This document shows positions 1 to 64,000 of a stretch of DNA of 64,000 bases, in pieces. Each line of letters starts with the position of its first letter. Within the stretch, counting starts at the first letter, position 1. A program made the translations under genes and the position numbers. Under the pieces are notes generated by a model, which did not search any database, was not told where the DNA came from, and saw only the letters and a list, made by a program, of their open reading frames with translations. Source of the stretch: Microbispora sp. H13382 (GTDB lineage: Bacteria; Actinomycetota; Actinomycetes; Streptosporangiales; Streptosporangiaceae); assembly GCF_014161445.1 (NCBI RefSeq), contig NZ_JABBXA010000002.1:604351-668350 (forward strand). The letters are read 5' to 3'.

Positions 1-1
1 G

Positions 2-1291
2 GCGGACATCCCCGGGCTCAAGCTCCGTCTCGGCCGCATCCGGCCGGGCCGCAGGGAAGGCGTGGACGCCCAGGTTCACCGTGACCTCATGACGCTGGCG
101 CGCAACAACGCGGTCTGCGACGCGGTCGTGGTCAGCGGCGACGAGGACCTCACCCAGGTGGTGAGCGACGCGCAGGACCTCGGCATCCGCGTCACCGTCA
201 TGCAGATCGCCACCGACGGCGCATGGTCGGCGGCGCGCACCCTGCGGCAGGAGTGCGACGACCTCATCGAGATCGGGAGCGGCCATCTCCGGCCGTTCGT
301 CACGATGCTCACCGGGGCGGACCCGAGCCCCGGCGTCGGCAACGGCCAGTCCCACGGCAACGGCCTCGTCCCCCACGGCGGAAACGGCTCGCTGTCCAAC
401 GGGACCCACCTCAACGGTTCCCACCAGAACGGGACACCCTCGCAGGGTAGCCACGCCACCGGCCTGCACGGTGGGGCGGTGACGGGAGCGCACGGCACCC
501 CGCCGCAGGACCACCTGAGCGCTTCCGGAGCGGCCTCGAACGCCACCCAACCGCACCCCACGGGGACACACACGGGGACACCGGGCACGGGAAGCCACAG
601 CGCCGGGTCGCACGGCGTGGGCAGCCACGGCAGCGGCGCCCACGGCAGTGACTCCCACGGCGCCGGCTCTCAAGGCATCGGCTCCCAGGGCGCGGGCGCA
701 CACGGGACGGGTGCACACAGCGGCGGGCGGTCCTCCGCCGCCCACGCGCGTCCGGCTCTTCCGGCGCAGCCGTCCCCGCCGGCCTACAACGGGTACTCGC
801 CGGAGTCCCAGCAGCCGCCCGCCCAGCCCGCTCCGCCGCGCCAGGCTCAGCCGTCCGTGAGCACACCGCTGCCGGCTCCCCGGGCGTCCACCCCGCCGTC
901 GCCGCCCCCGGGGGCACAGCCGCCGCCGAGCAGCCCGGTGCAGAGCCAGCAGTACGGCTCCGGCCACGCCGCCTACTCTCCCTCACAGCTGGGGCCGTAC
1001 ACGGGCCCGCAGCCCGCTCCGGTGCCCGTGCAGACCGGAGGCACCACGACGCTCGCCGAGGCGGTCAAGGCGGCGCACAAGGAGGGGCACGACTTCGGCG
1101 AGTCGGTCGCCCGCGACGCCCCCGCGCTGTGGCTGGAGGCCGTGCTCGCCCGCAAGCCCCGGATGCCGTCCGACCTCGAGGCCCGCCTCCTGCAGGGGTC
1201 CTCGCTGCCGATCGACTTCCTGCTGCACGACGAGGTCAGGCACGCCCTGCGCCGCGGCTTCTGGGACGCCCTCGAGCGCGCCCGCCGCTGA
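2..1291 (+). CDS. NYN-domain (PIN-like RNase fold) protein, 5'-truncated by window edge
   Basis: The reading frame is open from the first bases of the window, so the N-terminus is missing; 429 residues are visible. The first ~100 residues match the second half of an NYN/PIN-like nuclease domain: a stretch VVVSGDEDL places an acidic metal-binding site after a beta strand, and 'KGVD'-like spacing (REGVDAQ) precedes it. A ~250-residue low-complexity linker follows, first Gly/His/Ser-rich (repeated SHG/AHG units), then Pro/Gln/Ser-rich. The last ~85 residues are again ordered and probably form a conserved helical C-terminal domain. NYN proteins usually act on RNA in the cytoplasm; the substrate is unknown. 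The gene converges on the response regulator at 1370-1996. Confidence 0.75.
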   Translation, partial: ADIPGLKLRLGRIRPGRREGVDAQVHRDLMTLARNNAVCDAVVVSGDEDLTQVVSDAQDLGIRVTVMQIATDGAWSAARTLRQECDDLIEIGSGHLRPFVTMLTGADPSPGVGNGQSHGNGLVPHGGNGSLSNGTHLNGSHQNGTPSQGSHATGLHGGAVTGAHGTPPQDHLSASGAASNATQPHPTGTHTGTPGTGSHSAGSHGVGSHGSGAHGSDSHGAGSQGIGSQGAGAHGTGAHSGGRSSAAHARPALPAQPSPPAYNGYSPESQQPPAQPAPPRQAQPSVSTPLPAPRASTPPSPPPGAQPPPSSPVQSQQYGSGHAAYSPSQLGPYTGPQPAPVPVQTGGTTTLAEAVKAAHKEGHDFGESVARDAPALWLEAVLARKPRMPSDLEARLLQGSSLPIDFLLHDEVRHALRRGFWDALERARR

Positions 1292-1322
1292 CCCGGCGGC
1301 TGTCCTTGCCAGGGCGGCCCAT

Positions 1323-1342
1323 GGCGCGGCGCACCCCGCGCC
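1323..1342. terminator. GC hairpin between convergent genes
   Basis: A 7-bp perfect stem (GGCGCGG / CCGCGCC) with a 6-nt loop lies in the 78-bp gap between the convergent NYN and response-regulator genes. There is no T tract, so a bidirectional terminator role is inferred from position only. Confidence 0.35.
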
Positions 1343-1369
1343 CGTACGTCAGGTCACGGCACGTGTGGC

Positions 1370-1996
1370 TCAGCCGAGGGCGTCGAAGCCGGCCCGGAGC
1401 TGGGCGACGCGTTCGGTCAGTTCGGCGACCGCGCCGTTGAGGGGCGCGTCGGCGGACTTGTCCGCCAGTTCGCGCACCCGCCGCAGCTCGTCCTCGACGG
1501 CGGTGACGCGGCCGGCCAGCTCGGCCAGTACGGAGGCGTGGTCGCCGCCGTCCGGCAACTCGTTCGACAGGCGTTCGCGCAGCAGTGCCGCCTGCTCGGA
1601 GAGCCGCCGGTTCATCGTGTAGAGCTCCACGAACACGGCGACCTTGGCGCGCAGCACCCAGGGGTCGAACGGCTTGGTGAGGTAGTCGACCGCCCCGGCG
1701 GCGTACCCACGGAAGGCGTAGTCGGGGGCGCTGTCGACCACGGTCAGGAAGATGATCGGGATGTTCCTGGTGCGCTCTCTCCGCTTGATGTGCGCGGCGG
1801 TCTCGAAGCCGTCCATGCCCGGCATGCGTACGTCGAGCAGGATGAGGGCGAAGTCGGTCGACAGGAGGGCTTTCAGCGCCTCCTCCCCGGACCGGGCCCG
1901 TATGGGCACGACGTCCAGCGAGCTGAGGATCGCCTCCAGAGCGATCAGGTTCTCCTCGCGGTCGTCGACCAGCAGGACCCTGGCGCGGTCAGCCAT
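1370..1996 (-). CDS. Response regulator, REC domain with C-terminal coiled-coil
   Basis: 208 residues. Residues 5-125 form a REC domain: acidic pair DD at 11-12, phospho-acceptor D55 in ILLDVRMPG, conserved Thr (FLTVV) and Lys in LTKPF. No DNA-binding domain follows; the last ~80 residues are charged heptad-like helices beginning ELYTMNRRL. It starts 3 bp after the stop of the multi-HAMP hybrid kinase, with a GGAGA ribosome site inside the kinase end, so the two are co-transcribed and presumably partners. It probably receives phosphate from that kinase and acts by protein-protein contact; the output partner is not evident. Confidence 0.85.
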   Translation of the reverse strand: MADRARVLLVDDREENLIALEAILSSLDVVPIRARSGEEALKALLSTDFALILLDVRMPGMDGFETAAHIKRRERTRNIPIIFLTVVDSAPDYAFRGYAAGAVDYLTKPFDPWVLRAKVAVFVELYTMNRRLSEQAALLRERLSNELPDGGDHASVLAELAGRVTAVEDELRRVRELADKSADAPLNGAVAELTERVAQLRAGFDALG

Positions 1997-1999
1997 CGA

Positions 2000-6211
<4,212 letters not shown>

Positions 6212-6365
6212 TTAGCCTCCTTTACCCCGATCGGGGCTGACGCGACCAAGGCATATGGCCTCATACGGCCTGTCCAGCCGCGGACTCCATGCCAGTCTGT
6301 CACGTTCGGCGGGATGCGGGGCCCCCTTGCTTGACCCGAGGTCAGCCGGAAGTGTGGTAAGCACA

Positions 6366-7904
6366 ATGGTGGTGACAACTACCCCTCGAGCCGTTCTGGC
6401 GGCGTCCTTCACGCCGGGCCAGACGGCCGTACCCGAAGCGAAGCGGTTCACGCGCGAAGTGATGACAGCGTGGGCCGCCATGTCGGTGTACCCCGAGGCC
6501 GAGCGCCTGGTGGGGGAACTCGTCGTGGAGGCGGCGGGCGCGCCCTTCGAGGTCGTGTGGCTCCACCACGGCGAGTCCATCCAGGTGGAGGTCAGGGAGA
6601 AGGCGGACGGCCAGGATTTCGGGCCGCCGGCCGACGTCGTCACCTGGGGTGTCACGTTCACCTCGTCGCTGCGCACCCGCTGGGCCCGTCTGGAGCTGCC
6701 GGGCGGGGAGCCGGTGCAGAGCGACGAGTGGCTGCTCGAGGCCGCGCACGGCCCGGGCTGGCTGGGCTTCCTCGCGGACGCGAGCGACCTGCTCGCGGGC
6801 ACGCTCAACCCGGAGATGGTCCCGGCGATCGTCGCGCAGATCGTGGTGCCGCGCCTGGCGAGCTGGTGCGCCGTCTACACCGCGCAGGACGGGTCGGGGG
6901 AACTGCGGCCCGCCTATCTCTGGCACGCGGACGAGACCCAGATCGACGCCATGCGCGACGAACTGGAGGAGATCTCGCTGCCCGCGGACGACGACCCCGC
7001 TGTGCTGCCGATGAGCGAATGGCAGGCGCTGGCGTACCCGCTGACCGCGCGGGGGCGGCGGCTCGGTGTGATGTGCCTGGGCCGGCGCGACCGCTTCCCC
7101 GACGAGGCCATGCAGATCGCCGAGGACCTCAGCCGCCGCGCGGCGCTGGCGCTCGACAACGCGCGCCTGTACGCCCAGCAGGCGGCGGCCAACCGGGCGC
7201 TCCAGCGCAGCCTCCTGCCGCCCGACGAGCCCACCACCCCGGGGCTCGACTTCCACGTGATCTACGAGCCGGCGGGGGAGAACAACGAGGTCGGCGGCGA
7301 CTTCTACGACCTGTTCCCGATCGCGGAAGGAGTCTGGCGCTTCGCGATCGGCGACGTCTGCGGCACCGGGCCGGAGGCCGCCGCGGTCACCGGGCTGGCC
7401 CGTCACACGCTCCGGCTGCTCGCCCGCGAGGGGTACGGCGTGGCCGCCGTCGTGGGCCGGCTCAACCAGGCCATCCTGGAGGAGGGGGAGCGCGCCCGCT
7501 TCCTGACCCTGCTGCACGGCCAGATCACGGTCATGCCGGAGGGCCTCGACATCCGTCTCGTCTCCGCCGGGCATCCGGAGGCCCTGCGGCTGCGGCCGAA
7601 CGGCGACGTCGAGGTCGTCGCCTCGCCGCAGTCGCTGCTCGGGGTGTTCCCCGAGGTGAAGTTCCAGGAGGACAGCCTGCGGCTCACTCCGGGCGACGTG
7701 CTGCTGGGCGTGACCGACGGGGTCACCGAGCGGCGGTCGGGCAACCGGCTGCTCGACGACGACGGCGGCCTGGCCAAGCTCCTGGCCGAGTGCGTGGACC
7801 TGTCCGCCCGCGCGGTGGCCGAGCGCATCCGCCGCGCCGTACAGGACTTCGCGCCCGTGCCGAGCGCCGACGACCTGGCCATCCTCGTCCTGCGCGCACC
7901 CTAG
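6366..7904 (+). CDS. GAF/SpoIIE-type PP2C phosphatase with degenerate anti-sigma ATPase domain
   Basis: 512 residues from ATG 6366; an in-frame ATG at 6255 would add 37 residues with no recognisable fold, so the shorter start is preferred. The N-terminal ~100 residues resemble an RsbW-type HATPase but the N-box reads ELVVEA instead of ELVTNA. A GAF-like domain (~140-280) and a linker helix (NARLYAQQ...LQRSLLPP) follow. The C-terminal SpoIIE/PP2C domain carries metal-binding aspartates in GGDFYDLFP, GDVCGTGPEAA, TDGVTER and the final DDLAILVL. Such proteins dephosphorylate anti-anti-sigma factors. It is divergent from the multi-HAMP kinase, and the 154-bp spacer must hold both promoters. Its stop abuts the IS relic. 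Confidence 0.88.
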   Translation: MVVTTTPRAVLAASFTPGQTAVPEAKRFTREVMTAWAAMSVYPEAERLVGELVVEAAGAPFEVVWLHHGESIQVEVREKADGQDFGPPADVVTWGVTFTSSLRTRWARLELPGGEPVQSDEWLLEAAHGPGWLGFLADASDLLAGTLNPEMVPAIVAQIVVPRLASWCAVYTAQDGSGELRPAYLWHADETQIDAMRDELEEISLPADDDPAVLPMSEWQALAYPLTARGRRLGVMCLGRRDRFPDEAMQIAEDLSRRAALALDNARLYAQQAAANRALQRSLLPPDEPTTPGLDFHVIYEPAGENNEVGGDFYDLFPIAEGVWRFAIGDVCGTGPEAAAVTGLARHTLRLLAREGYGVAAVVGRLNQAILEEGERARFLTLLHGQITVMPEGLDIRLVSAGHPEALRLRPNGDVEVVASPQSLLGVFPEVKFQEDSLRLTPGDVLLGVTDGVTERRSGNRLLDDDGGLAKLLAECVDLSARAVAERIRRAVQDFAPVPSADDLAILVLRAP

Positions 7905-8585
7905 GGCGCGTATTTGGTTGTGATCAAGGGGTGGCGCGGGCGAGGTCTTTGATCCAGATCATCGCGGCGCGGAGGTGGAGGCCGGCGAGGTAACTCGCAG
8001 GGGTCTTGTCGTAGCGGGTGGCGATGCCTCGCCAGGCCTTCAGCTTGTCGATCAGGCGCTCGACGGTGTTCCTCTCCTTGTACAGGTCGGCGTCGTGGCT
8101 GACGGGCCGGCCGCCCTTGCTGCCCTTCTTCTTCCGGTTCGCGGCCTGGTCCCTCTTTTCTGGGATGACCGCCTTGATACGCCGTTTCCTGCCAACGGGC
8201 GGCACTTGCGGTCGGCGGCAAGGTGGACCTTGCTGGTCTGCCCGCCCCTGGAGCGTCCGAGCAGGGCAGCTTTCAAACGGAGCTTGCGCCGTTACCGGAC
8301 GCGTCGCCGTTCTTCTGCCCCGGCGTCGTTTGCGGCGTTGTGCTCCTGATGTCCTTCCGACTCGCCCCCTTGTGCTCTTCGACGGCCTTCTCCAGGACGG
8401 CGACAAGGTCTCCACCCAGGTGCATCCCGGCGGCGTCGTGATGAGCCCGGGCGGTGGTGGAGTCCACGCTTACCAGGGACAAGTCCACCTCCCCGCGGGT
8501 GGCGGCTTCCGCGATCGCCCCTTCCAGCAAGGCCTCGAAGACGCCGGCGTCTCTCCACTGCCGGAAGCGGTTGTGGACGGTCGGC
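7905..8585 (-). mobile_element. One-ended IS5-family relic (IS427-like)
   Basis: The remnant begins one base after the stop of the phosphatase gene with an end resembling IS5-type termini (GGGCGCGTATTTGG, then TTGTGATCA). It contains a decayed transposase on the minus strand. The other terminus is absent: the sequence passes directly, near 8585, into an unrelated pseudogene. No flanking target duplication can be seen because one end is lost. The element cannot move on its own. Confidence 0.75.
7924..8581 (-). pseudogene. IS5-family DDE transposase, frameshifted and internally deleted
   Basis: Three segments in different frames reconstruct the protein. 8581-8273 holds the first catalytic Asp region (SVDSTTARAHHDAAG). 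8276-8190 holds LLGRSRGGQTSKVHLAAD. 8190-7924 holds RRIKAVIPEKRDQ and the catalytic Glu region (NTVERLIDKLKAWRG). The first frame change lies where IS427-type elements use programmed frameshifting, so it may be natural. At 8190 CRPLA is joined directly to GRKRRIK, deleting the stretch with the second catalytic Asp. The N-terminal ~40 residues are missing as well. The enzyme is dead. Confidence 0.85.
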
Positions 8586-9553
8586 CAGCTGCAGAACCAC
8601 CTGGGCGGCCCCACCGGGCTGAACGCCGGCACCGTACGGGCGTTGCTGCAGGCCGGGGCGGTGCTGGTGGCCACCATCTGGCCCGACCGCTACCACGCCT
8701 TCACCGCCCTGCCCCAGCCCGGTCAGGCCGATCCGTACGCCACCGAGCGGAAATTGCTGGGCCTGGCCGACGTGGTGCACCTGGACGCCGCATTCACCCC
8801 CGCCGAGCGGGAACGCGCACGGGCGGCCGCGCGGGCGGGGGGACGCCCGTATCGCCCTGGCGTTGCAGTCGGCCGGCTACGGGCTGACGCAGGTGATCGC
8901 CGCCGCGCCGCACCTGGTCGCCCGCTGGCAGGAGGCCGGGCCGTACGCCGCCGCGGTGCTGAACGCCGCTATCGACGCCACCCGCCTGGGCGTGCGCTCC
9001 CCGCTCAGCGCCGAGCTGCTGCGGGCGGCCGCCCCCGGTTACTGCACCCCTCGGCCAATGGGCCGCCACCCCCGCGAACTGGTTCGACGCCGCCCTGGCC
9101 TACGCCACCGAAATCCTGCACGGCGCCACCGCCGCGCTCGCCCCTGTGGCCACGGCCGCGATGGAGATGGGCCAGGCCGCCGGCTACCAGGTCGCCGACT
9201 ACCTTCAGCAGCACGCTGGGGCCCGGCGCCGCATGGTCAAGGTGCCGGCCACCTGCTGGCAGGCCCTCTGCGACCACCTCACTTACCCGGACGACCAGCG
9301 GCGCGCTGGAAACGCCGCCATGGACCGGCTGCTCTACCGCTACGCCGAACCCCCTCCTCAGCGATGCCGCCGACATCGGCGACAGGCTAGCCGCCTCTCG
9401 GTTGGTGGGCTGTTGGCCGAGCAGGGGCGGGTGGAGGAGGCGCTGGCGGTGCTGCCGGTGCGGGCCGATGCCAGCAAGGTTCAGGGGCTTGACCCTCCGC
9501 ACGATCGGCCGGCCGGGCTCCTGGGGCTTCCGGACTCGGCCGGTGAAACGTGA
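8586..9553 (+). pseudogene. Remnant of a large actinobacterial helical-repeat protein, at least four frameshifts
   Basis: Conceptual translation must hop frames to stay coherent. The segments are: about 8592-8830 (NHLGGPTGLNAGTV ... VHLDAAFTPAERERA); about 8835-9050 (ALQSAGYGLTQVIAAAPH ... AAAPGYCTP); about 9053-9350 (ANWFDAALAYATEIL ... LLYRYAE); about 9352-9402 (LLSDAADIGDRLAASRL); and about 9405-9480, where LLAEQGRVEEALAVL gives the start of a TPR-like repeat. The N-terminal part, where such proteins usually carry a P-loop NTPase, is gone, as is most of the repeat tail. I recognise the sequence style from actinobacterial proteins of unknown function but cannot assign a role. Confidence 0.7.
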
Positions 9554-9757
9554 CGTAGCTGAGCGACGTGCGCGTCGGAGATCCCCGGACACCAGCTCGA
9601 CCTGCCGGCACGTTCGACGAGGGCGGCCCGCAGCCTGGAACGGCGATTGACAGGACGTCCCGGAGGGCGTCGGTTCCGGGGTCGAGGCGTTCGTCGTTGC
9701 CGGTCAGGGACCATGCCTGCCTGGGCATGACAGGACCACCCGGATTCGGGTGTTTGC

Positions 9758-9775
9758 CGTATACCGTCGCATACG
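9758..9775. promoter_or_regulatory. Inverted repeat at the XRE gene start
   Basis: CGTAT and ATACG are separated by 8 bp and end at the GTG start codon of the XRE regulator gene. The position suits an autoregulatory operator overlapping a (possibly leaderless) promoter. This is inference from position and symmetry only. Confidence 0.3.
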
Positions 9776-10650
9776 TGGTCCGTGATCGAACTCAGTTGGC
9801 GGCCTTCCTGCGCTCGCGACGGGACCGGCTCACCCCTGGGCAGGCCGGCATCAGCCCGCTGCCCGGCGAGCGCCGGGTGCCGGGCCTGCGCCGGGGGGAA
9901 CTGGCCATGCTCGCCGGGATCAGTGCCGACTACTACAGCCGACTGGAGCAGGGCCGCCAGGCCAACATCTCCCGCGAGGTGCTCGACGCGTTGGCCGGGG
10001 CACTACGCCTGGACGAGGTCGAGCGCGCCCACCTGTACGACCTCGCCGCGCCCGGGTCACCCCGCGGGCGGTCGACCGCCTATCGCGCGCAACGGCCGGA
10101 TCCTGGCTTGCTCCGGGTGATCAGCATGCTCGACCACCTGCCCGCCCTCGTGATCGGACGACGCGGGATCGTGCTGGCGCGGAACGCCTTGTTCTGCGCC
10201 GTCTACGGGCACCCCATGGAGCCGGGGACGTCCTACACCCGATACCTGCTGCTCGACCCGGACGCACGCGAACGCATCGTCGACTGGGCTGCCGCTGCCC
10301 ACGCGGCCGTCGCCGGTCTGCGTCGCGAGGCCGCACGGCACCCGCAGGACCGCCGCCTGCGGCACGACATCGCCGAGCTCCGCCGAGCCGATCCGAACGT
10401 CGCGCGCTGGTGGGACGACCATCCCGTCGGCGAGTACTCCTCGGCCCCACGCCGCATCCGGCACCCGGTCGGGGGTGATCTCACGTTCGATGTCGAGTTG
10501 CTGGTCGCGCCGCAGGTAACCGATCAGCACATCGTTCTCTACACCGTCGAGCCGCACTCCCGGACAGCGCGCACCCTGCCGCTGCTCGCCGCCTGGGGCG
10601 CGGAACCTGCGGCACGGGTCGTGACCACCGAGAACACCGGCGAGCCGTGA
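9775..10650 (+). CDS. XRE-family regulator with MmyB-type C-terminal domain
   Basis: 291 residues from GTG 9775; an in-frame ATG at 9727 is an alternative. An N-terminal HTH_XRE occupies about residues 5-75 (TPGQAGISP ... RRGELAMLAGISADYYSRLEQGR), followed by the MmyB-like ligand-binding domain (LLRVISMLDHLPALVIGRRGIVLARN ... ARWWDDHPVGEYS ... GDLTFDVELL). Proteins of this type are actinobacterial one-component repressors or activators, often next to an oxidoreductase they control; none is adjacent here. The upstream neighbour is a decayed pseudogene zone and the downstream gene is a secreted hydrolase. The 9554-9774 spacer shows no gene. Confidence 0.88.
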   Translation: MVRDRTQLAAFLRSRRDRLTPGQAGISPLPGERRVPGLRRGELAMLAGISADYYSRLEQGRQANISREVLDALAGALRLDEVERAHLYDLAAPGSPRGRSTAYRAQRPDPGLLRVISMLDHLPALVIGRRGIVLARNALFCAVYGHPMEPGTSYTRYLLLDPDARERIVDWAAAAHAAVAGLRREAARHPQDRRLRHDIAELRRADPNVARWWDDHPVGEYSSAPRRIRHPVGGDLTFDVELLVAPQVTDQHIVLYTVEPHSRTARTLPLLAAWGAEPAARVVTTENTGEP

Positions 10651-10835
10651 GCAGCCGGAGCTGAACCACCACTCCCGTCGCGGTTGCCCACCCCCTTGTC
10701 CGCCTGCGGGGTACTGCTCGCGTCGCGACCTGCCTGCCGGGCTCGACGGGCTGCACGTTGAAGGACCGCCGTCCGCTTCCTGAGCCATCCGCAGTGCCTT
10801 GGAAAGGCCTCCGTCCACCTGGAAGGACCACGACC

Positions 10836-12218
10836 GTGCAGCGGTGGAGAACTGGTCACCTCGTCGCCCTACTGCTCTGCCTCGCCGTGGCCGTCGCCGG
10901 TCCGGCCCGGCCGACCGTCGCCGCCGCCGCCGCTGCCGGGCAGTGCGCCCGGATCACCTCGCCGTTCGCCGGCTCGCCCGCCGGGGACGGGGGCTTGACG
11001 CTGCGGGTCGGCTGCGCGAGCGAGGCGGGAAGCCTCCGGTCGCTGGCCGGCAACGACAACGACCTCGTCGCGGCGCTCGACTTCGACACCAGCGAGCGAC
11101 CGGAGCAGTGGCAGACGCTGATCAACCAACAGGTCGCCGCCGTCCGCGCGGACCAGACGGGCGGGCTCTCGCTGGGCCAGTCGCTGGTCAAGCAGAGCCG
11201 GGTGAACGGTCCGGGCCTCTATCAGGCCCCGGACAACGGCGTCGACTACAACGGGAGCATCCAGGTCGTCGGTTCGAGCATCGTGATCGTGGTGCCCGCG
11301 GGCGACATCGCCGTCTCCGGGGTCTGGGACGGTGTCTGGAGGAAGTTCCTGGTCGGCATGGTCAATCTCGCCGTCGCCGTCAGCGTCAGCGCGCTCTGCC
11401 TGATTTTTTCCGCCCCGGAGGCGCCCGTCACCGCGCCGTTGTGCGCCGCCCTCGGCGCCGGTTTCGGCGCGGCCTTCGGGGAGCTCCTCAGCGCCCGTCT
11501 GGACGACGTCCCCATCGACGGGACCGTCTGGGGCAACGCGTTGGGCGCCGCGCTCGCGGCCGCCATCGCCGTTGGGACCCTCGGCTTAGCGGTCACCTTT
11601 CTCACCAGTGCCGGCCGCCAACTGGCCAGCTCCCTCCATGCGACCGTGAAGAGCTGGGCGCCCCAGATCGGCACCTCGATCGTGGACAAGCTCAAGGAAG
11701 TGATCAACGAGGGCACGATCGGCATCATCAAGAGGACGCTCGAACGGCACATGCGCGGGCTCCAGCCGTCCGGAGCGTCGCTGCGGGTGATGGCCTTGGG
11801 TGATTCGATCACCGCGGGGGTCGGCAGCACGGCGATGAACGGTTACCGCGTACCGCTCCAGGATCGGTTGCGGGCGGCCGGCGTGACGTTCGACTTCGTG
11901 GGCTCCCAGGCGAACGGCGTGTCCACCGCGGACGTCCAGCACGAGGGTCACTCCGGCTGGCGGATCGACGAGATCGCCGCGCGCCTGCCGGACTGGCTGA
12001 GCACCTACCGCCCCGAGCTCGTCACGCTGCACCTCGGCACCAACGACATGATCCAGGACTACCAGACCTCCGGCGCGGTGGAGCGCCTCGGCGGGGTGAT
12101 CGACCAGATCTTCGCCGGGGACCCGGGGGTGACCGTGGTCGTCTCGTCGCTGGTGCCCTCGCGCACCGCCGCGATCGACGCCCGGATCCGGCAGTTCAAC
12201 CAGAACTCGGCGGCATGA
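10836..12218 (+). CDS. Secreted SGNH/GDSL hydrolase, N-terminal part (split by frame change)
   Basis: Start GTG 10836 has GGAAGGA 8 nt upstream and gives a clear signal peptide (WRTGHLVALLLCLAVAVAG, cleavage near VAAAAA). 460 residues. The middle (~150-290) has hydrophobic segments (MVNLAVAVSVSALCLIF; ALAAAIAVGTLGLAVTFL) that may be membrane or buried helices. From ~315 an SGNH hydrolase begins: block I VMALGDSITAGVG with nucleophile Ser, a block II Gly (FVGSQANG) and block III LHLGTNDM. The frame stops at QFNQNSAA before block V. The missing block V, ADDVHPNDAGY with catalytic Asp/His, is encoded at the start of the overlapping downstream frame (ATGA, 12215-12218). A one-base change would restore a single ~1,135-residue protein. 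Confidence 0.85.
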   Translation: MQRWRTGHLVALLLCLAVAVAGPARPTVAAAAAAGQCARITSPFAGSPAGDGGLTLRVGCASEAGSLRSLAGNDNDLVAALDFDTSERPEQWQTLINQQVAAVRADQTGGLSLGQSLVKQSRVNGPGLYQAPDNGVDYNGSIQVVGSSIVIVVPAGDIAVSGVWDGVWRKFLVGMVNLAVAVSVSALCLIFSAPEAPVTAPLCAALGAGFGAAFGELLSARLDDVPIDGTVWGNALGAALAAAIAVGTLGLAVTFLTSAGRQLASSLHATVKSWAPQIGTSIVDKLKEVINEGTIGIIKRTLERHMRGLQPSGASLRVMALGDSITAGVGSTAMNGYRVPLQDRLRAAGVTFDFVGSQANGVSTADVQHEGHSGWRIDEIAARLPDWLSTYRPELVTLHLGTNDMIQDYQTSGAVERLGGVIDQIFAGDPGVTVVVSSLVPSRTAAIDARIRQFNQNSAA

Positions 12219-14245
12219 TCCAGCGCCGGATCGACAACGGCCGGCACCTCATCTACCTCAGCATGGCGATGGTCACCACCGCCGACATCGCGGACGACGT
12301 TCATCCCAACGACGCCGGGTACGCCAAGATGGCGAGGACGTTCAGCCTCGGCATCCTCAGCGCCTTTTACCGGGGCTGGCTCGACGACGACATCGCCATG
12401 CCCGAGACGGCCACGTGCACCCCCGGCGACGCCGGTGGGGGCGGACCCCGGCGAGCAGGTTTCGCGGATCTCAACGGTGACGGCAAGGACGACTACGTGG
12501 CCGTCGACCCCGCCACCGGGTCGATGCGTACCTGGTTGAACGTCGGCGCCGACCGTGACGGCGACCACTGGATCGGCTGCGGGATCACGGCGTCGGGCAC
12601 CGGCACAGGGGTCGCCCTGGACGGCCGGGTCGTCGAGCTCGCGGATCTCAACGGCGACGGCAAGGACGACTACCTGGCCGTCGACCCGGCGACGGGCAAC
12701 GTGCACGGCTGGCTCAACAACGGCGCCCACCAGTCCGGTGACCACTGGATCGACCGGGGCGTGATCGCCTCCGGCACCGGAACCGGCGTGGGGAAGGGCG
12801 CCCGTGAGGTCCAGTTCGCCGATATCGACGGCGACGGCCGGGACGACTACCTGGCCGTCGATCCGGCGACCGGCAACGTGCACGGCTGGCTCAACAACGG
12901 CGCGGAGAACGGCGGCGACCGGTGGATCGACCGGGGCGTGATCGCCTCCGGTACCGGAACCGGCGTGGGAAAGGGCGCCCGTGAGGTGCAGTTCGCCGAC
13001 CTCAACGGGGACAGGCGGGTGGAGTACCTGGCCGTCGACCCCGCCACCGGCTCGACGCACGCCTGGCTCAACAACGGCGCCGAGCGGGGCGGCGACCAGT
13101 GGATCGACCAGGGCATCGTCGCCTCGGGCACGAACACCGGGGTGAGCCGGACCGGCCGGAGCGTCCGGTTCGGTGACCTCAACGGCGACCACCTCGCCGA
13201 CTACCTCGCCCTCGACGAGACCAACGGCGCGACGCACGGCTGGCTCAACGTCGGGGCCCACGTCTCGGGCGACCACTGGCTCTACCGCGGGGTGATCGCT
13301 TCCGGCACGAACACCGGCGTCGGCCTGATCGGCACCGTGCCGCCGTCGGTGAAGCTGGGGTTCGCCACCGCCGCGTTCGCCGACCTCAACGGCGACGGCC
13401 GGGACGACTACCTCGCCGTGGACGGGAGCGGCACCGTGGCGGCCTGGCTCAACGACGGCGCCGATCAGGGCGGCAATCACTGGGCAAGCCGGGGGATCAT
13501 CGCCTCGGGCATCGGTACCGGAGTAGCGCCCGGCGGCCGCGTGGTGCGGTGGGCCGACCTCGACGGCGACGGCAGGGACGACTACATCGCGGTCGACCCC
13601 GGCACCGGCCTAGCCCAGGGCTGGATCAACAACGGCGCGGACACCACCGGGGACCACTGGATCGACCGCGGGATCATCGCCTCCGGGACCGGAACCGGCG
13701 TCGGCAACGGCGTCCAGGTCTACTTCGCGGACATGGACGGCGACGGCCGCGACGACTACCTGGCGGTCGACCAGAGCTCCGGCTCGGCTCACCTGTGGCT
13801 CAACGTCGGCGCCGACCGGGCCGGCGACCGCTGGGTCGACCAGGGTGTGATCGCCTCCGGCACCGGCACCGGGGTCCGCACCGGTGGCCCGCAGGTCGCC
13901 TTCGCCGACCTCGACGGCGACGGCAAGGATGACTACCTCGCCGTCGACCCCGCCACCGGTGCGGCCCACGCCTGGCTCAACCGCGGCGCCCACACCACCG
14001 GCGACCACTGGCTCGACGGCGGGGTCGTCGCGTCCGGGACGAACACGGGGGTCGCCACCTCCGGTCGCCGCGCGTACTTGGCCGACCTGAACACCGACCG
14101 GCGAGCCGACTACCTGGCCGTGGATCCGAACAACGGCGACATCCGAGGGTGGCTCAATAACGGCGCCGTGACGGTCGGTGACCACTGGATCGGCCTGGGC
14201 ACCATCGCCACCGGGAACGGCAGGAACGGCGGGGCAGGCAACTAG
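12215..14245 (+). CDS. FG-GAP/VCBS repeat protein carrying the C-terminal block of the SGNH hydrolase
   Basis: 676 residues, starting in the ATGA overlap with the upstream hydrolase frame. Residues 1-~50 complete the SGNH fold (HLIYLSMAMVTTADI ... DVHPNDAGYAKMA). About ten FG-GAP/VCBS-like repeats of 58-60 residues follow, each with a calcium-loop motif such as DLNGDGKDDYLAVDP and an ending GDHWIDRGVIASGTGTGV. This is typical of extracellular seven-bladed propeller or carbohydrate-binding tails. It has no signal peptide of its own, so export requires fusion to the upstream product by frameshifting, or the gene pair is broken. Highly similar repeats make the DNA recombination-prone. Confidence 0.85.
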   Translation: MIQRRIDNGRHLIYLSMAMVTTADIADDVHPNDAGYAKMARTFSLGILSAFYRGWLDDDIAMPETATCTPGDAGGGGPRRAGFADLNGDGKDDYVAVDPATGSMRTWLNVGADRDGDHWIGCGITASGTGTGVALDGRVVELADLNGDGKDDYLAVDPATGNVHGWLNNGAHQSGDHWIDRGVIASGTGTGVGKGAREVQFADIDGDGRDDYLAVDPATGNVHGWLNNGAENGGDRWIDRGVIASGTGTGVGKGAREVQFADLNGDRRVEYLAVDPATGSTHAWLNNGAERGGDQWIDQGIVASGTNTGVSRTGRSVRFGDLNGDHLADYLALDETNGATHGWLNVGAHVSGDHWLYRGVIASGTNTGVGLIGTVPPSVKLGFATAAFADLNGDGRDDYLAVDGSGTVAAWLNDGADQGGNHWASRGIIASGIGTGVAPGGRVVRWADLDGDGRDDYIAVDPGTGLAQGWINNGADTTGDHWIDRGIIASGTGTGVGNGVQVYFADMDGDGRDDYLAVDQSSGSAHLWLNVGADRAGDRWVDQGVIASGTGTGVRTGGPQVAFADLDGDGKDDYLAVDPATGAAHAWLNRGAHTTGDHWLDGGVVASGTNTGVATSGRRAYLADLNTDRRADYLAVDPNNGDIRGWLNNGAVTVGDHWIGLGTIATGNGRNGGAGN

Positions 14246-14264
14246 ACCCCAGGTACGACAGATC

Positions 14265-16085
14265 CTAGGCACGACCCAGGGCGCGGGCGGCGAAGGCGAT
14301 GGACGCGGCCATTCTGTGCACCCGCTCCTCGACGGCCGGCGTGCCCGGATCGGCGTCGTACCGGTACACGGCCGCCTCCCTGCCGTGGCCGGCCAGGGCC
14401 CGCACATAGCGCTCGACCTGCCGGGCCGGGCAGCGCCGGTCGTTCACCCCCGTGAGGATCAGCAGCGGCGCGGTCACCATGTCGGCGTACGTGATCGGGG
14501 AGGACGCGGCGTACCGTTCGGGCACCTCGTCCGGGGAACCGCCCAGCAGCGCCCGGTGCACCGCGCGCATGCATTCGGCCTCGTCCTCGTACGCCGCCGC
14601 GTGGTCGGCGATGGGGGCAGCGGCGATCCCCGCCGTCCACGACTTCGGCTGGGTGCCGAGCGCCAGCAGGGTCAGGTAGCCGCCCCACGCCGTGCCGGCG
14701 AGCACGAGGCGGTCCGGGTCGGCGATGCGGCGCTCCACCGCCCAGTCGCGCACCGCCGCCACGTCGGCCAGCTCGATGTGGCCGATGTCGCCGCGCAGCG
14801 CGTCGCGCCAGGCGGAGCCGTAGCCGGCCGACCCCCGGTGGTTCACCCGGATCACGGCGAAACCGCTGTCGACCCACGCCGCGACCTGCGGCTGGAACGA
14901 GTCGTCGTCCTGGCCGCCCGTGCCGCCGCCGAACCCCGGCAGCGTGCTGCGCAGCAGGAACACCGTCGGGTACGGCGCGGCCACCCGCTCGGGCCGGGAG
15001 ACGAGGGCGTGGATGCGCCCGCCCGGGCCCTCCACGTCGATGTCCTCCAGCGGCACGGACGGCGGCGGCGTGCGCCCGGGGCTGAAGACCACGTGGCCGT
15101 TGCTCGACCTGACGACCGGCGGGTGGGCGGCGCTCGACCAGGCGTACTCGACGGTGCCGTCGGGGCGCGGCGCCGCCGCCTCGATCACCCCGTGCGGGCT
15201 CTGGATCGGGGTGAGGCCGCCGCCGGCGAGGTCGTAGCGCAGCAGTTCCGTGCGTCCCCGCTGGTTGTGGATGATGAGCAGGGCCCGGCCGTCGTCGTAC
15301 CAGTCCGCGGAGATCTCGCCGCGCACCCGCAGCCAGATCTCCCGCTGCTCGCCGGTCACCGGGTCCCACACGAGCGGTTCGCGGCGGCCCCGGCGCTCGT
15401 GCAGGACGAGCAGGCGCCGGTCGCCGGGGACGGGGGCGAACCTGCAGCCGGTCACGCCTCTGCCCGGTCCGTCGTTCAGCTCGGCGACCGTCGAGCCGTT
15501 CGCCCTGATGACCCGTACGGCCGGGTGCAGGGCGTCGCCGTGCTCGCTGTGGTTGACGGCGATGAGCGAGCCGTCGAGGGACATGTCCGCGACCGCGGCG
15601 TACTCGTCGTGGCGATACAACGTGACCGGCTCGCTCCCGGGCCGGGCCAGCAGGATCTCGAAGCCGTCCCGGGAGGAACGGCCGACGGCCGCGGCGCCGT
15701 CCGAGGCGAGCGCGAGCCCGCACGGGTGGCCGGGCGGTATGGCCAGGGGCTCGTCCGGGCCGCCGTGGAACGGCTGACGCGACCACACGCCGTATCCGTC
15801 GCCCCGCCCGTCGCCGTCCGTGTGGCCGTCGCGGCCTGTGTCGCCGTCCGTGTCGCCGAACCACCAGATCCACCGGCCGGCGGGGTCGATCGCGCCGTAC
15901 CGGGTGCCGCGGGCGCGGTCGGTGACCTGGCGGATCTGCCCGCTCGACCGGTCCCAGGCGTAGATCTCCCACGCGCCGGAGGCGTTGCCGCGGTAGACGG
16001 CGCGGTGCGGCGCCTGACGCGCCCACGTGGGCAGGGTCACCCGCGGTGCCCGGAACCTGGCCTGCCAGCGTTCCTCGGCCTTCAT
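14265..16085 (-). CDS. S9 (prolyl oligopeptidase)-fold protein lacking the catalytic serine
   Basis: 606 residues from ATG 16085 with GGGGAGGG upstream. Residues 1-~340 form a beta-propeller with WD-like strands (GAWEIYAWDRSSGQIRQVT) and an Asp/Gly-rich insertion (~100-120). Residues ~350-606 form an alpha/beta hydrolase (GFAVIRVNHRGSAGYG; LILTGVNDRRCP keeps the acid). The nucleophile elbow, normally GxSxGG, reads GTAWGGY with a GCG alanine codon. The usual His turn near the C-terminus reads YDADPGTPAVEE without His. Two of the three catalytic residues are therefore missing, and it is probably a non-hydrolytic binding or regulatory homologue. It is transcribed alone; inverted repeats TGTCCCG/CGGGACA (16126-16173) lie upstream. 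Confidence 0.8.
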   Translation of the reverse strand: MKAEERWQARFRAPRVTLPTWARQAPHRAVYRGNASGAWEIYAWDRSSGQIRQVTDRARGTRYGAIDPAGRWIWWFGDTDGDTGRDGHTDGDGRGDGYGVWSRQPFHGGPDEPLAIPPGHPCGLALASDGAAAVGRSSRDGFEILLARPGSEPVTLYRHDEYAAVADMSLDGSLIAVNHSEHGDALHPAVRVIRANGSTVAELNDGPGRGVTGCRFAPVPGDRRLLVLHERRGRREPLVWDPVTGEQREIWLRVRGEISADWYDDGRALLIIHNQRGRTELLRYDLAGGGLTPIQSPHGVIEAAAPRPDGTVEYAWSSAAHPPVVRSSNGHVVFSPGRTPPPSVPLEDIDVEGPGGRIHALVSRPERVAAPYPTVFLLRSTLPGFGGGTGGQDDDSFQPQVAAWVDSGFAVIRVNHRGSAGYGSAWRDALRGDIGHIELADVAAVRDWAVERRIADPDRLVLAGTAWGGYLTLLALGTQPKSWTAGIAAAPIADHAAAYEDEAECMRAVHRALLGGSPDEVPERYAASSPITYADMVTAPLLILTGVNDRRCPARQVERYVRALAGHGREAAVYRYDADPGTPAVEERVHRMAASIAFAARALGRA

Positions 16086-16195
16086 GCCGGCCCTCCCCTG
16101 CGCTCCTACGGGGTCGGGTTCAGTATGTCCCGCGAGAGATGCAAATGACCGACAAATAGGTGATGTCGGGACACAAGTTGGCGCGGGCGGGCGGG

Positions 16196-18934
16196 TCAGG
16201 ACAGGTCCAGACCGGCGAGCTGGGCGCGGCTGGCCACGTTCAGCTTCGGAAACGCCCGGTAGAGGTGATAGCTGACGGTCTTCGGGCTGAGGAACAGCCG
16301 CGCGCCGATCTCCCGGTTGGTCAGGCCCTTGGCGGCCAGCCGTACGATCTGCAGCTCCTGCGGCGACAGGGCGGACAGCGCCTCCCCGCGCGCGGCCGGG
16401 GAGCCGGTGTCTCCGGTGGCGCGCAGTTCGGTGCTCGCGCGTTCGGCCCACGGACGGGCGCCCAGCCGCTCGAAGGTCTCCCACGCGGCCCGCAGATGCG
16501 GCCGGGCACTGCCCTTGTCGCGCTCCCTGCGCAGGCGCTCCCCGAAGGCGAGCCTGGTGCGGGCCGCCTCCCAGGGGCGGCCGCTGCCGGCGTGCAGCCG
16601 TACGGCGGTGCGGAAGTGCTCGTGCGCCCGCTCCCCGTCGGGCTCGACCAGGGCGCGGCAACGGTGCAGGACGGCCAGCGCCCAGTCCTGCCCCGAGGCC
16701 GTCGCCCACTCCTCGAACCGGCACAGGGGCTCGTGCGCGGGCAGCCCGAGCCGTACGGCCGCCTCGATCTGGTCGGGAGCGAAGTAGACGGCCTGGATCT
16801 GATGGCGCACCGGGCCGGTCATGGCGGCGTCGAGCCGGTCCAGCGCCTCGGCGAACCGGCCCCGGCCGAGGTCGAGCAGGGCCGGCGCCCACTCGGCCCA
16901 GGCGAGGCCGTTGACGATGTGGTTGGCGTCGAAGCGGTCGCGGCAGCGGGCGGCGAGCTCGGCGCATCGGTCCGCCTCACCCCGTACGGCCGCGAGCCAC
17001 GCCAGCGTGCCCTCCAGGTAGCCCGCCCGGTTGCGCTGCCCGGTGTCGGAGATGAGCCGCAGGCCCTCGGCCGCGGTGGCCTCGGCGTCCCTGAACCTGC
17101 CCAGGTACAGCTCGGCGGCGGCGAGCGTGACGTGGACCAGCGGGAGCTTGCCGACGTCTCCGGCGGCCCGGCACTCCTCCGCCATCGCGGCCGAGATGTC
17201 GTGCCCGGTCCGGAAGTCGCCGACGAGCGGAGCCACGAAGGCCGCGTTGATCCGGAAGGTGTGCGCCCCGGAGGTGATCCGGCCGCCGCTGGCGACCATG
17301 TCGCGCATGATGGGCACCCCCTGCGCCGGCCCCTGCCGCAGCAGCACGGCCGCGCCGGTCACGGCCTGGACGGCGGGGTCGAGGCCGTCCTCCGGGCGCA
17401 GGCCGAGCCCGTGCAGGCGTGCGGCCGCCTCGGCGACCCTGTCCGGATCGCTGAGCTGCCAGGCGTTGCGCGCGGCGTCGGTCAGCATGAGCCCGGCCGC
17501 GATCCGGTCCTGACGCGTCTGCCCGCCGGGGCCCTCCTCGTCCGTCCCGGCGAGCGCGGCCAGCTCCTCCGCGCCCTGCATGAGCAGGTCGTGGGCCAGG
17601 TAGGGGGCGCCTTCGTCGAACGCGATCCGGGCGCGCAGCTCACAGAGCCGGGCGCGGGAACGGGGGCCGGTGACCAGCTCGGCGGCGCGCTCGACCAGGT
17701 GCTTGGCCCGGTCGGCCTGGCCCGCGTCGGCGGCGGCGACGGCGGCCGCGGTCAGCCGCCCCGCCTTGAGCGCGCGGTCCTCGGTGAGCTCGGCGGCCCG
17801 TTCGAGTGCGGCGCAGGCAGCCGCGTTGCCGTCGCGGTCCCGGGCGCGCCGCGCGGCCTGCTCCAGCGCCAGTGCCGCCGTCTCGTCGGGGCCGGTGGCG
17901 GCGGCGGCCAGGTGCCAGGCCCGCCGGTCCGGCTGGTGCTCAAGCAGCCGCGCCAGGACCGCGTGGACCTCCAGCCGCAGGTCGTAGGTGCCGTGCCGGA
18001 AGGCCGCCGCGCGCATGAGCGGGTGGGTGAAGGCCACCCGCCCGCCGTCGATCCTGATCAGGCCGGACTTCTCGGCCACGCCCAGGGCGGCGGGCGCGAT
18101 CCCCAGCTCACGCCCCGCCCGTACGATCACGTCCAGGTCGCCGCCGTCGGTCAGCGCGGTGAGCAGCAGCGCCCGCTGGGCGTCCGGGGGCAGTCCGGCG
18201 ATGCGGATCGCGTACGCCTGCTGGATGCGGTCGGGCAGCGGCAGCGGGCTCCGGTCGTAGGCGGGCGGGGCCGTACGCGGGAGTTCGAGCAGGGCGAGCG
18301 GATTGCCGCAGCTCTCCTCGATGAGGCGGTCGCGGGTGCCGGGAGCGAGGCCGGGGGCCGCGTGGTCGAGCAGCGCGGCGGCGCTGCCGGCGTCGATGCC
18401 CGGCAACCGGTGCTCGGGCAGGCCGGAGGGGTCGAAGCCGTCACGCGCGGCGAAGATCATGACGATGCCCTCGGCGTGCAGCCGGTGGGCCGCGAACCGC
18501 AGCGCCTGCGCCGACTCCTGGTCGAGCCACTGCGCGTCGTCCACCAGGCACAGCAGCGGCCCGCCCTCGGCCAGCTCCGCCAGCAGCGACAGCACGGCCA
18601 GGCCCGCCAGGAGCCGGTTGGTCACCGGGGCCAGGCCGAAGGCGCCGCGCAGGGCGGCGGCCTGCGGTGCGGGCAGCGCGTCGAGCCGGTCGAGCCCGTG
18701 CCAGAGCAGCAGGTGGAGCGAGGCGAACGGGATCTCCGCCTCGGTCTCGACGCCGACGCCGCGCAGCACGCGCATGTCGCGCGTGTCCCGGGCCCGGTCG
18801 GCGGCGTACGCCAGCAGCGACGTCTTGCCGATGCCCGGCTCGCCCCGGACCACGAGCACGCCGGACCGTCCGGCACGCGCCCGGTCGAGCAGACCGTCGA
18901 TCACCGCTTGATCGGTCGCACGCCCCCACAGCAC
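16196..18934 (-). CDS. Large ATP-binding LuxR-family (LAL-type) regulator
   Basis: 912 residues. The AAA/STAND ATPase domain is N-terminal: Walker A GEPGIGKTS (~31-39), Walker B LLCLVDDAQWLD (~130). A long TPR-like helical region (~330-830) is followed by a C-terminal LuxR HTH (LSPQELQIVRLAAKGLTNREIG ... SPKTVSYHLYRAFPKLNV). GTG 18934 is preceded by TAGGAT ending 6 nt upstream and by no ribosome site, suggesting a leaderless mRNA. It is divergent from the ABC exporter at 19071, which is its likely target by position. The inducer is unknown. Confidence 0.9.
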   Translation of the reverse strand: MLWGRATDQAVIDGLLDRARAGRSGVLVVRGEPGIGKTSLLAYAADRARDTRDMRVLRGVGVETEAEIPFASLHLLLWHGLDRLDALPAPQAAALRGAFGLAPVTNRLLAGLAVLSLLAELAEGGPLLCLVDDAQWLDQESAQALRFAAHRLHAEGIVMIFAARDGFDPSGLPEHRLPGIDAGSAAALLDHAAPGLAPGTRDRLIEESCGNPLALLELPRTAPPAYDRSPLPLPDRIQQAYAIRIAGLPPDAQRALLLTALTDGGDLDVIVRAGRELGIAPAALGVAEKSGLIRIDGGRVAFTHPLMRAAAFRHGTYDLRLEVHAVLARLLEHQPDRRAWHLAAAATGPDETAALALEQAARRARDRDGNAAACAALERAAELTEDRALKAGRLTAAAVAAADAGQADRAKHLVERAAELVTGPRSRARLCELRARIAFDEGAPYLAHDLLMQGAEELAALAGTDEEGPGGQTRQDRIAAGLMLTDAARNAWQLSDPDRVAEAAARLHGLGLRPEDGLDPAVQAVTGAAVLLRQGPAQGVPIMRDMVASGGRITSGAHTFRINAAFVAPLVGDFRTGHDISAAMAEECRAAGDVGKLPLVHVTLAAAELYLGRFRDAEATAAEGLRLISDTGQRNRAGYLEGTLAWLAAVRGEADRCAELAARCRDRFDANHIVNGLAWAEWAPALLDLGRGRFAEALDRLDAAMTGPVRHQIQAVYFAPDQIEAAVRLGLPAHEPLCRFEEWATASGQDWALAVLHRCRALVEPDGERAHEHFRTAVRLHAGSGRPWEAARTRLAFGERLRRERDKGSARPHLRAAWETFERLGARPWAERASTELRATGDTGSPAARGEALSALSPQELQIVRLAAKGLTNREIGARLFLSPKTVSYHLYRAFPKLNVASRAQLAGLDLS

Positions 18935-18940
18935 GCCGGA

Positions 18941-18946
18941 ATCCTA
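18941..18946 (-). promoter_or_regulatory. Candidate -10 of leaderless promoter (LuxR regulator)
   Basis: TAGGAT on the minus strand ends 6 nt before GTG 18934; no Shine-Dalgarno sequence lies in between. No convincing -35 was seen. Confidence 0.45.
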
Positions 18947-19057
18947 GTGGCCCTGATCATCACGCCCGGCCCGACGGCCCGAGGGCCGGTGCGGCCGGTG
19001 GCCCTTCCGGTGACGGCACCGGTCATGTGTCCGATACCCCCCGGACATCGGCGTTCC

Positions 19058-19063
19058 TAGCGT
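19058..19063 (+). promoter_or_regulatory. Candidate -10 of leaderless promoter (ABC exporter)
   Basis: TAGCGT ends 7 nt before GTG 19071, with no ribosome site. A short dyad (TGTCCG ... CGGACA, about 19028-19047) lies just upstream and could bind the divergent regulator. Confidence 0.45.
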
Positions 19064-19070
19064 TCTCAGG

Positions 19071-19792
<722 letters not shown>

Positions 19793-19799
<7 letters not shown>

Positions 19800-22252
19800 G
19801 GATCGCCTGGTCCACGCTGCGTACGCGCTGGGTCTCCTTCGCGGGCACGTTCGCCGCGCTGGCGCTGGGCGCCGCGCTGATCGCCGCGCTCGGTCAGGTG
19901 CTGGCCTCCGGGATCACCTCACCGCCGCGGGGGCCGCAGCGGTACGCCGCCGCACCCGTCGTGGTCGTGCCCGACGACCGCCTCACCGTGGACACCTGGC
20001 GGGGCGGCAGCAGCGCGCCCCTGGCCGAGCCGCGCGGCCTCGCGGACGACATCGTCGCCCGTTTCCCCGGCGCGGTGGTGGACCGGGTCTTCCCGGCGCG
20101 GCTCTCGGACGGGCCGCCGGCGGTGGGCAGGCCCTGGTCGGCCGCCCGTACGGCCCCGCAGCCGCTCGTCGCGGGCCGCGCACCGTCGGGGGACGGCGAG
20201 ATCGCGATCAGCGCGGGGACGCGGCCCGGGCGGCGGGGGTCCGCCGCGGCGCGGGCGCTGGTCGGGACGCGGGTGCCCGTGGTCACCGCGACCGGGATCG
20301 AGACGTACCGGGTCGTGGGCGTCACGGAGGCGGGGCCGCAACCCACGGTGTTCTTCGCCGACGCGCACGCCGCCCGGCTGTCGCCGCGCGTGGACGCGCT
20401 CGCGCTGTGGCGGCCCGCCGCCGAGGTGACGAAGGCGGTCGCGGGGGCGGCGCGGGTGCTGAGCGGGCAGGATCGGGCGCTGGCCGATCCGTTCCGTGAG
20501 GCCGACGAGCGGGCGCGCAACAACGCCAACACGATCGCCGGCATCGCCGCCGGGTTCGCCGCCTTCATCGCGATCTTCGTGGTCTCGTCCACGTTCGCGT
20601 TCGCGGTGGGGCAGCGGCGGCGCGAGTTCGCCCTGCTGCGGACCATCGGCGCGACCGCGCGCCAGGTCAGACGGATGATGTACGGCGAGGCCGCCCTCGT
20701 CGCGGTGGCCGCCTCCGCGGTGGGCGCGTTCCTCGGCCCGCAGGCCACCGGGCCGATCCTCGACCGGCTGACCGCGCTCGGGATGGCGCCGGAATGGCTG
20801 GTGCCGTCCGAGTCGTCCGTACCGGCCTGGGTGGCCTTCGGCACCGGAGTGCTGGTCGCCCTGACCGGGGTGGCCGCGGCCGCGCGGCGGGCCGGGCGGG
20901 TGCGGCCCGCCGAGGCGCTGCGCGAGGCGGCGGTCGAACCCCGTGCGATGACCTGGGGCAGGTGGATCGCCGGGCTGGGCCTGCTGGGCACGGCACTGGT
21001 CGGCATGGCGGTGAACGCGATCGGCGACCCGGCGTCGGCCACGAACAACAAGACCTTCATGCCGATCGTCATGCTGCTCATCGCCGCGCTGGGCCTGCTC
21101 GCGCCGGTCTTCGCGCGGCCCGTCACCCGCCTGCTCGTGGCGCCGCTTGAGCGGCTGCGCGGCGCCGGTGGCGTCGTGGTCGCGGGAGGGACGGCGGCCT
21201 CGCCCGGGCGCACCGCCGCCACGGCCGCGCCCGTCCTGGTCACCGTGGCGCTGGCGGCCTCGCTGCTGGGCGGGGCCGCGATGACCGACGCCGCCAAGGC
21301 CGCCCTGCAGACCCGGCCGGTACGCGCCGACTACCTGGTGCTCCCCGAGGGGGACTCCGGACTGGACCGGCAGCTCGTCCAGCGGCTGCGGGCCGTTCCC
21401 GGTGTGATCGTCGCCACCGAGACCGAGACCAGCGTGTACACACTCGAAGGCGACACCCAGCTCATCCGCAGGCCCGCTCAGGCCGTCGAACCCGCCACGC
21501 TCTCCACGGCGTTGTCGGTCTCGCTGGTCGCCGGATCGGCGGCCGGACTCCGCGACGACACGATCGTCGTCTCCCGGACCTGGGAGCTGAGCCTGGGGCA
21601 ACGGGTGCGCATGTGGCGCGCCGACGGCAGCCCGGTCATGCTGACGGTGGCCGGTGTGCTCGGGGACGACTCGCCCGCCGACGCCTACGTCACGCCCGCC
21701 CACGCCTTCTCCGCGCTGCCCTCCGTCGCGTACGTGACGCCACGTCCCGGAGCCTCGGCCCCGGCCGTACGGGCCGCGCTGGAGGATGCCGTACGCGGCC
21801 ACAACGCCCGCGCGGTGAGCAGGGCCGAGTGGGCGCGGGAGTCCGGCGACCGGCGGGCCTCGGCCAGCCGGCTCGGCCTGCTGGCCGTGCTCGGGATCAT
21901 GCTCTGCTACACCGTGATCGCGCTGGTCAACACGCTGCTGATGGCGGCCTCCGACCGGGCGGCGGAGCGCGGCGGCCTGCGGCTGCTGGGCGCGACGCGG
22001 GCGCAGGTGCTGCGGTACGTCGTGGCGGAGGCGCTGGCGGTGATGGCCGTCGGCGTGGTGCTGGGGTTCGCGGCCACGGCACTCGGCCTGCTGGGGCTGG
22101 AGGCGGCCCTGCTGCGCCTGGCCGGTCCGTTCGCCTTCGCTGTGCCCTGGAAGCCGGTCGTCGCGGTGATCGCGATCTGCTTCCTACTCGGGGCGGTCGC
22201 CGCGGTCACCCCCGCGATCCGCACCAGGGGTGTGGCCGTCCCGCGGTCGTGA
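19793..22252 (+). CDS. FtsX-like ABC permease with two FtsX modules
   Basis: 819 residues from GTG 19793, overlapping the ATPase stop by 7 bp. An N-terminal membrane helix (VSFAGTFAALALGAALIAAL) is followed by an extracytoplasmic domain (~45-240), a first FtsX module (IAAGFAAFIAIFVVSSTFAFAVGQ ... LLRTIGATARQVRRM), a central pair of helices (~395-450), a second extracytoplasmic domain, and a second FtsX module near the C-terminus (LGIMLCYTVIALVNTLLMAA ... LRLLGATRAQVLRYV). This is the usual large actinobacterial exporter permease working with one ATPase. No substrate is evident. Confidence 0.92.
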
Positions 22253-22275
22253 CCCGCGCGCGCTCTGGGGCGTGG

Positions 22276-23091
22276 TCAGGTGGGCAGGGCCCAGCGGGTG
22301 ATGTGGAAGGACGCGGTCACCGGCACCGGGTCGGGCAACGCACCGATCTTCGCGGCCAGTTCCTCCGGGCGCGTGTGCCAGGCGCTCGGGCCCATGCCGA
22401 CCACCGCCTCGACCTCGTCGTGGCGCAGCGAGAGCGCGATCTCCTCGGTCTCCTCCCCGGTGCGGGCGAACCGGCCGCCCAGGGTGTCCTCCAGGCGGCG
22501 GTCCTTGTCCTCGTCCACGCTCAGCAGGCCGAGCCGTTCGACGAGTGGGCTCAGGTGGCCGGGGCCGGGCGTGACGACGACCAGGGAACCGCCCGGCCGC
22601 AGCACCCGGGCGAACTCCTCCGCGTTGCGCGGCGCGAAGACGTTGAGCAGCACGTCCACGCGGTGGTCGGCGACGGGGATCGGCCGCCACACGTCCGCGA
22701 CCACGGCACCGATGCGGGGATGCGCACGGGCGGCCCGCTTCAGCGCGTGCTTGGACACGTCGAGCGCGATGCCCACCGCGGCGTCGCCGAGCGCCGCGGC
22801 CAGGTAGTAGCCGGTGCCCGCGCCGGCGTCGGCGACCACGGCGGCGCCCTCGCACAGCCGGGCGAGGCGGCCGGCCAGCGGGGCGTAGTGGCCCGCCTCC
22901 AGGAAGCCCGCCCGCGCGGCCACCATGGCGGGCGTGTCGGCCGTGCCGGCCGGGCGGGTGAGCATGTTCACGTATCCCTGCCGCGCCACGTCGAAGGAGT
23001 GGCCGCGCGCGCATCTGACCGACCCGTCGGCCAGATGGATCGCCGTCCCGCAGGCCGGGCAGACGAGATGGTCGATGACGTCGGCGAGCAC
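22276..23091 (-). CDS. rlmA: 23S rRNA guanine-N1 methyltransferase, RlmA family
   Basis: 271 residues from GTG 23091; GTG 23106 is an alternative. The N-terminal zinc site CPACGT ... CARGH is followed by the family signature HSFDVARQGYVNML. The SAM-dependent Rossmann domain contains ADAGAGTGYYL (motif I), IALDVSKHALKRAAR (motif II) and LLNVFAPRNAEEFARVLRPGG. RlmA enzymes methylate G745 or G748 in domain II of 23S rRNA; in Gram-positives the G748 type (TlrB/RlmA-II) contributes to tylosin-type macrolide resistance. Which base is used here cannot be told. It converges on the ABC permease (23-bp gap) and could be a self-protection gene for whatever the exporter handles, which is inference. Confidence 0.88.
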   Translation of the reverse strand: MLADVIDHLVCPACGTAIHLADGSVRCARGHSFDVARQGYVNMLTRPAGTADTPAMVAARAGFLEAGHYAPLAGRLARLCEGAAVVADAGAGTGYYLAAALGDAAVGIALDVSKHALKRAARAHPRIGAVVADVWRPIPVADHRVDVLLNVFAPRNAEEFARVLRPGGSLVVVTPGPGHLSPLVERLGLLSVDEDKDRRLEDTLGGRFARTGEETEEIALSLRHDEVEAVVGMGPSAWHTRPEELAAKIGALPDPVPVTASFHITRWALPT

Positions 23092-23209
23092 CCGTCCATC
23101 ATCCACCCCGACCGGGAGTGCGAACCGGCGACAAGTCGACTGCAGGAGTACGGCAAGCCGCCGGAGCTTCCATGGACACGCAAGGAACTCTTCGAGGGGG
23201 GAGACCGAG

Positions 23210-23356
23210 ATGACCCGCACCCGCCGCCGCTGCCCGCGCTGCCGTACCGAGCTCGACGAGGGCCCGATCCTCTACCGCTGCGCCCACTGCGAGCGCGCCG
23301 TCTACGCCGCCGACCTCGACGTCGACTATGCCCCCGTCCCGGCCGCCGCCCGCTGA
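23210..23356 (+). CDS. 48-residue zinc-ribbon microprotein
   Basis: Start ATG 23210 is set by an excellent ribosome site (GAGGGGGGAG, ~8 nt spacing). The product has two CxxC knuckles, CPRC (residues ~8-11) and CAHC (~25-28), a classical zinc ribbon, followed by an acidic strand (YAADLDVDYAPV). It is divergent from rlmA. I know no function; small zinc ribbons of this kind often bind nucleic acid or ribosomes or act as protein adaptors. Confidence 0.75.
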   Translation: MTRTRRRCPRCRTELDEGPILYRCAHCERAVYAADLDVDYAPVPAAAR

Positions 23357-23387
23357 ACCACGAGGTCGGGCCGGGCGTCCAACAGCC

Positions 23388-24414
23388 ATGAGGTGTCCCG
23401 GTCGTACCGCCTCACGGGCGGGCGTCGCGCTGGCCGTCGCGCTCGTTCTCGCTGCGTGCGGCGCTGCCGGCGAGGTACCTCCGCCGCCCCGCGTCGGCGG
23501 GGCCGGCGCCTCCGACTCCGCCCCGACCGGCGCCGGGCCGGCCTCCGCCCGGATGGCGCCGGTGACGGCCGACGCGGAAGGCGTGCCGTACGGCGCGGGG
23601 AGCGCGCTGCCGGACGACGTCAACGGTGACGGCTATGTGGATGCGGTGATCACGATGGAGACGTCGCCGCAGGTCCCCGTCCTCGCCGTCCTGTACGGCT
23701 CGCGCGGCGGCCTCGACGCGGGGCGGCGGACGGTGGTGCGGTTCGGCGGGCAGGAGCTGTTCGACTTCGCGGGACCGCGTCTCCGACGGCCGGACACCGC
23801 CGACCTCGACGGCGACGGATACGCCGACATCCCGGTCATACTCCGAGCAGGGCTGCGGATCGTCTGGGGCGGCCCGGCCGGCCCGGCGGGCGAACTGTCC
23901 CCCGTGGTGCCGGTGCCCGACGTGGGAAGGATCAAATCGGACTGGCCCGCCATCGGGGACTTCGACGGCGACGGGCACGCCGACCTGGCGCTCGCCGCAC
24001 CGCACTTGGAAGTCTCCGACATCGGCTATCGGCGCGACGTCCGCGGTCACGGTCTACCACGGGCGGGCGCCGCAGGCCCCGGTCGCGATCGGCGTTCCCG
24101 GCATCCACGGCAAGCTGGTCGCCGGGGACGTCGACGGGGACGGCCGGGACGACCTTCTGCTCCAGGGCGGCGGCCGGGTCGAACTGCTCGAGAACGGCCT
24201 GACCGCCCGGCGTGGGCTCGGCCCGTTCTCGTGCCACGAGGTCAAGGGGGGCTGGCCGGGAGCGCTGCGCGCCGGCGACTACGACCGGGACGGGCGGGAC
24301 GAGGTGCTCGTCACCTGCTGGACGACCGGCTTCGGCCCCGATCCGCACCGCCTGTGGGTGTGGGAGCAGGGCGGCCGGGTGACCTTCGTGGACACCACGG
24401 GCTTCGCCGGCTGA
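23388..24414 (+). pseudogene. FG-GAP repeat lipoprotein with a +1 frameshift near 24030
   Basis: ATG 23388 opens a lipoprotein signal (GVALAVALVLAACG, lipobox LAAC). FG-GAP repeats follow (DVNGDGYVDAVIT; DLDGDGYADIPV; DFDGDGHADLALA). After HLEVSDIGYR (about 24030) the family pattern continues only in the +1 frame: AVTVYHGRAP, DVDGDGRDDLLLQGGG, DYDRDGRDEVLVTC, ending TTGFAG with stop at 24412-24414. In the original frame the sequence runs on as Arg/Gly-rich nonsense without a stop into the downstream hydrolase gene, producing a false 612-residue fusion. Either the gene is a recent pseudogene or the assembly carries a one-base error. Confidence 0.8.
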
Positions 24415-24425
24415 TTAGGTTCTTC

Positions 24426-24431
24426 TATCGT
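24426..24431 (+). promoter_or_regulatory. Candidate -10 of leaderless promoter (metallo-hydrolase)
   Basis: TATCGT ends exactly 6 nt before ATG 24438. The 23-bp gap after the upstream frame holds no ribosome site. Confidence 0.45.
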
Positions 24432-24437
24432 GGGGCG

Positions 24438-25166
24438 ATGCCGCATGAGCCGAGAATCGTGTCCGGTGTCGAGATCGTCCCGCTCTGCGATGCCGTCGGC
24501 CCGATGAAGGAACCGGTCCGCAAGCCGCTGCCCGAGATGTTTCCCGGCGCCACGTTCGCACCTGGCGAGGAGTGGGTGCTGCACTTCCACTGCTACCTGC
24601 TGCGCGCGGCGGGCCGTACGGTCCTGGTGGACACCGGGATCGGCGGCGCGCACTCGCTCGCCACCTGGGCGCCGCTGCCCGGACGGATCGGCGCGGAACT
24701 GGCCGCCGCCGGGGCCGCCCCGGCCGACGTGGACGTGGTCGTGCTGACCCATCTGCACAGCGACCACGCGGGCGGCGCGGTCGTGGACGGCGTTCCCGCC
24801 TTCCCCGGCGCCCGCTACGTGCTGCAGCGGTCGGAGGTCGAGTGGGCCTCCGCCCCGGTGCGCGAGCTGATCCTCGATCCCCTGCGGGACAGGCTCCACG
24901 TCGTGGACGGCGACGCCGAACCCGTGCCGGGGGTCCGGGTGCTGCACGCGCCGGGCCACACGCCGGGCCACCAGTGCGTCGAGGTGGGGGATGTGGTCAT
25001 GAGCGGCGACGCCGTGCTCCACCCCGTCCAGCTCGCCGATCCCGCGATCCCCTACGTGTACGACGAGGACCCCGGCCTCGCCGTACGGACGCGTGAGGAC
25101 ATCCTCGCCCGGGCCGGCGTCCTCGCCCCTTCCCACTTCCCCACCCCTTTCATAAACCTCAAGTAA
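24438..25166 (+). CDS. Metallo-beta-lactamase-fold hydrolase (lactonase/glyoxalase-II-like)
   Basis: 242 residues. The zinc ligands are complete: HLHSDH (~105-110), His in APGHTPGH, bridging Asp in SGDAVLHP and final His in APSHF. The spacing and the early HFHCYLLRAAGRTVLVDTG resemble the AHL-lactonase/MBL-fold metallohydrolase group rather than true beta-lactamases. There is no signal peptide, so it is cytosolic. The start is fixed by the leaderless pattern; the long frame extending upstream is an artefact of the frameshifted lipoprotein gene. The substrate is unknown. Confidence 0.88.
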   Translation: MPHEPRIVSGVEIVPLCDAVGPMKEPVRKPLPEMFPGATFAPGEEWVLHFHCYLLRAAGRTVLVDTGIGGAHSLATWAPLPGRIGAELAAAGAAPADVDVVVLTHLHSDHAGGAVVDGVPAFPGARYVLQRSEVEWASAPVRELILDPLRDRLHVVDGDAEPVPGVRVLHAPGHTPGHQCVEVGDVVMSGDAVLHPVQLADPAIPYVYDEDPGLAVRTREDILARAGVLAPSHFPTPFINLK

Positions 25167-25204
25167 TCGACTGCCTACTCTTCAGCCATATTCTTGTCAT
25201 GCTC

Positions 25205-25234
25205 TTGGCTACGGGTGCACAACGTACGTACGCT
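25205..25234 (+). promoter_or_regulatory. Promoter and palindromic operator of the toxin-antitoxin operon
   Basis: TTGGCT (25205-25210), an 18-bp spacer and TACGCT (25229-25234) end 6 nt before GTG 25241, giving a leaderless antitoxin mRNA. A perfect 10-bp palindrome CGTACGTACG (25223-25232) overlaps the -10, where the antitoxin or toxin-antitoxin complex would autorepress. Confidence 0.55.
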
Positions 25235-25240
25235 CTGGTC

Positions 25241-25516
25241 GTGGGTGGCAAGGATGAGCGCATCAACCTGCGCGTGGACGCGGAGACCAAGCGGCTGCTG
25301 GAGAATGCGAGCGAGGTGGCCGGGGACACCGTCTCCTCGTTCGTCCTCGGTGCGGCGACTGCAGCGGCCCGCGAGTTGCTGGTGGATCGCACGGTGTTCC
25401 ACCTCGACGAAGAGCAGTGGCAGGCCTTCGACGCGGCCCTGTCCCGGGAGCCTCGGGACGTGCCGGGGCTCGCCGAACTTATGAGAACCTCAACGGTTCT
25501 GGACGAAGGCCCGTGA
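25241..25516 (+). CDS. DUF1778 (TacA-type) antitoxin
   Basis: 91 residues from GTG 25241. The N-terminal ribbon-helix-helix DERINLRVDAETKRLLENASE is the DUF1778 signature and binds operator DNA. The C-terminal part (VFHLDEEQWQAFDAALSR) is the toxin-neutralising segment, matching the usual FxLdeeqWxaF motif. Translation is coupled to the GNAT toxin by GTGA (25513-25516). An ATG at 25199 would add 14 residues but places the promoter motifs inside the gene, so the later start is preferred. Confidence 0.9.
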   Translation: MGGKDERINLRVDAETKRLLENASEVAGDTVSSFVLGAATAAARELLVDRTVFHLDEEQWQAFDAALSREPRDVPGLAELMRTSTVLDEGP

Positions 25517-26115
25517 AGCTGTCTCCGGTTGCTCCCGTCACGAGGGGCGACGATCTTGACGGCTTCGACTGCGGTTCTCCCGCCCAGAGCGAGTGGCTGG
25601 CGCGTCATGCGCTGCAGGCGCACGCGAGCGGGGGATGTCGCGTCTACGTCGTCTGCGACATGGGGTCCGGCAAGGTGGTGGGCTACTACGCGCTCGCGGC
25701 CGGGAGCGTCACTCTGGGCGAGGCTCCCGCACGGCTGCTCAAGGGGGCCGGTCGTCACGCACAACCCGTGGTCATCCTGGCCCGGCTAAGCGTTGACAGA
25801 GCCGCACAGGGCATCGGGCTGGGACGGGCTCTCGTCGTGGACGCCTTCCGGAGGGTGGCTCGGGTGGCCGACCAGATCGGCGTCCGGGCCATGCTCATCC
25901 ATTGCGAGAGCGAGGCGGCGCGGGCCTTCTATCTGCGGCTCGCCGCGTTCGAGCAGAGCCCGAGCGACCCGCTGCACCTCCTGCTGCTGATGAAGGACCT
26001 GCAACGGGCACTCCCTGGCGGTGCGTGGGATGACGTGATCGGTACGATCCCCGGCTTCACGGAAGCGGTTGACGTGCAGAGCAGCCGCGACAGCTGGCAG
26101 TCGAACACCTTCTGA
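25513..26115 (+). CDS. GNAT-family toxin (TacT-like tRNA acetyltransferase)
   Basis: 200 residues. Family hallmarks are the opening FDCGSPAQSEWLARHA, the acetyl-CoA loop LSVDRAAQGIGLGRALV, catalytic Tyr region FYLRLAAFEQSPSDPLHLLLLMKDL, and coupling to a DUF1778 antitoxin. TacT-type toxins acetylate charged aminoacyl-tRNA and stop translation. Typical members end near LLMKDL (~165-175 residues); this one has about 35 additional C-terminal residues (WDDVIGTIPGF ...). tRNA as target is inferred from the family. Confidence 0.88.
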   Translation: MKLSPVAPVTRGDDLDGFDCGSPAQSEWLARHALQAHASGGCRVYVVCDMGSGKVVGYYALAAGSVTLGEAPARLLKGAGRHAQPVVILARLSVDRAAQGIGLGRALVVDAFRRVARVADQIGVRAMLIHCESEAARAFYLRLAAFEQSPSDPLHLLLLMKDLQRALPGGAWDDVIGTIPGFTEAVDVQSSRDSWQSNTF

Positions 26116-26131
26116 GGTAGGCGGGCTCCGC

Positions 26132-27376
26132 TCAGGCGGGAGCCGGAGCCGGGGCAGGGGTGGGGTGAACCGCGGCGCGGCGGCGGGCGCGGGTTCTGTA
26201 TCGGACGACCTGTACGGCCCCGAGCAGCCAGATCGGATACTGCACGGCGAACGCCCAGCGGAAGTCGCCCTGCAGGTCCATGACGACCCCGACGAGCGCG
26301 ATCAGGGACATCGAGGTGGCGAAGCCGCCGCCGTTGACGATGCCGGTGGCGACGCCGATGCGCTCGGCCGGGTTGAACGTGCGGGCGTAGTCGAAGCCGA
26401 TGACCGAGCCCGGCCCGTTCGTCGCGAGGGCCAGCATGAGCAGCCCGAGCGTCCACAGCGGGGCATGTCCACCGGGCCACAGCAGCACGAGCGTCCACGC
26501 GCCGGCCGTGACGCCGATGACCGTGAGCACCATCCACGAGCGGCGCAGCGGGAAACGCCCGGCCAAGTAGCCGAGCAGCGGCCCGCACGCCATCGCGAGC
26601 AGCGTCAGCGCGGTCAGCAGCACCCCGGCCGTACGCGGGGACAGGCCCTGCCCCTGCACGAGGAAGGGATAGCCCCACAGGATCGTGAAGGCCGCGGACG
26701 AGCACTGGGTGGCGGCGTGGGTCCACATCCCGAGGCGGGTGCCGGGCTCGGCCCACGCGGCCCGCACTCCGGACGCCGCCGGTAGGCGTTCGGGCCTGCG
26801 GTCGCGGAGCCCGGCGGCGACGACGGCCAGCGCCACCACTCCCAGGCCCGCCGCCCACAGGAAGGTCGGCGTCCAGCCGTACGCGTGCAGGGAGCTGATC
26901 AGCGGCACGGCCGACACGACCGCGCCGAACTGGCCGATGAGGCCGGTGAGCTGCACGATCAGCGGGTTGCGGCGGGGCGGGAACCAGACGTTGACCACCC
27001 GGATCACGCTGATGAACGTCATGGCGTCACCGCAGCCGACCAGCACTCTCCCGGCGGCGGCCGACGCCAGGCCGGTGGAGACGGCGAACAGGAACTGGCC
27101 GAGGGCCATGACCGCCGCGCCGATGAGCAGCATGCGCTTGGACCCCAGGCGGTCGACAAGGACGCCGACGGGGATCTGCATGGCCGCGTAGACGAGCAGT
27201 TGCAGCATCGCGAGCGTGGACAGCGCCGCCGATCCGACCCCGAACCTCGTCGCCGCGTCGATCCCCGTCACGCCGAGCGACTGCCGGTGGAAGACCGCGA
27301 CCATGTACGCGAGCACACCGGCGGTCCAGTAGATCAGAGGTTTGCGGCTGTTCTCGCCCGTCTGCACCACGTGCAC
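26132..27376 (-). CDS. MFS transporter
   Basis: 414 residues with about 12 predicted membrane helices. Loop 2-3 carries the MFS motif GVLVDRLGSKRM, helix 4 the motif GRVLVGCGDAMTF, and loop 8-9 GYLAGRFPLRRSW. The N-terminal stretch (FHRQSLGVTGIDAATRFGVG) resembles the nitrate/sugar-phosphate-type MFS group. The start is GTG 27376 (no strong ribosome site; nearby GTGs are possible). The Pro/Ala-rich tail (PTPAPAPAPA) ends 16 bp from the convergent toxin gene. It is downstream of the TIR genes on the same strand (87-bp gap). The substrate is unknown. Confidence 0.85.
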   Translation of the reverse strand: MHVVQTGENSRKPLIYWTAGVLAYMVAVFHRQSLGVTGIDAATRFGVGSAALSTLAMLQLLVYAAMQIPVGVLVDRLGSKRMLLIGAAVMALGQFLFAVSTGLASAAAGRVLVGCGDAMTFISVIRVVNVWFPPRRNPLIVQLTGLIGQFGAVVSAVPLISSLHAYGWTPTFLWAAGLGVVALAVVAAGLRDRRPERLPAASGVRAAWAEPGTRLGMWTHAATQCSSAAFTILWGYPFLVQGQGLSPRTAGVLLTALTLLAMACGPLLGYLAGRFPLRRSWMVLTVIGVTAGAWTLVLLWPGGHAPLWTLGLLMLALATNGPGSVIGFDYARTFNPAERIGVATGIVNGGGFATSMSLIALVGVVMDLQGDFRWAFAVQYPIWLLGAVQVVRYRTRARRRAAVHPTPAPAPAPA

Positions 27377-27463
27377 ACATTTTACCGTTATGTACTTCTT
27401 GCCCCTTGCGTGCCCCTATCCCTCGGGATCGGCAGGTGGGAGACGACGAGGTGATCGGGGCGG

Positions 27464-30400
27464 TTACCTCTTGCGTTTGGAAGGGCGGCGTCCGGCCGGC
27501 TTACCGCCGCCGAAGAACGCCTTCACGCGCTCTCTGATGCTTTTCTGCTCCCCGGTGAGCCGGTTCGACGGCTCCTTGGTGATCCAGGACAGGTTCTCGA
27601 TGGCGATCGCCTTCCTCCTGGCCGCCTCGTGCCGTGCGTTGTGCAGGGACACCAGCCTCCAGGCGAGCCAAGTAGTGATCGTGTGCTTCTTGCCGAACGT
27701 CCGTTCGCTGGTGGCAAGGGCCGTCACGAGCAGAGAGCGCGCTTGCGGTTTCTCGCCTTGCTCCCAAAGAGTGGCGGCGAGGTTGGCCATCGCCCTGAGC
27801 GTGTCGGGATGGTGGTCGCCGAGGAGTCGGCGGCGGGCGTCGAGGACCTGTTTGTTGAGGGTGTGGGCCTGGTTGAGTTCGCCTTGGTCGCGGAGGGTGG
27901 CGGCGAGGTTGGCCATTGCGTTGAGGGTGTCGGGGTGGTGGTCGCCGAGGAGTTGGCGTCGGGCGTCGAGGACCTGTTCGTTGAGGGTGTGGGCCTGCTC
28001 GAGATGCCCTTGATTGCGAAGGGTGTTGGCGAGGTTGGCCATGGCGGTGAGCGTTTCAGGGTGGTGGTCGCCGAGGAGTTGTCGGCAGGCGTCGAGGACC
28101 TGTTCGTTGAGGGCCCGTGCTTGGTCAAGTTCGCCTTGGGCGTAGAGGGTGGCGGCGAGGTTGGCCATGGCGGTGAGGGTCTGGGGGTGGTGGTCGCCGA
28201 TGAGTTGTCGGCAGGCGTCGAGGACCTGTTTGTTGAGGGCGCGTGCTTGGTCAAGTTCGCCTTGGGCGTAGAGGGTGGCGGCGAGGTTGGCCATCGCGGT
28301 GAGGGTGCCGGGGTGGTGGTCGCCGAGGAGTTGTCGGCGGGCATCGAGGACCTGTTGTTCGAGGGCGTGGGCCTGGTCGAGATGCCCCCGTGCGTAGAGG
28401 GTGGCGGCGAGGTTGGCCATCGCGTCGAGGGTGTCGGGGTGGTAGTCGCCGAGGAGTCGGCGGCGGGCGTCGAGGACCTGTTCGCTGAGGGCGTGGGCCT
28501 GGTCGAGTTCGCCTTGGTCGCGGAGGGTGGTGGCGAGGTTGGCCATCGCGTTCAGGGTGTCGGGGTGGTGGTCGCCGAGGAGTCGGCGGCGGGCGTCCAG
28601 CACCTGCTCTTCCAGGTGGCGAGCCTCTTCGTACTGGCCGGCTCCAGACAGGAGGGTCGCCTGATAGGCGATGGCGGTGATGGTTTCGAGGTCCTCCGCG
28701 CCAAGTGTCGCGGTGAACTCGTGGACAAGGCGGTCGTGTGATCGCTTGGCCTGTGTCAGGTGACCTTGGCGATAAAGCGCCTCGACCAGGTCCCGGCCAC
28801 TCCGGAGAGTGTCGATGTGGTCAGGCCCGAGCGTGCGGTGCCGGGCCTCGTAGACCTCCTCCTGGGCCTCCAGGGCCGCGGCGAACCGGCCCTGCGCCAG
28901 CAGGAGCAGACCGTGGGTGTTGCGGCAGCGGAGATACTCTGGCCCATCCGGCAGTCGCCCGGCCACGGCCAGGGCGTCCCCGATCACCGACTCCGAATGA
29001 TCCAACCGCCCGCGCTGCAGCAGATATCGGGCGACCCGTTCCAGCAGGCCGGTCGTTTCCACCGGTGCGACGTCGAGCCGCATGGTGTGCTGGGCGGCGG
29101 CGACGGCGTGGGCGAGCATGGCCTCGCAGTCGGGCCAGATCTTCGGATCACGGACGTCGTCGGGGAACGCCGCGGCGACGGTGGCGAGCGCGAGCCCTGC
29201 CCAGCGCGGCTCCTCCTCGCCGAGGTCCGTGCGGGTGACCGCCTGCACCATACGGTGGAGGGACAGCAGGCCGTCTTCGGTGTCGGCCAGCGAGTATTGA
29301 CCCATGACTCGCGTCACATCGTGGCGGCGTAAGGGGTCGGCCAGGGCCTCGGCGAGGTCGGCGGGCATGTCCGGCACCGGGGCGAGCCGGGACAGCGGGA
29401 TGGCCTCGGCCCCGAGGAACGCGGCGAGGCGAAGCAGGGCGACCGCGGCGACGGACTGGGATGCCAGCCGTTCGAAGGACACCCGCCAGGTCGAGGCGAT
29501 CGTCGCCTCGTTGTCCCCGTCCCGGCCCCGCGTGAACAGTTCCGGCGACTGCCGCTGCAATTGGGCGAGGTAGTCGGCCGCCGACATGCCTTCGGCGATG
29601 ACGCCGGCCGCCTGGGCCAGCGCGAGAGGCAGGCCGCCCAGGGCCTCCGCCAGCTCTCGCGCCGTGTCCGCGTTGGTGACCTTGCCCTTCCGCTGCAGGT
29701 ATTCCACAGCGGCCGCGGTCGGCAGGACCTCCAGGTGCCGCGTCTCCGCATGCCGCCAATTGCGCAACTGGGAAGTGATCAGCACGTGGCCCGTGAGCCG
29801 GTCCGGGAGAAGCGGGAAAATCTGCTCCGGGTCCTCGGCATTGTCGAAGATCAGCAACCAGTCGCCCCGGCGGCGCAGCGTCTGGCGGAGCGCCGGGATC
29901 GCCTGGTCGTCCTGGTCGAACGGCAGGCCCAGCTCCTTGGCGAGCTCCGCGTAGTCCCCTCGCAGGGTCGTCGGGTCCTCGGCCCGCACCCACCACACCA
30001 CGTCGTAGGCATTGCCGTACCGGCAGGCGTATTGGATGGCGAGCTGGGTCTTGCCCAGCCCGCCGAGCCCGGTGATCGCTTGGATCGCGGAGGTCGGGCG
30101 GTTCGCGCGGAAGGCGCGGTACAGGTCCGTGAGCTCGTCGTCACGCCCGACGAAGTCCGGGTTCGGGCGTTGCCCGCGCAGTTGCCACGCCTCCGGGGCG
30201 GCGGCGGGGAACCGGACTTGTTTCCCGGCGGCCTTCCGCCCGGCGCCGGGAAAGCCGCCGCTCGCCACACGCTCCGCGCGGTCGGCCACTCCGGCCAGCA
30301 GGCGCCGCCGTGCCTCGTCCCCGCCGTCCTCGCCGCTCACGTCGCGCAGGTCGATCGGCACGTACGCCGCCAGCAGCGGCGGCCTCTCACACTCGGCCAG

Positions 30401-30694
30401 GAGGACGGGGATCAGGGCCCGGTCCTTGCCCTCCACCTCCTGTAGCTGGGCGGCGGCCTGCGCGGCCGCTTGGACGGCCTCGCCGGCGTCCGACAGCAGG
30501 CAGAGCGTGTGACGGCTCTTGGCCAGGGCCTCATCGAGCTTCGCGAGCAGGTTGTGCCCGGGCCGGAAGTCCCACGACTTGAGGACCACGCCGTAGCCGG
30601 CGCCTTCCAGCTCTTCCGCGATCCACTCCGCCCACGGCACGTCGGCGTCCGCGTGACAGATGAAGAAGTCCGCGGTGTGGTCGTCGTCCCGCAC
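27464..30694 (-). CDS. TIR-like/NB-ARC/TPR (STAND) protein
   Basis: 1076 residues from GTG 30694, set by GGAGGT just upstream. Residues ~5-130 form a TIR-like domain (ADFFICHADADVPWAEWIAEELEGAGY ... SWDFRPGHN) in which the usual S-x-W/F-x3-E catalytic helix is replaced by an Ala/Gln-rich stretch (AVQAAAQAAAQLQE). NB-ARC spans ~190-480: Walker A GLGGLGKTQ, Walker B DWLLIFDNAED, GLPL motif GGLPLALAQAAG. TPRs follow to the C-terminus, including seven near-identical 42-residue units. It is 14 bp downstream of the stand-alone TIR gene and surely co-transcribed. The architecture is that of STAND sensors that oligomerise on ligand binding, as in bacterial anti-phage NLR-like proteins and FxSxx-associated TPR proteins. 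The role here is inferred. Confidence 0.88.
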   Translation of the reverse strand: MRDDDHTADFFICHADADVPWAEWIAEELEGAGYGVVLKSWDFRPGHNLLAKLDEALAKSRHTLCLLSDAGEAVQAAAQAAAQLQEVEGKDRALIPVLLAECERPPLLAAYVPIDLRDVSGEDGGDEARRRLLAGVADRAERVASGGFPGAGRKAAGKQVRFPAAAPEAWQLRGQRPNPDFVGRDDELTDLYRAFRANRPTSAIQAITGLGGLGKTQLAIQYACRYGNAYDVVWWVRAEDPTTLRGDYAELAKELGLPFDQDDQAIPALRQTLRRRGDWLLIFDNAEDPEQIFPLLPDRLTGHVLITSQLRNWRHAETRHLEVLPTAAAVEYLQRKGKVTNADTARELAEALGGLPLALAQAAGVIAEGMSAADYLAQLQRQSPELFTRGRDGDNEATIASTWRVSFERLASQSVAAVALLRLAAFLGAEAIPLSRLAPVPDMPADLAEALADPLRRHDVTRVMGQYSLADTEDGLLSLHRMVQAVTRTDLGEEEPRWAGLALATVAAAFPDDVRDPKIWPDCEAMLAHAVAAAQHTMRLDVAPVETTGLLERVARYLLQRGRLDHSESVIGDALAVAGRLPDGPEYLRCRNTHGLLLLAQGRFAAALEAQEEVYEARHRTLGPDHIDTLRSGRDLVEALYRQGHLTQAKRSHDRLVHEFTATLGAEDLETITAIAYQATLLSGAGQYEEARHLEEQVLDARRRLLGDHHPDTLNAMANLATTLRDQGELDQAHALSEQVLDARRRLLGDYHPDTLDAMANLAATLYARGHLDQAHALEQQVLDARRQLLGDHHPGTLTAMANLAATLYAQGELDQARALNKQVLDACRQLIGDHHPQTLTAMANLAATLYAQGELDQARALNEQVLDACRQLLGDHHPETLTAMANLANTLRNQGHLEQAHTLNEQVLDARRQLLGDHHPDTLNAMANLAATLRDQGELNQAHTLNKQVLDARRRLLGDHHPDTLRAMANLAATLWEQGEKPQARSLLVTALATSERTFGKKHTITTWLAWRLVSLHNARHEAARRKAIAIENLSWITKEPSNRLTGEQKSIRERVKAFFGGGKPAGRRPSKRKR
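27722..28603 (-). repeat. Seven tandem 126-bp repeats encoding TPR units
   Basis: Seven in-register 42-codon units (VLDARRxLLGDHHPDTLxAM and following) in the TIR/NB-ARC/TPR gene are highly similar at the DNA level. The sharp edges and uniform length suggest recent expansion by unequal recombination, so copy number could vary between strains. Confidence 0.9.
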
Positions 30695-30708
30695 GTGACC
30701 TCCGAGAC

Positions 30709-31182
30709 TCACCGGCGTGCGCCGCCCGGGAATCCGGGTGCGCGTGGCGTTCGGCTCACGGAGGGAGAGACACCGGCCAGGAGACGGTTCCGCGCCTCGG
30801 CCTCCTCGACTTCCACCAGGTCGATGTAGACCAGCGGCCCGAGCAACGGGGCGACATCGCATTCGGCCACCCGCACCGGTATGAATCCGCGTTCTTTGCC
30901 GAGCAGCGTCTGACGATAGGCCGCGGTCCATTCGGCCTGGGTGAAGATGGAGCTCAGGTAATGGGGAGACAGCACGCCCAGAACGTGGCGGCAGCCGGAC
31001 AACGCCTTATCCATGCCCGCCATGAAGTTGTCCCCGGGCCGGAAGTCCCAGGCCTGGATGGTCGTGGTGTAGCCGGCGTCCTCAAGGGTGCGCGCGATCC
31101 AGGTCGCCCAGGCTTCGTCCTTGCCGTTATAGGTGACGAAGAAGTCCTTTTCCCTGTTTTCGGTCGGGCCGTTCTCCGTCAT
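30709..31182 (-). CDS. Stand-alone TIR-domain protein
   Basis: 157 residues, almost all TIR: EKDFFVTYNGKDEAWATWIARTLEDAGY (betaA-alphaA), TIQAWDFRPGDNF (BB-loop region), VLGVLSPHYLSSIFTQAEW with the Glu expected for TIR NADases, then FIPVRVAEC and a C-terminal Pro/Arg tail. The ribosome site GGAGG lies 4-5 nt before ATG 31182. It is followed after 14 bp by a much larger protein with its own degenerate TIR domain, so the small protein looks like the catalytic partner of that STAND sensor. NAD cleavage or signal production is inferred from the family only. Confidence 0.85.
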   Translation of the reverse strand: MTENGPTENREKDFFVTYNGKDEAWATWIARTLEDAGYTTTIQAWDFRPGDNFMAGMDKALSGCRHVLGVLSPHYLSSIFTQAEWTAAYRQTLLGKERGFIPVRVAECDVAPLLGPLVYIDLVEVEEAEARNRLLAGVSPSVSRTPRAPGFPGGARR

Positions 31183-31287
31183 GACGCCTCCGTCGCTGCC
31201 CTGTTATCAAGCGCCCCCGTCGCCGGTAATTTACCGGGAATTTCGCGCGAGAACGGTCCACACGAAAGAGCCCGATGAACGGCGATA

Positions 31288-31317
31288 CGCCGGAACGGCA
31301 GGATCACCGTTCCGGCG
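31288..31317 (-). terminator. Hairpin downstream of the MMPL gene
   Basis: An 11-bp perfect stem (CGCCGGAACGG / CCGTTCCGGCG) with an 8-nt loop starts 12 bp after the MMPL stop. No T tract is present; high-GC actinomycete terminators often lack one. Confidence 0.6.
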
Positions 31318-31328
31318 CACACCGGGTG

Positions 31329-33572
31329 TCAGACGAGGGCGGGAACCCGCTCCTCGGGGGCCTCCTCGGGCTCGTCGTCGCCGTGCGACAACCGGGGCAG
31401 CCAGTCCAGCCAGCGCGGCAGGTACCAGTTCCGGTCGCCGAGCAGCTTCATCGTCGCGGGCAGCAGCACCGCGCGGACGATCGTCGCGTCGATGAGCACG
31501 GCGGCCGCCAGGCCGACGCCCAGCTGCATGAACGTCAGCAGCGACAGCGTGGCGAACGTCGCGAACACCGCCACCATGATGAGCGCGGCGCTGGTCACCA
31601 CGGCCGCGGTGCTCCTGATCCCGAACGACACGGCGTCCTCGGCGCTCATGCCCTTGTCGTACGCCTCCCTGATCCGGCTGAGGATGAAGACGTGGTAGTC
31701 CATCGACAGCCCGAAGAGGATCACGAACAGGAACAGCGGCAGCCAGTTGGTGATCGCGCCCGTCGAGTGGAAGCCCAGCAGGCTCTCGCCGTACCCCTTC
31801 TGGAAGACGAGCACGAGCACGCCGTACGCCGCGGCGACGGACAGCAGGTTGAGCACGATGGCCTTGACCGCCACGACCACCGAGCGGAACGAGACCAGCA
31901 GCAGCACGAACGCCAGCAGCAGCACGAACCCGAACACCAGCGGGATGCGGCTGGTGAGTTGCTCGTTGAAGTCCATCGAGCCGGCCGTGTTGCCGGTGAC
32001 GTGGGCGCCGGGCAGCGTGGCCGGCACGACCTTCTCCCGCAGGGTGCGGATCGCGTGCTCGGAGACCTCGTCCGCGCCGGTGCCCTTGATGCCGATACTG
32101 ATTCTCGCGACCGTCTTGTCCGGGTTGACGGCGACGGCGAAGGGCTCGTTGGCCTCACCCGTGGCCAGCGCCTGCCGTTTGAAGTCCTCGATCTTGGCGG
32201 TGAAGGCCGGCGTCGTCACGTCGGCCGCCTTCACCACGACCACCGCCGGCTCGTTGCCGCCGGGGAACGCCTTGTCGATCCGCTTGAACGTCTCGGCGAT
32301 CTGGTAGTCGCCCTGGAGGTCGTCGATGGTCTGGGTGCCGGTCTTCAGGCTGAAGGCCGGGACGGCCAGGGCGGCGAGCAGCCCGCCCGCGAGGACGACG
32401 GAGATGAGCGGGTGCCGCAACACCGGCCGCAGGATCGCGCCCCACACGCGGCTCTCACCGCCGCGCACTCCGAGGATCCGCCGCCAGGTGAGCCGGCCGC
32501 CGGTGAGGACGCGCGCCGTGCCGTGGATCAGCCGGGCGTCGATCTTCTCGCCGATCAGCGAGAGCAGGGCGGGCAGCACGGTCAGCGAACCCACGACGGC
32601 AGTGAGCACCACGAGGATCGTGCCCTCGGCGAAGCCCATGAAGATGCCGTTGCCGGTGAGAAACATGCCCGCCATGGCCACGATGACGGTGATGCCGGAG
32701 ATCAGCACGGCGCGTCCCGACGTGGCCGCGGCGATCTCGATGGACCGCTTCTTGTCGCGGCCCTTCGCCCGTTCCTCCCTCTCGCGCATGATGTAGAAGA
32801 GCGAGTAGTCGACGCCGACGGCCAGGCCGATCAGCAGCATGACGTTGGTGGTGGCCGAGTCGACGTGCAGAAGATGGCTGGTGAAGGCCAGCAGGCCGGT
32901 GGCCGCGAAGATCGCCGTCATCGCCAGCGCGACCGGGACGACCGCCGCGAGGAGCGCGCCGAACGCCGCGAGCAGGATGCCGATCGTGATGGGCAGCGAG
33001 AGCTGCTCGGCGCGGACGAAGTCCGCGTCGATCGCCTCGCCGATCAGCTTCTCGGAGCTGGCGGCGCCGGCCTCCTCCACGCGCAGGTCAGGGTGTGCCC
33101 CCTGCACCCTGGCCACCGCGTCGAGCACGGGCTGGATCCGCTCCTCCGCCGTGCCGCCGTCGCCCTTCATATCGAACTGGACCAGCGTCGTCCGCCGGTC
33201 CTGCGTCACCGGCGAGGGCTCCTTGTCGTACGGCGTGCGCACGTGCTCGACCTGGCCGGTGGCCTCCACGGCCTTCTTGACGTCCTCGACGGCCCGGCGG
33301 AAGGCCGGGTCCGCCACCGTCAGCGTCCCCGTACGCGACTGGACCAGCACCACCTCGCCGGCCACGTCCGGGAACCGCGCGCCGTCGAGGATCTGCCCGG
33401 CCTGGCGCGAGTCGCCGTTCGCGGACTCGTAGCCGCGCATTTCGGTGGTGCCCACGGCGTTGCCCCCGACCGTCGCGACGGCGACGAAGGCGACCCAGAT
33501 GAGCAGCGCCCACCACCGATGGCGTGCGCTCCAGCCGCCGATGGTGGCGGCGATGTTCCTGCGGCGTCCCAT
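31329..33572 (-). CDS. MMPL/RND-family transporter
   Basis: 747 residues with the RND pseudo-repeat: one membrane helix (WWALLIWVAFVAVATVG), a large extracytoplasmic domain, a six-helix bundle, a second extracytoplasmic domain and a second bundle. Both proton-relay motifs are present (GLAVGVDYSLFYIMRERE and GLSMDYHVFILSRIRE). GGGGAGG precedes ATG 33572. Such proteins export lipids, siderophores or drugs in actinobacteria; no adjacent biosynthesis gene tells which. It is divergent from the NUDIX gene. Confidence 0.9.
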   Translation of the reverse strand: MGRRRNIAATIGGWSARHRWWALLIWVAFVAVATVGGNAVGTTEMRGYESANGDSRQAGQILDGARFPDVAGEVVLVQSRTGTLTVADPAFRRAVEDVKKAVEATGQVEHVRTPYDKEPSPVTQDRRTTLVQFDMKGDGGTAEERIQPVLDAVARVQGAHPDLRVEEAGAASSEKLIGEAIDADFVRAEQLSLPITIGILLAAFGALLAAVVPVALAMTAIFAATGLLAFTSHLLHVDSATTNVMLLIGLAVGVDYSLFYIMREREERAKGRDKKRSIEIAAATSGRAVLISGITVIVAMAGMFLTGNGIFMGFAEGTILVVLTAVVGSLTVLPALLSLIGEKIDARLIHGTARVLTGGRLTWRRILGVRGGESRVWGAILRPVLRHPLISVVLAGGLLAALAVPAFSLKTGTQTIDDLQGDYQIAETFKRIDKAFPGGNEPAVVVVKAADVTTPAFTAKIEDFKRQALATGEANEPFAVAVNPDKTVARISIGIKGTGADEVSEHAIRTLREKVVPATLPGAHVTGNTAGSMDFNEQLTSRIPLVFGFVLLLAFVLLLVSFRSVVVAVKAIVLNLLSVAAAYGVLVLVFQKGYGESLLGFHSTGAITNWLPLFLFVILFGLSMDYHVFILSRIREAYDKGMSAEDAVSFGIRSTAAVVTSAALIMVAVFATFATLSLLTFMQLGVGLAAAVLIDATIVRAVLLPATMKLLGDRNWYLPRWLDWLPRLSHGDDEPEEAPEERVPALV

Positions 33573-33703
33573 GACCTCCCCTTTTACGTCTGCTTCGACG
33601 GTAGGAGCCGATCAAGGGCGGCACATCGGACGCGCAGACCAGATCGCGCGTACTGCTCGGGGCGTACACCCCTCATCCCCGCGATCTAGGGGACATCCCC
33701 TAC

Positions 33704-33709
33704 TAGGCT
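33704..33709 (+). promoter_or_regulatory. Candidate -10 of leaderless leader mini-ORF
   Basis: TAGGCT ends 6 nt before ATG 33716, the first codon of a six-codon frame in front of the NUDIX gene. Confidence 0.4.
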
Positions 33710-33715
33710 CAGGGC

Positions 33716-33736
33716 ATGAGATCGGAGCTGCGATGA
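33716..33736 (+). CDS. Six-codon leader ORF coupled to the NUDIX gene
   Basis: ATG 33716 opens MRSELR and stops with TGA at 33734-33736, sharing ATGA with the NUDIX start. Its upstream TAGGCT suggests the mRNA begins at this ATG. The NUDIX ribosome site (GGAG, 33724-33727) lies inside it, so ribosomes finishing the leader could reload on the NUDIX start. No experimental support; prediction from spacing only. Confidence 0.35.
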   Translation: MRSELR

Positions 33737-34206
33737 TTCCCGCGGACGCCTTCTACGCGGGGCAGTTCAAGGTGGCCGCCGCGGCGGCCGGTTTCATCAC
33801 CGACTCCTCGGACCGGGTCCTGCTCGTCAAGCCGGGTTACCGCGACCACTGGGGCTGGCCGGGCGGCCACGTCGACGAGGGCGAGTCACCCGAGGCGGCC
33901 TGCGGCCGGGAGCTGGCCGAGGAGCTGGGCCTCACCCGGCCGGTGGGTCGTCTGCTCGTGGTCCAGTGGGTGCCGCCGCTGGACGACCGGCCGATCCCGC
34001 TGGTCCACTTCCTGTTCGACTGCGGGACGTTCCGGGACGGCACGGGCGTGGTCCTGCAGCAGGAGGAGCTGGACGACTACGGGTTCTTCACCGCCGCGCA
34101 GGCCGCTTCCCTCATGCCGGCCTATCTGGTGGCCCGGCTCACGGCCGCCCAGCGGGCCCGCGACACCGGCGAAACCGTCTACCTCCCTGCCGCCGTCGCC
34201 GAATAG
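33733..34206 (+). CDS. NUDIX hydrolase
   Basis: 157 residues. The Nudix box is complete: GGHVDEGESPEAACGRELAEELGL (G-x5-E-x7-RE-x2-EE-x-G). Flanking strands (VLLVKPGYRDHWGWPGG) resemble the MutT-like/NTP or nucleoside-diphosphate-sugar group. GGAG precedes ATG 33733. It hydrolyses a nucleoside diphosphate linked to another moiety; the exact substrate cannot be predicted. It is divergent from the MMPL transporter and followed after 73 bp by a small coiled-coil gene. Confidence 0.9.
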   Translation: MIPADAFYAGQFKVAAAAAGFITDSSDRVLLVKPGYRDHWGWPGGHVDEGESPEAACGRELAEELGLTRPVGRLLVVQWVPPLDDRPIPLVHFLFDCGTFRDGTGVVLQQEELDDYGFFTAAQAASLMPAYLVARLTAAQRARDTGETVYLPAAVAE

Positions 34207-34279
34207 TTTCCCGTCCTCGTGGAATGTGGTGGACGAACGCGCCAACACGAACGCGAGTGACCGAACGGGATGGTGAGGC

Positions 34280-34504
34280 ATGGACGACTCTGAGCTCGGC
34301 AAGGAGCTCGAGGAGGTGGACGCCCAGATCGAGCGCCTGCGCAAGGAGGCCGCGCAGATGCGCGAGGAGATCGGGCAGAGCTGGGACGCGCCGACGGACA
34401 TGGCGGAGAGATCCACACTGCTGACCAACGTCGAGCAGCAGGAGGCGCTCATCGACGACCTGCAGGTCAGGCGCGAGCAGATCCTGCGCCGTATGAAGGG
34501 CTGA
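34280..34504 (+). CDS. 74-residue charged coiled-coil protein
   Basis: It is almost entirely helical with heptads (LGKELEEVDAQIERLRKEAAQMREEI ... VEQQEALIDDLQVRREQIL) and a short break (WDAPTD) in the middle, so a two-helix hairpin is likely. GTGAGG precedes the ATG. It resembles conserved short actinobacterial hypothetical proteins; no function is known to me. A good terminator hairpin follows, so it appears to be a self-contained unit. Confidence 0.75.
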   Translation: MDDSELGKELEEVDAQIERLRKEAAQMREEIGQSWDAPTDMAERSTLLTNVEQQEALIDDLQVRREQILRRMKG

Positions 34505-34515
34505 GCTCCACCGGG

Positions 34516-34538
34516 GCGCTCCGGAAGGTCCGGGGCGC
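34516..34538 (+). terminator. Intrinsic terminator after the coiled-coil gene
   Basis: A 10-bp stem (GCGCTCCGGA / TCCGGGGCGC, one T-G wobble) with a 3-nt loop is followed by GGTTTGT. It lies 12 bp after the stop at 34504. Confidence 0.65.
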
Positions 34539-34602
34539 GGTTTGTACGGTGGTATGTGCCACAGCGTCGTGGCGCACCGGACGACGGGGGCGGCGTGGGC
34601 TC

Positions 34603-37014
34603 ATGACCGCTATGCGAACGAGGGGTGCCGGAGGGGAACCGGCCGGGCTGCCCGCCGAGGTGACCAGCTTCGTCGGGCGCCGGCACGAGCTGGCCGAGCT
34701 CAAACGCCTGCTGGGGACCTCGCACGTGGTCACCGTGGTCGGGGCGGGCGGGGTGGGCAAGACCCGCCTCGCGCTGCGGGCGGCCGAGGATGTCCGCAGG
34801 AGCTTCCCCGGCGGCGTACGGCTGGTCGAGCTGGCCGCGCTCGAAGATCCCGCCCTGCTCGTGCAGGCCGTGGGCGAGGCGCTGTCGGTCACCGACTACT
34901 CGACCCGGCCGCCGCTGGACGTGCTGGTCGAACGCCTGCGGGACCGGCAGACCCTGATCGTGCTGGACACCTGTGAGCACGTCCTCGCCGAGTGCGCGAC
35001 GCTCGTGGACACGCTGGTCCGCGCGCTTCCCGGCCTTCGCGTCCTCGCCACGAGCAGGCAGGCGCTCGGCATCGACGGCGAGCAGATCGTCGAGCTGGCG
35101 CCGCTGTCGACGCCCGCCCCGGACGGCGACTTCGCGGTGCCGCTCGCCGAGTCGGACGCGGTCCGCCTGTTCGCGGAGCGGGCCGTGGCGGTGGTGCCCG
35201 AGTTCGAGGTGACCGAGGAGAACGAGGAGGTGGTGGCCGAGATCTGCCGCCGGCTGGACGGCCTGCCCCTGGCGATCGAGATGGCCGTCGTACGGCTGCG
35301 CGCCCTGTCGGTGCGGCAGGTGCTGGAGCGGCTGGACGACCGGTTCCGGCTGCTGACCGGGGGATCGCGGGCCGCACTGCCCCGGCAGCGTACGCTGCGC
35401 GCGCTGTTCGAGTGGAGCTACGAGCTGTGCACCGAGCAGGAACGCCTGATGTGGCAGCGTGTCTCGGTCTTCGCCGGGGGCCTGGACCTGGAGGCCGCCG
35501 AGCACGTGTGCGCGGGCGACGGCATCGCGCACGAGGACGTGCTCGAACTCGTCGCGGGGCTGGTCGACAAGTCGGTGCTGCTGCGGCGGGAGTCCGAGGG
35601 GGTCGTCCGCTACCGCCTGCTCGACACCGTCCAGCGGTTCGGCCGTGAGCTGCTCGCCGCGTCCGGGGACGAGGCGACGCTGCACCGGCGGCACCGTGAC
35701 TACTACCGGAAGATCACGTCACGGGCCTGGGCCGAGCTGTTCGGCGCCACCCAGCAGGCGTGGGTGGAGCGCCTGCGGCGGGACCACGCCAACCTCCGCA
35801 AGGCGCTGGACTGGTCGCTGCGCGAGCCCGGGGAGGCGGAGACGGGCCTCGCGATGACCGCGGAGCTGCTCTACCACTGGAGCGGCTACCACCTGTCGGA
35901 GGGGTCCGGCTGGTTCGACCGGAGCCTGGCCGCCGCGACCGAACCCGGCGAGGTGCGCGCCCACGCGCTGTGGGCGGGCGCCTGGGTCGCCCTGCTCCGG
36001 GACGACCACACCACCGCGCTCGCGCGGCTGAAGGAGGCCACGGCGATCGCCGAACGGCTCGGGCTGCGGGTGACGCACGGCTACATCGCGTTCCTGTCCG
36101 GCATGGCCGCCGTCTGCGGGGGCGACCTGGAGACCGGCATGCGGCGGTACGAGGAGGCCGCGGCCGCCCATCGCGCCGTCGGCAACCCCATCGGCCTGGC
36201 GCTGGCCCTCAACCGGCTCGCCCTGGCCAACGCGTTCCTGGGCCGGCCGGTCGCCCGCGACCTCGCCGAGGAGTGCATGGCCCTGTGCGACCTGTACGGC
36301 GAGGGCTGGCACCGGGCGTACGCGCTGCTGGCGCTGGCGATCGACGCCTGGCGCGGGGGCGACACGCGCGCGGCCTGCGAGATGAACAACGAGAGCCTGC
36401 GCTACAACACGGCCGTGGGCGACCAGCTCGGGATGGGGATGAACCTGGAGGTCCACGCCTGGTCGGCCGCGGGCGAGCACAGGTACGAGCGGGCGGCCCG
36501 GCTGCTCGGCGTCGTACGGACCTCCTGGCGGGCCGCCGGCGCGCGGCTGGGGGAGTTCCGCTACATGAGCGGCTGTCACGACGACTGCGTCGCGGCCGCG
36601 TGCGAGGCGCTGGGCGAGCGCGCCTTCCAGGCCGAGACGGCCCGGGGCGCGGCCCTGACGCGGGAAGAGGCCCTGGCCTACGCGCTGCGGGAACGCGCAC
36701 CCGCCGCCCACGAGCCCGCGCCGTTCGAGGGCCGGATCGCACCGCTGACGCGGCGGGAGACGGAGATCGCGCACCTCGTCGCCGAGGGACTGAGCAACAA
36801 GGACATCGCCGGCCGGCTGGTCATCTCCCAGCGCACCGCGGAGGGCCACATCGAGCACATCCTCGACAAGCTCGGGTTCAAGTCCCGCGCCCAGGTGGCC
36901 GCCTGGATCAAGGAGCGGCTGAGCGAGCGGCCCGAAGGCCCGGCCGCGGACAGGGCGGACGGCGCGGACGGACCGGTCAACGAAGGGCGTACGCCGGCAA
37001 CTCGAACCACATGA
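34603..37014 (+). CDS. STAND-type LuxR-family regulator
   Basis: 803 residues from ATG 34603 (a GTG at 34549 and ATG 34612 are alternatives). The NB-ARC-like ATPase has Walker A VVGAGGVGKTR, Walker B TLIVLDTCEHVL, sensor LRVLATSRQALGI and GLPLAIEMA. A winged-helix/TPR region (~300-720) follows, then a C-terminal LuxR HTH (LTRRETEIAHLVAEGLSNKDIAGRL ... RTAEGHIEHILDKLGFKSRAQVA). It is a cytosolic DNA-binding one-component regulator of the common actinobacterial type. Its 3' end overlaps the convergent RsbW-like gene by 38 bp. TACGGT at 34545-34550 may be its -10. Target and ligand are unknown. Confidence 0.9.
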   Translation: MTAMRTRGAGGEPAGLPAEVTSFVGRRHELAELKRLLGTSHVVTVVGAGGVGKTRLALRAAEDVRRSFPGGVRLVELAALEDPALLVQAVGEALSVTDYSTRPPLDVLVERLRDRQTLIVLDTCEHVLAECATLVDTLVRALPGLRVLATSRQALGIDGEQIVELAPLSTPAPDGDFAVPLAESDAVRLFAERAVAVVPEFEVTEENEEVVAEICRRLDGLPLAIEMAVVRLRALSVRQVLERLDDRFRLLTGGSRAALPRQRTLRALFEWSYELCTEQERLMWQRVSVFAGGLDLEAAEHVCAGDGIAHEDVLELVAGLVDKSVLLRRESEGVVRYRLLDTVQRFGRELLAASGDEATLHRRHRDYYRKITSRAWAELFGATQQAWVERLRRDHANLRKALDWSLREPGEAETGLAMTAELLYHWSGYHLSEGSGWFDRSLAAATEPGEVRAHALWAGAWVALLRDDHTTALARLKEATAIAERLGLRVTHGYIAFLSGMAAVCGGDLETGMRRYEEAAAAHRAVGNPIGLALALNRLALANAFLGRPVARDLAEECMALCDLYGEGWHRAYALLALAIDAWRGGDTRAACEMNNESLRYNTAVGDQLGMGMNLEVHAWSAAGEHRYERAARLLGVVRTSWRAAGARLGEFRYMSGCHDDCVAAACEALGERAFQAETARGAALTREEALAYALRERAPAAHEPAPFEGRIAPLTRRETEIAHLVAEGLSNKDIAGRLVISQRTAEGHIEHILDKLGFKSRAQVAAWIKERLSERPEGPAADRADGADGPVNEGRTPATRTT

Positions 37015-37525
37015 TCTTGCCCCGGCGAGTGCGCTCCGCGCCCCAGCAGCAGGCCAGCGAGTCGAGCAGCAGCAGTCCGCGGCCGTTCTCGTCACCGGCG
37101 CAGGGCCGGGCCATCTCGGGGAGCGCGCCGTCGCAGTCCTCCACCTCGCAGCGCAGCAGCCCCTCGACGGCCGACAGCCGTACGACGAGGTCGCCGCAGC
37201 AGGTGTGGCACAGCACATTGGTGACCAGCTCGCTCACCAGCAGCTCCGCCGTGTCGGACAGCTTCTCCATGTCCCATGCGCGCAGGCGGTCGCGGGTCAG
37301 CCGCCGGGCCCGCCCGACGGAGGTGGGGTGGGCGGGCAGCCGCCAGGACGCCGCCTCGACGTCGGGCTCGTCCACGAGCCGGATCGTGAGTTCGCCGACC
37401 CGCTGCCGCAGCGTGTCCCAGCGATGGCGGACCGTGGAGTGCCGGCGGGGCGGGGTGGCGGGCGCGTCGTCGCTCTGCGAGAGCGACCGTGGTTCGTCCC
37501 GGACGGGACAGTAGATCAGGCTCAT
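36977..37525 (-). CDS. RsbW-like ATP-binding protein (HATPase_c_2)
   Basis: 182 residues; an extra ~45-residue N-terminal region precedes the GHKL fold. The N box is intact (LLVSELVTNVLCHT), followed by G1-like EVEDCDGALP and G2-like ENGRGLLLLDSLACCWG. Proteins of this family are anti-sigma kinases or stand-alone ATPases acting with SpoIIE phosphatases such as that at 6366-7904, although no direct link is shown. A strong GGAGGAGGT precedes ATG 37525, which also overlaps (ATGA) the stop of a 32-codon frame. Convergent with the STAND regulator. Confidence 0.87.
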   Translation of the reverse strand: MSLIYCPVRDEPRSLSQSDDAPATPPRRHSTVRHRWDTLRQRVGELTIRLVDEPDVEAASWRLPAHPTSVGRARRLTRDRLRAWDMEKLSDTAELLVSELVTNVLCHTCCGDLVVRLSAVEGLLRCEVEDCDGALPEMARPCAGDENGRGLLLLDSLACCWGAERTRRGKIMWFELPAYALR

Positions 37526-37620
37526 ACCTCCTCCTCGCCTTCATTCCGGAGCTCGGTCGTACGGGAGGCGCGCGGTCCGACACCTCGCCGCGCGCTGTGC
37601 TGCCTGGTCCGCTCGCTCAT
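37522..37620 (-). CDS. Possible 32-residue coupled microprotein
   Basis: The frame starts in an ATGA overlap with the DUF5999 stop (37617-37620) and stops in an ATGA overlap with the RsbW-like start (37522-37525). The product is basic then acidic (MSERTRQHSARR ... NEGEEEV). The perfect two-sided overlap favours a real coupled gene or a translational relay; the sequence itself resembles nothing I know. Confidence 0.35.
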   Translation of the reverse strand: MSERTRQHSARRGVGPRASRTTELRNEGEEEV

Positions 37621-37808
37621 GCGGCACACCCCAGAGACGCGCGGGCGGGGATGCTGCGACCGTCCGGCATGAGCTCGCCGCTGTCGTCGAAGAGCACCAC
37701 GCCGTTGCAGAGCAGGCCCCATCCCTGCTCCGGGTGGAAGGCGACCAGGCAGGCGGCGTCGCGGTCGGGCGCGTCCGCCGGCGGGCACTGCGGGTGGTGC
37801 TGGCACAT
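37617..37808 (-). CDS. DUF5999 family small protein
   Basis: 63 residues. MCQHHPQCPPADAPDRDAA, HPEQGWGLLCNGVVLFDD and GELMPDG are the conserved blocks of DUF5999, found in Streptomyces and relatives. The four N-terminal Cys/His residues could bind metal. Ribosome site AGGGGGA lies 7 nt before ATG 37808. It appears to be the first gene of a unit with the 32-residue frame and the RsbW-like ATPase, which hints at a link to a stress or development switch. No function is established. Confidence 0.85.
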   Translation of the reverse strand: MCQHHPQCPPADAPDRDAACLVAFHPEQGWGLLCNGVVLFDDSGELMPDGRSIPARASLGCAA

Positions 37809-38055
37809 GATCGGTCCCCCTGACTCTCATGCACTCTTTGAGACGTTTTCAGACTGCCTTCTCGCTCCTTGGGGTCAGGAGGGGGAAAACACCCGTATCG
37901 ATACCTGTTCGAGGGATACGTAGAGAGTGGGTGGAGGCCAGGTAGACGGCGGGTAAACCCTCACCCGTGCAGGGAGATCACGCCCTGGCCCGGCCTCCCC
38001 GCGGACCTCGGGGGGAGAGGGCCGCACCTCCCGCGGGCGAGTCCTGGATGGTCAT
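37809..38055. promoter_or_regulatory. Divergent intergenic region with GTATCGATAC palindrome
   Basis: This region between DUF5999 (minus) and the PPOX gene (plus) has no plausible coding frame. It holds a perfect 10-bp palindrome GTATCGATAC at 37895-37904 and a nearby GGATACGTA. It is a likely regulator site; the regulator is unknown. Confidence 0.35.
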
Positions 38056-38061
38056 TAGAGT
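38056..38061 (+). promoter_or_regulatory. Candidate -10 of leaderless promoter (PPOX gene)
   Basis: TAGAGT ends 6 nt before ATG 38068; there is no ribosome site. Confidence 0.45.
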
Positions 38062-38067
38062 TGTCGC

Positions 38068-38529
38068 ATGAGTCCGAGGATCGCGACCGCCGAGAAGGTG
38101 TCCCGTGAGCAGTTGCTCGACTTCGTCCGTGATCGCCACCGGGCGATCCTGATCACGGCGAGACGTGACGGCGGCCCGCAGGCGTCCCCCGTGTCGTGCG
38201 GAGTCGACGCCGAGGGCCGCATCGTCGTGTCGACCTACCCCGAACGCGCCAAGACCCGCAACGCCCGCCGCGACCCCCGGGTGAGCGTGATCGTGCTGTC
38301 CGACGACTTCGACGGGCCGTGGGTGCAGGTGGACGGCACCGCCGAGGTGCTCGACCTGCCGGAGGCCCTGGAGCCGCTGGTCGAGTACTACCGGTCGATC
38401 TCCGGCGAGCACCCCGACTGGGAGGAGTACCGCGCGGCCATGGTCCGCCAGGGCAAGTCGCTGGTGCGGATCACCCCGACGTCCTGGGGGCCGGTCGCCA
38501 CCGGCGGGTTCCCGCCGCGCCTGGCCTGA
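38068..38529 (+). CDS. PPOX-class F420/flavin-dependent oxidoreductase
   Basis: 153 residues forming a split-barrel (pyridoxamine-oxidase-like) domain: ILITARRDGGPQASPVSCGVDAEGRIVVSTYPERAKTRNARRDPRVSVIV is the typical first half, with the basic KTRN segment that binds the cofactor phosphate. The C-terminal RITPTSWGPVA is typical of the F420-binding TIGR03618-type group. It probably reduces or oxidises a small molecule with F420; the substrate is unknown. The MFS gene starts 5 bp after its stop, so the two form a unit. Confidence 0.87.
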   Translation: MSPRIATAEKVSREQLLDFVRDRHRAILITARRDGGPQASPVSCGVDAEGRIVVSTYPERAKTRNARRDPRVSVIVLSDDFDGPWVQVDGTAEVLDLPEALEPLVEYYRSISGEHPDWEEYRAAMVRQGKSLVRITPTSWGPVATGGFPPRLA

Positions 38530-38534
38530 CGCAC

Positions 38535-39701
38535 TTGAGCGGCGCGCGCCTGTGGCCGTTGTACGCCGCAGGGTTCACCACGGCCTTCGGCGCCCACGGC
38601 ATCGCCGCGAACCTCGCGGTGACGGGTGACGGCGCGGGCGTGTCCCTGCTGCGGCTGGGCGTGCTGCTCGCCCTGTACGACGGCGCCGAGGTCGTGCTCA
38701 AACCGGTGTTCGGCACGCTGGCCGACCGGATCGGGCCGCGCCCGGTGCTCGTGGGCGGCCTCGTCGCGTTCGTTCTCGCGTCGGGCGCGTACGCACTGGC
38801 CGCCGGGCCGGACGGCGCCGCGGAGACCTGGTGGCTCCTCGCGGCGAGGCTGGGGCAGGGCGCGGCGGCCTCGGCGTTCTCACCCTCGGCGTCCGCGCTG
38901 GTCGCGCGCCTGACGCCCGAGAGCGCGCGGGGCCGGGCCTTCGGCTCGTACGGCTTCTACAAGAGCATCGGCTACACCCTCGGACCGCTCCTCGGCGGGG
39001 CGGTCGTCGTGGCCGGCGGCCTTCGGTCGCTGTTCGCGGTCATGGCCGTGCTCGCCGCCGCGGTGGCCTGCTGGGCGGCTCTCGCGGTGCCCCGGGTGCC
39101 CCCGCTGCCGCGTACCAGGCAGACCGTGGGCGACCTCGCCAGGCGGCTCGCCGATCACGGGTTCCTGCGGCCGGTGACGGCCCTGGCGGCGGGGACGGCG
39201 GCGCTGTCGGTAGGGGTCGGCTTCCTACCGGTCTCCGGCCGGGCGGACGGGCTCGGGCCCGTCGCGACCGGTGCGGCCGTCTCCCTGCTGGCCGCGTGCG
39301 CCGCCGTCGCCCAGCCCCTCGCGGGCCGGGCGCTCGACGCGGGAAGAATCACCGCGGTCCGCGGCCTGGCCGCCGGGCTGCTGCTCTGCGCGGCGGCCTT
39401 CGCGCTCGCGGCCGTCCCGGGCGTGGCTCCGCTGGTCCTCGCGGCGGCGACGGCGGGCGTGGGGATCGGGCTGGTCACCCCGCTCGGATTCACCGTGCTG
39501 GCGGGCGGCACACCGCCCGAACGTATGGGCCAGACCATGGGGAGCGCCGAGGTGGGCCGGGAGATCGGCGACGCGGGCGGCCCGCTCCTCGTCGGGGCGG
39601 TCGCGACCGCGCTGTCCCTGACCTCGGGTTACCTGCTGCTCGCCGTCCTGCTTGCCGCCAGTGCCGGGTACGCGGGCAGGCGGGGGCGCGAAGCGGCCTG
39701 A
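38535..39701 (+). CDS. MFS transporter
   Basis: 388 residues if TTG 38535 is used, the earliest in-frame start after the PPOX stop; there is no clear ribosome site, so the start is uncertain. About 12 membrane helices; motif A-like GTLADRIGPRPVLVGG between helices 2 and 3 and GRALDAGRI between 8 and 9. ARLGQGAAASAFSPSASALVARLTP is helix 4 of drug-efflux-type MFS members. Likely a small-molecule exporter. It converges on the AraC gene with 1 bp between them. Confidence 0.85.
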   Translation: MSGARLWPLYAAGFTTAFGAHGIAANLAVTGDGAGVSLLRLGVLLALYDGAEVVLKPVFGTLADRIGPRPVLVGGLVAFVLASGAYALAAGPDGAAETWWLLAARLGQGAAASAFSPSASALVARLTPESARGRAFGSYGFYKSIGYTLGPLLGGAVVVAGGLRSLFAVMAVLAAAVACWAALAVPRVPPLPRTRQTVGDLARRLADHGFLRPVTALAAGTAALSVGVGFLPVSGRADGLGPVATGAAVSLLAACAAVAQPLAGRALDAGRITAVRGLAAGLLLCAAAFALAAVPGVAPLVLAAATAGVGIGLVTPLGFTVLAGGTPPERMGQTMGSAEVGREIGDAGGPLLVGAVATALSLTSGYLLLAVLLAASAGYAGRRGREAA

Positions 39702-39702
39702 G

Positions 39703-40530
39703 TCAGGCCCGTACGGCCGCCCGGTAATCTCCCGGGTTTACGCCGTAACAGCGGGCGAACCACCGGGTGAGGTGGCTCTGGTCGGCGAATCCCGCATCCG
39801 CCGCCGCCTCGCTCAGTGAACGGCCCTGGGCGATCAGCCGCCGGGCCGTACGCAACCGGAGCAGGCGCTGGTAGTCGCTGGGCGCCATGCCGTACACGGC
39901 ACGGAAGGCGCGGTAGACCGCGAACCTGCTGCGCCCGGTCACGGCGGCGAGGTCGTCGGCGGTGACCTCGGCGAGGGGGGCGTCCCGCAGGCGGCTGCGC
40001 ACCCGCTCGGCGATGCGGCGGGCGTCCGCGGAGGTGGCCTCCAACGCCCGCACCGGCCGGGTGGCGGCCCGCCGGACGATCGAGGAGACGACGGCGGTCA
40101 GCAGCTCGTCCCGCCGGAGGGAGCCGGCGCCCGCGAGCAGGGCCGTGTGCAGCGCCCTGAGCCCGGCCGCGAGCTCCGCGTCGCGCACGATGGGGTGAGG
40201 AAACAAGGGCGGTCCCGTTTCCCGCCCGGCCAGGTCGCCCAGCACGGCGGTGACGAGCTCCGGCCCGATGTGAATGATCCGGTAGGTGAACCCGAGGGCG
40301 TCGGCGGCATGACCGTCGTGCGGGTCGTCCGGATTGAACGCCATGACCGTGCCCGTCACGCTGGTATGCGCCGCCCCGCGGCAGGTGAACGCCTGGTTGC
40401 CCTCCTCGGTGACGCCGAAGGAGTACGTCTCGTGGCTGTGCCGGTGGTAGACGTGCCGGGCGAAGTGGGCGTGCATGGCCTCCAGCGACCGGTCGGGAGA
40501 GCGCCAGTAGCGGGACCAGTCCTGTGCCAC
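39703..40530 (-). CDS. AraC-family regulator
   Basis: 275 residues from GTG 40530. The N-terminal cupin-like AraC-binding domain has HFARHVYHRHSHETYSFGV and NPDDPHDGHAAD. The C-terminal tandem HTH includes LAAVTGRSRFAVYRAFRAVYGMAPSDYQRLLRLRTARRLI and ADAGFADQSHLTRWFARCYGVNPGDYR. Close relatives often control a neighbouring small transporter or DUF2000 gene; here it is divergent from DUF2000 (89-bp gap). CACAAT ends 6 nt before GTG, a degenerate leaderless -10. Confidence 0.88.
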   Translation of the reverse strand: MAQDWSRYWRSPDRSLEAMHAHFARHVYHRHSHETYSFGVTEEGNQAFTCRGAAHTSVTGTVMAFNPDDPHDGHAADALGFTYRIIHIGPELVTAVLGDLAGRETGPPLFPHPIVRDAELAAGLRALHTALLAGAGSLRRDELLTAVVSSIVRRAATRPVRALEATSADARRIAERVRSRLRDAPLAEVTADDLAAVTGRSRFAVYRAFRAVYGMAPSDYQRLLRLRTARRLIAQGRSLSEAAADAGFADQSHLTRWFARCYGVNPGDYRAAVRA

Positions 40531-40619
40531 GGCACTATTGTGCGCGGATCGGCGGCCGCTTGCCCGACCCGGATGGCGCACGAGCGTACAAGACGGTCCG
40601 TGCGCCGGGAGGCAGCCTG

Positions 40620-41036
40620 ATGCCCATGCGTTTCGACACCAAAATCGGCATCGTGGTCCGGGAGGACCTGGCCGCGTGGCAGAAGCTCAACGTGACGGCG
40701 TTCCTGGCCAGTGCGGTCGTGGGGGGAGTCCCCGAGGTGACCGGGGAGCCGTACGAGGACGGCTCGGGCACCTCCTACCTGCCGATGTTCCGCCAGCCCG
40801 TGCTCGTCTACGCCGCAGACCCCGCCGGGCTGGCCCGGGCGCGCGCCCGTGCCGTCGAGCGTGGGCTCGCCGTGGCCGTCTACATCGAGGAGATGTTCGA
40901 GACCGGCAACGACGTGGACAACCGGGCCGCCGTACGGGCCGTCACGGCCGAGGAGATGCCGCTCGTCGGGCTGGCCGTGTACGGCCTCAGGAACGCGGCG
41001 GACAAGGTGCTCAAAGGGCTCACCCTGCATCCGTGA
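40620..41036 (+). CDS. DUF2000 family protein
   Basis: 138 residues from ATG 40620 with GGGAGG 8 nt upstream. TKIGIVVREDLAAWQKLNVTAFLASAV, SYLPMFRQPVLVYAAD and DNRAAVRAV match DUF2000, a single-domain fold related to peptidyl-tRNA hydrolase II. Function is unknown. It is paired divergently with an AraC regulator, a recurrent arrangement. Its last 17 bp overlap the convergent GNAT gene. Confidence 0.87.
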   Translation: MPMRFDTKIGIVVREDLAAWQKLNVTAFLASAVVGGVPEVTGEPYEDGSGTSYLPMFRQPVLVYAADPAGLARARARAVERGLAVAVYIEEMFETGNDVDNRAAVRAVTAEEMPLVGLAVYGLRNAADKVLKGLTLHP

Positions 41037-41673
41037 TCCTCTTCGGAACTCCGAACAGGGGCAGGCAGGGTTCGAGGCCGTGGATCTCGAACCCGTCGAG
41101 GGGCGTCCACTCGTCACGCGACAGCCGCAGCCGCCGCTGCAGCGCGGCCTCGCCCCTGCGCTTCTCCACGGCGAGTCCGTCCTCCCTGTAGCCGAGCCGC
41201 CGGGAGATCGCCAGAGACCGTGGATTGTCGACGAAGGCGGACGACGTCGCGTACCGGGCGCCGAGCCCGGCGAAGGCGAGGTGCAGGACGGCCGCGCGCA
41301 TCTCGGTCCCGATGCCCCTGCCCTGGAAGCGCAGGCCGATCCAGGAACCGGTGGCGACCTCCCGGGTGACCGCGAAGTCGCGGGCCCGCATCTCCTGCAC
41401 GCCGACCACGCGGCCCTCCCACACGGTGACGAAGGAGCAGCTCCAGTCGTCGGGAGACCAGGTGCCCCACTGCCGGAAGTGGATCTGGACGGTCGAGCGG
41501 GCGCGTTCGTGTGGCGGGGAGTCCGTCCACGGCACGCCGAACGGCATCTCTGCGGGGTCGTGGACGCCCTCGGCCGCGCGGTCGGCGAGCTCGTCCAGGT
41601 CGTCCAGGCCGGGCAGGCGCAGCTCCAGCCGGGGCGTCGTCAGTCTGAGCGCGAAGAGCGGCCAATGTCGCAT
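41020..41673 (-). CDS. GNAT N-acetyltransferase (RimJ/RimL type)
   Basis: 217 residues. The fold opens with LTTPRLELRLPGLDDLDELAD; the acetyl-CoA pyrophosphate loop is IGLRFQGRGIGTEMRAAVL, and SAFVDNPRSLAISRRLGYREDG is typical of RimJ/RimL-like protein or small-molecule acetyltransferases. AGGA lies 8 nt before ATG 41673, and CAGGAT ends 6 nt before it. Substrate unknown. Confidence 0.87.
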   Translation of the reverse strand: MRHWPLFALRLTTPRLELRLPGLDDLDELADRAAEGVHDPAEMPFGVPWTDSPPHERARSTVQIHFRQWGTWSPDDWSCSFVTVWEGRVVGVQEMRARDFAVTREVATGSWIGLRFQGRGIGTEMRAAVLHLAFAGLGARYATSSAFVDNPRSLAISRRLGYREDGLAVEKRRGEAALQRRLRLSRDEWTPLDGFEIHGLEPCLPLFGVPKRITDAG

Positions 41674-41833
41674 GGCACGATCCTGGCAAGATCCGGAGCG
41701 TGCCGGACACCGGTTTTCCCCGGCGCCGTGGCCAGGGGGAAAACCGGTATCCCCAGGGTGGGGGATGCGGTTAGCCTCGAAGGCCGCCACGAGCGCCTGG
41801 GCCGTGAACCGGCGCGGACAAGGACACGCACGT

Positions 41834-42694
41834 ATGCCTGACCCGCTCACCACACCGGCCGCCGAGCTTCCGGTCCGCCGGCTCGGACCCGAGGACCTGG
41901 ATCGGTGCCTCGCCCTGAGCCAGGACAGGGCCTGGGCCCGGGAGGAGCGCAAGTGGCTGTTCCTCCTGGAGAACGCCGAGGTCTACGCGATCGACGCCCC
42001 GTCGGGAGAGCTGGCGGGCACGGTCACGCTGACCCGGTACGGCACGGCCGCGGCGGGCATCGGCATGATGCTCGTCGCCACCCGGTACGGCGGACGCGGG
42101 CTCGGCCGCCGGCTGATGACGCATGTGCTCGACACGGCCGGTGACGCGACCGTCTTCCTCTGGGCCACCGAACTCGGCCGGCCGCTGTACGAGAAGCTCG
42201 GATTCGAGACGCTGGGCGTGACGGAGGCACGCGTGGGGCGCCTGCGCCCCGGGGACGATCCCGTTCTGTCGAGGCCGGCCGATCTCGACGCCGATCTCGA
42301 CGCCCTGCTCGCGCTCGACGCGGAGGTCTTCGGCGCGGACCGGGCCGCACTGCTGGCGCGGCTGTTCGCCTTCGCCGAGGAGGTCAGGGTCGCCGAGGAC
42401 GAGACGGGGCCGACCGGCTACGCCGTGTCGTGGCGCAGCATGAACACGCTGTTCATCGGGCCGGTGGTCGCCGACGGCGAGGCGGCCGCCCGCGCGCTCG
42501 TCACGGACCTCGCCCGCAACGCCGAGGGCCTGGTGCGGATCGAGGCCGAGCGCACCCGGCCGAGCCTGCTGGCCTGGCTCGGCGAGCGGGGTATGGCACA
42601 GGCGTTCTCGACGTCTTTCATGGTCCACGGCGGCAGGCCGCTCCCCGGCGACCGGACCCGCATGTTCGCTCCGATGATGCTCGCGATGGGCTGA
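41834..42694 (+). CDS. Two-domain GNAT acetyltransferase (YitH/HolE-like)
   Basis: 286 residues. The N-terminal GNAT domain contains GMMLVATRYGGRGLGRRLMTHVL and PLYEKLGFETLG. The C-terminal half (~145-286: AEVFGADRAALLARLFA ... AYAVSWRSMNTLFIGPVVA-like segment ... EAERTRPSLLAWLGERGM) is a second, degenerate GNAT-like domain as in the YitH/HolE group. AAGGA lies upstream of ATG 41834. It is divergent from the previous GNAT gene and precedes the oxidative operon. Substrate unknown. Confidence 0.82.
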   Translation: MPDPLTTPAAELPVRRLGPEDLDRCLALSQDRAWAREERKWLFLLENAEVYAIDAPSGELAGTVTLTRYGTAAAGIGMMLVATRYGGRGLGRRLMTHVLDTAGDATVFLWATELGRPLYEKLGFETLGVTEARVGRLRPGDDPVLSRPADLDADLDALLALDAEVFGADRAALLARLFAFAEEVRVAEDETGPTGYAVSWRSMNTLFIGPVVADGEAAARALVTDLARNAEGLVRIEAERTRPSLLAWLGERGMAQAFSTSFMVHGGRPLPGDRTRMFAPMMLAMG

Positions 42695-42702
42695 ACTCTG
42701 CA

Positions 42703-42744
42703 GCTCCCACCGGGTCGCTCCCACTGGGCCGCTCCCACGGGCGG
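42703..42744. repeat. Three 14-bp tandem repeats upstream of the ligase operon
   Basis: Three consecutive units beginning GCTCCCAC (GCTCCCACCGGGTC, GCTCCCACTGGGCC, GCTCCCACGGGCGG) lie directly after the GNAT stop in the 186-bp spacer before the acyl-AMP ligase. The 14-bp periodicity and operon-proximal position suggest a regulator-binding array. Confidence 0.45.
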
Positions 42745-42880
42745 CCCGCGGGCGCGTTCTGATCCGGCTCTGATCTGTGCCGCCTACGGTCGCGGCAGCC
42801 GGTGGGACACCGGCCGCCCGCGCCGCGGCGGGTCGTGTCGTCGCCGCGGGCGGGTGCCTCGCGAGACGAAGGAACCGGAC

Positions 42881-44497
42881 ATGGACGATCCCGTCACCCG
42901 CGCCACGCACCACGAGAGCGGCGAGCCTGCCGACCACGGCGGGCCCGAGCACGCCGCCGGCGCGTTCCCGCACGTGCTGCTGGAGGCGCTGCGCGACTCA
43001 CCCGACACCGCCGCCTTCGAGCAGGGCGGCAGGATCGTCTCCAGGGGCGAGGTGCTGAAGCTCATCGGACGCATGGCCGGCGCGATGCGCGACGTGGGAC
43101 TCGGCCCCGGCAGTGGCGTCGCCGTCCGCACCGGTCTGTCACCGGAAGGGTTCGCCGCCCAGATGGCCGCCCATGTGCTGGGCTGCCGCGTCGTGAGCGT
43201 GAAGCCCGGGTACACGCCCGGCCAGCTCGCCGATGTCCTCGGCGTGGGAGTCGACGCCGTGGTCCTCGACCGGTCGACGGCGACACCGGAACTGCTCCAC
43301 GCCGCCGGGCCGGCCACGGTGCTGTCGCTGGGGCCCGCTCCCGGCGTGGCCGGGGCGGCCGACATCCTGGCCCATACCGGCGACGACGCCTATACCGGCG
43401 ATGACCGCTTCCCCGCCGTCACGGCGCGCCCGGACGACGCGGCCCTGCTGACCTTCACCAGCGGCAGCACGGGCAGGCCGAAGGGCTGCGTGCTCACCTA
43501 TCGGGCTCTGGCCGCGCACTGGTCCAGCCATCGCGGCTGGTCGTCGATCGCGCCCGGCTTCGACGAGTCCTTCCACCGCTACATGCTGTTCGGCACGCTG
43601 TCCAGCCTGGTGGTGCTGGATTTCCTGGCGCCGTGCCTGCTCGGCGGCGGCACCGCGGTGATCCCCGATGAGGACGGCCGGCCGCTGTTCCCGTACGCGA
43701 TCGAGCGGCACCGGATCACCGGCGCGATCGTGACCGTGCCCCGGCTGTGTCAGATGCTCGACCTGCTCCGTGAGGAGCCGGTCGACGTCGGCAGCCTGCG
43801 CGCGCTGACGGTCTCCGGATCGTCCGTCAGCCCGCATCGGCTGCTCGAGGCGCTGGACCGGCTGGGCCCCGTCGTCTACGTGGGGTACGGCGCGACCGAG
43901 GCCGGGGTCATCTCCATGCTCCCTCCCGGGGAGGGCCGCGACGCGCCCACCTCGGTCGGACGCCCGCACCCCAGCGTCGAGATCAGCGTGCGCGACGAGG
44001 AGGGCCGCCCGGTCGCCACGGGACGCACCGGCGAGATCCACGTGCGCGGCCCCTTCCTGATGGCGGGCTACTGGAACCAGCCGGAGGAAACCCGCGACGT
44101 GCTGCGGGACGGCTGGCTGCGCACCCGCGATCTCGGGCACCTCGACGAGACCGGCCTGCTGTACCTGGCCGGCCGGACCAGGGACGTGATCATCGTGAAC
44201 GCGATCGTCGTCTACGCCGGGCCCATCGAGGGGGCGCTGGCCGGCCACCCCGACGTGGCCGAGGCGTACGTGACCGGCGCGCCGGACGAGCGGACCGGAG
44301 AGGCCGTCCACGCGTTCGTGGTCCCCGCTCCGGGCCGCACTCCGGACCACGCTGCCCTGGCAGAGCTGGTACGCGCCGAGCTCGGCGCGGACAGCGTCCC
44401 CCGGACGATCACGACGGTCGCCTCCGTGCCGGTCGCGCCGAGCGGAAAACCGGACAAGCGTGCCCTGCTGGAGCGGCATCTGTCCACGGCGCTCTGA
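42881..44497 (+). CDS. Acyl-CoA synthetase / AMP-dependent ligase
   Basis: 538 residues from ATG 42881 (GAAGGA ~8 nt upstream). Adenylation motifs: A3 LLTFTSGSTGRPKG, A5 VGYGATEAG, A7-like LRTRDLGHLDETG, A8-like GRTRDVIIVNAIVVYAG (usual Gly and Asn positions altered), and catalytic Lys in SGKPDKRAL. It activates a carboxylic acid as the adenylate, then probably the CoA thioester. No carrier-protein or condensation domain is attached. It is first of a same-strand set with a flavoprotein, FMN oxidase and P450, so it probably loads the substrate or releases an activated acid for that pathway. The acid is unknown. Confidence 0.88.
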   Translation: MDDPVTRATHHESGEPADHGGPEHAAGAFPHVLLEALRDSPDTAAFEQGGRIVSRGEVLKLIGRMAGAMRDVGLGPGSGVAVRTGLSPEGFAAQMAAHVLGCRVVSVKPGYTPGQLADVLGVGVDAVVLDRSTATPELLHAAGPATVLSLGPAPGVAGAADILAHTGDDAYTGDDRFPAVTARPDDAALLTFTSGSTGRPKGCVLTYRALAAHWSSHRGWSSIAPGFDESFHRYMLFGTLSSLVVLDFLAPCLLGGGTAVIPDEDGRPLFPYAIERHRITGAIVTVPRLCQMLDLLREEPVDVGSLRALTVSGSSVSPHRLLEALDRLGPVVYVGYGATEAGVISMLPPGEGRDAPTSVGRPHPSVEISVRDEEGRPVATGRTGEIHVRGPFLMAGYWNQPEETRDVLRDGWLRTRDLGHLDETGLLYLAGRTRDVIIVNAIVVYAGPIEGALAGHPDVAEAYVTGAPDERTGEAVHAFVVPAPGRTPDHAALAELVRAELGADSVPRTITTVASVPVAPSGKPDKRALLERHLSTAL

Positions 44498-44522
44498 TCC
44501 ATCTCTGAGAATCGCCCGCCAA

Positions 44523-44550
44523 CACTGGTGAAACTTCAACCATCCCAGTG
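44523..44550. promoter_or_regulatory. Inverted repeat between ligase and flavoprotein genes
   Basis: CACTGG and CCAGTG arms are separated by 16 bp in the 65-bp gap, just ahead of the flavoprotein ribosome site. It could be an RNA hairpin affecting translation or an operator. Confidence 0.3.
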
Positions 44551-44562
44551 AGGGAGGCGTCA

Positions 44563-46131
44563 GTGCCGGACAACATCCTGGACTACCTGGTGGTCGGCGC
44601 CGGACCGGCGGGCCTGCAGATGGGCCACTTCCTGCACCGGGCGGGGCGCGCCTACCGGATCCTCGAGGCGGCGCCCGAGCCCGGCGCGTTCTTCCGGACC
44701 TTCCCCCGCCATCGCACGCTCATCTCCATCAACAAGAAGCACACCGGATGGGACGACCCGGAGCTCAACCTCCGGATGGACTGGAACTCGCTGCTCTCGG
44801 ACGACCCCCGTCTCCTGTTCACCCGCTACAGCGACCGTTACTTCCCCGCCGCCGAGGACTTCGTCCGCTACATCGAGGACTTCGTCGCCTTGCAGGGCCT
44901 GCACGTCACGTACGACGCGCGGGTCGCGGAGGTCGCGCGCCCGGACGCCGAAGGCCCCTTCCTCGCGACCGACGAGTACGGCCGGACGTACCGGGCGCGG
45001 CGGGTGATCGTCGCGACGGGGGTCTCCCGGCCCAACGTCCCGCCCATCCCCGGCATCGAGACCGCCGAGCAGTACAGCACCCACTCGACCGATCCCGCGG
45101 ACTACACGGACATGCGGGTGCTCGTCATCGGCAAGGCCAACTCGGCCTTCGAGACCGCCGACAACCTCATCGAGACCGCCGCGGTCGTCCACGTGGCCGG
45201 ACCGCACCCGGTGCGCCTGGCCTGGCGGACCCACTTCGTCGGGCACCTGCGCGCGGTCAACAACAACTTCCTCGACACCTACCAGCTCAAACTGCAGAAC
45301 GCCGTGCTGGACGGCGACGTCAGGCGCATCGAGCGCCGGGCCGACGGCTCCTACCTGGTGACGGTGGCCTTCGTCCGGGCCGACGAGGTCACCAAGGACA
45401 TCCCGTACGACCGGGTGATCGTCTGCACCGGCTTCCGGTTCGACGCCTCCATCTTCTCGCCCGAGTGCCGTCCCGATCTGGCGATCGGGGACAGGTTCCC
45501 CGCCCTGACCCCGGCGTACGAGTCGGTCAACGTGCCAGACCTCCACTTCGCCGGGACGATCACCCAGTCGCTCGACTTCAAGCGCGGCACCAACGGGTTC
45601 ATCCACGGTTTCCGGTACGGCGTACGCGCCCTGCACCGCATGCTGGAGAACAGGCATCACGGCGTCCCCTGGCCGGGCCGCGACCTCCCCGCGGATCCGG
45701 ACGCGCTCGCGGCGGCCGTGCTCGAACGGGTCAACCGCAGCTCGGCGCTGTGGCAGCAGTTCGGGGTGCTGGCCGACGTGATCGTCCCGGACGGGCTCGG
45801 CGGCATGCGCTACCTGGAGGAGCTGCCGATCGACCTGCAGGGTCCGCCGATCGGCGACGCGGGCCACTTCGCGATCACCCTGGAGTACGGCCCGCACCAC
45901 GACCAGGTCGACCCCTTCGATCTCTCGGTGGGGCGGATCAGGCAGAGCGACGCGGAGCGTGCGCACGAGGGCCACTACCTCCACCCCGTCGTACGCCGCT
46001 ATCGGGGCGGTGTCGTGGAGGCCGTCCACCACGTCACCGAGAACCTGGAGAACGACTGGACCTCGGATGAGGTGCACCTGCGCCCGCTCCGGGATTTCTT
46101 CACGCGTCAGAGCCTCCCGGTCTCGGTGTGA
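44563..46131 (+). CDS. FOXRED2-like FAD-dependent oxidoreductase
   Basis: 522 residues from GTG 44563, preceded by GGGAGG at 6 nt. The FAD site LDYLVVGAGPAGLQ is at the N-terminus. ISINKKHTGWDDPELNLR, DWNSLLSDDPRLLF and YSDRYFPAAEDFVRY are signature stretches of the FOXRED2 family (in animals an ER flavoprotein). A second Rossmann MRVLVIGKANSAFETADNL has Lys/Ala in place of the usual GxGNSG NAD(P) pattern. It resembles class B flavin monooxygenases, so hydroxylation or Baeyer-Villiger chemistry is possible but unproven. It is translationally coupled to the FMN oxidase (GTGA overlap). Confidence 0.85.
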   Translation: MPDNILDYLVVGAGPAGLQMGHFLHRAGRAYRILEAAPEPGAFFRTFPRHRTLISINKKHTGWDDPELNLRMDWNSLLSDDPRLLFTRYSDRYFPAAEDFVRYIEDFVALQGLHVTYDARVAEVARPDAEGPFLATDEYGRTYRARRVIVATGVSRPNVPPIPGIETAEQYSTHSTDPADYTDMRVLVIGKANSAFETADNLIETAAVVHVAGPHPVRLAWRTHFVGHLRAVNNNFLDTYQLKLQNAVLDGDVRRIERRADGSYLVTVAFVRADEVTKDIPYDRVIVCTGFRFDASIFSPECRPDLAIGDRFPALTPAYESVNVPDLHFAGTITQSLDFKRGTNGFIHGFRYGVRALHRMLENRHHGVPWPGRDLPADPDALAAAVLERVNRSSALWQQFGVLADVIVPDGLGGMRYLEELPIDLQGPPIGDAGHFAITLEYGPHHDQVDPFDLSVGRIRQSDAERAHEGHYLHPVVRRYRGGVVEAVHHVTENLENDWTSDEVHLRPLRDFFTRQSLPVSV

Positions 46132-47180
46132 CGGCCGTGCTGACGACCATCCGGGAGTTCGAGGCGGCGGCCCGCGACCGGCTGGACCCCGCCCACTACG
46201 ACTACATCGCCGGCGGGGCCGGCGACGAGGTCACCGTGAAGGCCAACGAGGCGGCGTTCGCCCGGCTCGCGCTGCTGCCGCGGGTCCTTCGCGGCGCGGG
46301 GAGTCCGCGGATCGGGGTCACCCTGCTGGGCAGCCGCGCGGAGATGCCGGTGCTGGTGGCGCCGACCGCGTTCCACCGGCTCGCCGACCCCGAGGGGGAG
46401 AAGGCCACGGCCCGCGCGGCGGCCGCCGCGGGGACCATCATGATCGTGAGCATGGCCGCCACCGTCGCCGTCGAGGACGTCGCGGCCGCGGCGCCGGGCG
46501 CCACCCTGTGGTTCCAGCTCTACGTCCAGCCCGACATGGCCTTTACCGAGGCGATCGTCCGGCGCGCCGAGGCGGCCGGGTGCGCGGCGCTGGTCGTCAC
46601 CGTGGACTCCCCCGCCCGTGGCCGCAGGGATCGGGATGTGCGCCGCGGCTTCGACGATCTGCCCGAGGGCATGCGCTGCGAGAACCTGCGCGACGGCGAC
46701 GCCGAGTCGGTGCGGCCGATCGTCATGTCGCCCGCGATCTCCTGGGAGCACGTCGACTCGCTGAGGCGGATGACGCGGCTGCCGATCGTGCTCAAGGGCG
46801 TCACGCACCCCGCCGACGCGCGCCTCGCCCTGGACCACGGCGTGGCGGCGCTGTACGTCTCCAACCACGGCGGGCGGCAGCTCGACACCGTCCCGGCCAC
46901 CGTCGACCTGCTGCCGGAGATCGTGGCCGTCGTCGGCGGGGCCGTACCGGTGCTGGTGGACGGAGGGATCCGGCGCGGCACCGACGTGGTCAAGGCGCTG
47001 GCGCTCGGCGCGTCCGCCGTCGCGGTCGGCCGTCCGGTGGTCTGGGGCCTGGCGGCGGACGGCGAGTGCGGCGTGGCCCGCGTGCTCGGGCTGCTGCGGG
47101 ACGAGGTCGAGCACGCGCTCACTCTGTGCGGCCTGGCCTCGCCGCACGACCTGGAGCCGGGGCTGGTGCGGCGATGCTGA
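46128..47180 (+). CDS. FMN-dependent alpha-hydroxy-acid oxidase/dehydrogenase
   Basis: 350 residues. Family motifs: HYDYIAGGAGDEVTVKANEAAF (N-terminal), VLVAPTAFHRLADPEGE, catalytic His in SNHGGRQLD, phosphate loop DGGIRRGTDVVKALALGA. It oxidises an L-alpha-hydroxy acid to the 2-oxo acid (glycolate/lactate/mandelate oxidase family). In antibiotic clusters related enzymes make aromatic glyoxylates, but no such partners are seen here. It starts within the flavoprotein stop and its own end is overlapped by the P450 start, so all three are tightly coupled. Confidence 0.9.
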   Translation: MTAVLTTIREFEAAARDRLDPAHYDYIAGGAGDEVTVKANEAAFARLALLPRVLRGAGSPRIGVTLLGSRAEMPVLVAPTAFHRLADPEGEKATARAAAAAGTIMIVSMAATVAVEDVAAAAPGATLWFQLYVQPDMAFTEAIVRRAEAAGCAALVVTVDSPARGRRDRDVRRGFDDLPEGMRCENLRDGDAESVRPIVMSPAISWEHVDSLRRMTRLPIVLKGVTHPADARLALDHGVAALYVSNHGGRQLDTVPATVDLLPEIVAVVGGAVPVLVDGGIRRGTDVVKALALGASAVAVGRPVVWGLAADGECGVARVLGLLRDEVEHALTLCGLASPHDLEPGLVRRC

Positions 47181-48529
47181 CGGCGGTGTGGGTGGCGCTG
47201 TGGGTGGCTGGGGCCATCGTCGTGATCAGCCTGCCCCGGTGGCTCCCCGGGCGCGTCGTCGCGCTGCGCGGGTGGGTGTTCACGAGGATCAACGGCGAGG
47301 AGAGCATCGCGGTCCCCGGCGACCTCGTCGGCGTCGACCGGTTCAGGGAGATCTACTCCCACCCGGCGGCCTCCGGCCGCAGCGAAGGAGCCGTCCTGTC
47401 CGACCTGTTCTGGTACTGGCTGTCGCCCGGGCCCGAGATGCACCAGGAGCACCTGGAGGCGGGGGAGCGGTACGACGCCGTCGCCCTGGCCACCCGCCGC
47501 ATCCTGTCCCTGCCGCGGGCGCAGGTGGAGGAGCTCACCCGCCGGTGCGTCCGCCGGGCACTGGAGGGCGGGCGCGGGCTGGTCCGGCTGCGCGATCTGA
47601 TGATGCCGGCCTGGGCCGAGTTCTCCTACGAGCTCGTCTTCGGCGAGCCGTGCCCGCCGCAGGTCCGTGACCTCATCGTCGGCAACGCGGACGACGTCGT
47701 GACCGCGCTCAAGTGCTGTGGCCTGCGGCACATGGACCGGCGCGACCGGCTGACCGCCTATCTCGTCGAGTCGCTGCCCAGGGTGAGGCACGAGCTCCCG
47801 GCGGGCCTGACACCCCGGGAGCAGGCGCTGTATCTCCATGGGGCCTTCTTCACCACCGCTGTCGTGCAGATGTCGGAGGCCATGGCTCACGTGCTGATGG
47901 CCCTGGCCCAGCATCCGGACGTACAGGACAGGGCGCGGAGCGGCGACGACCACTACCTCGACCAGGTGATCGCGGAGACGCTGCGGCTCTACCCGCTCTT
48001 CGGCATCGCCCACCGCGTCACCAAAGGCGACATCCCCCTGGGCGAGGGGGTCGCCATCCCGGCCGGCTCGGTGCTGTGCTTCGACTACCCCGCGTTCCAC
48101 CGCTCGGGCTTCCCCGATCCGGAGCGCTTCGATCCCGGCCGCTTCGCCCCCGGGCACACCCCGGTCAGGGAGCTCAACCACATCCCGTTCGGCATGCCGG
48201 CGAACCGTCCCTGCCCGGCGTGGCGGCTCGCGCCGCTCGCCATGCGGGTCGCGACGCGGGAGGTCCTGCGGGCGTACGCGCTCGACACCACCGCGGGGCA
48301 CACCCGGTCGCTGCCCAACCGGGGACCGTGCCTCCTCACCCCGCCGGCCGCAGGGCGCGGGCCGGGACGGCGCCTGACGCTGCTGTCCATGCGCCTGCGG
48401 GACGGCTGGGAGGACGTCTGGCGCAGCCTCGTGCAGCTCGTCCTCGGCACGTACATGGTGTGGGACGCGCGTCGGCTGCGTCTGTGCGAGCGCCACTTCA
48501 CCCGCGACGCCCGTCCCGAGGGCACGTAG
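47174..48529 (+). CDS. Membrane-anchored cytochrome P450 with atypical oxygen-binding motif
   Basis: 451 residues from ATG 47174, overlapping the FMN oxidase by 7 bp. An N-terminal helix (AVWVALWVAGAIVVISL, ~4-20) would anchor it, unusual for bacterial P450s. ExxR is present (AETLRLYP, ~268). The heme loop reads PFGMPANRPCPAWRLA, with the Cys thiolate but Pro/Ala replacing the canonical Gly residues. The I-helix reads FFTTAVVQMSEAMAHVLM and lacks the usual A/GGx(D/E)T acid-alcohol pair. A ~70-residue C-terminal extension follows. Hydroxylation or another oxidation of the operon's intermediate is inferred; no ferredoxin gene is adjacent. Confidence 0.85.
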   Translation: MLTAVWVALWVAGAIVVISLPRWLPGRVVALRGWVFTRINGEESIAVPGDLVGVDRFREIYSHPAASGRSEGAVLSDLFWYWLSPGPEMHQEHLEAGERYDAVALATRRILSLPRAQVEELTRRCVRRALEGGRGLVRLRDLMMPAWAEFSYELVFGEPCPPQVRDLIVGNADDVVTALKCCGLRHMDRRDRLTAYLVESLPRVRHELPAGLTPREQALYLHGAFFTTAVVQMSEAMAHVLMALAQHPDVQDRARSGDDHYLDQVIAETLRLYPLFGIAHRVTKGDIPLGEGVAIPAGSVLCFDYPAFHRSGFPDPERFDPGRFAPGHTPVRELNHIPFGMPANRPCPAWRLAPLAMRVATREVLRAYALDTTAGHTRSLPNRGPCLLTPPAAGRGPGRRLTLLSMRLRDGWEDVWRSLVQLVLGTYMVWDARRLRLCERHFTRDARPEGT

Positions 48530-48574
48530 ACGACCGGCCGATCCCAGGCCCGACCACGAGCGGAGGCACATGCC

Positions 48575-49921
48575 ATGCCCGTTCCGGCCCTCCTTTCAGT
48601 GGAGGCGCACACTGCCGACCCCAACCTGGAGCTGGCCCTCAGGGTGTTGCCGGCCCTGGCCGTCATCCTGCTGGCCGCGGCGCTGTGCGGCCGGCTGGCC
48701 ACCCTGGTGATGCAGCCGCGCGTCGTCGGCGAGATGGTCGCCGGCGTCCTGCTCGGGCCGACGCTCCTCGGCGCGCTGTTCCCCGGCGCCCAGGCGGCCC
48801 TGTTCCCCGCCGAGGTCAGACCGGTCCTGTACGTGCTCAGCACCCTCGGCCTGACGTTGTACATGTTCCTGGTCGGGGCCGGAATGGACCACGACGCCCG
48901 GGCGCCGGGCGAGCTGCGCAAGGCGAGCGTGCTGGCGGCGTCGGGGATCGGCTCACCGCTGGTCCTCGGCGGCGCCGCCGGTCTCGTCCTGTGGGACCGC
49001 CTCTCCCGGCCGGACGTCGGCCGGATCGAGTTCGCCCTGTTCCTCGGGGGAGCGCTGTCGCTGACCGCGTTCCCCATGCTCGCCAGGATCCTGTACGAAC
49101 GCGGGCTGCAGAACACCCGCATCGGCCGGATCGCCCTGCTCGCCGCCTCCATCGACGACGCCGTGGCCTGGTGCCTGCTCGCCGCGTTGTCGGCGGCGCA
49201 CCTGGGCGGCGGTCCCGGCGACACGCTGCGCACCATCGCCCTGGCAGGGGTGTTCGCGGCGGTGATGCTCGGGGTGGTGGCTCCGCTGCTGCGCCCTCTG
49301 GGCCGCCGCGTCGCGCGTACCGGGCGCCTCGGCGCCGGCGCCGTGTACGTGATCGTGCTGGTGCCGCTCGCGGCCGGGTGGATCACCGACGCGATCGGCG
49401 TCTACTCGGTGTTCGGCGGCTTCGTCGCCGGGTTGTCCATGCCGCGCGAGCCGGCGTTCCGCGCCGCGCTGCACGACCGGATGATGGATGTCGTATCGAC
49501 CCTGCTGCTGCCCGTCTTCTTCGCGTTCTCGGGGCTGAACACCCATCTCGGCGGCATCGCCGGGGGCTCCGCGCTCCTGGCGTTCGCGCTGATTCTGACC
49601 CTGGCCTTCTGCGGGAAGTACTTCGGCTGCTCGCTGGCGACACGGGCGCTGGGATTCGGCTGGCGCGAATCCTGGGCCATGGGCGCGATGATGAACGCCC
49701 GCGGACTGATGATCCTCATCTTCATCAACATCGGCCTGGCGCAGGGGATGATCACGCAGGAGCTCTTCGCGATGCTCGTCCTCGTGGCCGTGCTCACCAC
49801 CGCGGGGGCCCTGCCGCTGTACAAACTGGCGCTGCCGGAGCGCCACGAGCGAGCCGATGCGGGCAGCGTGGGTAGTGCGGCCCGGATGGGGGCGGCGGCG
49901 GGAGAAACCGGTTTCATTTAA
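48575..49921 (+). CDS. CPA2-type cation:proton antiporter
   Basis: 448 residues with 12-13 membrane helices. GEMVAGVLLGPTLLG and the ion-binding AASIDDAVAWCLLA are the CPA2 hallmarks. GGAGG lies upstream of ATG 48575. It follows the P450 after 45 bp on the same strand and probably belongs to the operon. Such antiporters recur in natural-product clusters and are thought to balance ions or take part in self-resistance. The transported cation (Na+ or K+) is not determinable. Confidence 0.88.
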   Translation: MPVPALLSVEAHTADPNLELALRVLPALAVILLAAALCGRLATLVMQPRVVGEMVAGVLLGPTLLGALFPGAQAALFPAEVRPVLYVLSTLGLTLYMFLVGAGMDHDARAPGELRKASVLAASGIGSPLVLGGAAGLVLWDRLSRPDVGRIEFALFLGGALSLTAFPMLARILYERGLQNTRIGRIALLAASIDDAVAWCLLAALSAAHLGGGPGDTLRTIALAGVFAAVMLGVVAPLLRPLGRRVARTGRLGAGAVYVIVLVPLAAGWITDAIGVYSVFGGFVAGLSMPREPAFRAALHDRMMDVVSTLLLPVFFAFSGLNTHLGGIAGGSALLAFALILTLAFCGKYFGCSLATRALGFGWRESWAMGAMMNARGLMILIFINIGLAQGMITQELFAMLVLVAVLTTAGALPLYKLALPERHERADAGSVGSAARMGAAAGETGFI

Positions 49922-50021
49922 TTTCACCGGAGAGTCGGACATTCGTGGAATAGAGGGCGATTTCCCTGGAGTGGAATTCCGAAGTCTGGATATCTCCTGA
50001 TATCGGTGACACGGTTGGTCG
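49922..50021 (+). promoter_or_regulatory. AT-rich promoter region with repeated GATATC
   Basis: This 100-bp spacer is clearly more AT-rich than its surroundings. It contains GGAATTCC (49973-49980) and GATATC at 49989-49994 and 49999-50004, i.e. 10 bp apart, one helical turn, as expected for an OmpR-type regulator site. CACGGT ends 6 nt before GTG 50022. Confidence 0.45.
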
Positions 50022-50711
50022 GTGGCACGGATACCGGGGACATCCGAACCGCGCTCCCGGCGCCTGCTGCTCGTGGAGGACGACCGCGAGCTGGGAGACA
50101 TGCTGGTCGAGGTGTTCACCGACCAGGGCTACACGGTCGACCTGGCGCTGGAGGGCCAGCGGGGCCTGCACCTGGCGCTGACCCGCGGCTACGACGCGAT
50201 GGTCATCGATCGCGGGCTGCCCGTGGTCGACGGGCTCGATCTGCTGCGGCGGCTGCGCCGCCAGGCGGTCACCGTGCCGGTGCTGATGCTCACCGCCTTC
50301 GGCGCTCTCGCCGACCGGGTGACCGGACTCGACGCGGGCGCGGAGGACTACCTGGTCAAGCCGTTCGAGATCGACGAGCTGCTGGCCAGGGTGCGCGCCC
50401 TGCACCGCAGGAACCTGGACCAGGCGACGCTGCTGCCGCTCGGCGCCGGCTGGCTCGACTCCGCGTCCTGCGTCGTACGGCTGCCGTCCGGCGAGCAGGT
50501 GACACTGTCCGGCCAGGAGTGCCGGCTGCTCCACGCGCTGGCGGCCCGCCCCCGGCAGGTGCACACGCGCACCTCGCTGCGGCAGCGGGTCTTCGACGGC
50601 GCCAGGACCGAGTCGATCGTGGACACCTACGTCTACTACCTGCGCACCAAGCTGGGGCCCGGCGTCGTCCGTACCGTGCGGGGCGTGGGGTACCGCCTGG
50701 GTGAGCTGTGA
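50022..50711 (+). CDS. OmpR/PhoB-family response regulator
   Basis: 229 residues. REC domain: acidic pair ED/D at ~19-21, phospho-acceptor D63 (AMVIDRGLPVVDG), Thr in LMLTAFG, Lys in YLVKPFE. The C-terminal winged helix has LSGQECRLLHALAARPRQVHTRTSLRQRVF and the recognition/wing region TYVYYLRTKLG ... VRTVRGVGYRLG. GTG 50022 is the chosen start. The histidine kinase follows with a GTGA overlap. It may control the upstream oxidative operon and antiporter by position; this is inference. Confidence 0.92.
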   Translation: MARIPGTSEPRSRRLLLVEDDRELGDMLVEVFTDQGYTVDLALEGQRGLHLALTRGYDAMVIDRGLPVVDGLDLLRRLRRQAVTVPVLMLTAFGALADRVTGLDAGAEDYLVKPFEIDELLARVRALHRRNLDQATLLPLGAGWLDSASCVVRLPSGEQVTLSGQECRLLHALAARPRQVHTRTSLRQRVFDGARTESIVDTYVYYLRTKLGPGVVRTVRGVGYRLGEL

Positions 50712-52078
50712 AGACGACACGGTCCTCCGACCCGGAGCGGCGCCTGCTCATCCTGACCCGCCGCCGGATCACCGCGCAGGTGGCGGCCGTGTTCACGCTG
50801 GCGATCACCCTCCTGGGCACGCTGGTCTACTGCGTGGTGGCCGACGCGCAGGACGCCACCGCCCGGCGCGATCTGGCCGTGGCCGCGATGTCGGCCCCGA
50901 TGGACCACCCGCCGCCCTGCGTATGGCTGTTCGAACTCCGGGCGGACACCGTGCGGAGATCCCCGGGGGCGCCGGAGGGCCTGCCGGTGCGCGAGACACT
51001 CGACCGGGTCGCCGCCGACGGCCGCACCCGGGTCGACGTCGCGGAAGTCGGCGGCCACACGTACCTGGTCCGTACGCAGCGGCGCGGCGACGTGCCCCTG
51101 CAGGCGGTGATGGACCTGTATTACCCCGTCACCGAGCGGCAGCGGCTGCTGCGCACGCTCTGCGCGGCCGAGGTCGCGGCCCTGCTGGTGGCGTTGCTGA
51201 TCGGTCAGGTCCTCGCCCGCCGGGCGATCGCGCCGCTGGGCGAGGCCCTCGACCGGCAGCGCCGGTTCACCGCCGACGTCAGCCACGAACTGCGCAGCCC
51301 GCTGACCCGGCTGCACGTCCGTGCGCAGCTCGCCGCCCGGCGCCTGAGACGGGAGCCCGATCCTCTTCTCGTCGTGGGCGACGTCGACCGGCTGGTCACC
51401 GGCATCGGGCAGCTGGGCGAGGTGATCGAGGACCTGTTGCTGTCGACCCAGCTCAGGCAGAGCCGCCGGCCGTTCGGGCCCGCGGACCTGGCCGCCCTGG
51501 CGGAGGAGGCGGCCGACGCCGAGGCGGCCCGCGCCGGGCAGCGCGGGGTGACCATCGACCTGCGGCGGGATCCCGGCGATCACGTCGTGTGCGGAGCGCC
51601 GTCCGCGCTGCGCCGGGTGATCTCCGCGCTCCTCGACAACGCACTGCGCCACACCTCCACGGGCGGCCACATCTGGGTGAGCGTGTGTTCGGGGCCGCAG
51701 ACCGTTCAGCTCAGTGTGCGGGACGACGGCGTGGGGCTGGACCCGCGTGACGGCGAGCGCCTGTTGGTCAGGCATGTCGGCGCGCCCCACACCGGAGGTC
51801 TCGGCATCGGCCTGGCTCTCGTGAGCGAGGTGATGAACGCGCACGGCGGCGCGATCGACGTGGACGGGCGGCCGGGAGCCGGAGCCACCTTCACCATCCG
51901 TCTCCCTCGGGCGGCGCCGGACCCCGCTCCGCACCTGTCCCGGATCGGTCTTCCTGCCCCGGCGGCCGCGGAGCGAGACGAACAGAACGCCGGAGGCGAC
52001 CGCCTCCGGCCCCGGCGACGCCTGCCTGTAGTCCTCCGCGGATGGCGGAGCGTGCTCACGAGGGCCAATGCGCGGTGA
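50708..52078 (+). CDS. Membrane sensor histidine kinase
   Basis: 456 residues. Two membrane helices (~22-45 and ~156-178) flank a ~110-residue extracytoplasmic sensor. The H box is FTADVSHELRSPLTRL, N box LLDNALRHT, G1 RDDGVGL, G2 GGLGIGLALV. There is no clear full HAMP between helix 2 and the H box. The ~60-residue C-terminal tail is Pro/Arg-rich. It pairs with the response regulator at 50022. Its last 23 bp overlap the convergent TetR gene. The signal is unknown. Confidence 0.92.
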   Translation: MKTTRSSDPERRLLILTRRRITAQVAAVFTLAITLLGTLVYCVVADAQDATARRDLAVAAMSAPMDHPPPCVWLFELRADTVRRSPGAPEGLPVRETLDRVAADGRTRVDVAEVGGHTYLVRTQRRGDVPLQAVMDLYYPVTERQRLLRTLCAAEVAALLVALLIGQVLARRAIAPLGEALDRQRRFTADVSHELRSPLTRLHVRAQLAARRLRREPDPLLVVGDVDRLVTGIGQLGEVIEDLLLSTQLRQSRRPFGPADLAALAEEAADAEAARAGQRGVTIDLRRDPGDHVVCGAPSALRRVISALLDNALRHTSTGGHIWVSVCSGPQTVQLSVRDDGVGLDPRDGERLLVRHVGAPHTGGLGIGLALVSEVMNAHGGAIDVDGRPGAGATFTIRLPRAAPDPAPHLSRIGLPAPAAAERDEQNAGGDRLRPRRRLPVVLRGWRSVLTRANAR

Positions 52079-52652
52079 GGGGATGATCGGGCGCGGCCGC
52101 GGCGTCGAGCAGCGCACGGGCGGCGGACCGGGCCCGCTCCGCGGGGTCGGCGGCCGTGCCCATGGCGGCGGCGACGATGGCCCCCTCCACCAGCAGCAGA
52201 AGCTGGTCGGCGAGCAGGTCCGGATCGGCGGCCCCCGCCTCGGCCGTGAGCGTGCGAAGCCTTCCCCGCAGCGCGTTCTTGTGCGCCCGCGCCGCCGCCA
52301 CGACGGGCGGTGACGCCGGGCCGAGCTCGCCGAAGGCGTTGACGAACGCACAGCCGCGGAAGTCGGCCGTGCCGAACCACTCGGCGAGGAAGCCGAAGAC
52401 GGCGAGCACGCGCTCGCGGGGCTCCCCGACACTGCCGAGATGGTCGGACAGAGCGTCGTTCCACCGTCGGTCGCGATGTTCCAGGTACGCCTCCACCAGC
52501 GCGTCCTTGGACGCGTAGCACTGGTAGAGCCGCTTGAGCGAGACCCCCGCGGCGTCGCGGACCTGGTCCATGCCCACGGCCTGGATGCCCCGCGCGTAGA
52601 ACAACCGCTCGGCGGCGTCCAGGATGCGCCGGCGCGCCTCTTCTCCGTCCAT
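52056..52652 (-). CDS. TetR/AcrR-family repressor
   Basis: 198 residues from ATG 52652; a GTG at 52676 is an alternative. The HTH is RRRILDAAERLFYARGIQAVGMDQVRDAAGVSLKRLYQCYASKDALVEAYL. The C-terminal ligand domain (ADFRGCAFVNAFGELG ... LADQLLLLVEGAIVAAAMG) is of the common TetR type with a conserved RGCAFVNA stretch. It is divergent from the DUF1348 gene; a perfect 20-bp palindrome in the shared promoter is its evident operator. The ligand is unknown. Confidence 0.9.
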   Translation of the reverse strand: MDGEEARRRILDAAERLFYARGIQAVGMDQVRDAAGVSLKRLYQCYASKDALVEAYLEHRDRRWNDALSDHLGSVGEPRERVLAVFGFLAEWFGTADFRGCAFVNAFGELGPASPPVVAAARAHKNALRGRLRTLTAEAGAADPDLLADQLLLLVEGAIVAAAMGTAADPAERARSAARALLDAAAAPDHPLTAHWPS

Positions 52653-52722
52653 CCGCACCCGTCGGGTCCCGTCCACCCGCCCCCTCCTCACCGAGGAAAA
52701 CGCTCGTTCTCTACGATACGTA

Positions 52723-52742
52723 GGGAGAACGATCGTTCTCCC
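52723..52742. promoter_or_regulatory. TetR operator, perfect 20-bp palindrome
   Basis: GGGAGAACGATCGTTCTCCC is fully symmetric and lies 20 bp before the DUF1348 start. A second, imperfect copy sharing CTCGTTCTC (about 52701-52711) lies 20 bp away on the TetR side. Together they fit autoregulation plus control of the divergent gene. Confidence 0.75.
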
Positions 52743-52762
52743 GTGTTGGAAGGACAGCCACG

Positions 52763-53221
52763 ATGAGCACACGCCCGCCGCTTCCGCCGTTCACCGAGGA
52801 GACCGCCAGGCAGAAGGTCCAGGCCGCCGAGGACGCCTGGAACACCAGAGACCCGGAACGCGTCGCGCTCGCGTACACCGAGGACTCGGTGTGGCGCAAC
52901 CGATCGGAGTTCCTGACCGGACGGGAGGAGATCGTCGCCTTCCTGCGCCGCAAGTGGGAGCGCGAGCAGGACTACGCCCTGCGCAAGGACCTGTGGACGT
53001 TCGGCGGCGACCGCATCGCCGTACGGTTCCAGTACGAGTGGCAGGACGCCGACGGCCGGTGGTGGCGCAGCTACGGCAACGAGCTGTGGGAGTTCACCGC
53101 CGAGGGCCTGATGAGCCGCAGGGAGGCGAGCATCAACGACATGCCGATCGAGGAGAGCGAGCGGCGCATCCGCGGGCCGCGCCCCGAGTCCGAACGCGGC
53201 GCCGGCCTTCCGCTCGCCTGA
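52763..53221 (+). CDS. DUF1348 (SnoaL-like, NTF2-fold) protein
   Basis: 152 residues. [44 protein letters not shown] and [15 protein letters not shown] ... YGNELWEF are the DUF1348 pattern, a cone-shaped NTF2-like fold with a deep pocket. GGAAGGA precedes ATG 52763. The divergent TetR and the operator at 52723-52742 make it a single-gene regulon of a small-molecule sensor. Known DUF1348 members have no settled function; hydrolase, isomerase or ligand-binding roles are all possible. Confidence 0.9.
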
Positions 53222-53236
53222 CCGTGGCCCGGGCGT

Positions 53237-54337
53237 TTACCTGGCCATGCTGCCGAGGGATCCGGCGCGGAGCGCGTCCGGCGAGCAGGCGGGGCAGTCC
53301 GGCGCCCCGGGATGACGCGTGTAGACGTGCTGGTCCGGGGCCGCGAGGTTGATCCCGGTGACGTAGCTGCCCGAGGTCGCCGGGATCCCGGTCAGGAACG
53401 CGACGACCGCCTGGGCGGTCAGATGGCCCGACACCCCGGCGGAGGGCGCGATGGCGCCCGGCCCGCCGAGGTCGACGGGGATTCCGGGCGCGAGAGGGGC
53501 GTCGACGCTCGCGGTCAGGCACTCGTAGCACGGGCCGCCGGGGGTGAAGGCCGCCACGCTCACCAGCGGGCCGTTGTAGCCGCCGAGCGCCCACGGGATC
53601 TTCTCCGACAGACAGGCCCGGTTGGCCCAGACGCGGATGCCGCCCCTGCCCGCGGGCTCGTCGGCGCACATCGCCACCGCGTCGAACCCGCGTACGAGGT
53701 CGAGCATGTCCTCCTCGCACTCGACCGGCCGGGCCTCCGCGGTGACGCGGACGGAGGAGTTGACCTCGGCGAGCCGGGCGGCGGCCACGTCCACCTTGGG
53801 ACTGCCGATGTCGGACTCCCGGTAGAGGGCCTGGCGGGTCAGGTCGGGCAGCTCGACCGGGTCGCGGTCGACGCAGTGGATCTCGCCGACGCCGCACGCG
53901 GCGAGCGCCCAGGCCGTGTGGCTGCCGGTCCCGCCCAGGCCGAGGACGAGCACACGGGAGCGCTTGAGGCGGACCTGCGCCTCCCAGCCGCGCTCGGGGC
54001 GGGTGGGATCGACGTCGCGGAAGAACGCCGCGTTGCGCGAGTAGCGTTCGAGTTCCCGCAGGCTGAGCTCCTCGGGCCGCGGGCCGGCGGCGTCCTCCAC
54101 ACACCCCGAGCTCAGCAGGAGGTCGACGACGTCGGCCGCCTCGGCCTCGGTCAGCCCCGGGAACGCGCGATGCAGGCGGGCGACGACCTCCTCCGGGGTC
54201 CTCGTGCCGTCCATCGCGTTCAGGGCCGCCCAGGCGTGGCCGTCCGGATCGCTGATCTCCGCTGTCACGCCGTTGACCGACCCGCCTATCCGGATCCGGT
54301 CGTTGCCGTACCTGTGGGGGCGGTGCTGGGCTTTCAC
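53237..54337 (-). CDS. RRE-fused ThiF/E1-like protein (orphan RiPP-type enzyme)
   Basis: 366 residues from GTG 54337; a TTG at 54382 is an alternative and no good ribosome site decides. Residues ~20-85 (AEISDPDGHAWAALNAMDGTRTPEEVVARLHRAF ...) look like a PqqD/RRE-type winged helix, the leader-peptide binder of RiPP enzymes. Residues ~105-366 are a ThiF/MoeB E1 fold: VLVLGLGGTGSHTAWALAACGVGEIHCVDRDPVE (ATP site), LYRESDIGSPKVD, and zinc pairs CYEC and CPAC. This architecture occurs in TOMM/ocin-ThiF proteins partnered with YcaO. No YcaO, precursor peptide or dehydrogenase is visible nearby, so its client is unknown. Confidence 0.82.
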   Translation of the reverse strand: MKAQHRPHRYGNDRIRIGGSVNGVTAEISDPDGHAWAALNAMDGTRTPEEVVARLHRAFPGLTEAEAADVVDLLLSSGCVEDAAGPRPEELSLRELERYSRNAAFFRDVDPTRPERGWEAQVRLKRSRVLVLGLGGTGSHTAWALAACGVGEIHCVDRDPVELPDLTRQALYRESDIGSPKVDVAAARLAEVNSSVRVTAEARPVECEEDMLDLVRGFDAVAMCADEPAGRGGIRVWANRACLSEKIPWALGGYNGPLVSVAAFTPGGPCYECLTASVDAPLAPGIPVDLGGPGAIAPSAGVSGHLTAQAVVAFLTGIPATSGSYVTGINLAAPDQHVYTRHPGAPDCPACSPDALRAGSLGSMAR

Positions 54338-54468
54338 GCGGGGCAACCGCAAGGGGACCTCTCGGCATCGCGAGCGGGACAAGAATCGACAGGTGGATCT
54401 TTCTGTAAGTGTCCGTCTATGTCAAGACTCTGGATGGGCGGCCGAGCCGTTTTGTCGTACGGCTCGGA

Positions 54469-54474
54469 TACGTT
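54469..54474 (+). promoter_or_regulatory. Candidate -10 of leaderless promoter (SWIM operon)
   Basis: TACGTT ends 7 nt before ATG 54482 and no ribosome site is present. It is in the ~144-bp spacer shared with the divergent ThiF gene. Confidence 0.4.
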
Positions 54475-54481
54475 CCGGATC

Positions 54482-54985
54482 ATGACAGAGCGTTCCCCCG
54501 ACGGCGCGACCGTGTGGGCGCGAAACAGCAGGCTGCGGGTGGTGCCGCCGGTCCAGCCGCGCAAGCTGGCGAAGGTCCCCTTCGTCGAGCTGGCGGACGG
54601 CAGGCTGCAGGGCGTGGTGTCGAGCGGTTCGGACATCGGCCGGGTCTACGTCTCCTCCATCGCCGCCGGCACCCACAACTACAACTGCAGCACCAACAAC
54701 AACCGCCCCTGCGGCGGCCTGTACGGCGCGCCGTGCAAGCACCTGCGCGCCCTGGTCGCCGAGGCCGTCCTGCAGTACGGCGCCGACCGCGTGTCCCGTT
54801 ATCTGCGGGCGGAGGTCCCCGAGGGCGCGGAGCTGGCCGACTGCCTGCGCGGCATCCATGAGCCCGCCCCCGCCGCGGTCGTGTTCAGCCGGTTCCTGCG
54901 TCACCTGGCCTACCTGGAGGTGCCCGACACCACCATGCCGATCCCGGAGCTGCACTGGTTCCCGGCCACGGGGACGGTGCGCTGA
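54482..54985 (+). CDS. SWIM zinc-finger protein
   Basis: 167 residues from ATG 54482. The zinc site is built from Cys and His in THNYNCSTNNNRPCGGLY followed by GAPCKHLRAL, a SWIM-like CxC...CxH variant with wider spacing. SWIM fingers bind DNA or proteins. It is the first gene of a tightly coupled operon: its TGA overlaps the next ATG by one base (TGATG). In other actinomycetes SWIM genes accompany MoxR/vWA/DUF5682 genes, so it is probably the recognition or adaptor part of that system. Confidence 0.85.
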   Translation: MTERSPDGATVWARNSRLRVVPPVQPRKLAKVPFVELADGRLQGVVSSGSDIGRVYVSSIAAGTHNYNCSTNNNRPCGGLYGAPCKHLRALVAEAVLQYGADRVSRYLRAEVPEGAELADCLRGIHEPAPAAVVFSRFLRHLAYLEVPDTTMPIPELHWFPATGTVR

Positions 54986-56412
54986 TGCTCGCCGTACAGC
55001 TCGCCGCCCTGCTCGGCGACTCCGATGCCGCCGGCGAGGGAGCCGGAGAGGCGCTCGCACTGCTGGACGGCTTCGACGACGCCCTGGTGCACGGCCTCGC
55101 CCGGCTCGCCGACGAGCGCGCTGGCGCGGTGACCGCGCTGGCCGCGGCGTTCGCGGCCACTCCCCTCGGTGCTCGGCTGGCGGAGGCCGCCGACGCGGTC
55201 GTGTCCGGCTCGATCACCCAGGAGCACCTGACGATCCTGGCCGGCGGCCGGATCGCGTTGTCCGGCGCCGTCCACGACGCCCTGCTCACGAGCCTGGACA
55301 CGGCTCTGGGCCGGGAGCGCGCGGAATGGACGTCCACATCCGGGGGCCCCGCGTCCGGCGACTCCGGCGCTCAGCCCGCCGGCAACGCGCTCGAGGGCGT
55401 CCGCTCCTGGCTGCGCGAGCTGGCGATCACCGGCTGGCGCGGCGTCGACCACGACCTCGTCTCCGCGGCGGACCAGGTCATCGAGGCACTGCTCGGCGCA
55501 CCGGCGCTGCGCAGGCTCGCGGTGCTGCTGGACGGTTTCGCCGCGGAACTGCGCGCGTCCTGCCCGATCGGCTCCGCGGAGCACCTGCCCGTGCGGCGCT
55601 GGGCCGACCTGTGGACCCGGGCCGTGCTGCTGTCGCAGGACGGCGTACTGACCGGCGAGCCCGGCCCCGCCGCCACGGTGTCGGGACGGCTGCTGGTGCT
55701 CGGCGTCGACGTGCACGAACACGGCACCGCCGTCCAGTTCCAGGTGCACGCCGTCCTGGAACCCGCCGACGGAGGCCGGTCCCGGCTGGTGCGCACCTCC
55801 GTCACGGTGGCCAAGGTCGACACCATCGTCGGGCCCGCGCTGTGGAAGCTGCCGCAGCGCCACAAGGTGCTGCTGGCCGCGCTGGCGGACCGCCGCTGCA
55901 TCGAGATCGCGGACGTGCCCCTGCTCGACAGCGGCGACCTCGTCTGGGACGACGACCGCGCCTTCGTGAGCAAGCCCGCCGACCCGCTGGCCACCGCCCG
56001 GCTGTGCCTGCCCGGCGCGCTCGGCCCGGCGGTGCCGCCGCTCGACCGGGCACCGGTACGCATCGCCGAGCCCGTGCTGGTGGAGGGCTACAAGGTCACC
56101 GGGGACGGCTCCTTCGACCTCGGCGGCGCCGTCATCGTCGTGGACACCGAACGGCTGCCCGACTGCGGCCCGCTCACGCCCAAGCTGGTGGCGGCCTCGT
56201 CGGCGTGCGTGGGGCTGCTCCGGTGGGACGGCGGCCGCTGGACGCTGCAACCGCTGGCCGTGCAGGTGAAGGTCAAGCGCGAGACCGTGGTGGTCGCCAC
56301 CGGTGACTGGGCGCTCGGCCCCACCGACCCCAAGGCGGCCAAGGCCGAGGCCAAAGCCGCGGACGCGGTGGCCGTGCTGCGGGAGCGAGCCGGGCGGTTG
56401 CTGCGACGATGA
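54985..56412 (+). CDS. Uncharacterised SWIM-operon protein
   Basis: 475 residues, no recognised catalytic motif. The N-terminal ~210 residues are Ala/Leu-rich helices (LADERAGAVTALAAAFAATPLG ...). The middle and C-terminal part look beta-rich (VSGRLLVLGVDVHEHGTAVQFQVHAVLEP; VVIVVDTERLPDCG-like strands; LQPLAVQVKVKRETVVVATGDWALG). It ends with a charged helix (KAAKAEAKAADAVAVL). Start and stop overlap both neighbours (TGATG and ATGA), so it is an obligate part of the operon. I do not recognise its family beyond co-occurrence with SWIM genes. Confidence 0.8.
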   Translation: MLAVQLAALLGDSDAAGEGAGEALALLDGFDDALVHGLARLADERAGAVTALAAAFAATPLGARLAEAADAVVSGSITQEHLTILAGGRIALSGAVHDALLTSLDTALGRERAEWTSTSGGPASGDSGAQPAGNALEGVRSWLRELAITGWRGVDHDLVSAADQVIEALLGAPALRRLAVLLDGFAAELRASCPIGSAEHLPVRRWADLWTRAVLLSQDGVLTGEPGPAATVSGRLLVLGVDVHEHGTAVQFQVHAVLEPADGGRSRLVRTSVTVAKVDTIVGPALWKLPQRHKVLLAALADRRCIEIADVPLLDSGDLVWDDDRAFVSKPADPLATARLCLPGALGPAVPPLDRAPVRIAEPVLVEGYKVTGDGSFDLGGAVIVVDTERLPDCGPLTPKLVAASSACVGLLRWDGGRWTLQPLAVQVKVKRETVVVATGDWALGPTDPKAAKAEAKAADAVAVLRERAGRLLRR

Positions 56413-58067
56413 GCGACGACATCTCCACGAGCGCCCAGGCGATGGGCGACGACATCTCCACGGACGCCCACCCGCCGACGGGCGGGGACGCCACCGCGCA
56501 CCCCGGTCCTGCGGCGTCCGCGCCGCCTGCCGTTTCCGCGGCCGTTTCCGTGGCCGTTTCCGTGGCCGTTTCCGCGGCCGGTTCCCCTGCCGGGGACGGC
56601 GGACCGACGAACGCCGACAGGAACCGGCGTCAGCTGCTCTACTGGCGGCTGCTGGCCCGGCTGTTCGATCACGAGGAGCAGCCGGCGCTGGAGACCGCGA
56701 GCGTCGCGGTCGTCGGCGACCTGGGCCTGCCCGCCGGGCTGCTCGACCCTGCCGTGTCGGTCGACTCGCTGGTGCAGCGTTTCCCCGAACTGGCCGCCGA
56801 GTTCGAGACCCTGCTCACGCCGGACGAGCACGCGCCGGGCGGCGAGGTGCGCCGGGCGGCGCTCGTCTCGAAGCTGCTGCTCAACGCCTTCGCCACCGGC
56901 GCGGGTGACGTCAGCGCCACCCAGCTCGCGACCTGGCAGCAGGACGCCGCCTGGCTCAAGCGGGCCCTGTGCGCGGGGCCGGCACCCGGATCGGGAGCGG
57001 GCACGGCACCCGGATCGGGAACGGGCGCGCAAACGGGTGCCGGAGAGCCGGGCGGCGCGTCCGGGGCGCAGGCCGGGACCGGACCGGATGCCGGACCGCA
57101 CACCGGGCCGGCGGCCGGGTTCGGGCAGGGGCCCGGCGGCGGGACCGGCCGTGAGATCGGCGCCGGGGTCGGCGGCGACCTGGCCAAGGTGCTGGCCGAC
57201 ATCGAGGCCGGGCTGGTCAGCCGCATGCGGCTGCGCGAGGTTCTGGCGGATCCGGCCCTGGCGCGGCAGCTCACGCCCAGCATGTCGCTGGTCGAGCAGT
57301 TGCTGCGCGACAAGGCCAACCTGTCGGGCGTGGCGCTGGCCAACGCCAAGGCGCTGATCCGCAGGTATGTCGACGAGGTCGCCGAGGTGCTGCGCACGCA
57401 GGTCGAGAAGGCCGGCGCGGGGACGATCGACCGGTCGGTGCCGCCCAAACGGGTGTTCCGCAACCTGGACATCGAACGGACGATCTGGAAGAACCTCACC
57501 AACTGGAACCCGGAGGACCAGCGGCTCTACGTCGACCGGCTCTACTACCGGCACACCGCCCGCCGGACCACCCCGGCCCGGCTGATCGTCGTGGTGGACC
57601 AGTCGGGGTCGATGGTCGACTCCATGGTCAACTGCACGATCCTTGCGTCGATCTTCGCCGGGCTGCCCAAGGTGGACGTCCACCTGATCGCGTACGACAC
57701 GCGGGCGATCGACCTCACGCCGTGGGTGCACGACCCGTTCGAGGTGCTGCTGCGCACGAATCTGGGCGGCGGCAACGACGGCCCCGTCGCGATGGCCATG
57801 GCCCAGCCGAAGATCGCCGACCCGCGCAACACGGTGATGGTGTGGATCTCGGACTTCTACGAGTTCGACCGGTCCCAGCCGTTGTTCGACGGCATCCAGG
57901 CGGTGCACCGCTCCGGGGTCAGGTTCATCCCGGTCGGCTCGGTGAACAGCTCGGGTCACCAGAGCGTGAACCCCTGGTTCCGGCAGAAGCTCAAGGACCT
58001 GGGCACGCCGGTGATCTCGGGCCACATCCGCAAGCTCGTGTTCGAACTCAAGAACTTCCTCGCCTAG
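56409..58067 (+). CDS. vWA-domain (CoxE-like) protein
   Basis: 552 residues. The first ~65 are low-complexity, including AVSA/AVSV tandem units from a 12-bp repeat. A helical domain (~70-180) is followed by a Gly/Pro-rich linker (~190-250), another helical region, and a C-terminal vWA domain (~390-552). The MIDAS site VVVDQSGSM (DxSxS) is intact, with further Asp in WISDFYEFD. It resembles CoxE-type vWA partners of MoxR ATPases, which present substrates or metal sites for ATP-driven remodelling. The MoxR gene follows after 13 bp. Confidence 0.88.
   Translation: MSDDISTSAQAMGDDISTDAHPPTGGDATAHPGPAASAPPAVSAAVSVAVSVAVSAAGSPAGDGGPTNADRNRRQLLYWRLLARLFDHEEQPALETASVAVVGDLGLPAGLLDPAVSVDSLVQRFPELAAEFETLLTPDEHAPGGEVRRAALVSKLLLNAFATGAGDVSATQLATWQQDAAWLKRALCAGPAPGSGAGTAPGSGTGAQTGAGEPGGASGAQAGTGPDAGPHTGPAAGFGQGPGGGTGREIGAGVGGDLAKVLADIEAGLVSRMRLREVLADPALARQLTPSMSLVEQLLRDKANLSGVALANAKALIRRYVDEVAEVLRTQVEKAGAGTIDRSVPPKRVFRNLDIERTIWKNLTNWNPEDQRLYVDRLYYRHTARRTTPARLIVVVDQSGSMVDSMVNCTILASIFAGLPKVDVHLIAYDTRAIDLTPWVHDPFEVLLRTNLGGGNDGPVAMAMAQPKIADPRNTVMVWISDFYEFDRSQPLFDGIQAVHRSGVRFIPVGSVNSSGHQSVNPWFRQKLKDLGTPVISGHIRKLVFELKNFLA
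56529..56576 (+). repeat. 12-bp x 4 minisatellite inside the vWA gene
   Basis: Four units of GCCGTTTCCGYG encode AVSA/AVSV in the N-terminal linker. A second in-frame repeat, 24 bp x 2 (GGCACCCGGATCGGG and following), lies at 56981-57028. Both keep the frame, so linker length could vary. Confidence 0.85.
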
Positions 58068-58080
58068 GAGACCCCTTCAC

Positions 58081-59196
58081 ATGACCAACGAGATGCTCCG
58101 CGCGCCCGCCGAGGTGAAGTACGCCGAGGAGCTCGACTGGCTGGAGTCCGTCGACGACGGCCCCAAGCCGTTCTCCTGGCGGCTCAGCCCCCGGATGGTC
58201 CGGCTGTTCGTGCTGGGCAGCGAACGGTCCGACGGCCTCGACCGCGAGATTCCGCAGAAGTGGTTCGGCGACCGGAGCTTCGTCGAGCGCAGCATCGTGA
58301 CGCTCGCCTCCGACCGCGGCCTGCTGCTGATCGGCGACCCCGGCACCGGCAAGAGCTGGCTGGCCGAACTGCTGTCCGCCGCCATCTGCCGCGACTCCAC
58401 CCTGGTCGTGCAGGGAACGGCGGGCACCACCGAGGACCACATCAAGTATTCGTGGAACGTCTCGATGGTGATCGCCAAGGGCCAGTCCCGCGAGTCGATG
58501 ATCCCCTCGCCGATCATGACGGCGATGGAACAGGGCATGATCGGCCGATTCGAGGAGCTGACCCGCGCCACCAGCGACGTGCAGGACGCCCTGATCTCGA
58601 TCCTGTCGGAGAAGTACGTCTCCATTCCCGAGCTCGACACCGACAACACCGTGTTCGCCAAGCCCGGATTCTCGATCATCGCCACCGCCAACAGCCGCGA
58701 CCGGGGCGTCAACGACCTGTCCTCGGCGCTGAAACGGCGGTTCAACTTCGTCCGCATCCCCGTGGTGACGAGCAAGGCCAGCGAGGCGGAGATCGTCCGT
58801 TTCCGCACCATCGAACTGCTGCGCCGGCACCGCATCGAGCTGGACGTGCCACCGGCGCTGCTGGACATCCTGCTGCAGAGCTTCGCCGACCTGCGCACCG
58901 CGGCGGCCTCGGCCACGAGCGAGGACGAGAAGCTGGAGTCGGCCCTGTCCACCGCCGAGCAGATCGGCGTGCTGGAGGACGCCATCCTGCACAGCCACTT
59001 CTTCGGCGACCGCACGCTGCGCGCCGAGACGCTGGCCGGCGCCCTGGTGGGCTCCCTGGCCAGGCGCGCCCCCGAAGACCTGGCCATCCTCAACAAGTAC
59101 TGGCACGGGGTGGTCGAACCACGCAGCAGGAACGACGGAGGCGAGTGGACGCGGTTCCTCGACGGCGGCCGTCAGGCGATCTCGACGCTGTCATGA
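58081..59196 (+). CDS. MoxR-family AAA+ ATPase
   Basis: 371 residues. Walker A GDPGTGKSW (~86), Walker B-like region VQDALISILSE, sensor-1 IIATANSRDRGVNDL and arginine-rich ALKRRFNFVRIP. The C-terminal lid is helical. A consensus ribosome site (AGGAG) lies upstream of ATG 58081. MoxR proteins are ring-forming chaperone-like ATPases that work with vWA partners, here the upstream gene. The end overlaps the DUF5682 start by ATGA. ATP-driven activation or loading of the DUF5682 or SWIM proteins is inferred. Confidence 0.9.
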   Translation: MTNEMLRAPAEVKYAEELDWLESVDDGPKPFSWRLSPRMVRLFVLGSERSDGLDREIPQKWFGDRSFVERSIVTLASDRGLLLIGDPGTGKSWLAELLSAAICRDSTLVVQGTAGTTEDHIKYSWNVSMVIAKGQSRESMIPSPIMTAMEQGMIGRFEELTRATSDVQDALISILSEKYVSIPELDTDNTVFAKPGFSIIATANSRDRGVNDLSSALKRRFNFVRIPVVTSKASEAEIVRFRTIELLRRHRIELDVPPALLDILLQSFADLRTAAASATSEDEKLESALSTAEQIGVLEDAILHSHFFGDRTLRAETLAGALVGSLARRAPEDLAILNKYWHGVVEPRSRNDGGEWTRFLDGGRQAISTLS

Positions 59197-62000
59197 GCAC
59201 CTTCGACGCCCTGCGCGGGCAGCTTCTCGACGCCGCCGAGGCCTTTTCCGGCGGCGGGGACGTCCTGGCCGGCATCCTGTCCGGCATGGTCGACGACGTC
59301 GACCGCATGCTGCGCGAGGAGCTGGAGATCTTCCCGGTCTGCCACCACTCGCCGGCCTCCGCCCTGGCCATGACCCGGCGACTGCGCGACAAGCGGCCCA
59401 AGGTCGTCTACCTGGAGCTGTGCGAGGACATGCGCCCGCTCCTCGACGAGCTGCGCAACTGCAGGCTGCCGGTGGCGCTGCAGGCGTTCGCCACCCAGCT
59501 GGACGGGTTCCCGGCCGGCTCCGGACCGCTCAGCGTGATCGCGCCGGTCACGGAGGCGTCGGCGGAGTACCAGGCGATCGCGTATGCGCTCGACACCCCC
59601 GGCGTCGAGATCGTGCTGGTCGACCGCTCGGTGGACCACGTCTTCCAGTGGCTGCCGCAGGAGACGGATGGTCCGGATCCGCACGAGCAGGCCGCGCAGG
59701 GCGACGAGGCGGCACTGCACAGTGACGATGTGGCGCTGCACGGTGACGCCGTCGGCGTCGAGATCGGCGACCTGCGGCCGCGCTTCGCCGAGCTGGAGAA
59801 GCACCTGCTGCACCACGGCAAGGTGCGGCACTGGTCGGAGTGGTGGGACCAGTACGTCGAACAGCCGCTGACCGGAGCGGACTACGACACCTACCGCCAG
59901 GCGATGGCGCTGATCGGCAGCCTGTTCCGGCGGCTCCGCCCCGACGGGCACGGCCGCCTGGCCGTCGACGAGGAACGCGAGCGCTACATGTGGACGCGCA
60001 TCCGCGAGCACCTCGCCGAGTCGGGCGCGGACCCCGCCGACTGCCTGTACGTGTGCGGAGCCTTCCATGCCGTCAGCACGGTCGCGGAGTTCGGCCTGCG
60101 GTCCGAGGCGCCGCCGTACACCATCGCCCCGCGTACGGGCACCCGATGGCTGCACGGGCTGATCCCCTCCAGCCACTCGGCGATCGAGGCGCAGTTCGGC
60201 CTGGCCCAGGGCTCGGTGTCCATCGCCGCCGCCACGTGGGCCAAGGCGGTCAGGCGCGGGGGCGTCACCCCGTACCGGCTGGAGGGGCAGCAGGGCGGCC
60301 GGGCCAAGCAGGGCGGCAAGCGGGGCGGCAGTGCCGCACCGCCCGTCGCGGCCGAGCCGGCGGCCGACCGGCTGTCGGGGTTCCTCGCCGCCCCGCCCGC
60401 GCTCGACGGCCTGGACGAGGACGAACTGCGCGGATGGTGCGTCGACATCGTGCGGCTGGCCCGCCGCAACGGCTATCTGGCCAGTACGGCCGACGCCATC
60501 GCCGTGTTCGAGACGTCGATCCTGCTCGCGGGGTTGCGCGGCCGGGCCAGGCCCACGCCGTACGACTTCGCCGACGCGGCCGTGACCTGCATCGAGAAGG
60601 ACGCCGTGCCAGGCCGCCGGGACGTCCGGCGCCTGTGCGAGATCCTCCTGGGCGGCGACAAGATCGGGATGGTCGGCTACGACGCGCTGCCCCCGCTGGC
60701 CCGCGACGTGTACGACCGGCTGGAGCCCCTCGGGCTGGACCTGACCAGGCGCACGCAGCAGCGGGTGCTGCTCGACCTCAGGGCGGACCCGGAGCTGGAG
60801 CCGTGCTCGGACCTGCTGTGGACGCTGCGCCACCTGCTGCCCGACGGTGCGCTCCGGCCGATCATGGGGGCACGCCGCCTCGGCGAGCGGCCGATCCAGG
60901 AGAGCTGGGACGTGGCGCTCGGCCGGCACCAGCGGGAGATCGTCGAGCTGGGCTACGAGGGCGTCACGGTCGAGCAGGTGCTGGAGCAGCGGCTGCGCCG
61001 CATGGCGTGGGATCCCCAGGCCACCGCCGGGGCGGCGCTCGCGGCCGTCGAGGACGCCATCCTCTATGTGGGCGGCCGGCGCCTGCCCGGCGAACTCGGC
61101 GCCTGCGCGGTCGAACTGCTGGCCGCCGAGCGCACCGTGGACGACGCTCCCGAGGTGCTGCGCCGCATCAGGCGGCTGCTGACCTACTACCGGGCGAGCG
61201 AACCGGAGCTGCCCGCCTGGTGCGAGGACTTCGTCACAGCCGGGTACTCGCACTACTGCACGCTGCTGCCCACCGCTTTCGCGGACGATGAGACCGGCGT
61301 ACGCCAGGTCGGGGCGATGCTCGGCTTCCTGTTCACACTGGAGAGCCTCGCGCTGTCGCTGGGCTGCGACCGGGCTCAGCTCGAACTGGCCGTACGGCAG
61401 TCGCATCCACGGGACCCGGCCAAGGTTGCGTTGCTGTGGGCCGCCCAGACGCAGCTGGGCCTGCTGACCAGGGAAGAGCTGCGCGCCCGCTGTGACGAGC
61501 TGCTGGCCAACCCACTCGTCGTGCCGGCGTATCCGCTCTATGTGAGCGGATTCGTCCAGGCGCTCGAACCCGTGCCCGGCCTCGCGCCGTTCGTGGTCGA
61601 GGCGCTGTCGAAGGCCTTCGCGCGACTGCCCGACCCGGTTCTGCTGCCGTGGCTGCCGACGTTGATCTGCACCTTGCGGCAGCACGCGCCCGAGCTGGTC
61701 CCCGTCCTCGTCCGCGAGGCCGGGCGGACCTTCCCCGGCGCGCTGGCCGAGCTGGACGCCTGGACCCCGCCCTGGGAACGGCCGGCCGCGCCGGTCCGAG
61801 CGGCCCGGGCGGCAGCCGCGCCGAGCGGGCCGGTGTCCACGCTGCTGGCCCGGCACCCGGGGGCGTGCGACGCCGTCGCCGTGCTGCTCGGCTGTACGGC
61901 GGAGTGGGGGAGCACCGGGCACGGAAACGGCGAGGTGGCGGCCCTGCTCGACCGGCATCCGGCGACGACCGGCGCGGTCGCCGCGCTGCTCGGCGCGTGA
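59193..62000 (+). CDS. DUF5682 family protein (TraB/ChaN-like N-terminal domain)
   Basis: 935 residues from ATG 59193 in the ATGA overlap. The N-terminal part (~45-340) has ELEIFPVCHHSPASALAMTRRLR followed by PKVVYLELCEDMRPLLDEL, a His...Glu arrangement like TraB/PrgY/EreA-type enzymes, and later YVCGAFHAVS with another His. The rest is helical, with a weak spacer (QGGRAKQGGKRGG, ~370) and C-terminal helices ending in Ala-rich repeats (LLARHPGACDAVAVLLG; LLDRHPATTGAVAALLG). The family always travels with MoxR and vWA genes as far as I know. Hydrolase activity is inferred from the fold-like motifs only. Confidence 0.85.
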   Translation: MSTFDALRGQLLDAAEAFSGGGDVLAGILSGMVDDVDRMLREELEIFPVCHHSPASALAMTRRLRDKRPKVVYLELCEDMRPLLDELRNCRLPVALQAFATQLDGFPAGSGPLSVIAPVTEASAEYQAIAYALDTPGVEIVLVDRSVDHVFQWLPQETDGPDPHEQAAQGDEAALHSDDVALHGDAVGVEIGDLRPRFAELEKHLLHHGKVRHWSEWWDQYVEQPLTGADYDTYRQAMALIGSLFRRLRPDGHGRLAVDEERERYMWTRIREHLAESGADPADCLYVCGAFHAVSTVAEFGLRSEAPPYTIAPRTGTRWLHGLIPSSHSAIEAQFGLAQGSVSIAAATWAKAVRRGGVTPYRLEGQQGGRAKQGGKRGGSAAPPVAAEPAADRLSGFLAAPPALDGLDEDELRGWCVDIVRLARRNGYLASTADAIAVFETSILLAGLRGRARPTPYDFADAAVTCIEKDAVPGRRDVRRLCEILLGGDKIGMVGYDALPPLARDVYDRLEPLGLDLTRRTQQRVLLDLRADPELEPCSDLLWTLRHLLPDGALRPIMGARRLGERPIQESWDVALGRHQREIVELGYEGVTVEQVLEQRLRRMAWDPQATAGAALAAVEDAILYVGGRRLPGELGACAVELLAAERTVDDAPEVLRRIRRLLTYYRASEPELPAWCEDFVTAGYSHYCTLLPTAFADDETGVRQVGAMLGFLFTLESLALSLGCDRAQLELAVRQSHPRDPAKVALLWAAQTQLGLLTREELRARCDELLANPLVVPAYPLYVSGFVQALEPVPGLAPFVVEALSKAFARLPDPVLLPWLPTLICTLRQHAPELVPVLVREAGRTFPGALAELDAWTPPWERPAAPVRAARAAAAPSGPVSTLLARHPGACDAVAVLLGCTAEWGSTGHGNGEVAALLDRHPATTGAVAALLGA

Positions 62001-62016
62001 GCCTGCACCCGCGCCT

Positions 62017-62886
62017 TCACCCGGTGGCGGCGTCGGCGAGCAGGGCGGGGACAAGCGAGGCGAGGACGGCCTGGTCCTCCTCCCGGCGGGGGGCGTACTC
62101 GGTGATCCCCAGGCCGGCCAGGGGAAAGCGGGCCGTCAGCGCGCGTACGGCGTCCCGCAGTGCCGCGACGGACAGACCGCCGGCCTCGGGACAGCTGAGC
62201 GACCCGAACTCCTCCGGGTCGAGAACGTCGAGGTCGATGTGGATGTAGACGGCGGTGCCCCCGGCGGCGACGGCCGGGACCAGGACGCCGGGATCGGCCG
62301 TCAGTTCGGCCACGGTGTGCCGGGCGAGGCCCGCGTCGGCGGCGTAGGCCAGCTCCGCCGGGTCCAGCGCGCGAACTCCGGCGAGGATCACCTGCCGGGG
62401 GTGCAGGGCCCGCGGTGGAACCAGATCGGGGTGCCCTTCGCCCAGCAGGGTGCGCAGGACCATGCCGTGGAAGGCATGCGAGGGTGAGGATCCGGGCGTG
62501 TTGAGATCGCCGTGGGCGTCGAACCAGACGACGGTCAGCCCGTCGCCGTGTCGCTCCAGGGCGGCCGACACCGGCTCCACCTGCACGCCGCAGTCGCCGC
62601 CGACCGTGACGACCGTGGCCGTGCCGCACTCGCCGAGCGCGGCGCGGGTGCGGGCGGCGACGGTGTTGAGGACGTCCAGGGCCCGGACTCCGTCCCGCTC
62701 GGTGCCCGCGGTGTCCGGGACGGGCACCCGCACGACCCTGACGGACGGCCCGGTGGGCGGTTCGGTGGGCGGCTCGCTGGATGTCAGCAGAGAGGCCAGC
62801 CGTTCGGCGCCGAGGGACAGGAGCCGTGCGTCCTCGACGCTCGACCCCTGCCATTGGGGCACCTGAAGCACCGCGGTCGGAAGCAC
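62017..62886 (-). CDS. Arginase/ureohydrolase-fold protein
   Basis: 289 residues from GTG 62886 (AATGAT ends 6 nt upstream; no ribosome site). Metal motifs: WFDAHGDLNTP and IHIDLDVLDPEEFG are intact. The first motif, normally GGDHS, reads GGDCGVQ, so one His ligand is Cys. EYAPRREED lies at the C-terminus as in the family. Members hydrolyse guanidines (arginine, agmatine, guanidinobutyrate, formiminoglutamate); the substrate is unclear, and the Cys could alter the metal preference. It converges on the DUF5682 gene with a 16-bp gap. Confidence 0.85.
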   Translation of the reverse strand: MLPTAVLQVPQWQGSSVEDARLLSLGAERLASLLTSSEPPTEPPTGPSVRVVRVPVPDTAGTERDGVRALDVLNTVAARTRAALGECGTATVVTVGGDCGVQVEPVSAALERHGDGLTVVWFDAHGDLNTPGSSPSHAFHGMVLRTLLGEGHPDLVPPRALHPRQVILAGVRALDPAELAYAADAGLARHTVAELTADPGVLVPAVAAGGTAVYIHIDLDVLDPEEFGSLSCPEAGGLSVAALRDAVRALTARFPLAGLGITEYAPRREEDQAVLASLVPALLADAATG

Positions 62887-63020
62887 CGTCTGATCATTCC
62901 ATGCCCACGCCTGCCCGGGCGGGGCCCGTACGCGTCGCGCTCGGACGGGGGTGCCGTGCGCGTCGTGGTGGGCCCGTCATGCCGGGTCCGTTGTGGTCGG
63001 GTCCTCGCCGGTGGTGTTCC

Positions 63021-63497
63021 TCACCCAGTGGTTCTGGGGCGCCGGCGGAACCGGCAGGCCGACGGCGTACGCCGGTCCTCCAGTGCCTCCAGCACGGCGT
63101 CGATCCGTTGCCGGCACTCGTACGGCTTGGCGTGCCGCCGGCTCCCGGTCCGTCTGCCTCCGGTCGTGTCGGCCGGGGCGTCGGTCTTCAGGCCGCACTG
63201 CCAGTACCACTTCTGCAGGCCGTGCAGCACGCATACGTAAAGAGTGTCGATCTCGTTGGAACAGTGTGCCGCGTACGCCGTGATCTGGTCCCAATTGGCG
63301 ACGAGGGGCGTGGTGGTGGAGCCTCCGGCGCGGACGTGCGTCAGCACGTACAGGCGCGTGTGCTGGTCGAACTCGGCTTCGACGACGTCGCTGAGCAGGC
63401 GCGGCTGCCGCCGGATCAGGCCGGCGCGGGACGGGGGCCAGGACGAGAACGTGAGCAGGCTCAGCAGCGCCACCTCGATGCACCAGTCCAGAGTCAT
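63021..63497 (-). CDS. Unrecognised 158-residue protein
   Basis: Start ATG 63497 is set by GAAGGGAAG ~7 nt upstream; an extension to 63617 has no ribosome site. The N-terminus (LDWCIEVALLSLLTFSSW) could be a short hydrophobic helix. The centre (VVEAEFDQHTRLYVLTHVRAGG ... ANWDQITAYAAHCSNEIDTLYVCVLHGLQKWYWQCG) is mixed alpha/beta with several Cys and Trp; the tail is Arg-rich. I cannot assign a family. The coding pattern and ribosome site favour a real gene. Confidence 0.6.
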   Translation of the reverse strand: MTLDWCIEVALLSLLTFSSWPPSRAGLIRRQPRLLSDVVEAEFDQHTRLYVLTHVRAGGSTTTPLVANWDQITAYAAHCSNEIDTLYVCVLHGLQKWYWQCGLKTDAPADTTGGRRTGSRRHAKPYECRQRIDAVLEALEDRRTPSACRFRRRPRTTG

Positions 63498-63893
63498 CGG
63501 GGCTTCCCTTCGTCGGAGGCCGTACCGGGATTCGTCCCCGAGGCGGGGGCTCGGTCGCGCCGTCGCCGGGGTGACGTGACCGGGACGCGGGTACGGTCCA
63601 CGGGTGAGACGGAACAAAGGAGAGCGGCTGCGACGATGCCGGTCGCAGCCGCTCTCTCGCGGCGCGTTTCCATCCGCGCCCCTGCCCCAGGTAGCGGGGC
63701 GTGGATGTCAACGATCATCCGGTGTCCCGGAAGGCAGCTCCGCCGCGAACCGGACGAGGGACGTCCACTAGCTACCCCCACGCCCCTCGCCTTTCTCGGG
63801 GATGGCGCGCATCCGCCGAGAGCATTTCGGTGCTGTCGTCGCCGGCGCTGTGGGATGTCCGTTCACCGCGCCGGCTGACACCAGGGCGAGCGG
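63498..63893. other. 396-bp region without a recognisable gene
   Basis: It lies between the unknown gene (63497) and the Gly-rich gene end (63894), both minus strand. The only clear structure is the hairpin at 63620-63656. No convincing coding frame or ribosome site was found. Confidence 0.5.
63620..63656 (-). terminator. 15-bp perfect hairpin, probable terminator
   Basis: GAGAGCGGCTGCGAC and GTCGCAGCCGCTCTC form a perfect 15-bp stem with a 7-nt loop. It lies between two minus-strand genes, ~240 bp after the stop of the upstream one. There is no T tract. Confidence 0.7.
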
Positions 63894-64000
63894 TTAGCGG
63901 TGCCCCCAGCCGCCCTGACCCGGACCGCCGGAGCCGCCGGGACCGCCGTGGCCGCCCCAGCTACCGCCCCCCGGGCCGCCCTGACCCGGGCCGCCCTGAC
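63894..64000 (-). CDS. C-terminal end of a Gly-rich protein, cut by window edge
   Basis: Reading leftward from the window edge, an open frame encodes Gly/Pro/Gln-rich units (GPGQGGPGGG, SWGGHGGPGG, SGGPGQGGWGHR) and stops with TAA at 63894-63896. Only ~35 residues are visible. The strict GPG-type periodicity in one frame supports coding. The protein cannot be named. Confidence 0.6.
   Translation of the reverse strand, partial: QGGPGQGGPGGGSWGGHGGPGGSGGPGQGGWGHR

Follow-up and report, generated by a model that had tools for sequence, protein, structure and literature searches.

Amide bond synthetases of the McbA type catalyze an ATP-dependent amidation without CoA and have carboxylates at the tunnel mouth. 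FMO and Baeyer-Villiger monooxygenases (BVMO) share the signature FxGxxxHxxx[FWYN], while tyrosine ammonia-lyases are marked by the MIO motif ASG and a His-Leu selectivity loop. To our knowledge, the bagremycin/ferroverdin and flexirubin pathways have no oxidative triad in common with the locus described here. Only a handful of sequences are more than 50% identical to McbA (PMC10804368). In the CYP152 peroxygenases, Arg245-Pro246 take the place of the acid-alcohol pair (PMC5377825). No published description of a FAD-FMN-P450 operon was found among the titles and beginnings of abstracts listed in the literature searched, with subscription papers mostly outside its coverage.

The window, a stretch of 64,000 nucleotides from the soil actinobacterium Microbispora, contains a seven-gene set that looks like an undescribed oxidation pathway around an odd P450. 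It consists of five genes at positions 42881-49921 and a two-component pair ending at 52078, all on the plus strand. The first gene (42881..44497, with an ATG at 42881) encodes an AMP-forming (ANL) ligase of 538 aa (PF00501, 204.6 bits; PF13193, 63.3 bits). It is followed by the genes for a Pyr_redox_3 flavoenzyme (44563..46131, alternative start GTG at 44548; PF13738, 160.3 bits), an FMN alpha-hydroxy-acid oxidase (46128..47180; PF01070, FMN_dh, 411.3 bits), a non-canonical P450 (47174..48529, ATG start; PF00067, p450, 76.3 bits), and a CPA2-type cation/proton antiporter of 448 aa (48575..49921; PF00999, Na_H_Exchanger, 155.1 bits). The Pfam matches of all five proteins exceed the gathering scores; for the antiporter, Pfam shows the transmembrane domain only, and TIGR00932 matches with 114.6 bits, under its cut-off of 238. 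The longer P450 ORF that is also listed, starting at 45959, results from extension of the reading frame. The OmpR-type response regulator (50022..50711) and the sensor histidine kinase (50708..52078), the start of whose gene overlaps the regulator gene, were assigned by synteny and by their best NCBIfam matches, RppA (161.6 bits, cut-off 250) and RppB (112.5 bits, cut-off 400). ORFs and Pfam matches confirmed the head-to-tail order of the five genes given in the original prediction, and the two-component system indeed follows the antiporter at 50022-52078. Likewise, the three genes described as overlapping share 4 bases (FAD/FMN) and 7 bases (FMN/P450). The original view of the operon as compact, oxidative, and free of a core synthase holds among the ORFs scanned: no PKS, NRPS, or terpene domains were found by Pfam in 18 further ORFs, a subset of those in the window, and a PKS/NRPS cluster was rejected for these ORFs. 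A promoter and terminator scan was not clearly above shuffled sequences (promoters 0 vs 0.3, terminators 2 vs 1.4).

The order FAD-FMN-P450 is unbroken in 53 of the 57 loci compared, including three from Pseudomonadota and Acidobacteriota. The triad therefore forms a genuine unit; scattering in relatives, which would have spoken against the original prediction, was not observed. Since gene order and strand are the same in relatives whose proteins share as little as about 56-65% identity, and also in other phyla, the conservation of the operon exceeds chance. A larger cluster with a known product was not encountered. The ligase gene lies immediately upstream of the FAD gene in 49/57 loci and is missing from four (L066, L067, L072, and L092), and an overlap of 4 or 7 bases between the FMN and P450 genes is possible in 47/52. 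The antiporter gene is present at 45 of the 57 loci, and so are regulator and kinase together (45/57). The latter pair is found on the opposite side in L093 and L094, and the five Nocardia operons are devoid of all three genes. The unit reaches beyond the five genes: it includes the two-component pair and, in 33/57 loci, an added sulfotransferase-like gene. At three Nonomuraea loci the FMN gene is missing, which makes the FMN step dispensable in some cases; elsewhere, these genomes encode only a homologue with 51% identity, a partial one (43%), or none. Overall, dozens of related bacteria keep the operon, a few unrelated ones have a shorter version of it, and the phylum sample contains it in only 5 of 395 other genomes. 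The Novosphingobium version is found close to a TonB receptor plug protein.

We favor the interpretation, with a probability of about 40%, that the locus encodes a dedicated pathway under two-component control, in which a carboxylic acid, probably aromatic, is adenylated and used to make (not degrade) a small oxidised metabolite. We infer its substrate, product, and P450 reaction as follows. The ligase would adenylate an aryl or hydroxycinnamic acid and hand it to an amine, CoA, or another acceptor. The flavoenzyme could perform an NAD(P)H-dependent oxygenation, and the FMN enzyme would convert an alpha-hydroxy acid to a keto acid and H2O2. For the membrane P450, an atypical step such as a peroxide-driven oxygenation, a rearrangement, or a dehydration would be expected instead of normal O2 activation, and the antiporter and the two-component pair may sense and offset the product's ion or membrane effect. 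The conserved gene order, the FMN/P450 overlap, the lyase module of relatives with its loop, the catalytic letters of the FMN enzyme, and a P450 with neither acid-alcohol motif nor a ferredoxin or reductase among the ORFs scanned speak for this pathway. Against it count the missing lyase and second flavoenzyme in the window genome, the low scores of the lyases in curated models, the Nonomuraea loci without the FMN gene, the Nocardia operons without antiporter, regulator, and kinase, and the McbA residues not kept by the ligase. That the operon serves the catabolism or detoxification of an aromatic or alpha-hydroxy acid, with induction by the two-component system, seems very unlikely to us. CoA-type ligases, mandelate/lactate-type oxidases, and P450s are also common in degradation, and the TonB receptor plug protein near the Novosphingobium version would be in line with such a role. 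But no ring-cleavage or beta-oxidation gene was recognised in the conserved unit, the antiporter and sulfotransferase-like genes fit poorly, and the rarity of the operon in the phylum sample argues in the same direction.

The ligase retains the catalytic lysine motif PSGKPDK. The best solved relative of both this protein (E 1e-67) and a second ligase found in related clusters (9e-58; see below) is 6sq8/6h1b, which we take to be McbA, a synthetase forming amide bonds with aryl acids. The two entries differ in that 6h1b has an alanine in place of the catalytic lysine, as would be expected of the McbA K483A crystal (PMC6282839). The top NCBIfam match of the window ligase is the long-chain-fatty-acid-CoA ligase PRK06187, although with 262 bits against a cut-off of 476. 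Together with the hydrophobic N-terminus and C-terminal tail of the P450 (see below) and the frequent presence of antiporter and two-component pair, this match would be compatible with a function in lipid or membrane modification. The ligase would then activate a fatty or other lipophilic acid, which the anchored P450 oxidises at the membrane and which is released to alter membrane properties, with antiporter and two-component system as part of an envelope response; this comes close to the original proposal. We regard this function as unlikely: 6sq8/6h1b is the best match of both ligases and, for the window ligase, is placed ahead of FadD8, relatives combine the operon with an aromatic amino acid lyase, and four loci have no ligase at all.

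In three other actinobacteria (L093-L095), genes for a second flavoenzyme (FAD2), a second ligase, and an MIO ammonia-lyase with a tyrosine-lyase-type loop are linked to the operon. This FAD2-ligase2-MIO lyase module also occurs apart from the operon in 7 of 15 Microbispora genomes, the window genome not among them, with FAD2 and the lyase in exactly the same seven. The cluster lyases contain the ASG motif and an AHLGAG loop in 6/6 sequences read. Their best solved relative is 2o6y, an entry named putative histidine ammonia-lyase, which is presumably the Rhodobacter tyrosine ammonia-lyase; against curated NCBIfam models all scores are under the cut-offs, with the hutH models highest. The MIO lyases near four Herbidospora operons are probably hutH (33-34% identity; RSHAAG loop in 4/4) and were left out of consideration. 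Because a TAL-type lyase co-clusters in relatives and the solved relatives of the ligases are, as we assume, aryl-acid amide synthetases, an aromatic acid is indicated as the substrate of the favored biosynthetic pathway. This argument rests on relatives, since a close MIO lyase is absent from the window genome (best match 36%), as is a second flavoenzyme of the 62% type. The original interpretation is partly supported: for the fatty acid or primary metabolite proposed there as the substrate we found no direct evidence.

The flavoenzyme carries GAGPAG and GKxNSAF-type nucleotide motifs. A disulfide reductase was rejected, since the CxxC pair is present in 0/57 sequences, and so was an FMO or Baeyer-Villiger monooxygenase, with the signature in 0/57 and PF00743 not among the Pfam matches. 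The best NCBIfam match is ArsO (74 vs a cut-off of 425 bits), while Lys_Orn_oxgnase is matched with 29.9 bits (gathering 21.3). No FOXRED2 (ERFAD) model is among its Pfam, NCBIfam, or PDB matches, and the initial "FOXRED2-like" is a tentative label. In all three non-actinobacterial loci (L066, L067, and L072), the triad is followed by a heme-oxygenase-like diiron protein (PF14518, above gathering). The solved chains nearest to it are HrmI, BesC, and SznF, which we take to be N-oxygenases and a lyase. This partner, the match to Lys_Orn_oxgnase, and a P450 lacking the O2-activation motif would all agree with an N-oxygenation, in which the flavoenzyme (plus the diiron enzyme in other phyla) oxidises an amine or amino acid to an oxime, a nitro group, or the like; the resulting N-oxygenated intermediate would then be dehydrated or rearranged by the P450. 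However, 21 actinobacterial genomes including that of the window contain no close diiron homologue (weak matches in 5/21, best E 1.9e-9), the flavoenzymes lack the FMO signature, and it is not evident how an alpha-hydroxy-acid oxidase would fit in. We therefore consider N-oxygenation a doubtful alternative.

The FMN oxidase combines the FMN_dh fold with catalytic His, Arg, Lys, and Tyr residues, and its active-site letters align with those of lactate oxidase. SNHGGRQ and KG are found in 54/54 sequences, and FQ(L/I/V)(Y/F) in 50. The P450 belongs to the superfamily, as indicated by the ExxR motif (ET(L/M/F/V)R in 55/56), the Arg-x-Cys heme loop (NRxCPA in 56/56), and the match to PF00067. The acid-alcohol motif of the I helix, [AG]Gx[DE]T[TS], by which O2-activating P450 monooxygenases are defined, occurs in 0/56 P450s; TA(V/I/L)VQ stands at that place in all 56, which also share an HQEH motif. 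Judged by these motifs (acid-alcohol motif lost, NRxCPA loop, HQEH), the P450 family is non-canonical. CYP152 membership was rejected (V-Q, not R-P, at the aligned place; NCBIfam CypC 20.4 bits vs a cut-off of 600). Across the family, the N-terminus is hydrophobic (hydropathy averaging 1.4 in 56 sequences; L093 alone is negative), and the pattern of a conserved C-terminal helical tail is found in 50/56. Structure models predicted from alignments of 11 rows were of low quality (mean pLDDT 69 for the P450, 54 for the flavoenzyme) and unusable for active sites, and the P450 model was used for fold class only. No ferredoxin or P450 reductase was found among the window ORFs scanned. In a further and rather improbable scenario, a natural peroxide-coupled P450 system, the overlapping FMN oxidase would make H2O2 at the membrane, which the new P450 family, devoid of the acid-alcohol pair and of a redox partner encoded beside it, would use directly for an unprecedented step, and the unit would have moved between phyla.

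New here are the non-canonical P450 family, the joined FAD2-ligase2-MIO lyase module, the sulfotransferase-like gene, and the diiron partner. The analysis defines a conserved oxidation module, which would probably escape genome tools that look for core synthases. The P450 family allows a direct test of what a membrane P450 does when the acid-alcohol pair is missing, and its pairing with the FMN oxidase bears on whether a flavin oxidase can supply a P450 oxidant in nature.

Compared to known systems, the two ligases have their best solved match presumably among the McbA/ShABS amide bond synthetases, which are likewise ANL enzymes, but in the alignment with the closest solved relative E400 and D201 of McbA are replaced by N and S, respectively, in the window ligase. 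With its full-length FMN_dh match and the catalytic letters kept, the FMN oxidase resembles the lactate/glycolate/4-hydroxymandelate oxidase family, but differs from glycolate oxidase by a small residue at the place of its Trp108 (pattern in 52/54). The cluster MIO lyase matches FlxA and BagA/FevW of the flexirubin and bagremycin/ferroverdin systems, and a PaaK-like enzyme of L072 matches BagE/FevW and FlxY, all under the cut-offs; hutH models give the lyase higher scores, which are under their cut-offs as well. The PF14518 partner in L066, L067, and L072 is akin to HrmI, BesC, and SznF, but reaches only 21-25 of the 500 bits of the BesC equivalog in the first two loci and has no NCBIfam match in L072. 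Finally, the acid-alcohol pair is replaced in both the operon P450 and CYP152 (P450 BSbeta, OleT), and the structures of P450 BSbeta and OleT are among the Foldseek matches, alongside many other P450s. Unlike CYP152, however, the operon P450 reads V-Q instead of R-P and possesses a membrane anchor and a C-terminal tail.

We recovered the AMP-forming ligase, FAD flavoenzyme, FMN α-hydroxy-acid oxidase, P450, and CPA2 antiporter of the original prediction as stated, by ORF and Pfam analysis. The window comes from a Microbispora genome; in the flavoenzyme tree, its closest named neighbors belong to this genus. The ligase gene (42881-44497) is followed by those for the flavoenzyme (44563-46131), the FMN oxidase (46128-47180), the P450 (47174-48529), and the antiporter (48575-49921). 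The predicted overlaps amount to 4 bases between flavoenzyme and FMN oxidase and 7 bases between FMN oxidase and P450. A response regulator and a kinase are encoded after the CPA2 gene (50022-52078), and a TetR-type regulator on the opposite strand (52056-52772); homologues of the latter with >60% identity were found at three of nine other Microbispora loci and at none of the remaining loci. The window also carries a cluster (53237-59196) encoding a ThiF-family protein, a 475-aa protein that Pfam leaves unassigned, a CoxE-like VWA protein, and an AAA_5 ATPase. Apart from the ATPase, each of these has a close homologue in the operon's vicinity at 3 to 5 of the nine other Microbispora loci. A large protein encoded at 27464-30931 on the minus strand combines TIR_2, NB-ARC, and many TPR repeats, a layout frequent in signaling or defense STAND proteins.

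A flavoenzyme scan of the species-genome collection yielded 51 loci, which were compared together with the window and five loci found via the P450 in other actinobacteria. The order FAD-FMN-P450 is kept on a single strand in 53 of these 57 loci, a figure that is conditional on the presence of the flavoenzyme or P450, since 51 loci were selected with the former and five with the latter. The exceptions are L044, which stops at a contig end, and three Nonomuraea loci (L045, L048, L050) in which the FMN oxidase gene is missing between flavoenzyme and P450 and the other operon genes are kept. The ligase lies immediately upstream of the flavoenzyme in 49/57 loci; CPA2 is present in 45/57, as is the two-component pair, and the five Nocardia loci contain ligase-FAD-FMN-P450 only. 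In 47/52 loci, a start codon exists that would give the P450 gene a 4- or 7-base overlap with the FMN stop.

The P450 profile matched 14/15 Microbispora genomes, 38/200 genomes at the order level (Microbispora included), and only 6/396 of the phylum sample (including the window's genome), and the flavoenzyme profile matched 8/296 genomes. Neither Paraburkholderia acidicola nor Novosphingobium rosa has another matching genome among those sampled around it (1/321, 1/299, and 1/289, always the center genome itself). Therefore, the unit is common in some sections of the window's order and patchy elsewhere, and was probably carried between phyla. In the Paraburkholderia locus (L066), genes judged by eye to be housekeeping-like flank the operon on both sides. 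The CPA2-type antiporter after its triad (14071-15270) is only ∼29% identical to that of the window and was perhaps recruited separately.

All three non-actinobacterial loci encode a PF14518 diiron protein, located after the P450 or, in L066, after the antiporter. No close homologue was found in 21 actinobacterial genomes searched, with weak matches only, in 5/21. The ligase has a Sulfotransfer_4-like gene as its neighbor in 33/57 loci, none of them among the ten Microbispora loci; 12/15 Microbispora genomes have homologues elsewhere. In L091, a PAPS-synthesis enzyme is encoded ∼1.6 kb past the ligase.

A second flavoenzyme (61-62%) occurs in 7/15 Microbispora genomes, precisely those that have a MIO lyase (94-100%); the window's genome has neither. 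In two of the three regions for which ORFs and matches were read (L078, L079), a second ligase and the lyase directly adjoin this flavoenzyme; in the third (L080), they were located by search. In three other actinobacteria (L093-L095), all three genes are joined to FAD-FMN-P450-CPA2 and the two-component pair. The best solved relative of the lyase is 2o6y, and every score against curated models fell below cut-off, with hutH models highest. The loop of the cluster lyases reads AHLGAG in 6/6, a sequence that we take to be tyrosine-type; the four hutH-like lyases found close to Herbidospora operons have RSHAAG instead. In the flavoenzyme tree, the second copies have a firm placement with the L093-L095 copies and a weaker one with those of Nocardia, not with the Microbispora operon copy. 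From this placement, acquisition of the second module is probable, and it need not supply the operon of the window.

The likeliest account is an aromatic-acid pathway ending in an atypical membrane P450 step, although we infer each of its chemical steps. The ligase would adenylate an aromatic acid, the flavoenzyme would then oxygenate it via its flavin, the FMN enzyme would oxidize an α-hydroxy acid, releasing H2O2, and the P450 would act last, at the membrane; antiporter and two-component pair would provide protection and control. Two findings count against this pathway: the lack of lyase and second flavoenzyme in the window's genome, and the absence of the FMN gene from three Nonomuraea loci, where its best homologue elsewhere in the genome reaches 51% at most.

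The flavoenzyme belongs to the Pyr_redox_3 class. Since CxxC and the FMO motif are both absent (0/57 each), we ruled out a disulfide reductase and a typical FMO; our guess is an oxygenase or oxidase. A more distant homologue (46-49%) exists in five Microbispora genomes, including the window's. In four of them (L081-L084), again including the window's, it lies in a conserved setting near a gene family, assigned by Pfam to carboxymuconolactone decarboxylase from the one member scanned.

Both ligase types match best to 6sq8 and 6h1b, presumably McbA, which differ by K-to-A in the alignment. This agrees with the McbA K483A crystal described in PMC6282839. D201 and E400 of McbA are replaced by S and N here. 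Taken together, these matches and differences make an aryl-acid preference plausible and amidation uncertain. The diiron protein has HrmI, BesC, and SznF as its nearest solved chains. The FMN enzyme retains the catalytic letters of lactate oxidase, and a small residue (52/54) occupies the tryptophan position of glycolate oxidase, which would leave room for a bulky substrate. In the P450s, the heme loop NRxCPA, the I-helix TA(V/I/L)VQ, and HQEH each occur in 56/56 sequences, ExxR in 55/56, and a C-terminal tail pattern in 50/56. The N-terminal segments are hydrophobic, with a mean hydropathy of 1.4; the single negative score is L093. Alignment of the profile with solved P450s covers the C-terminal half, and its heme loop is one residue longer than that of CYP3A4. 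The acid-alcohol motif is absent (0/56). This pair is likewise lost in OleT-type peroxygenases, according to PMC5377825, but replaced there by Arg-Pro, and a review (PMC9112060) ties its loss to peroxide chemistry; we therefore infer an atypical P450 reaction.
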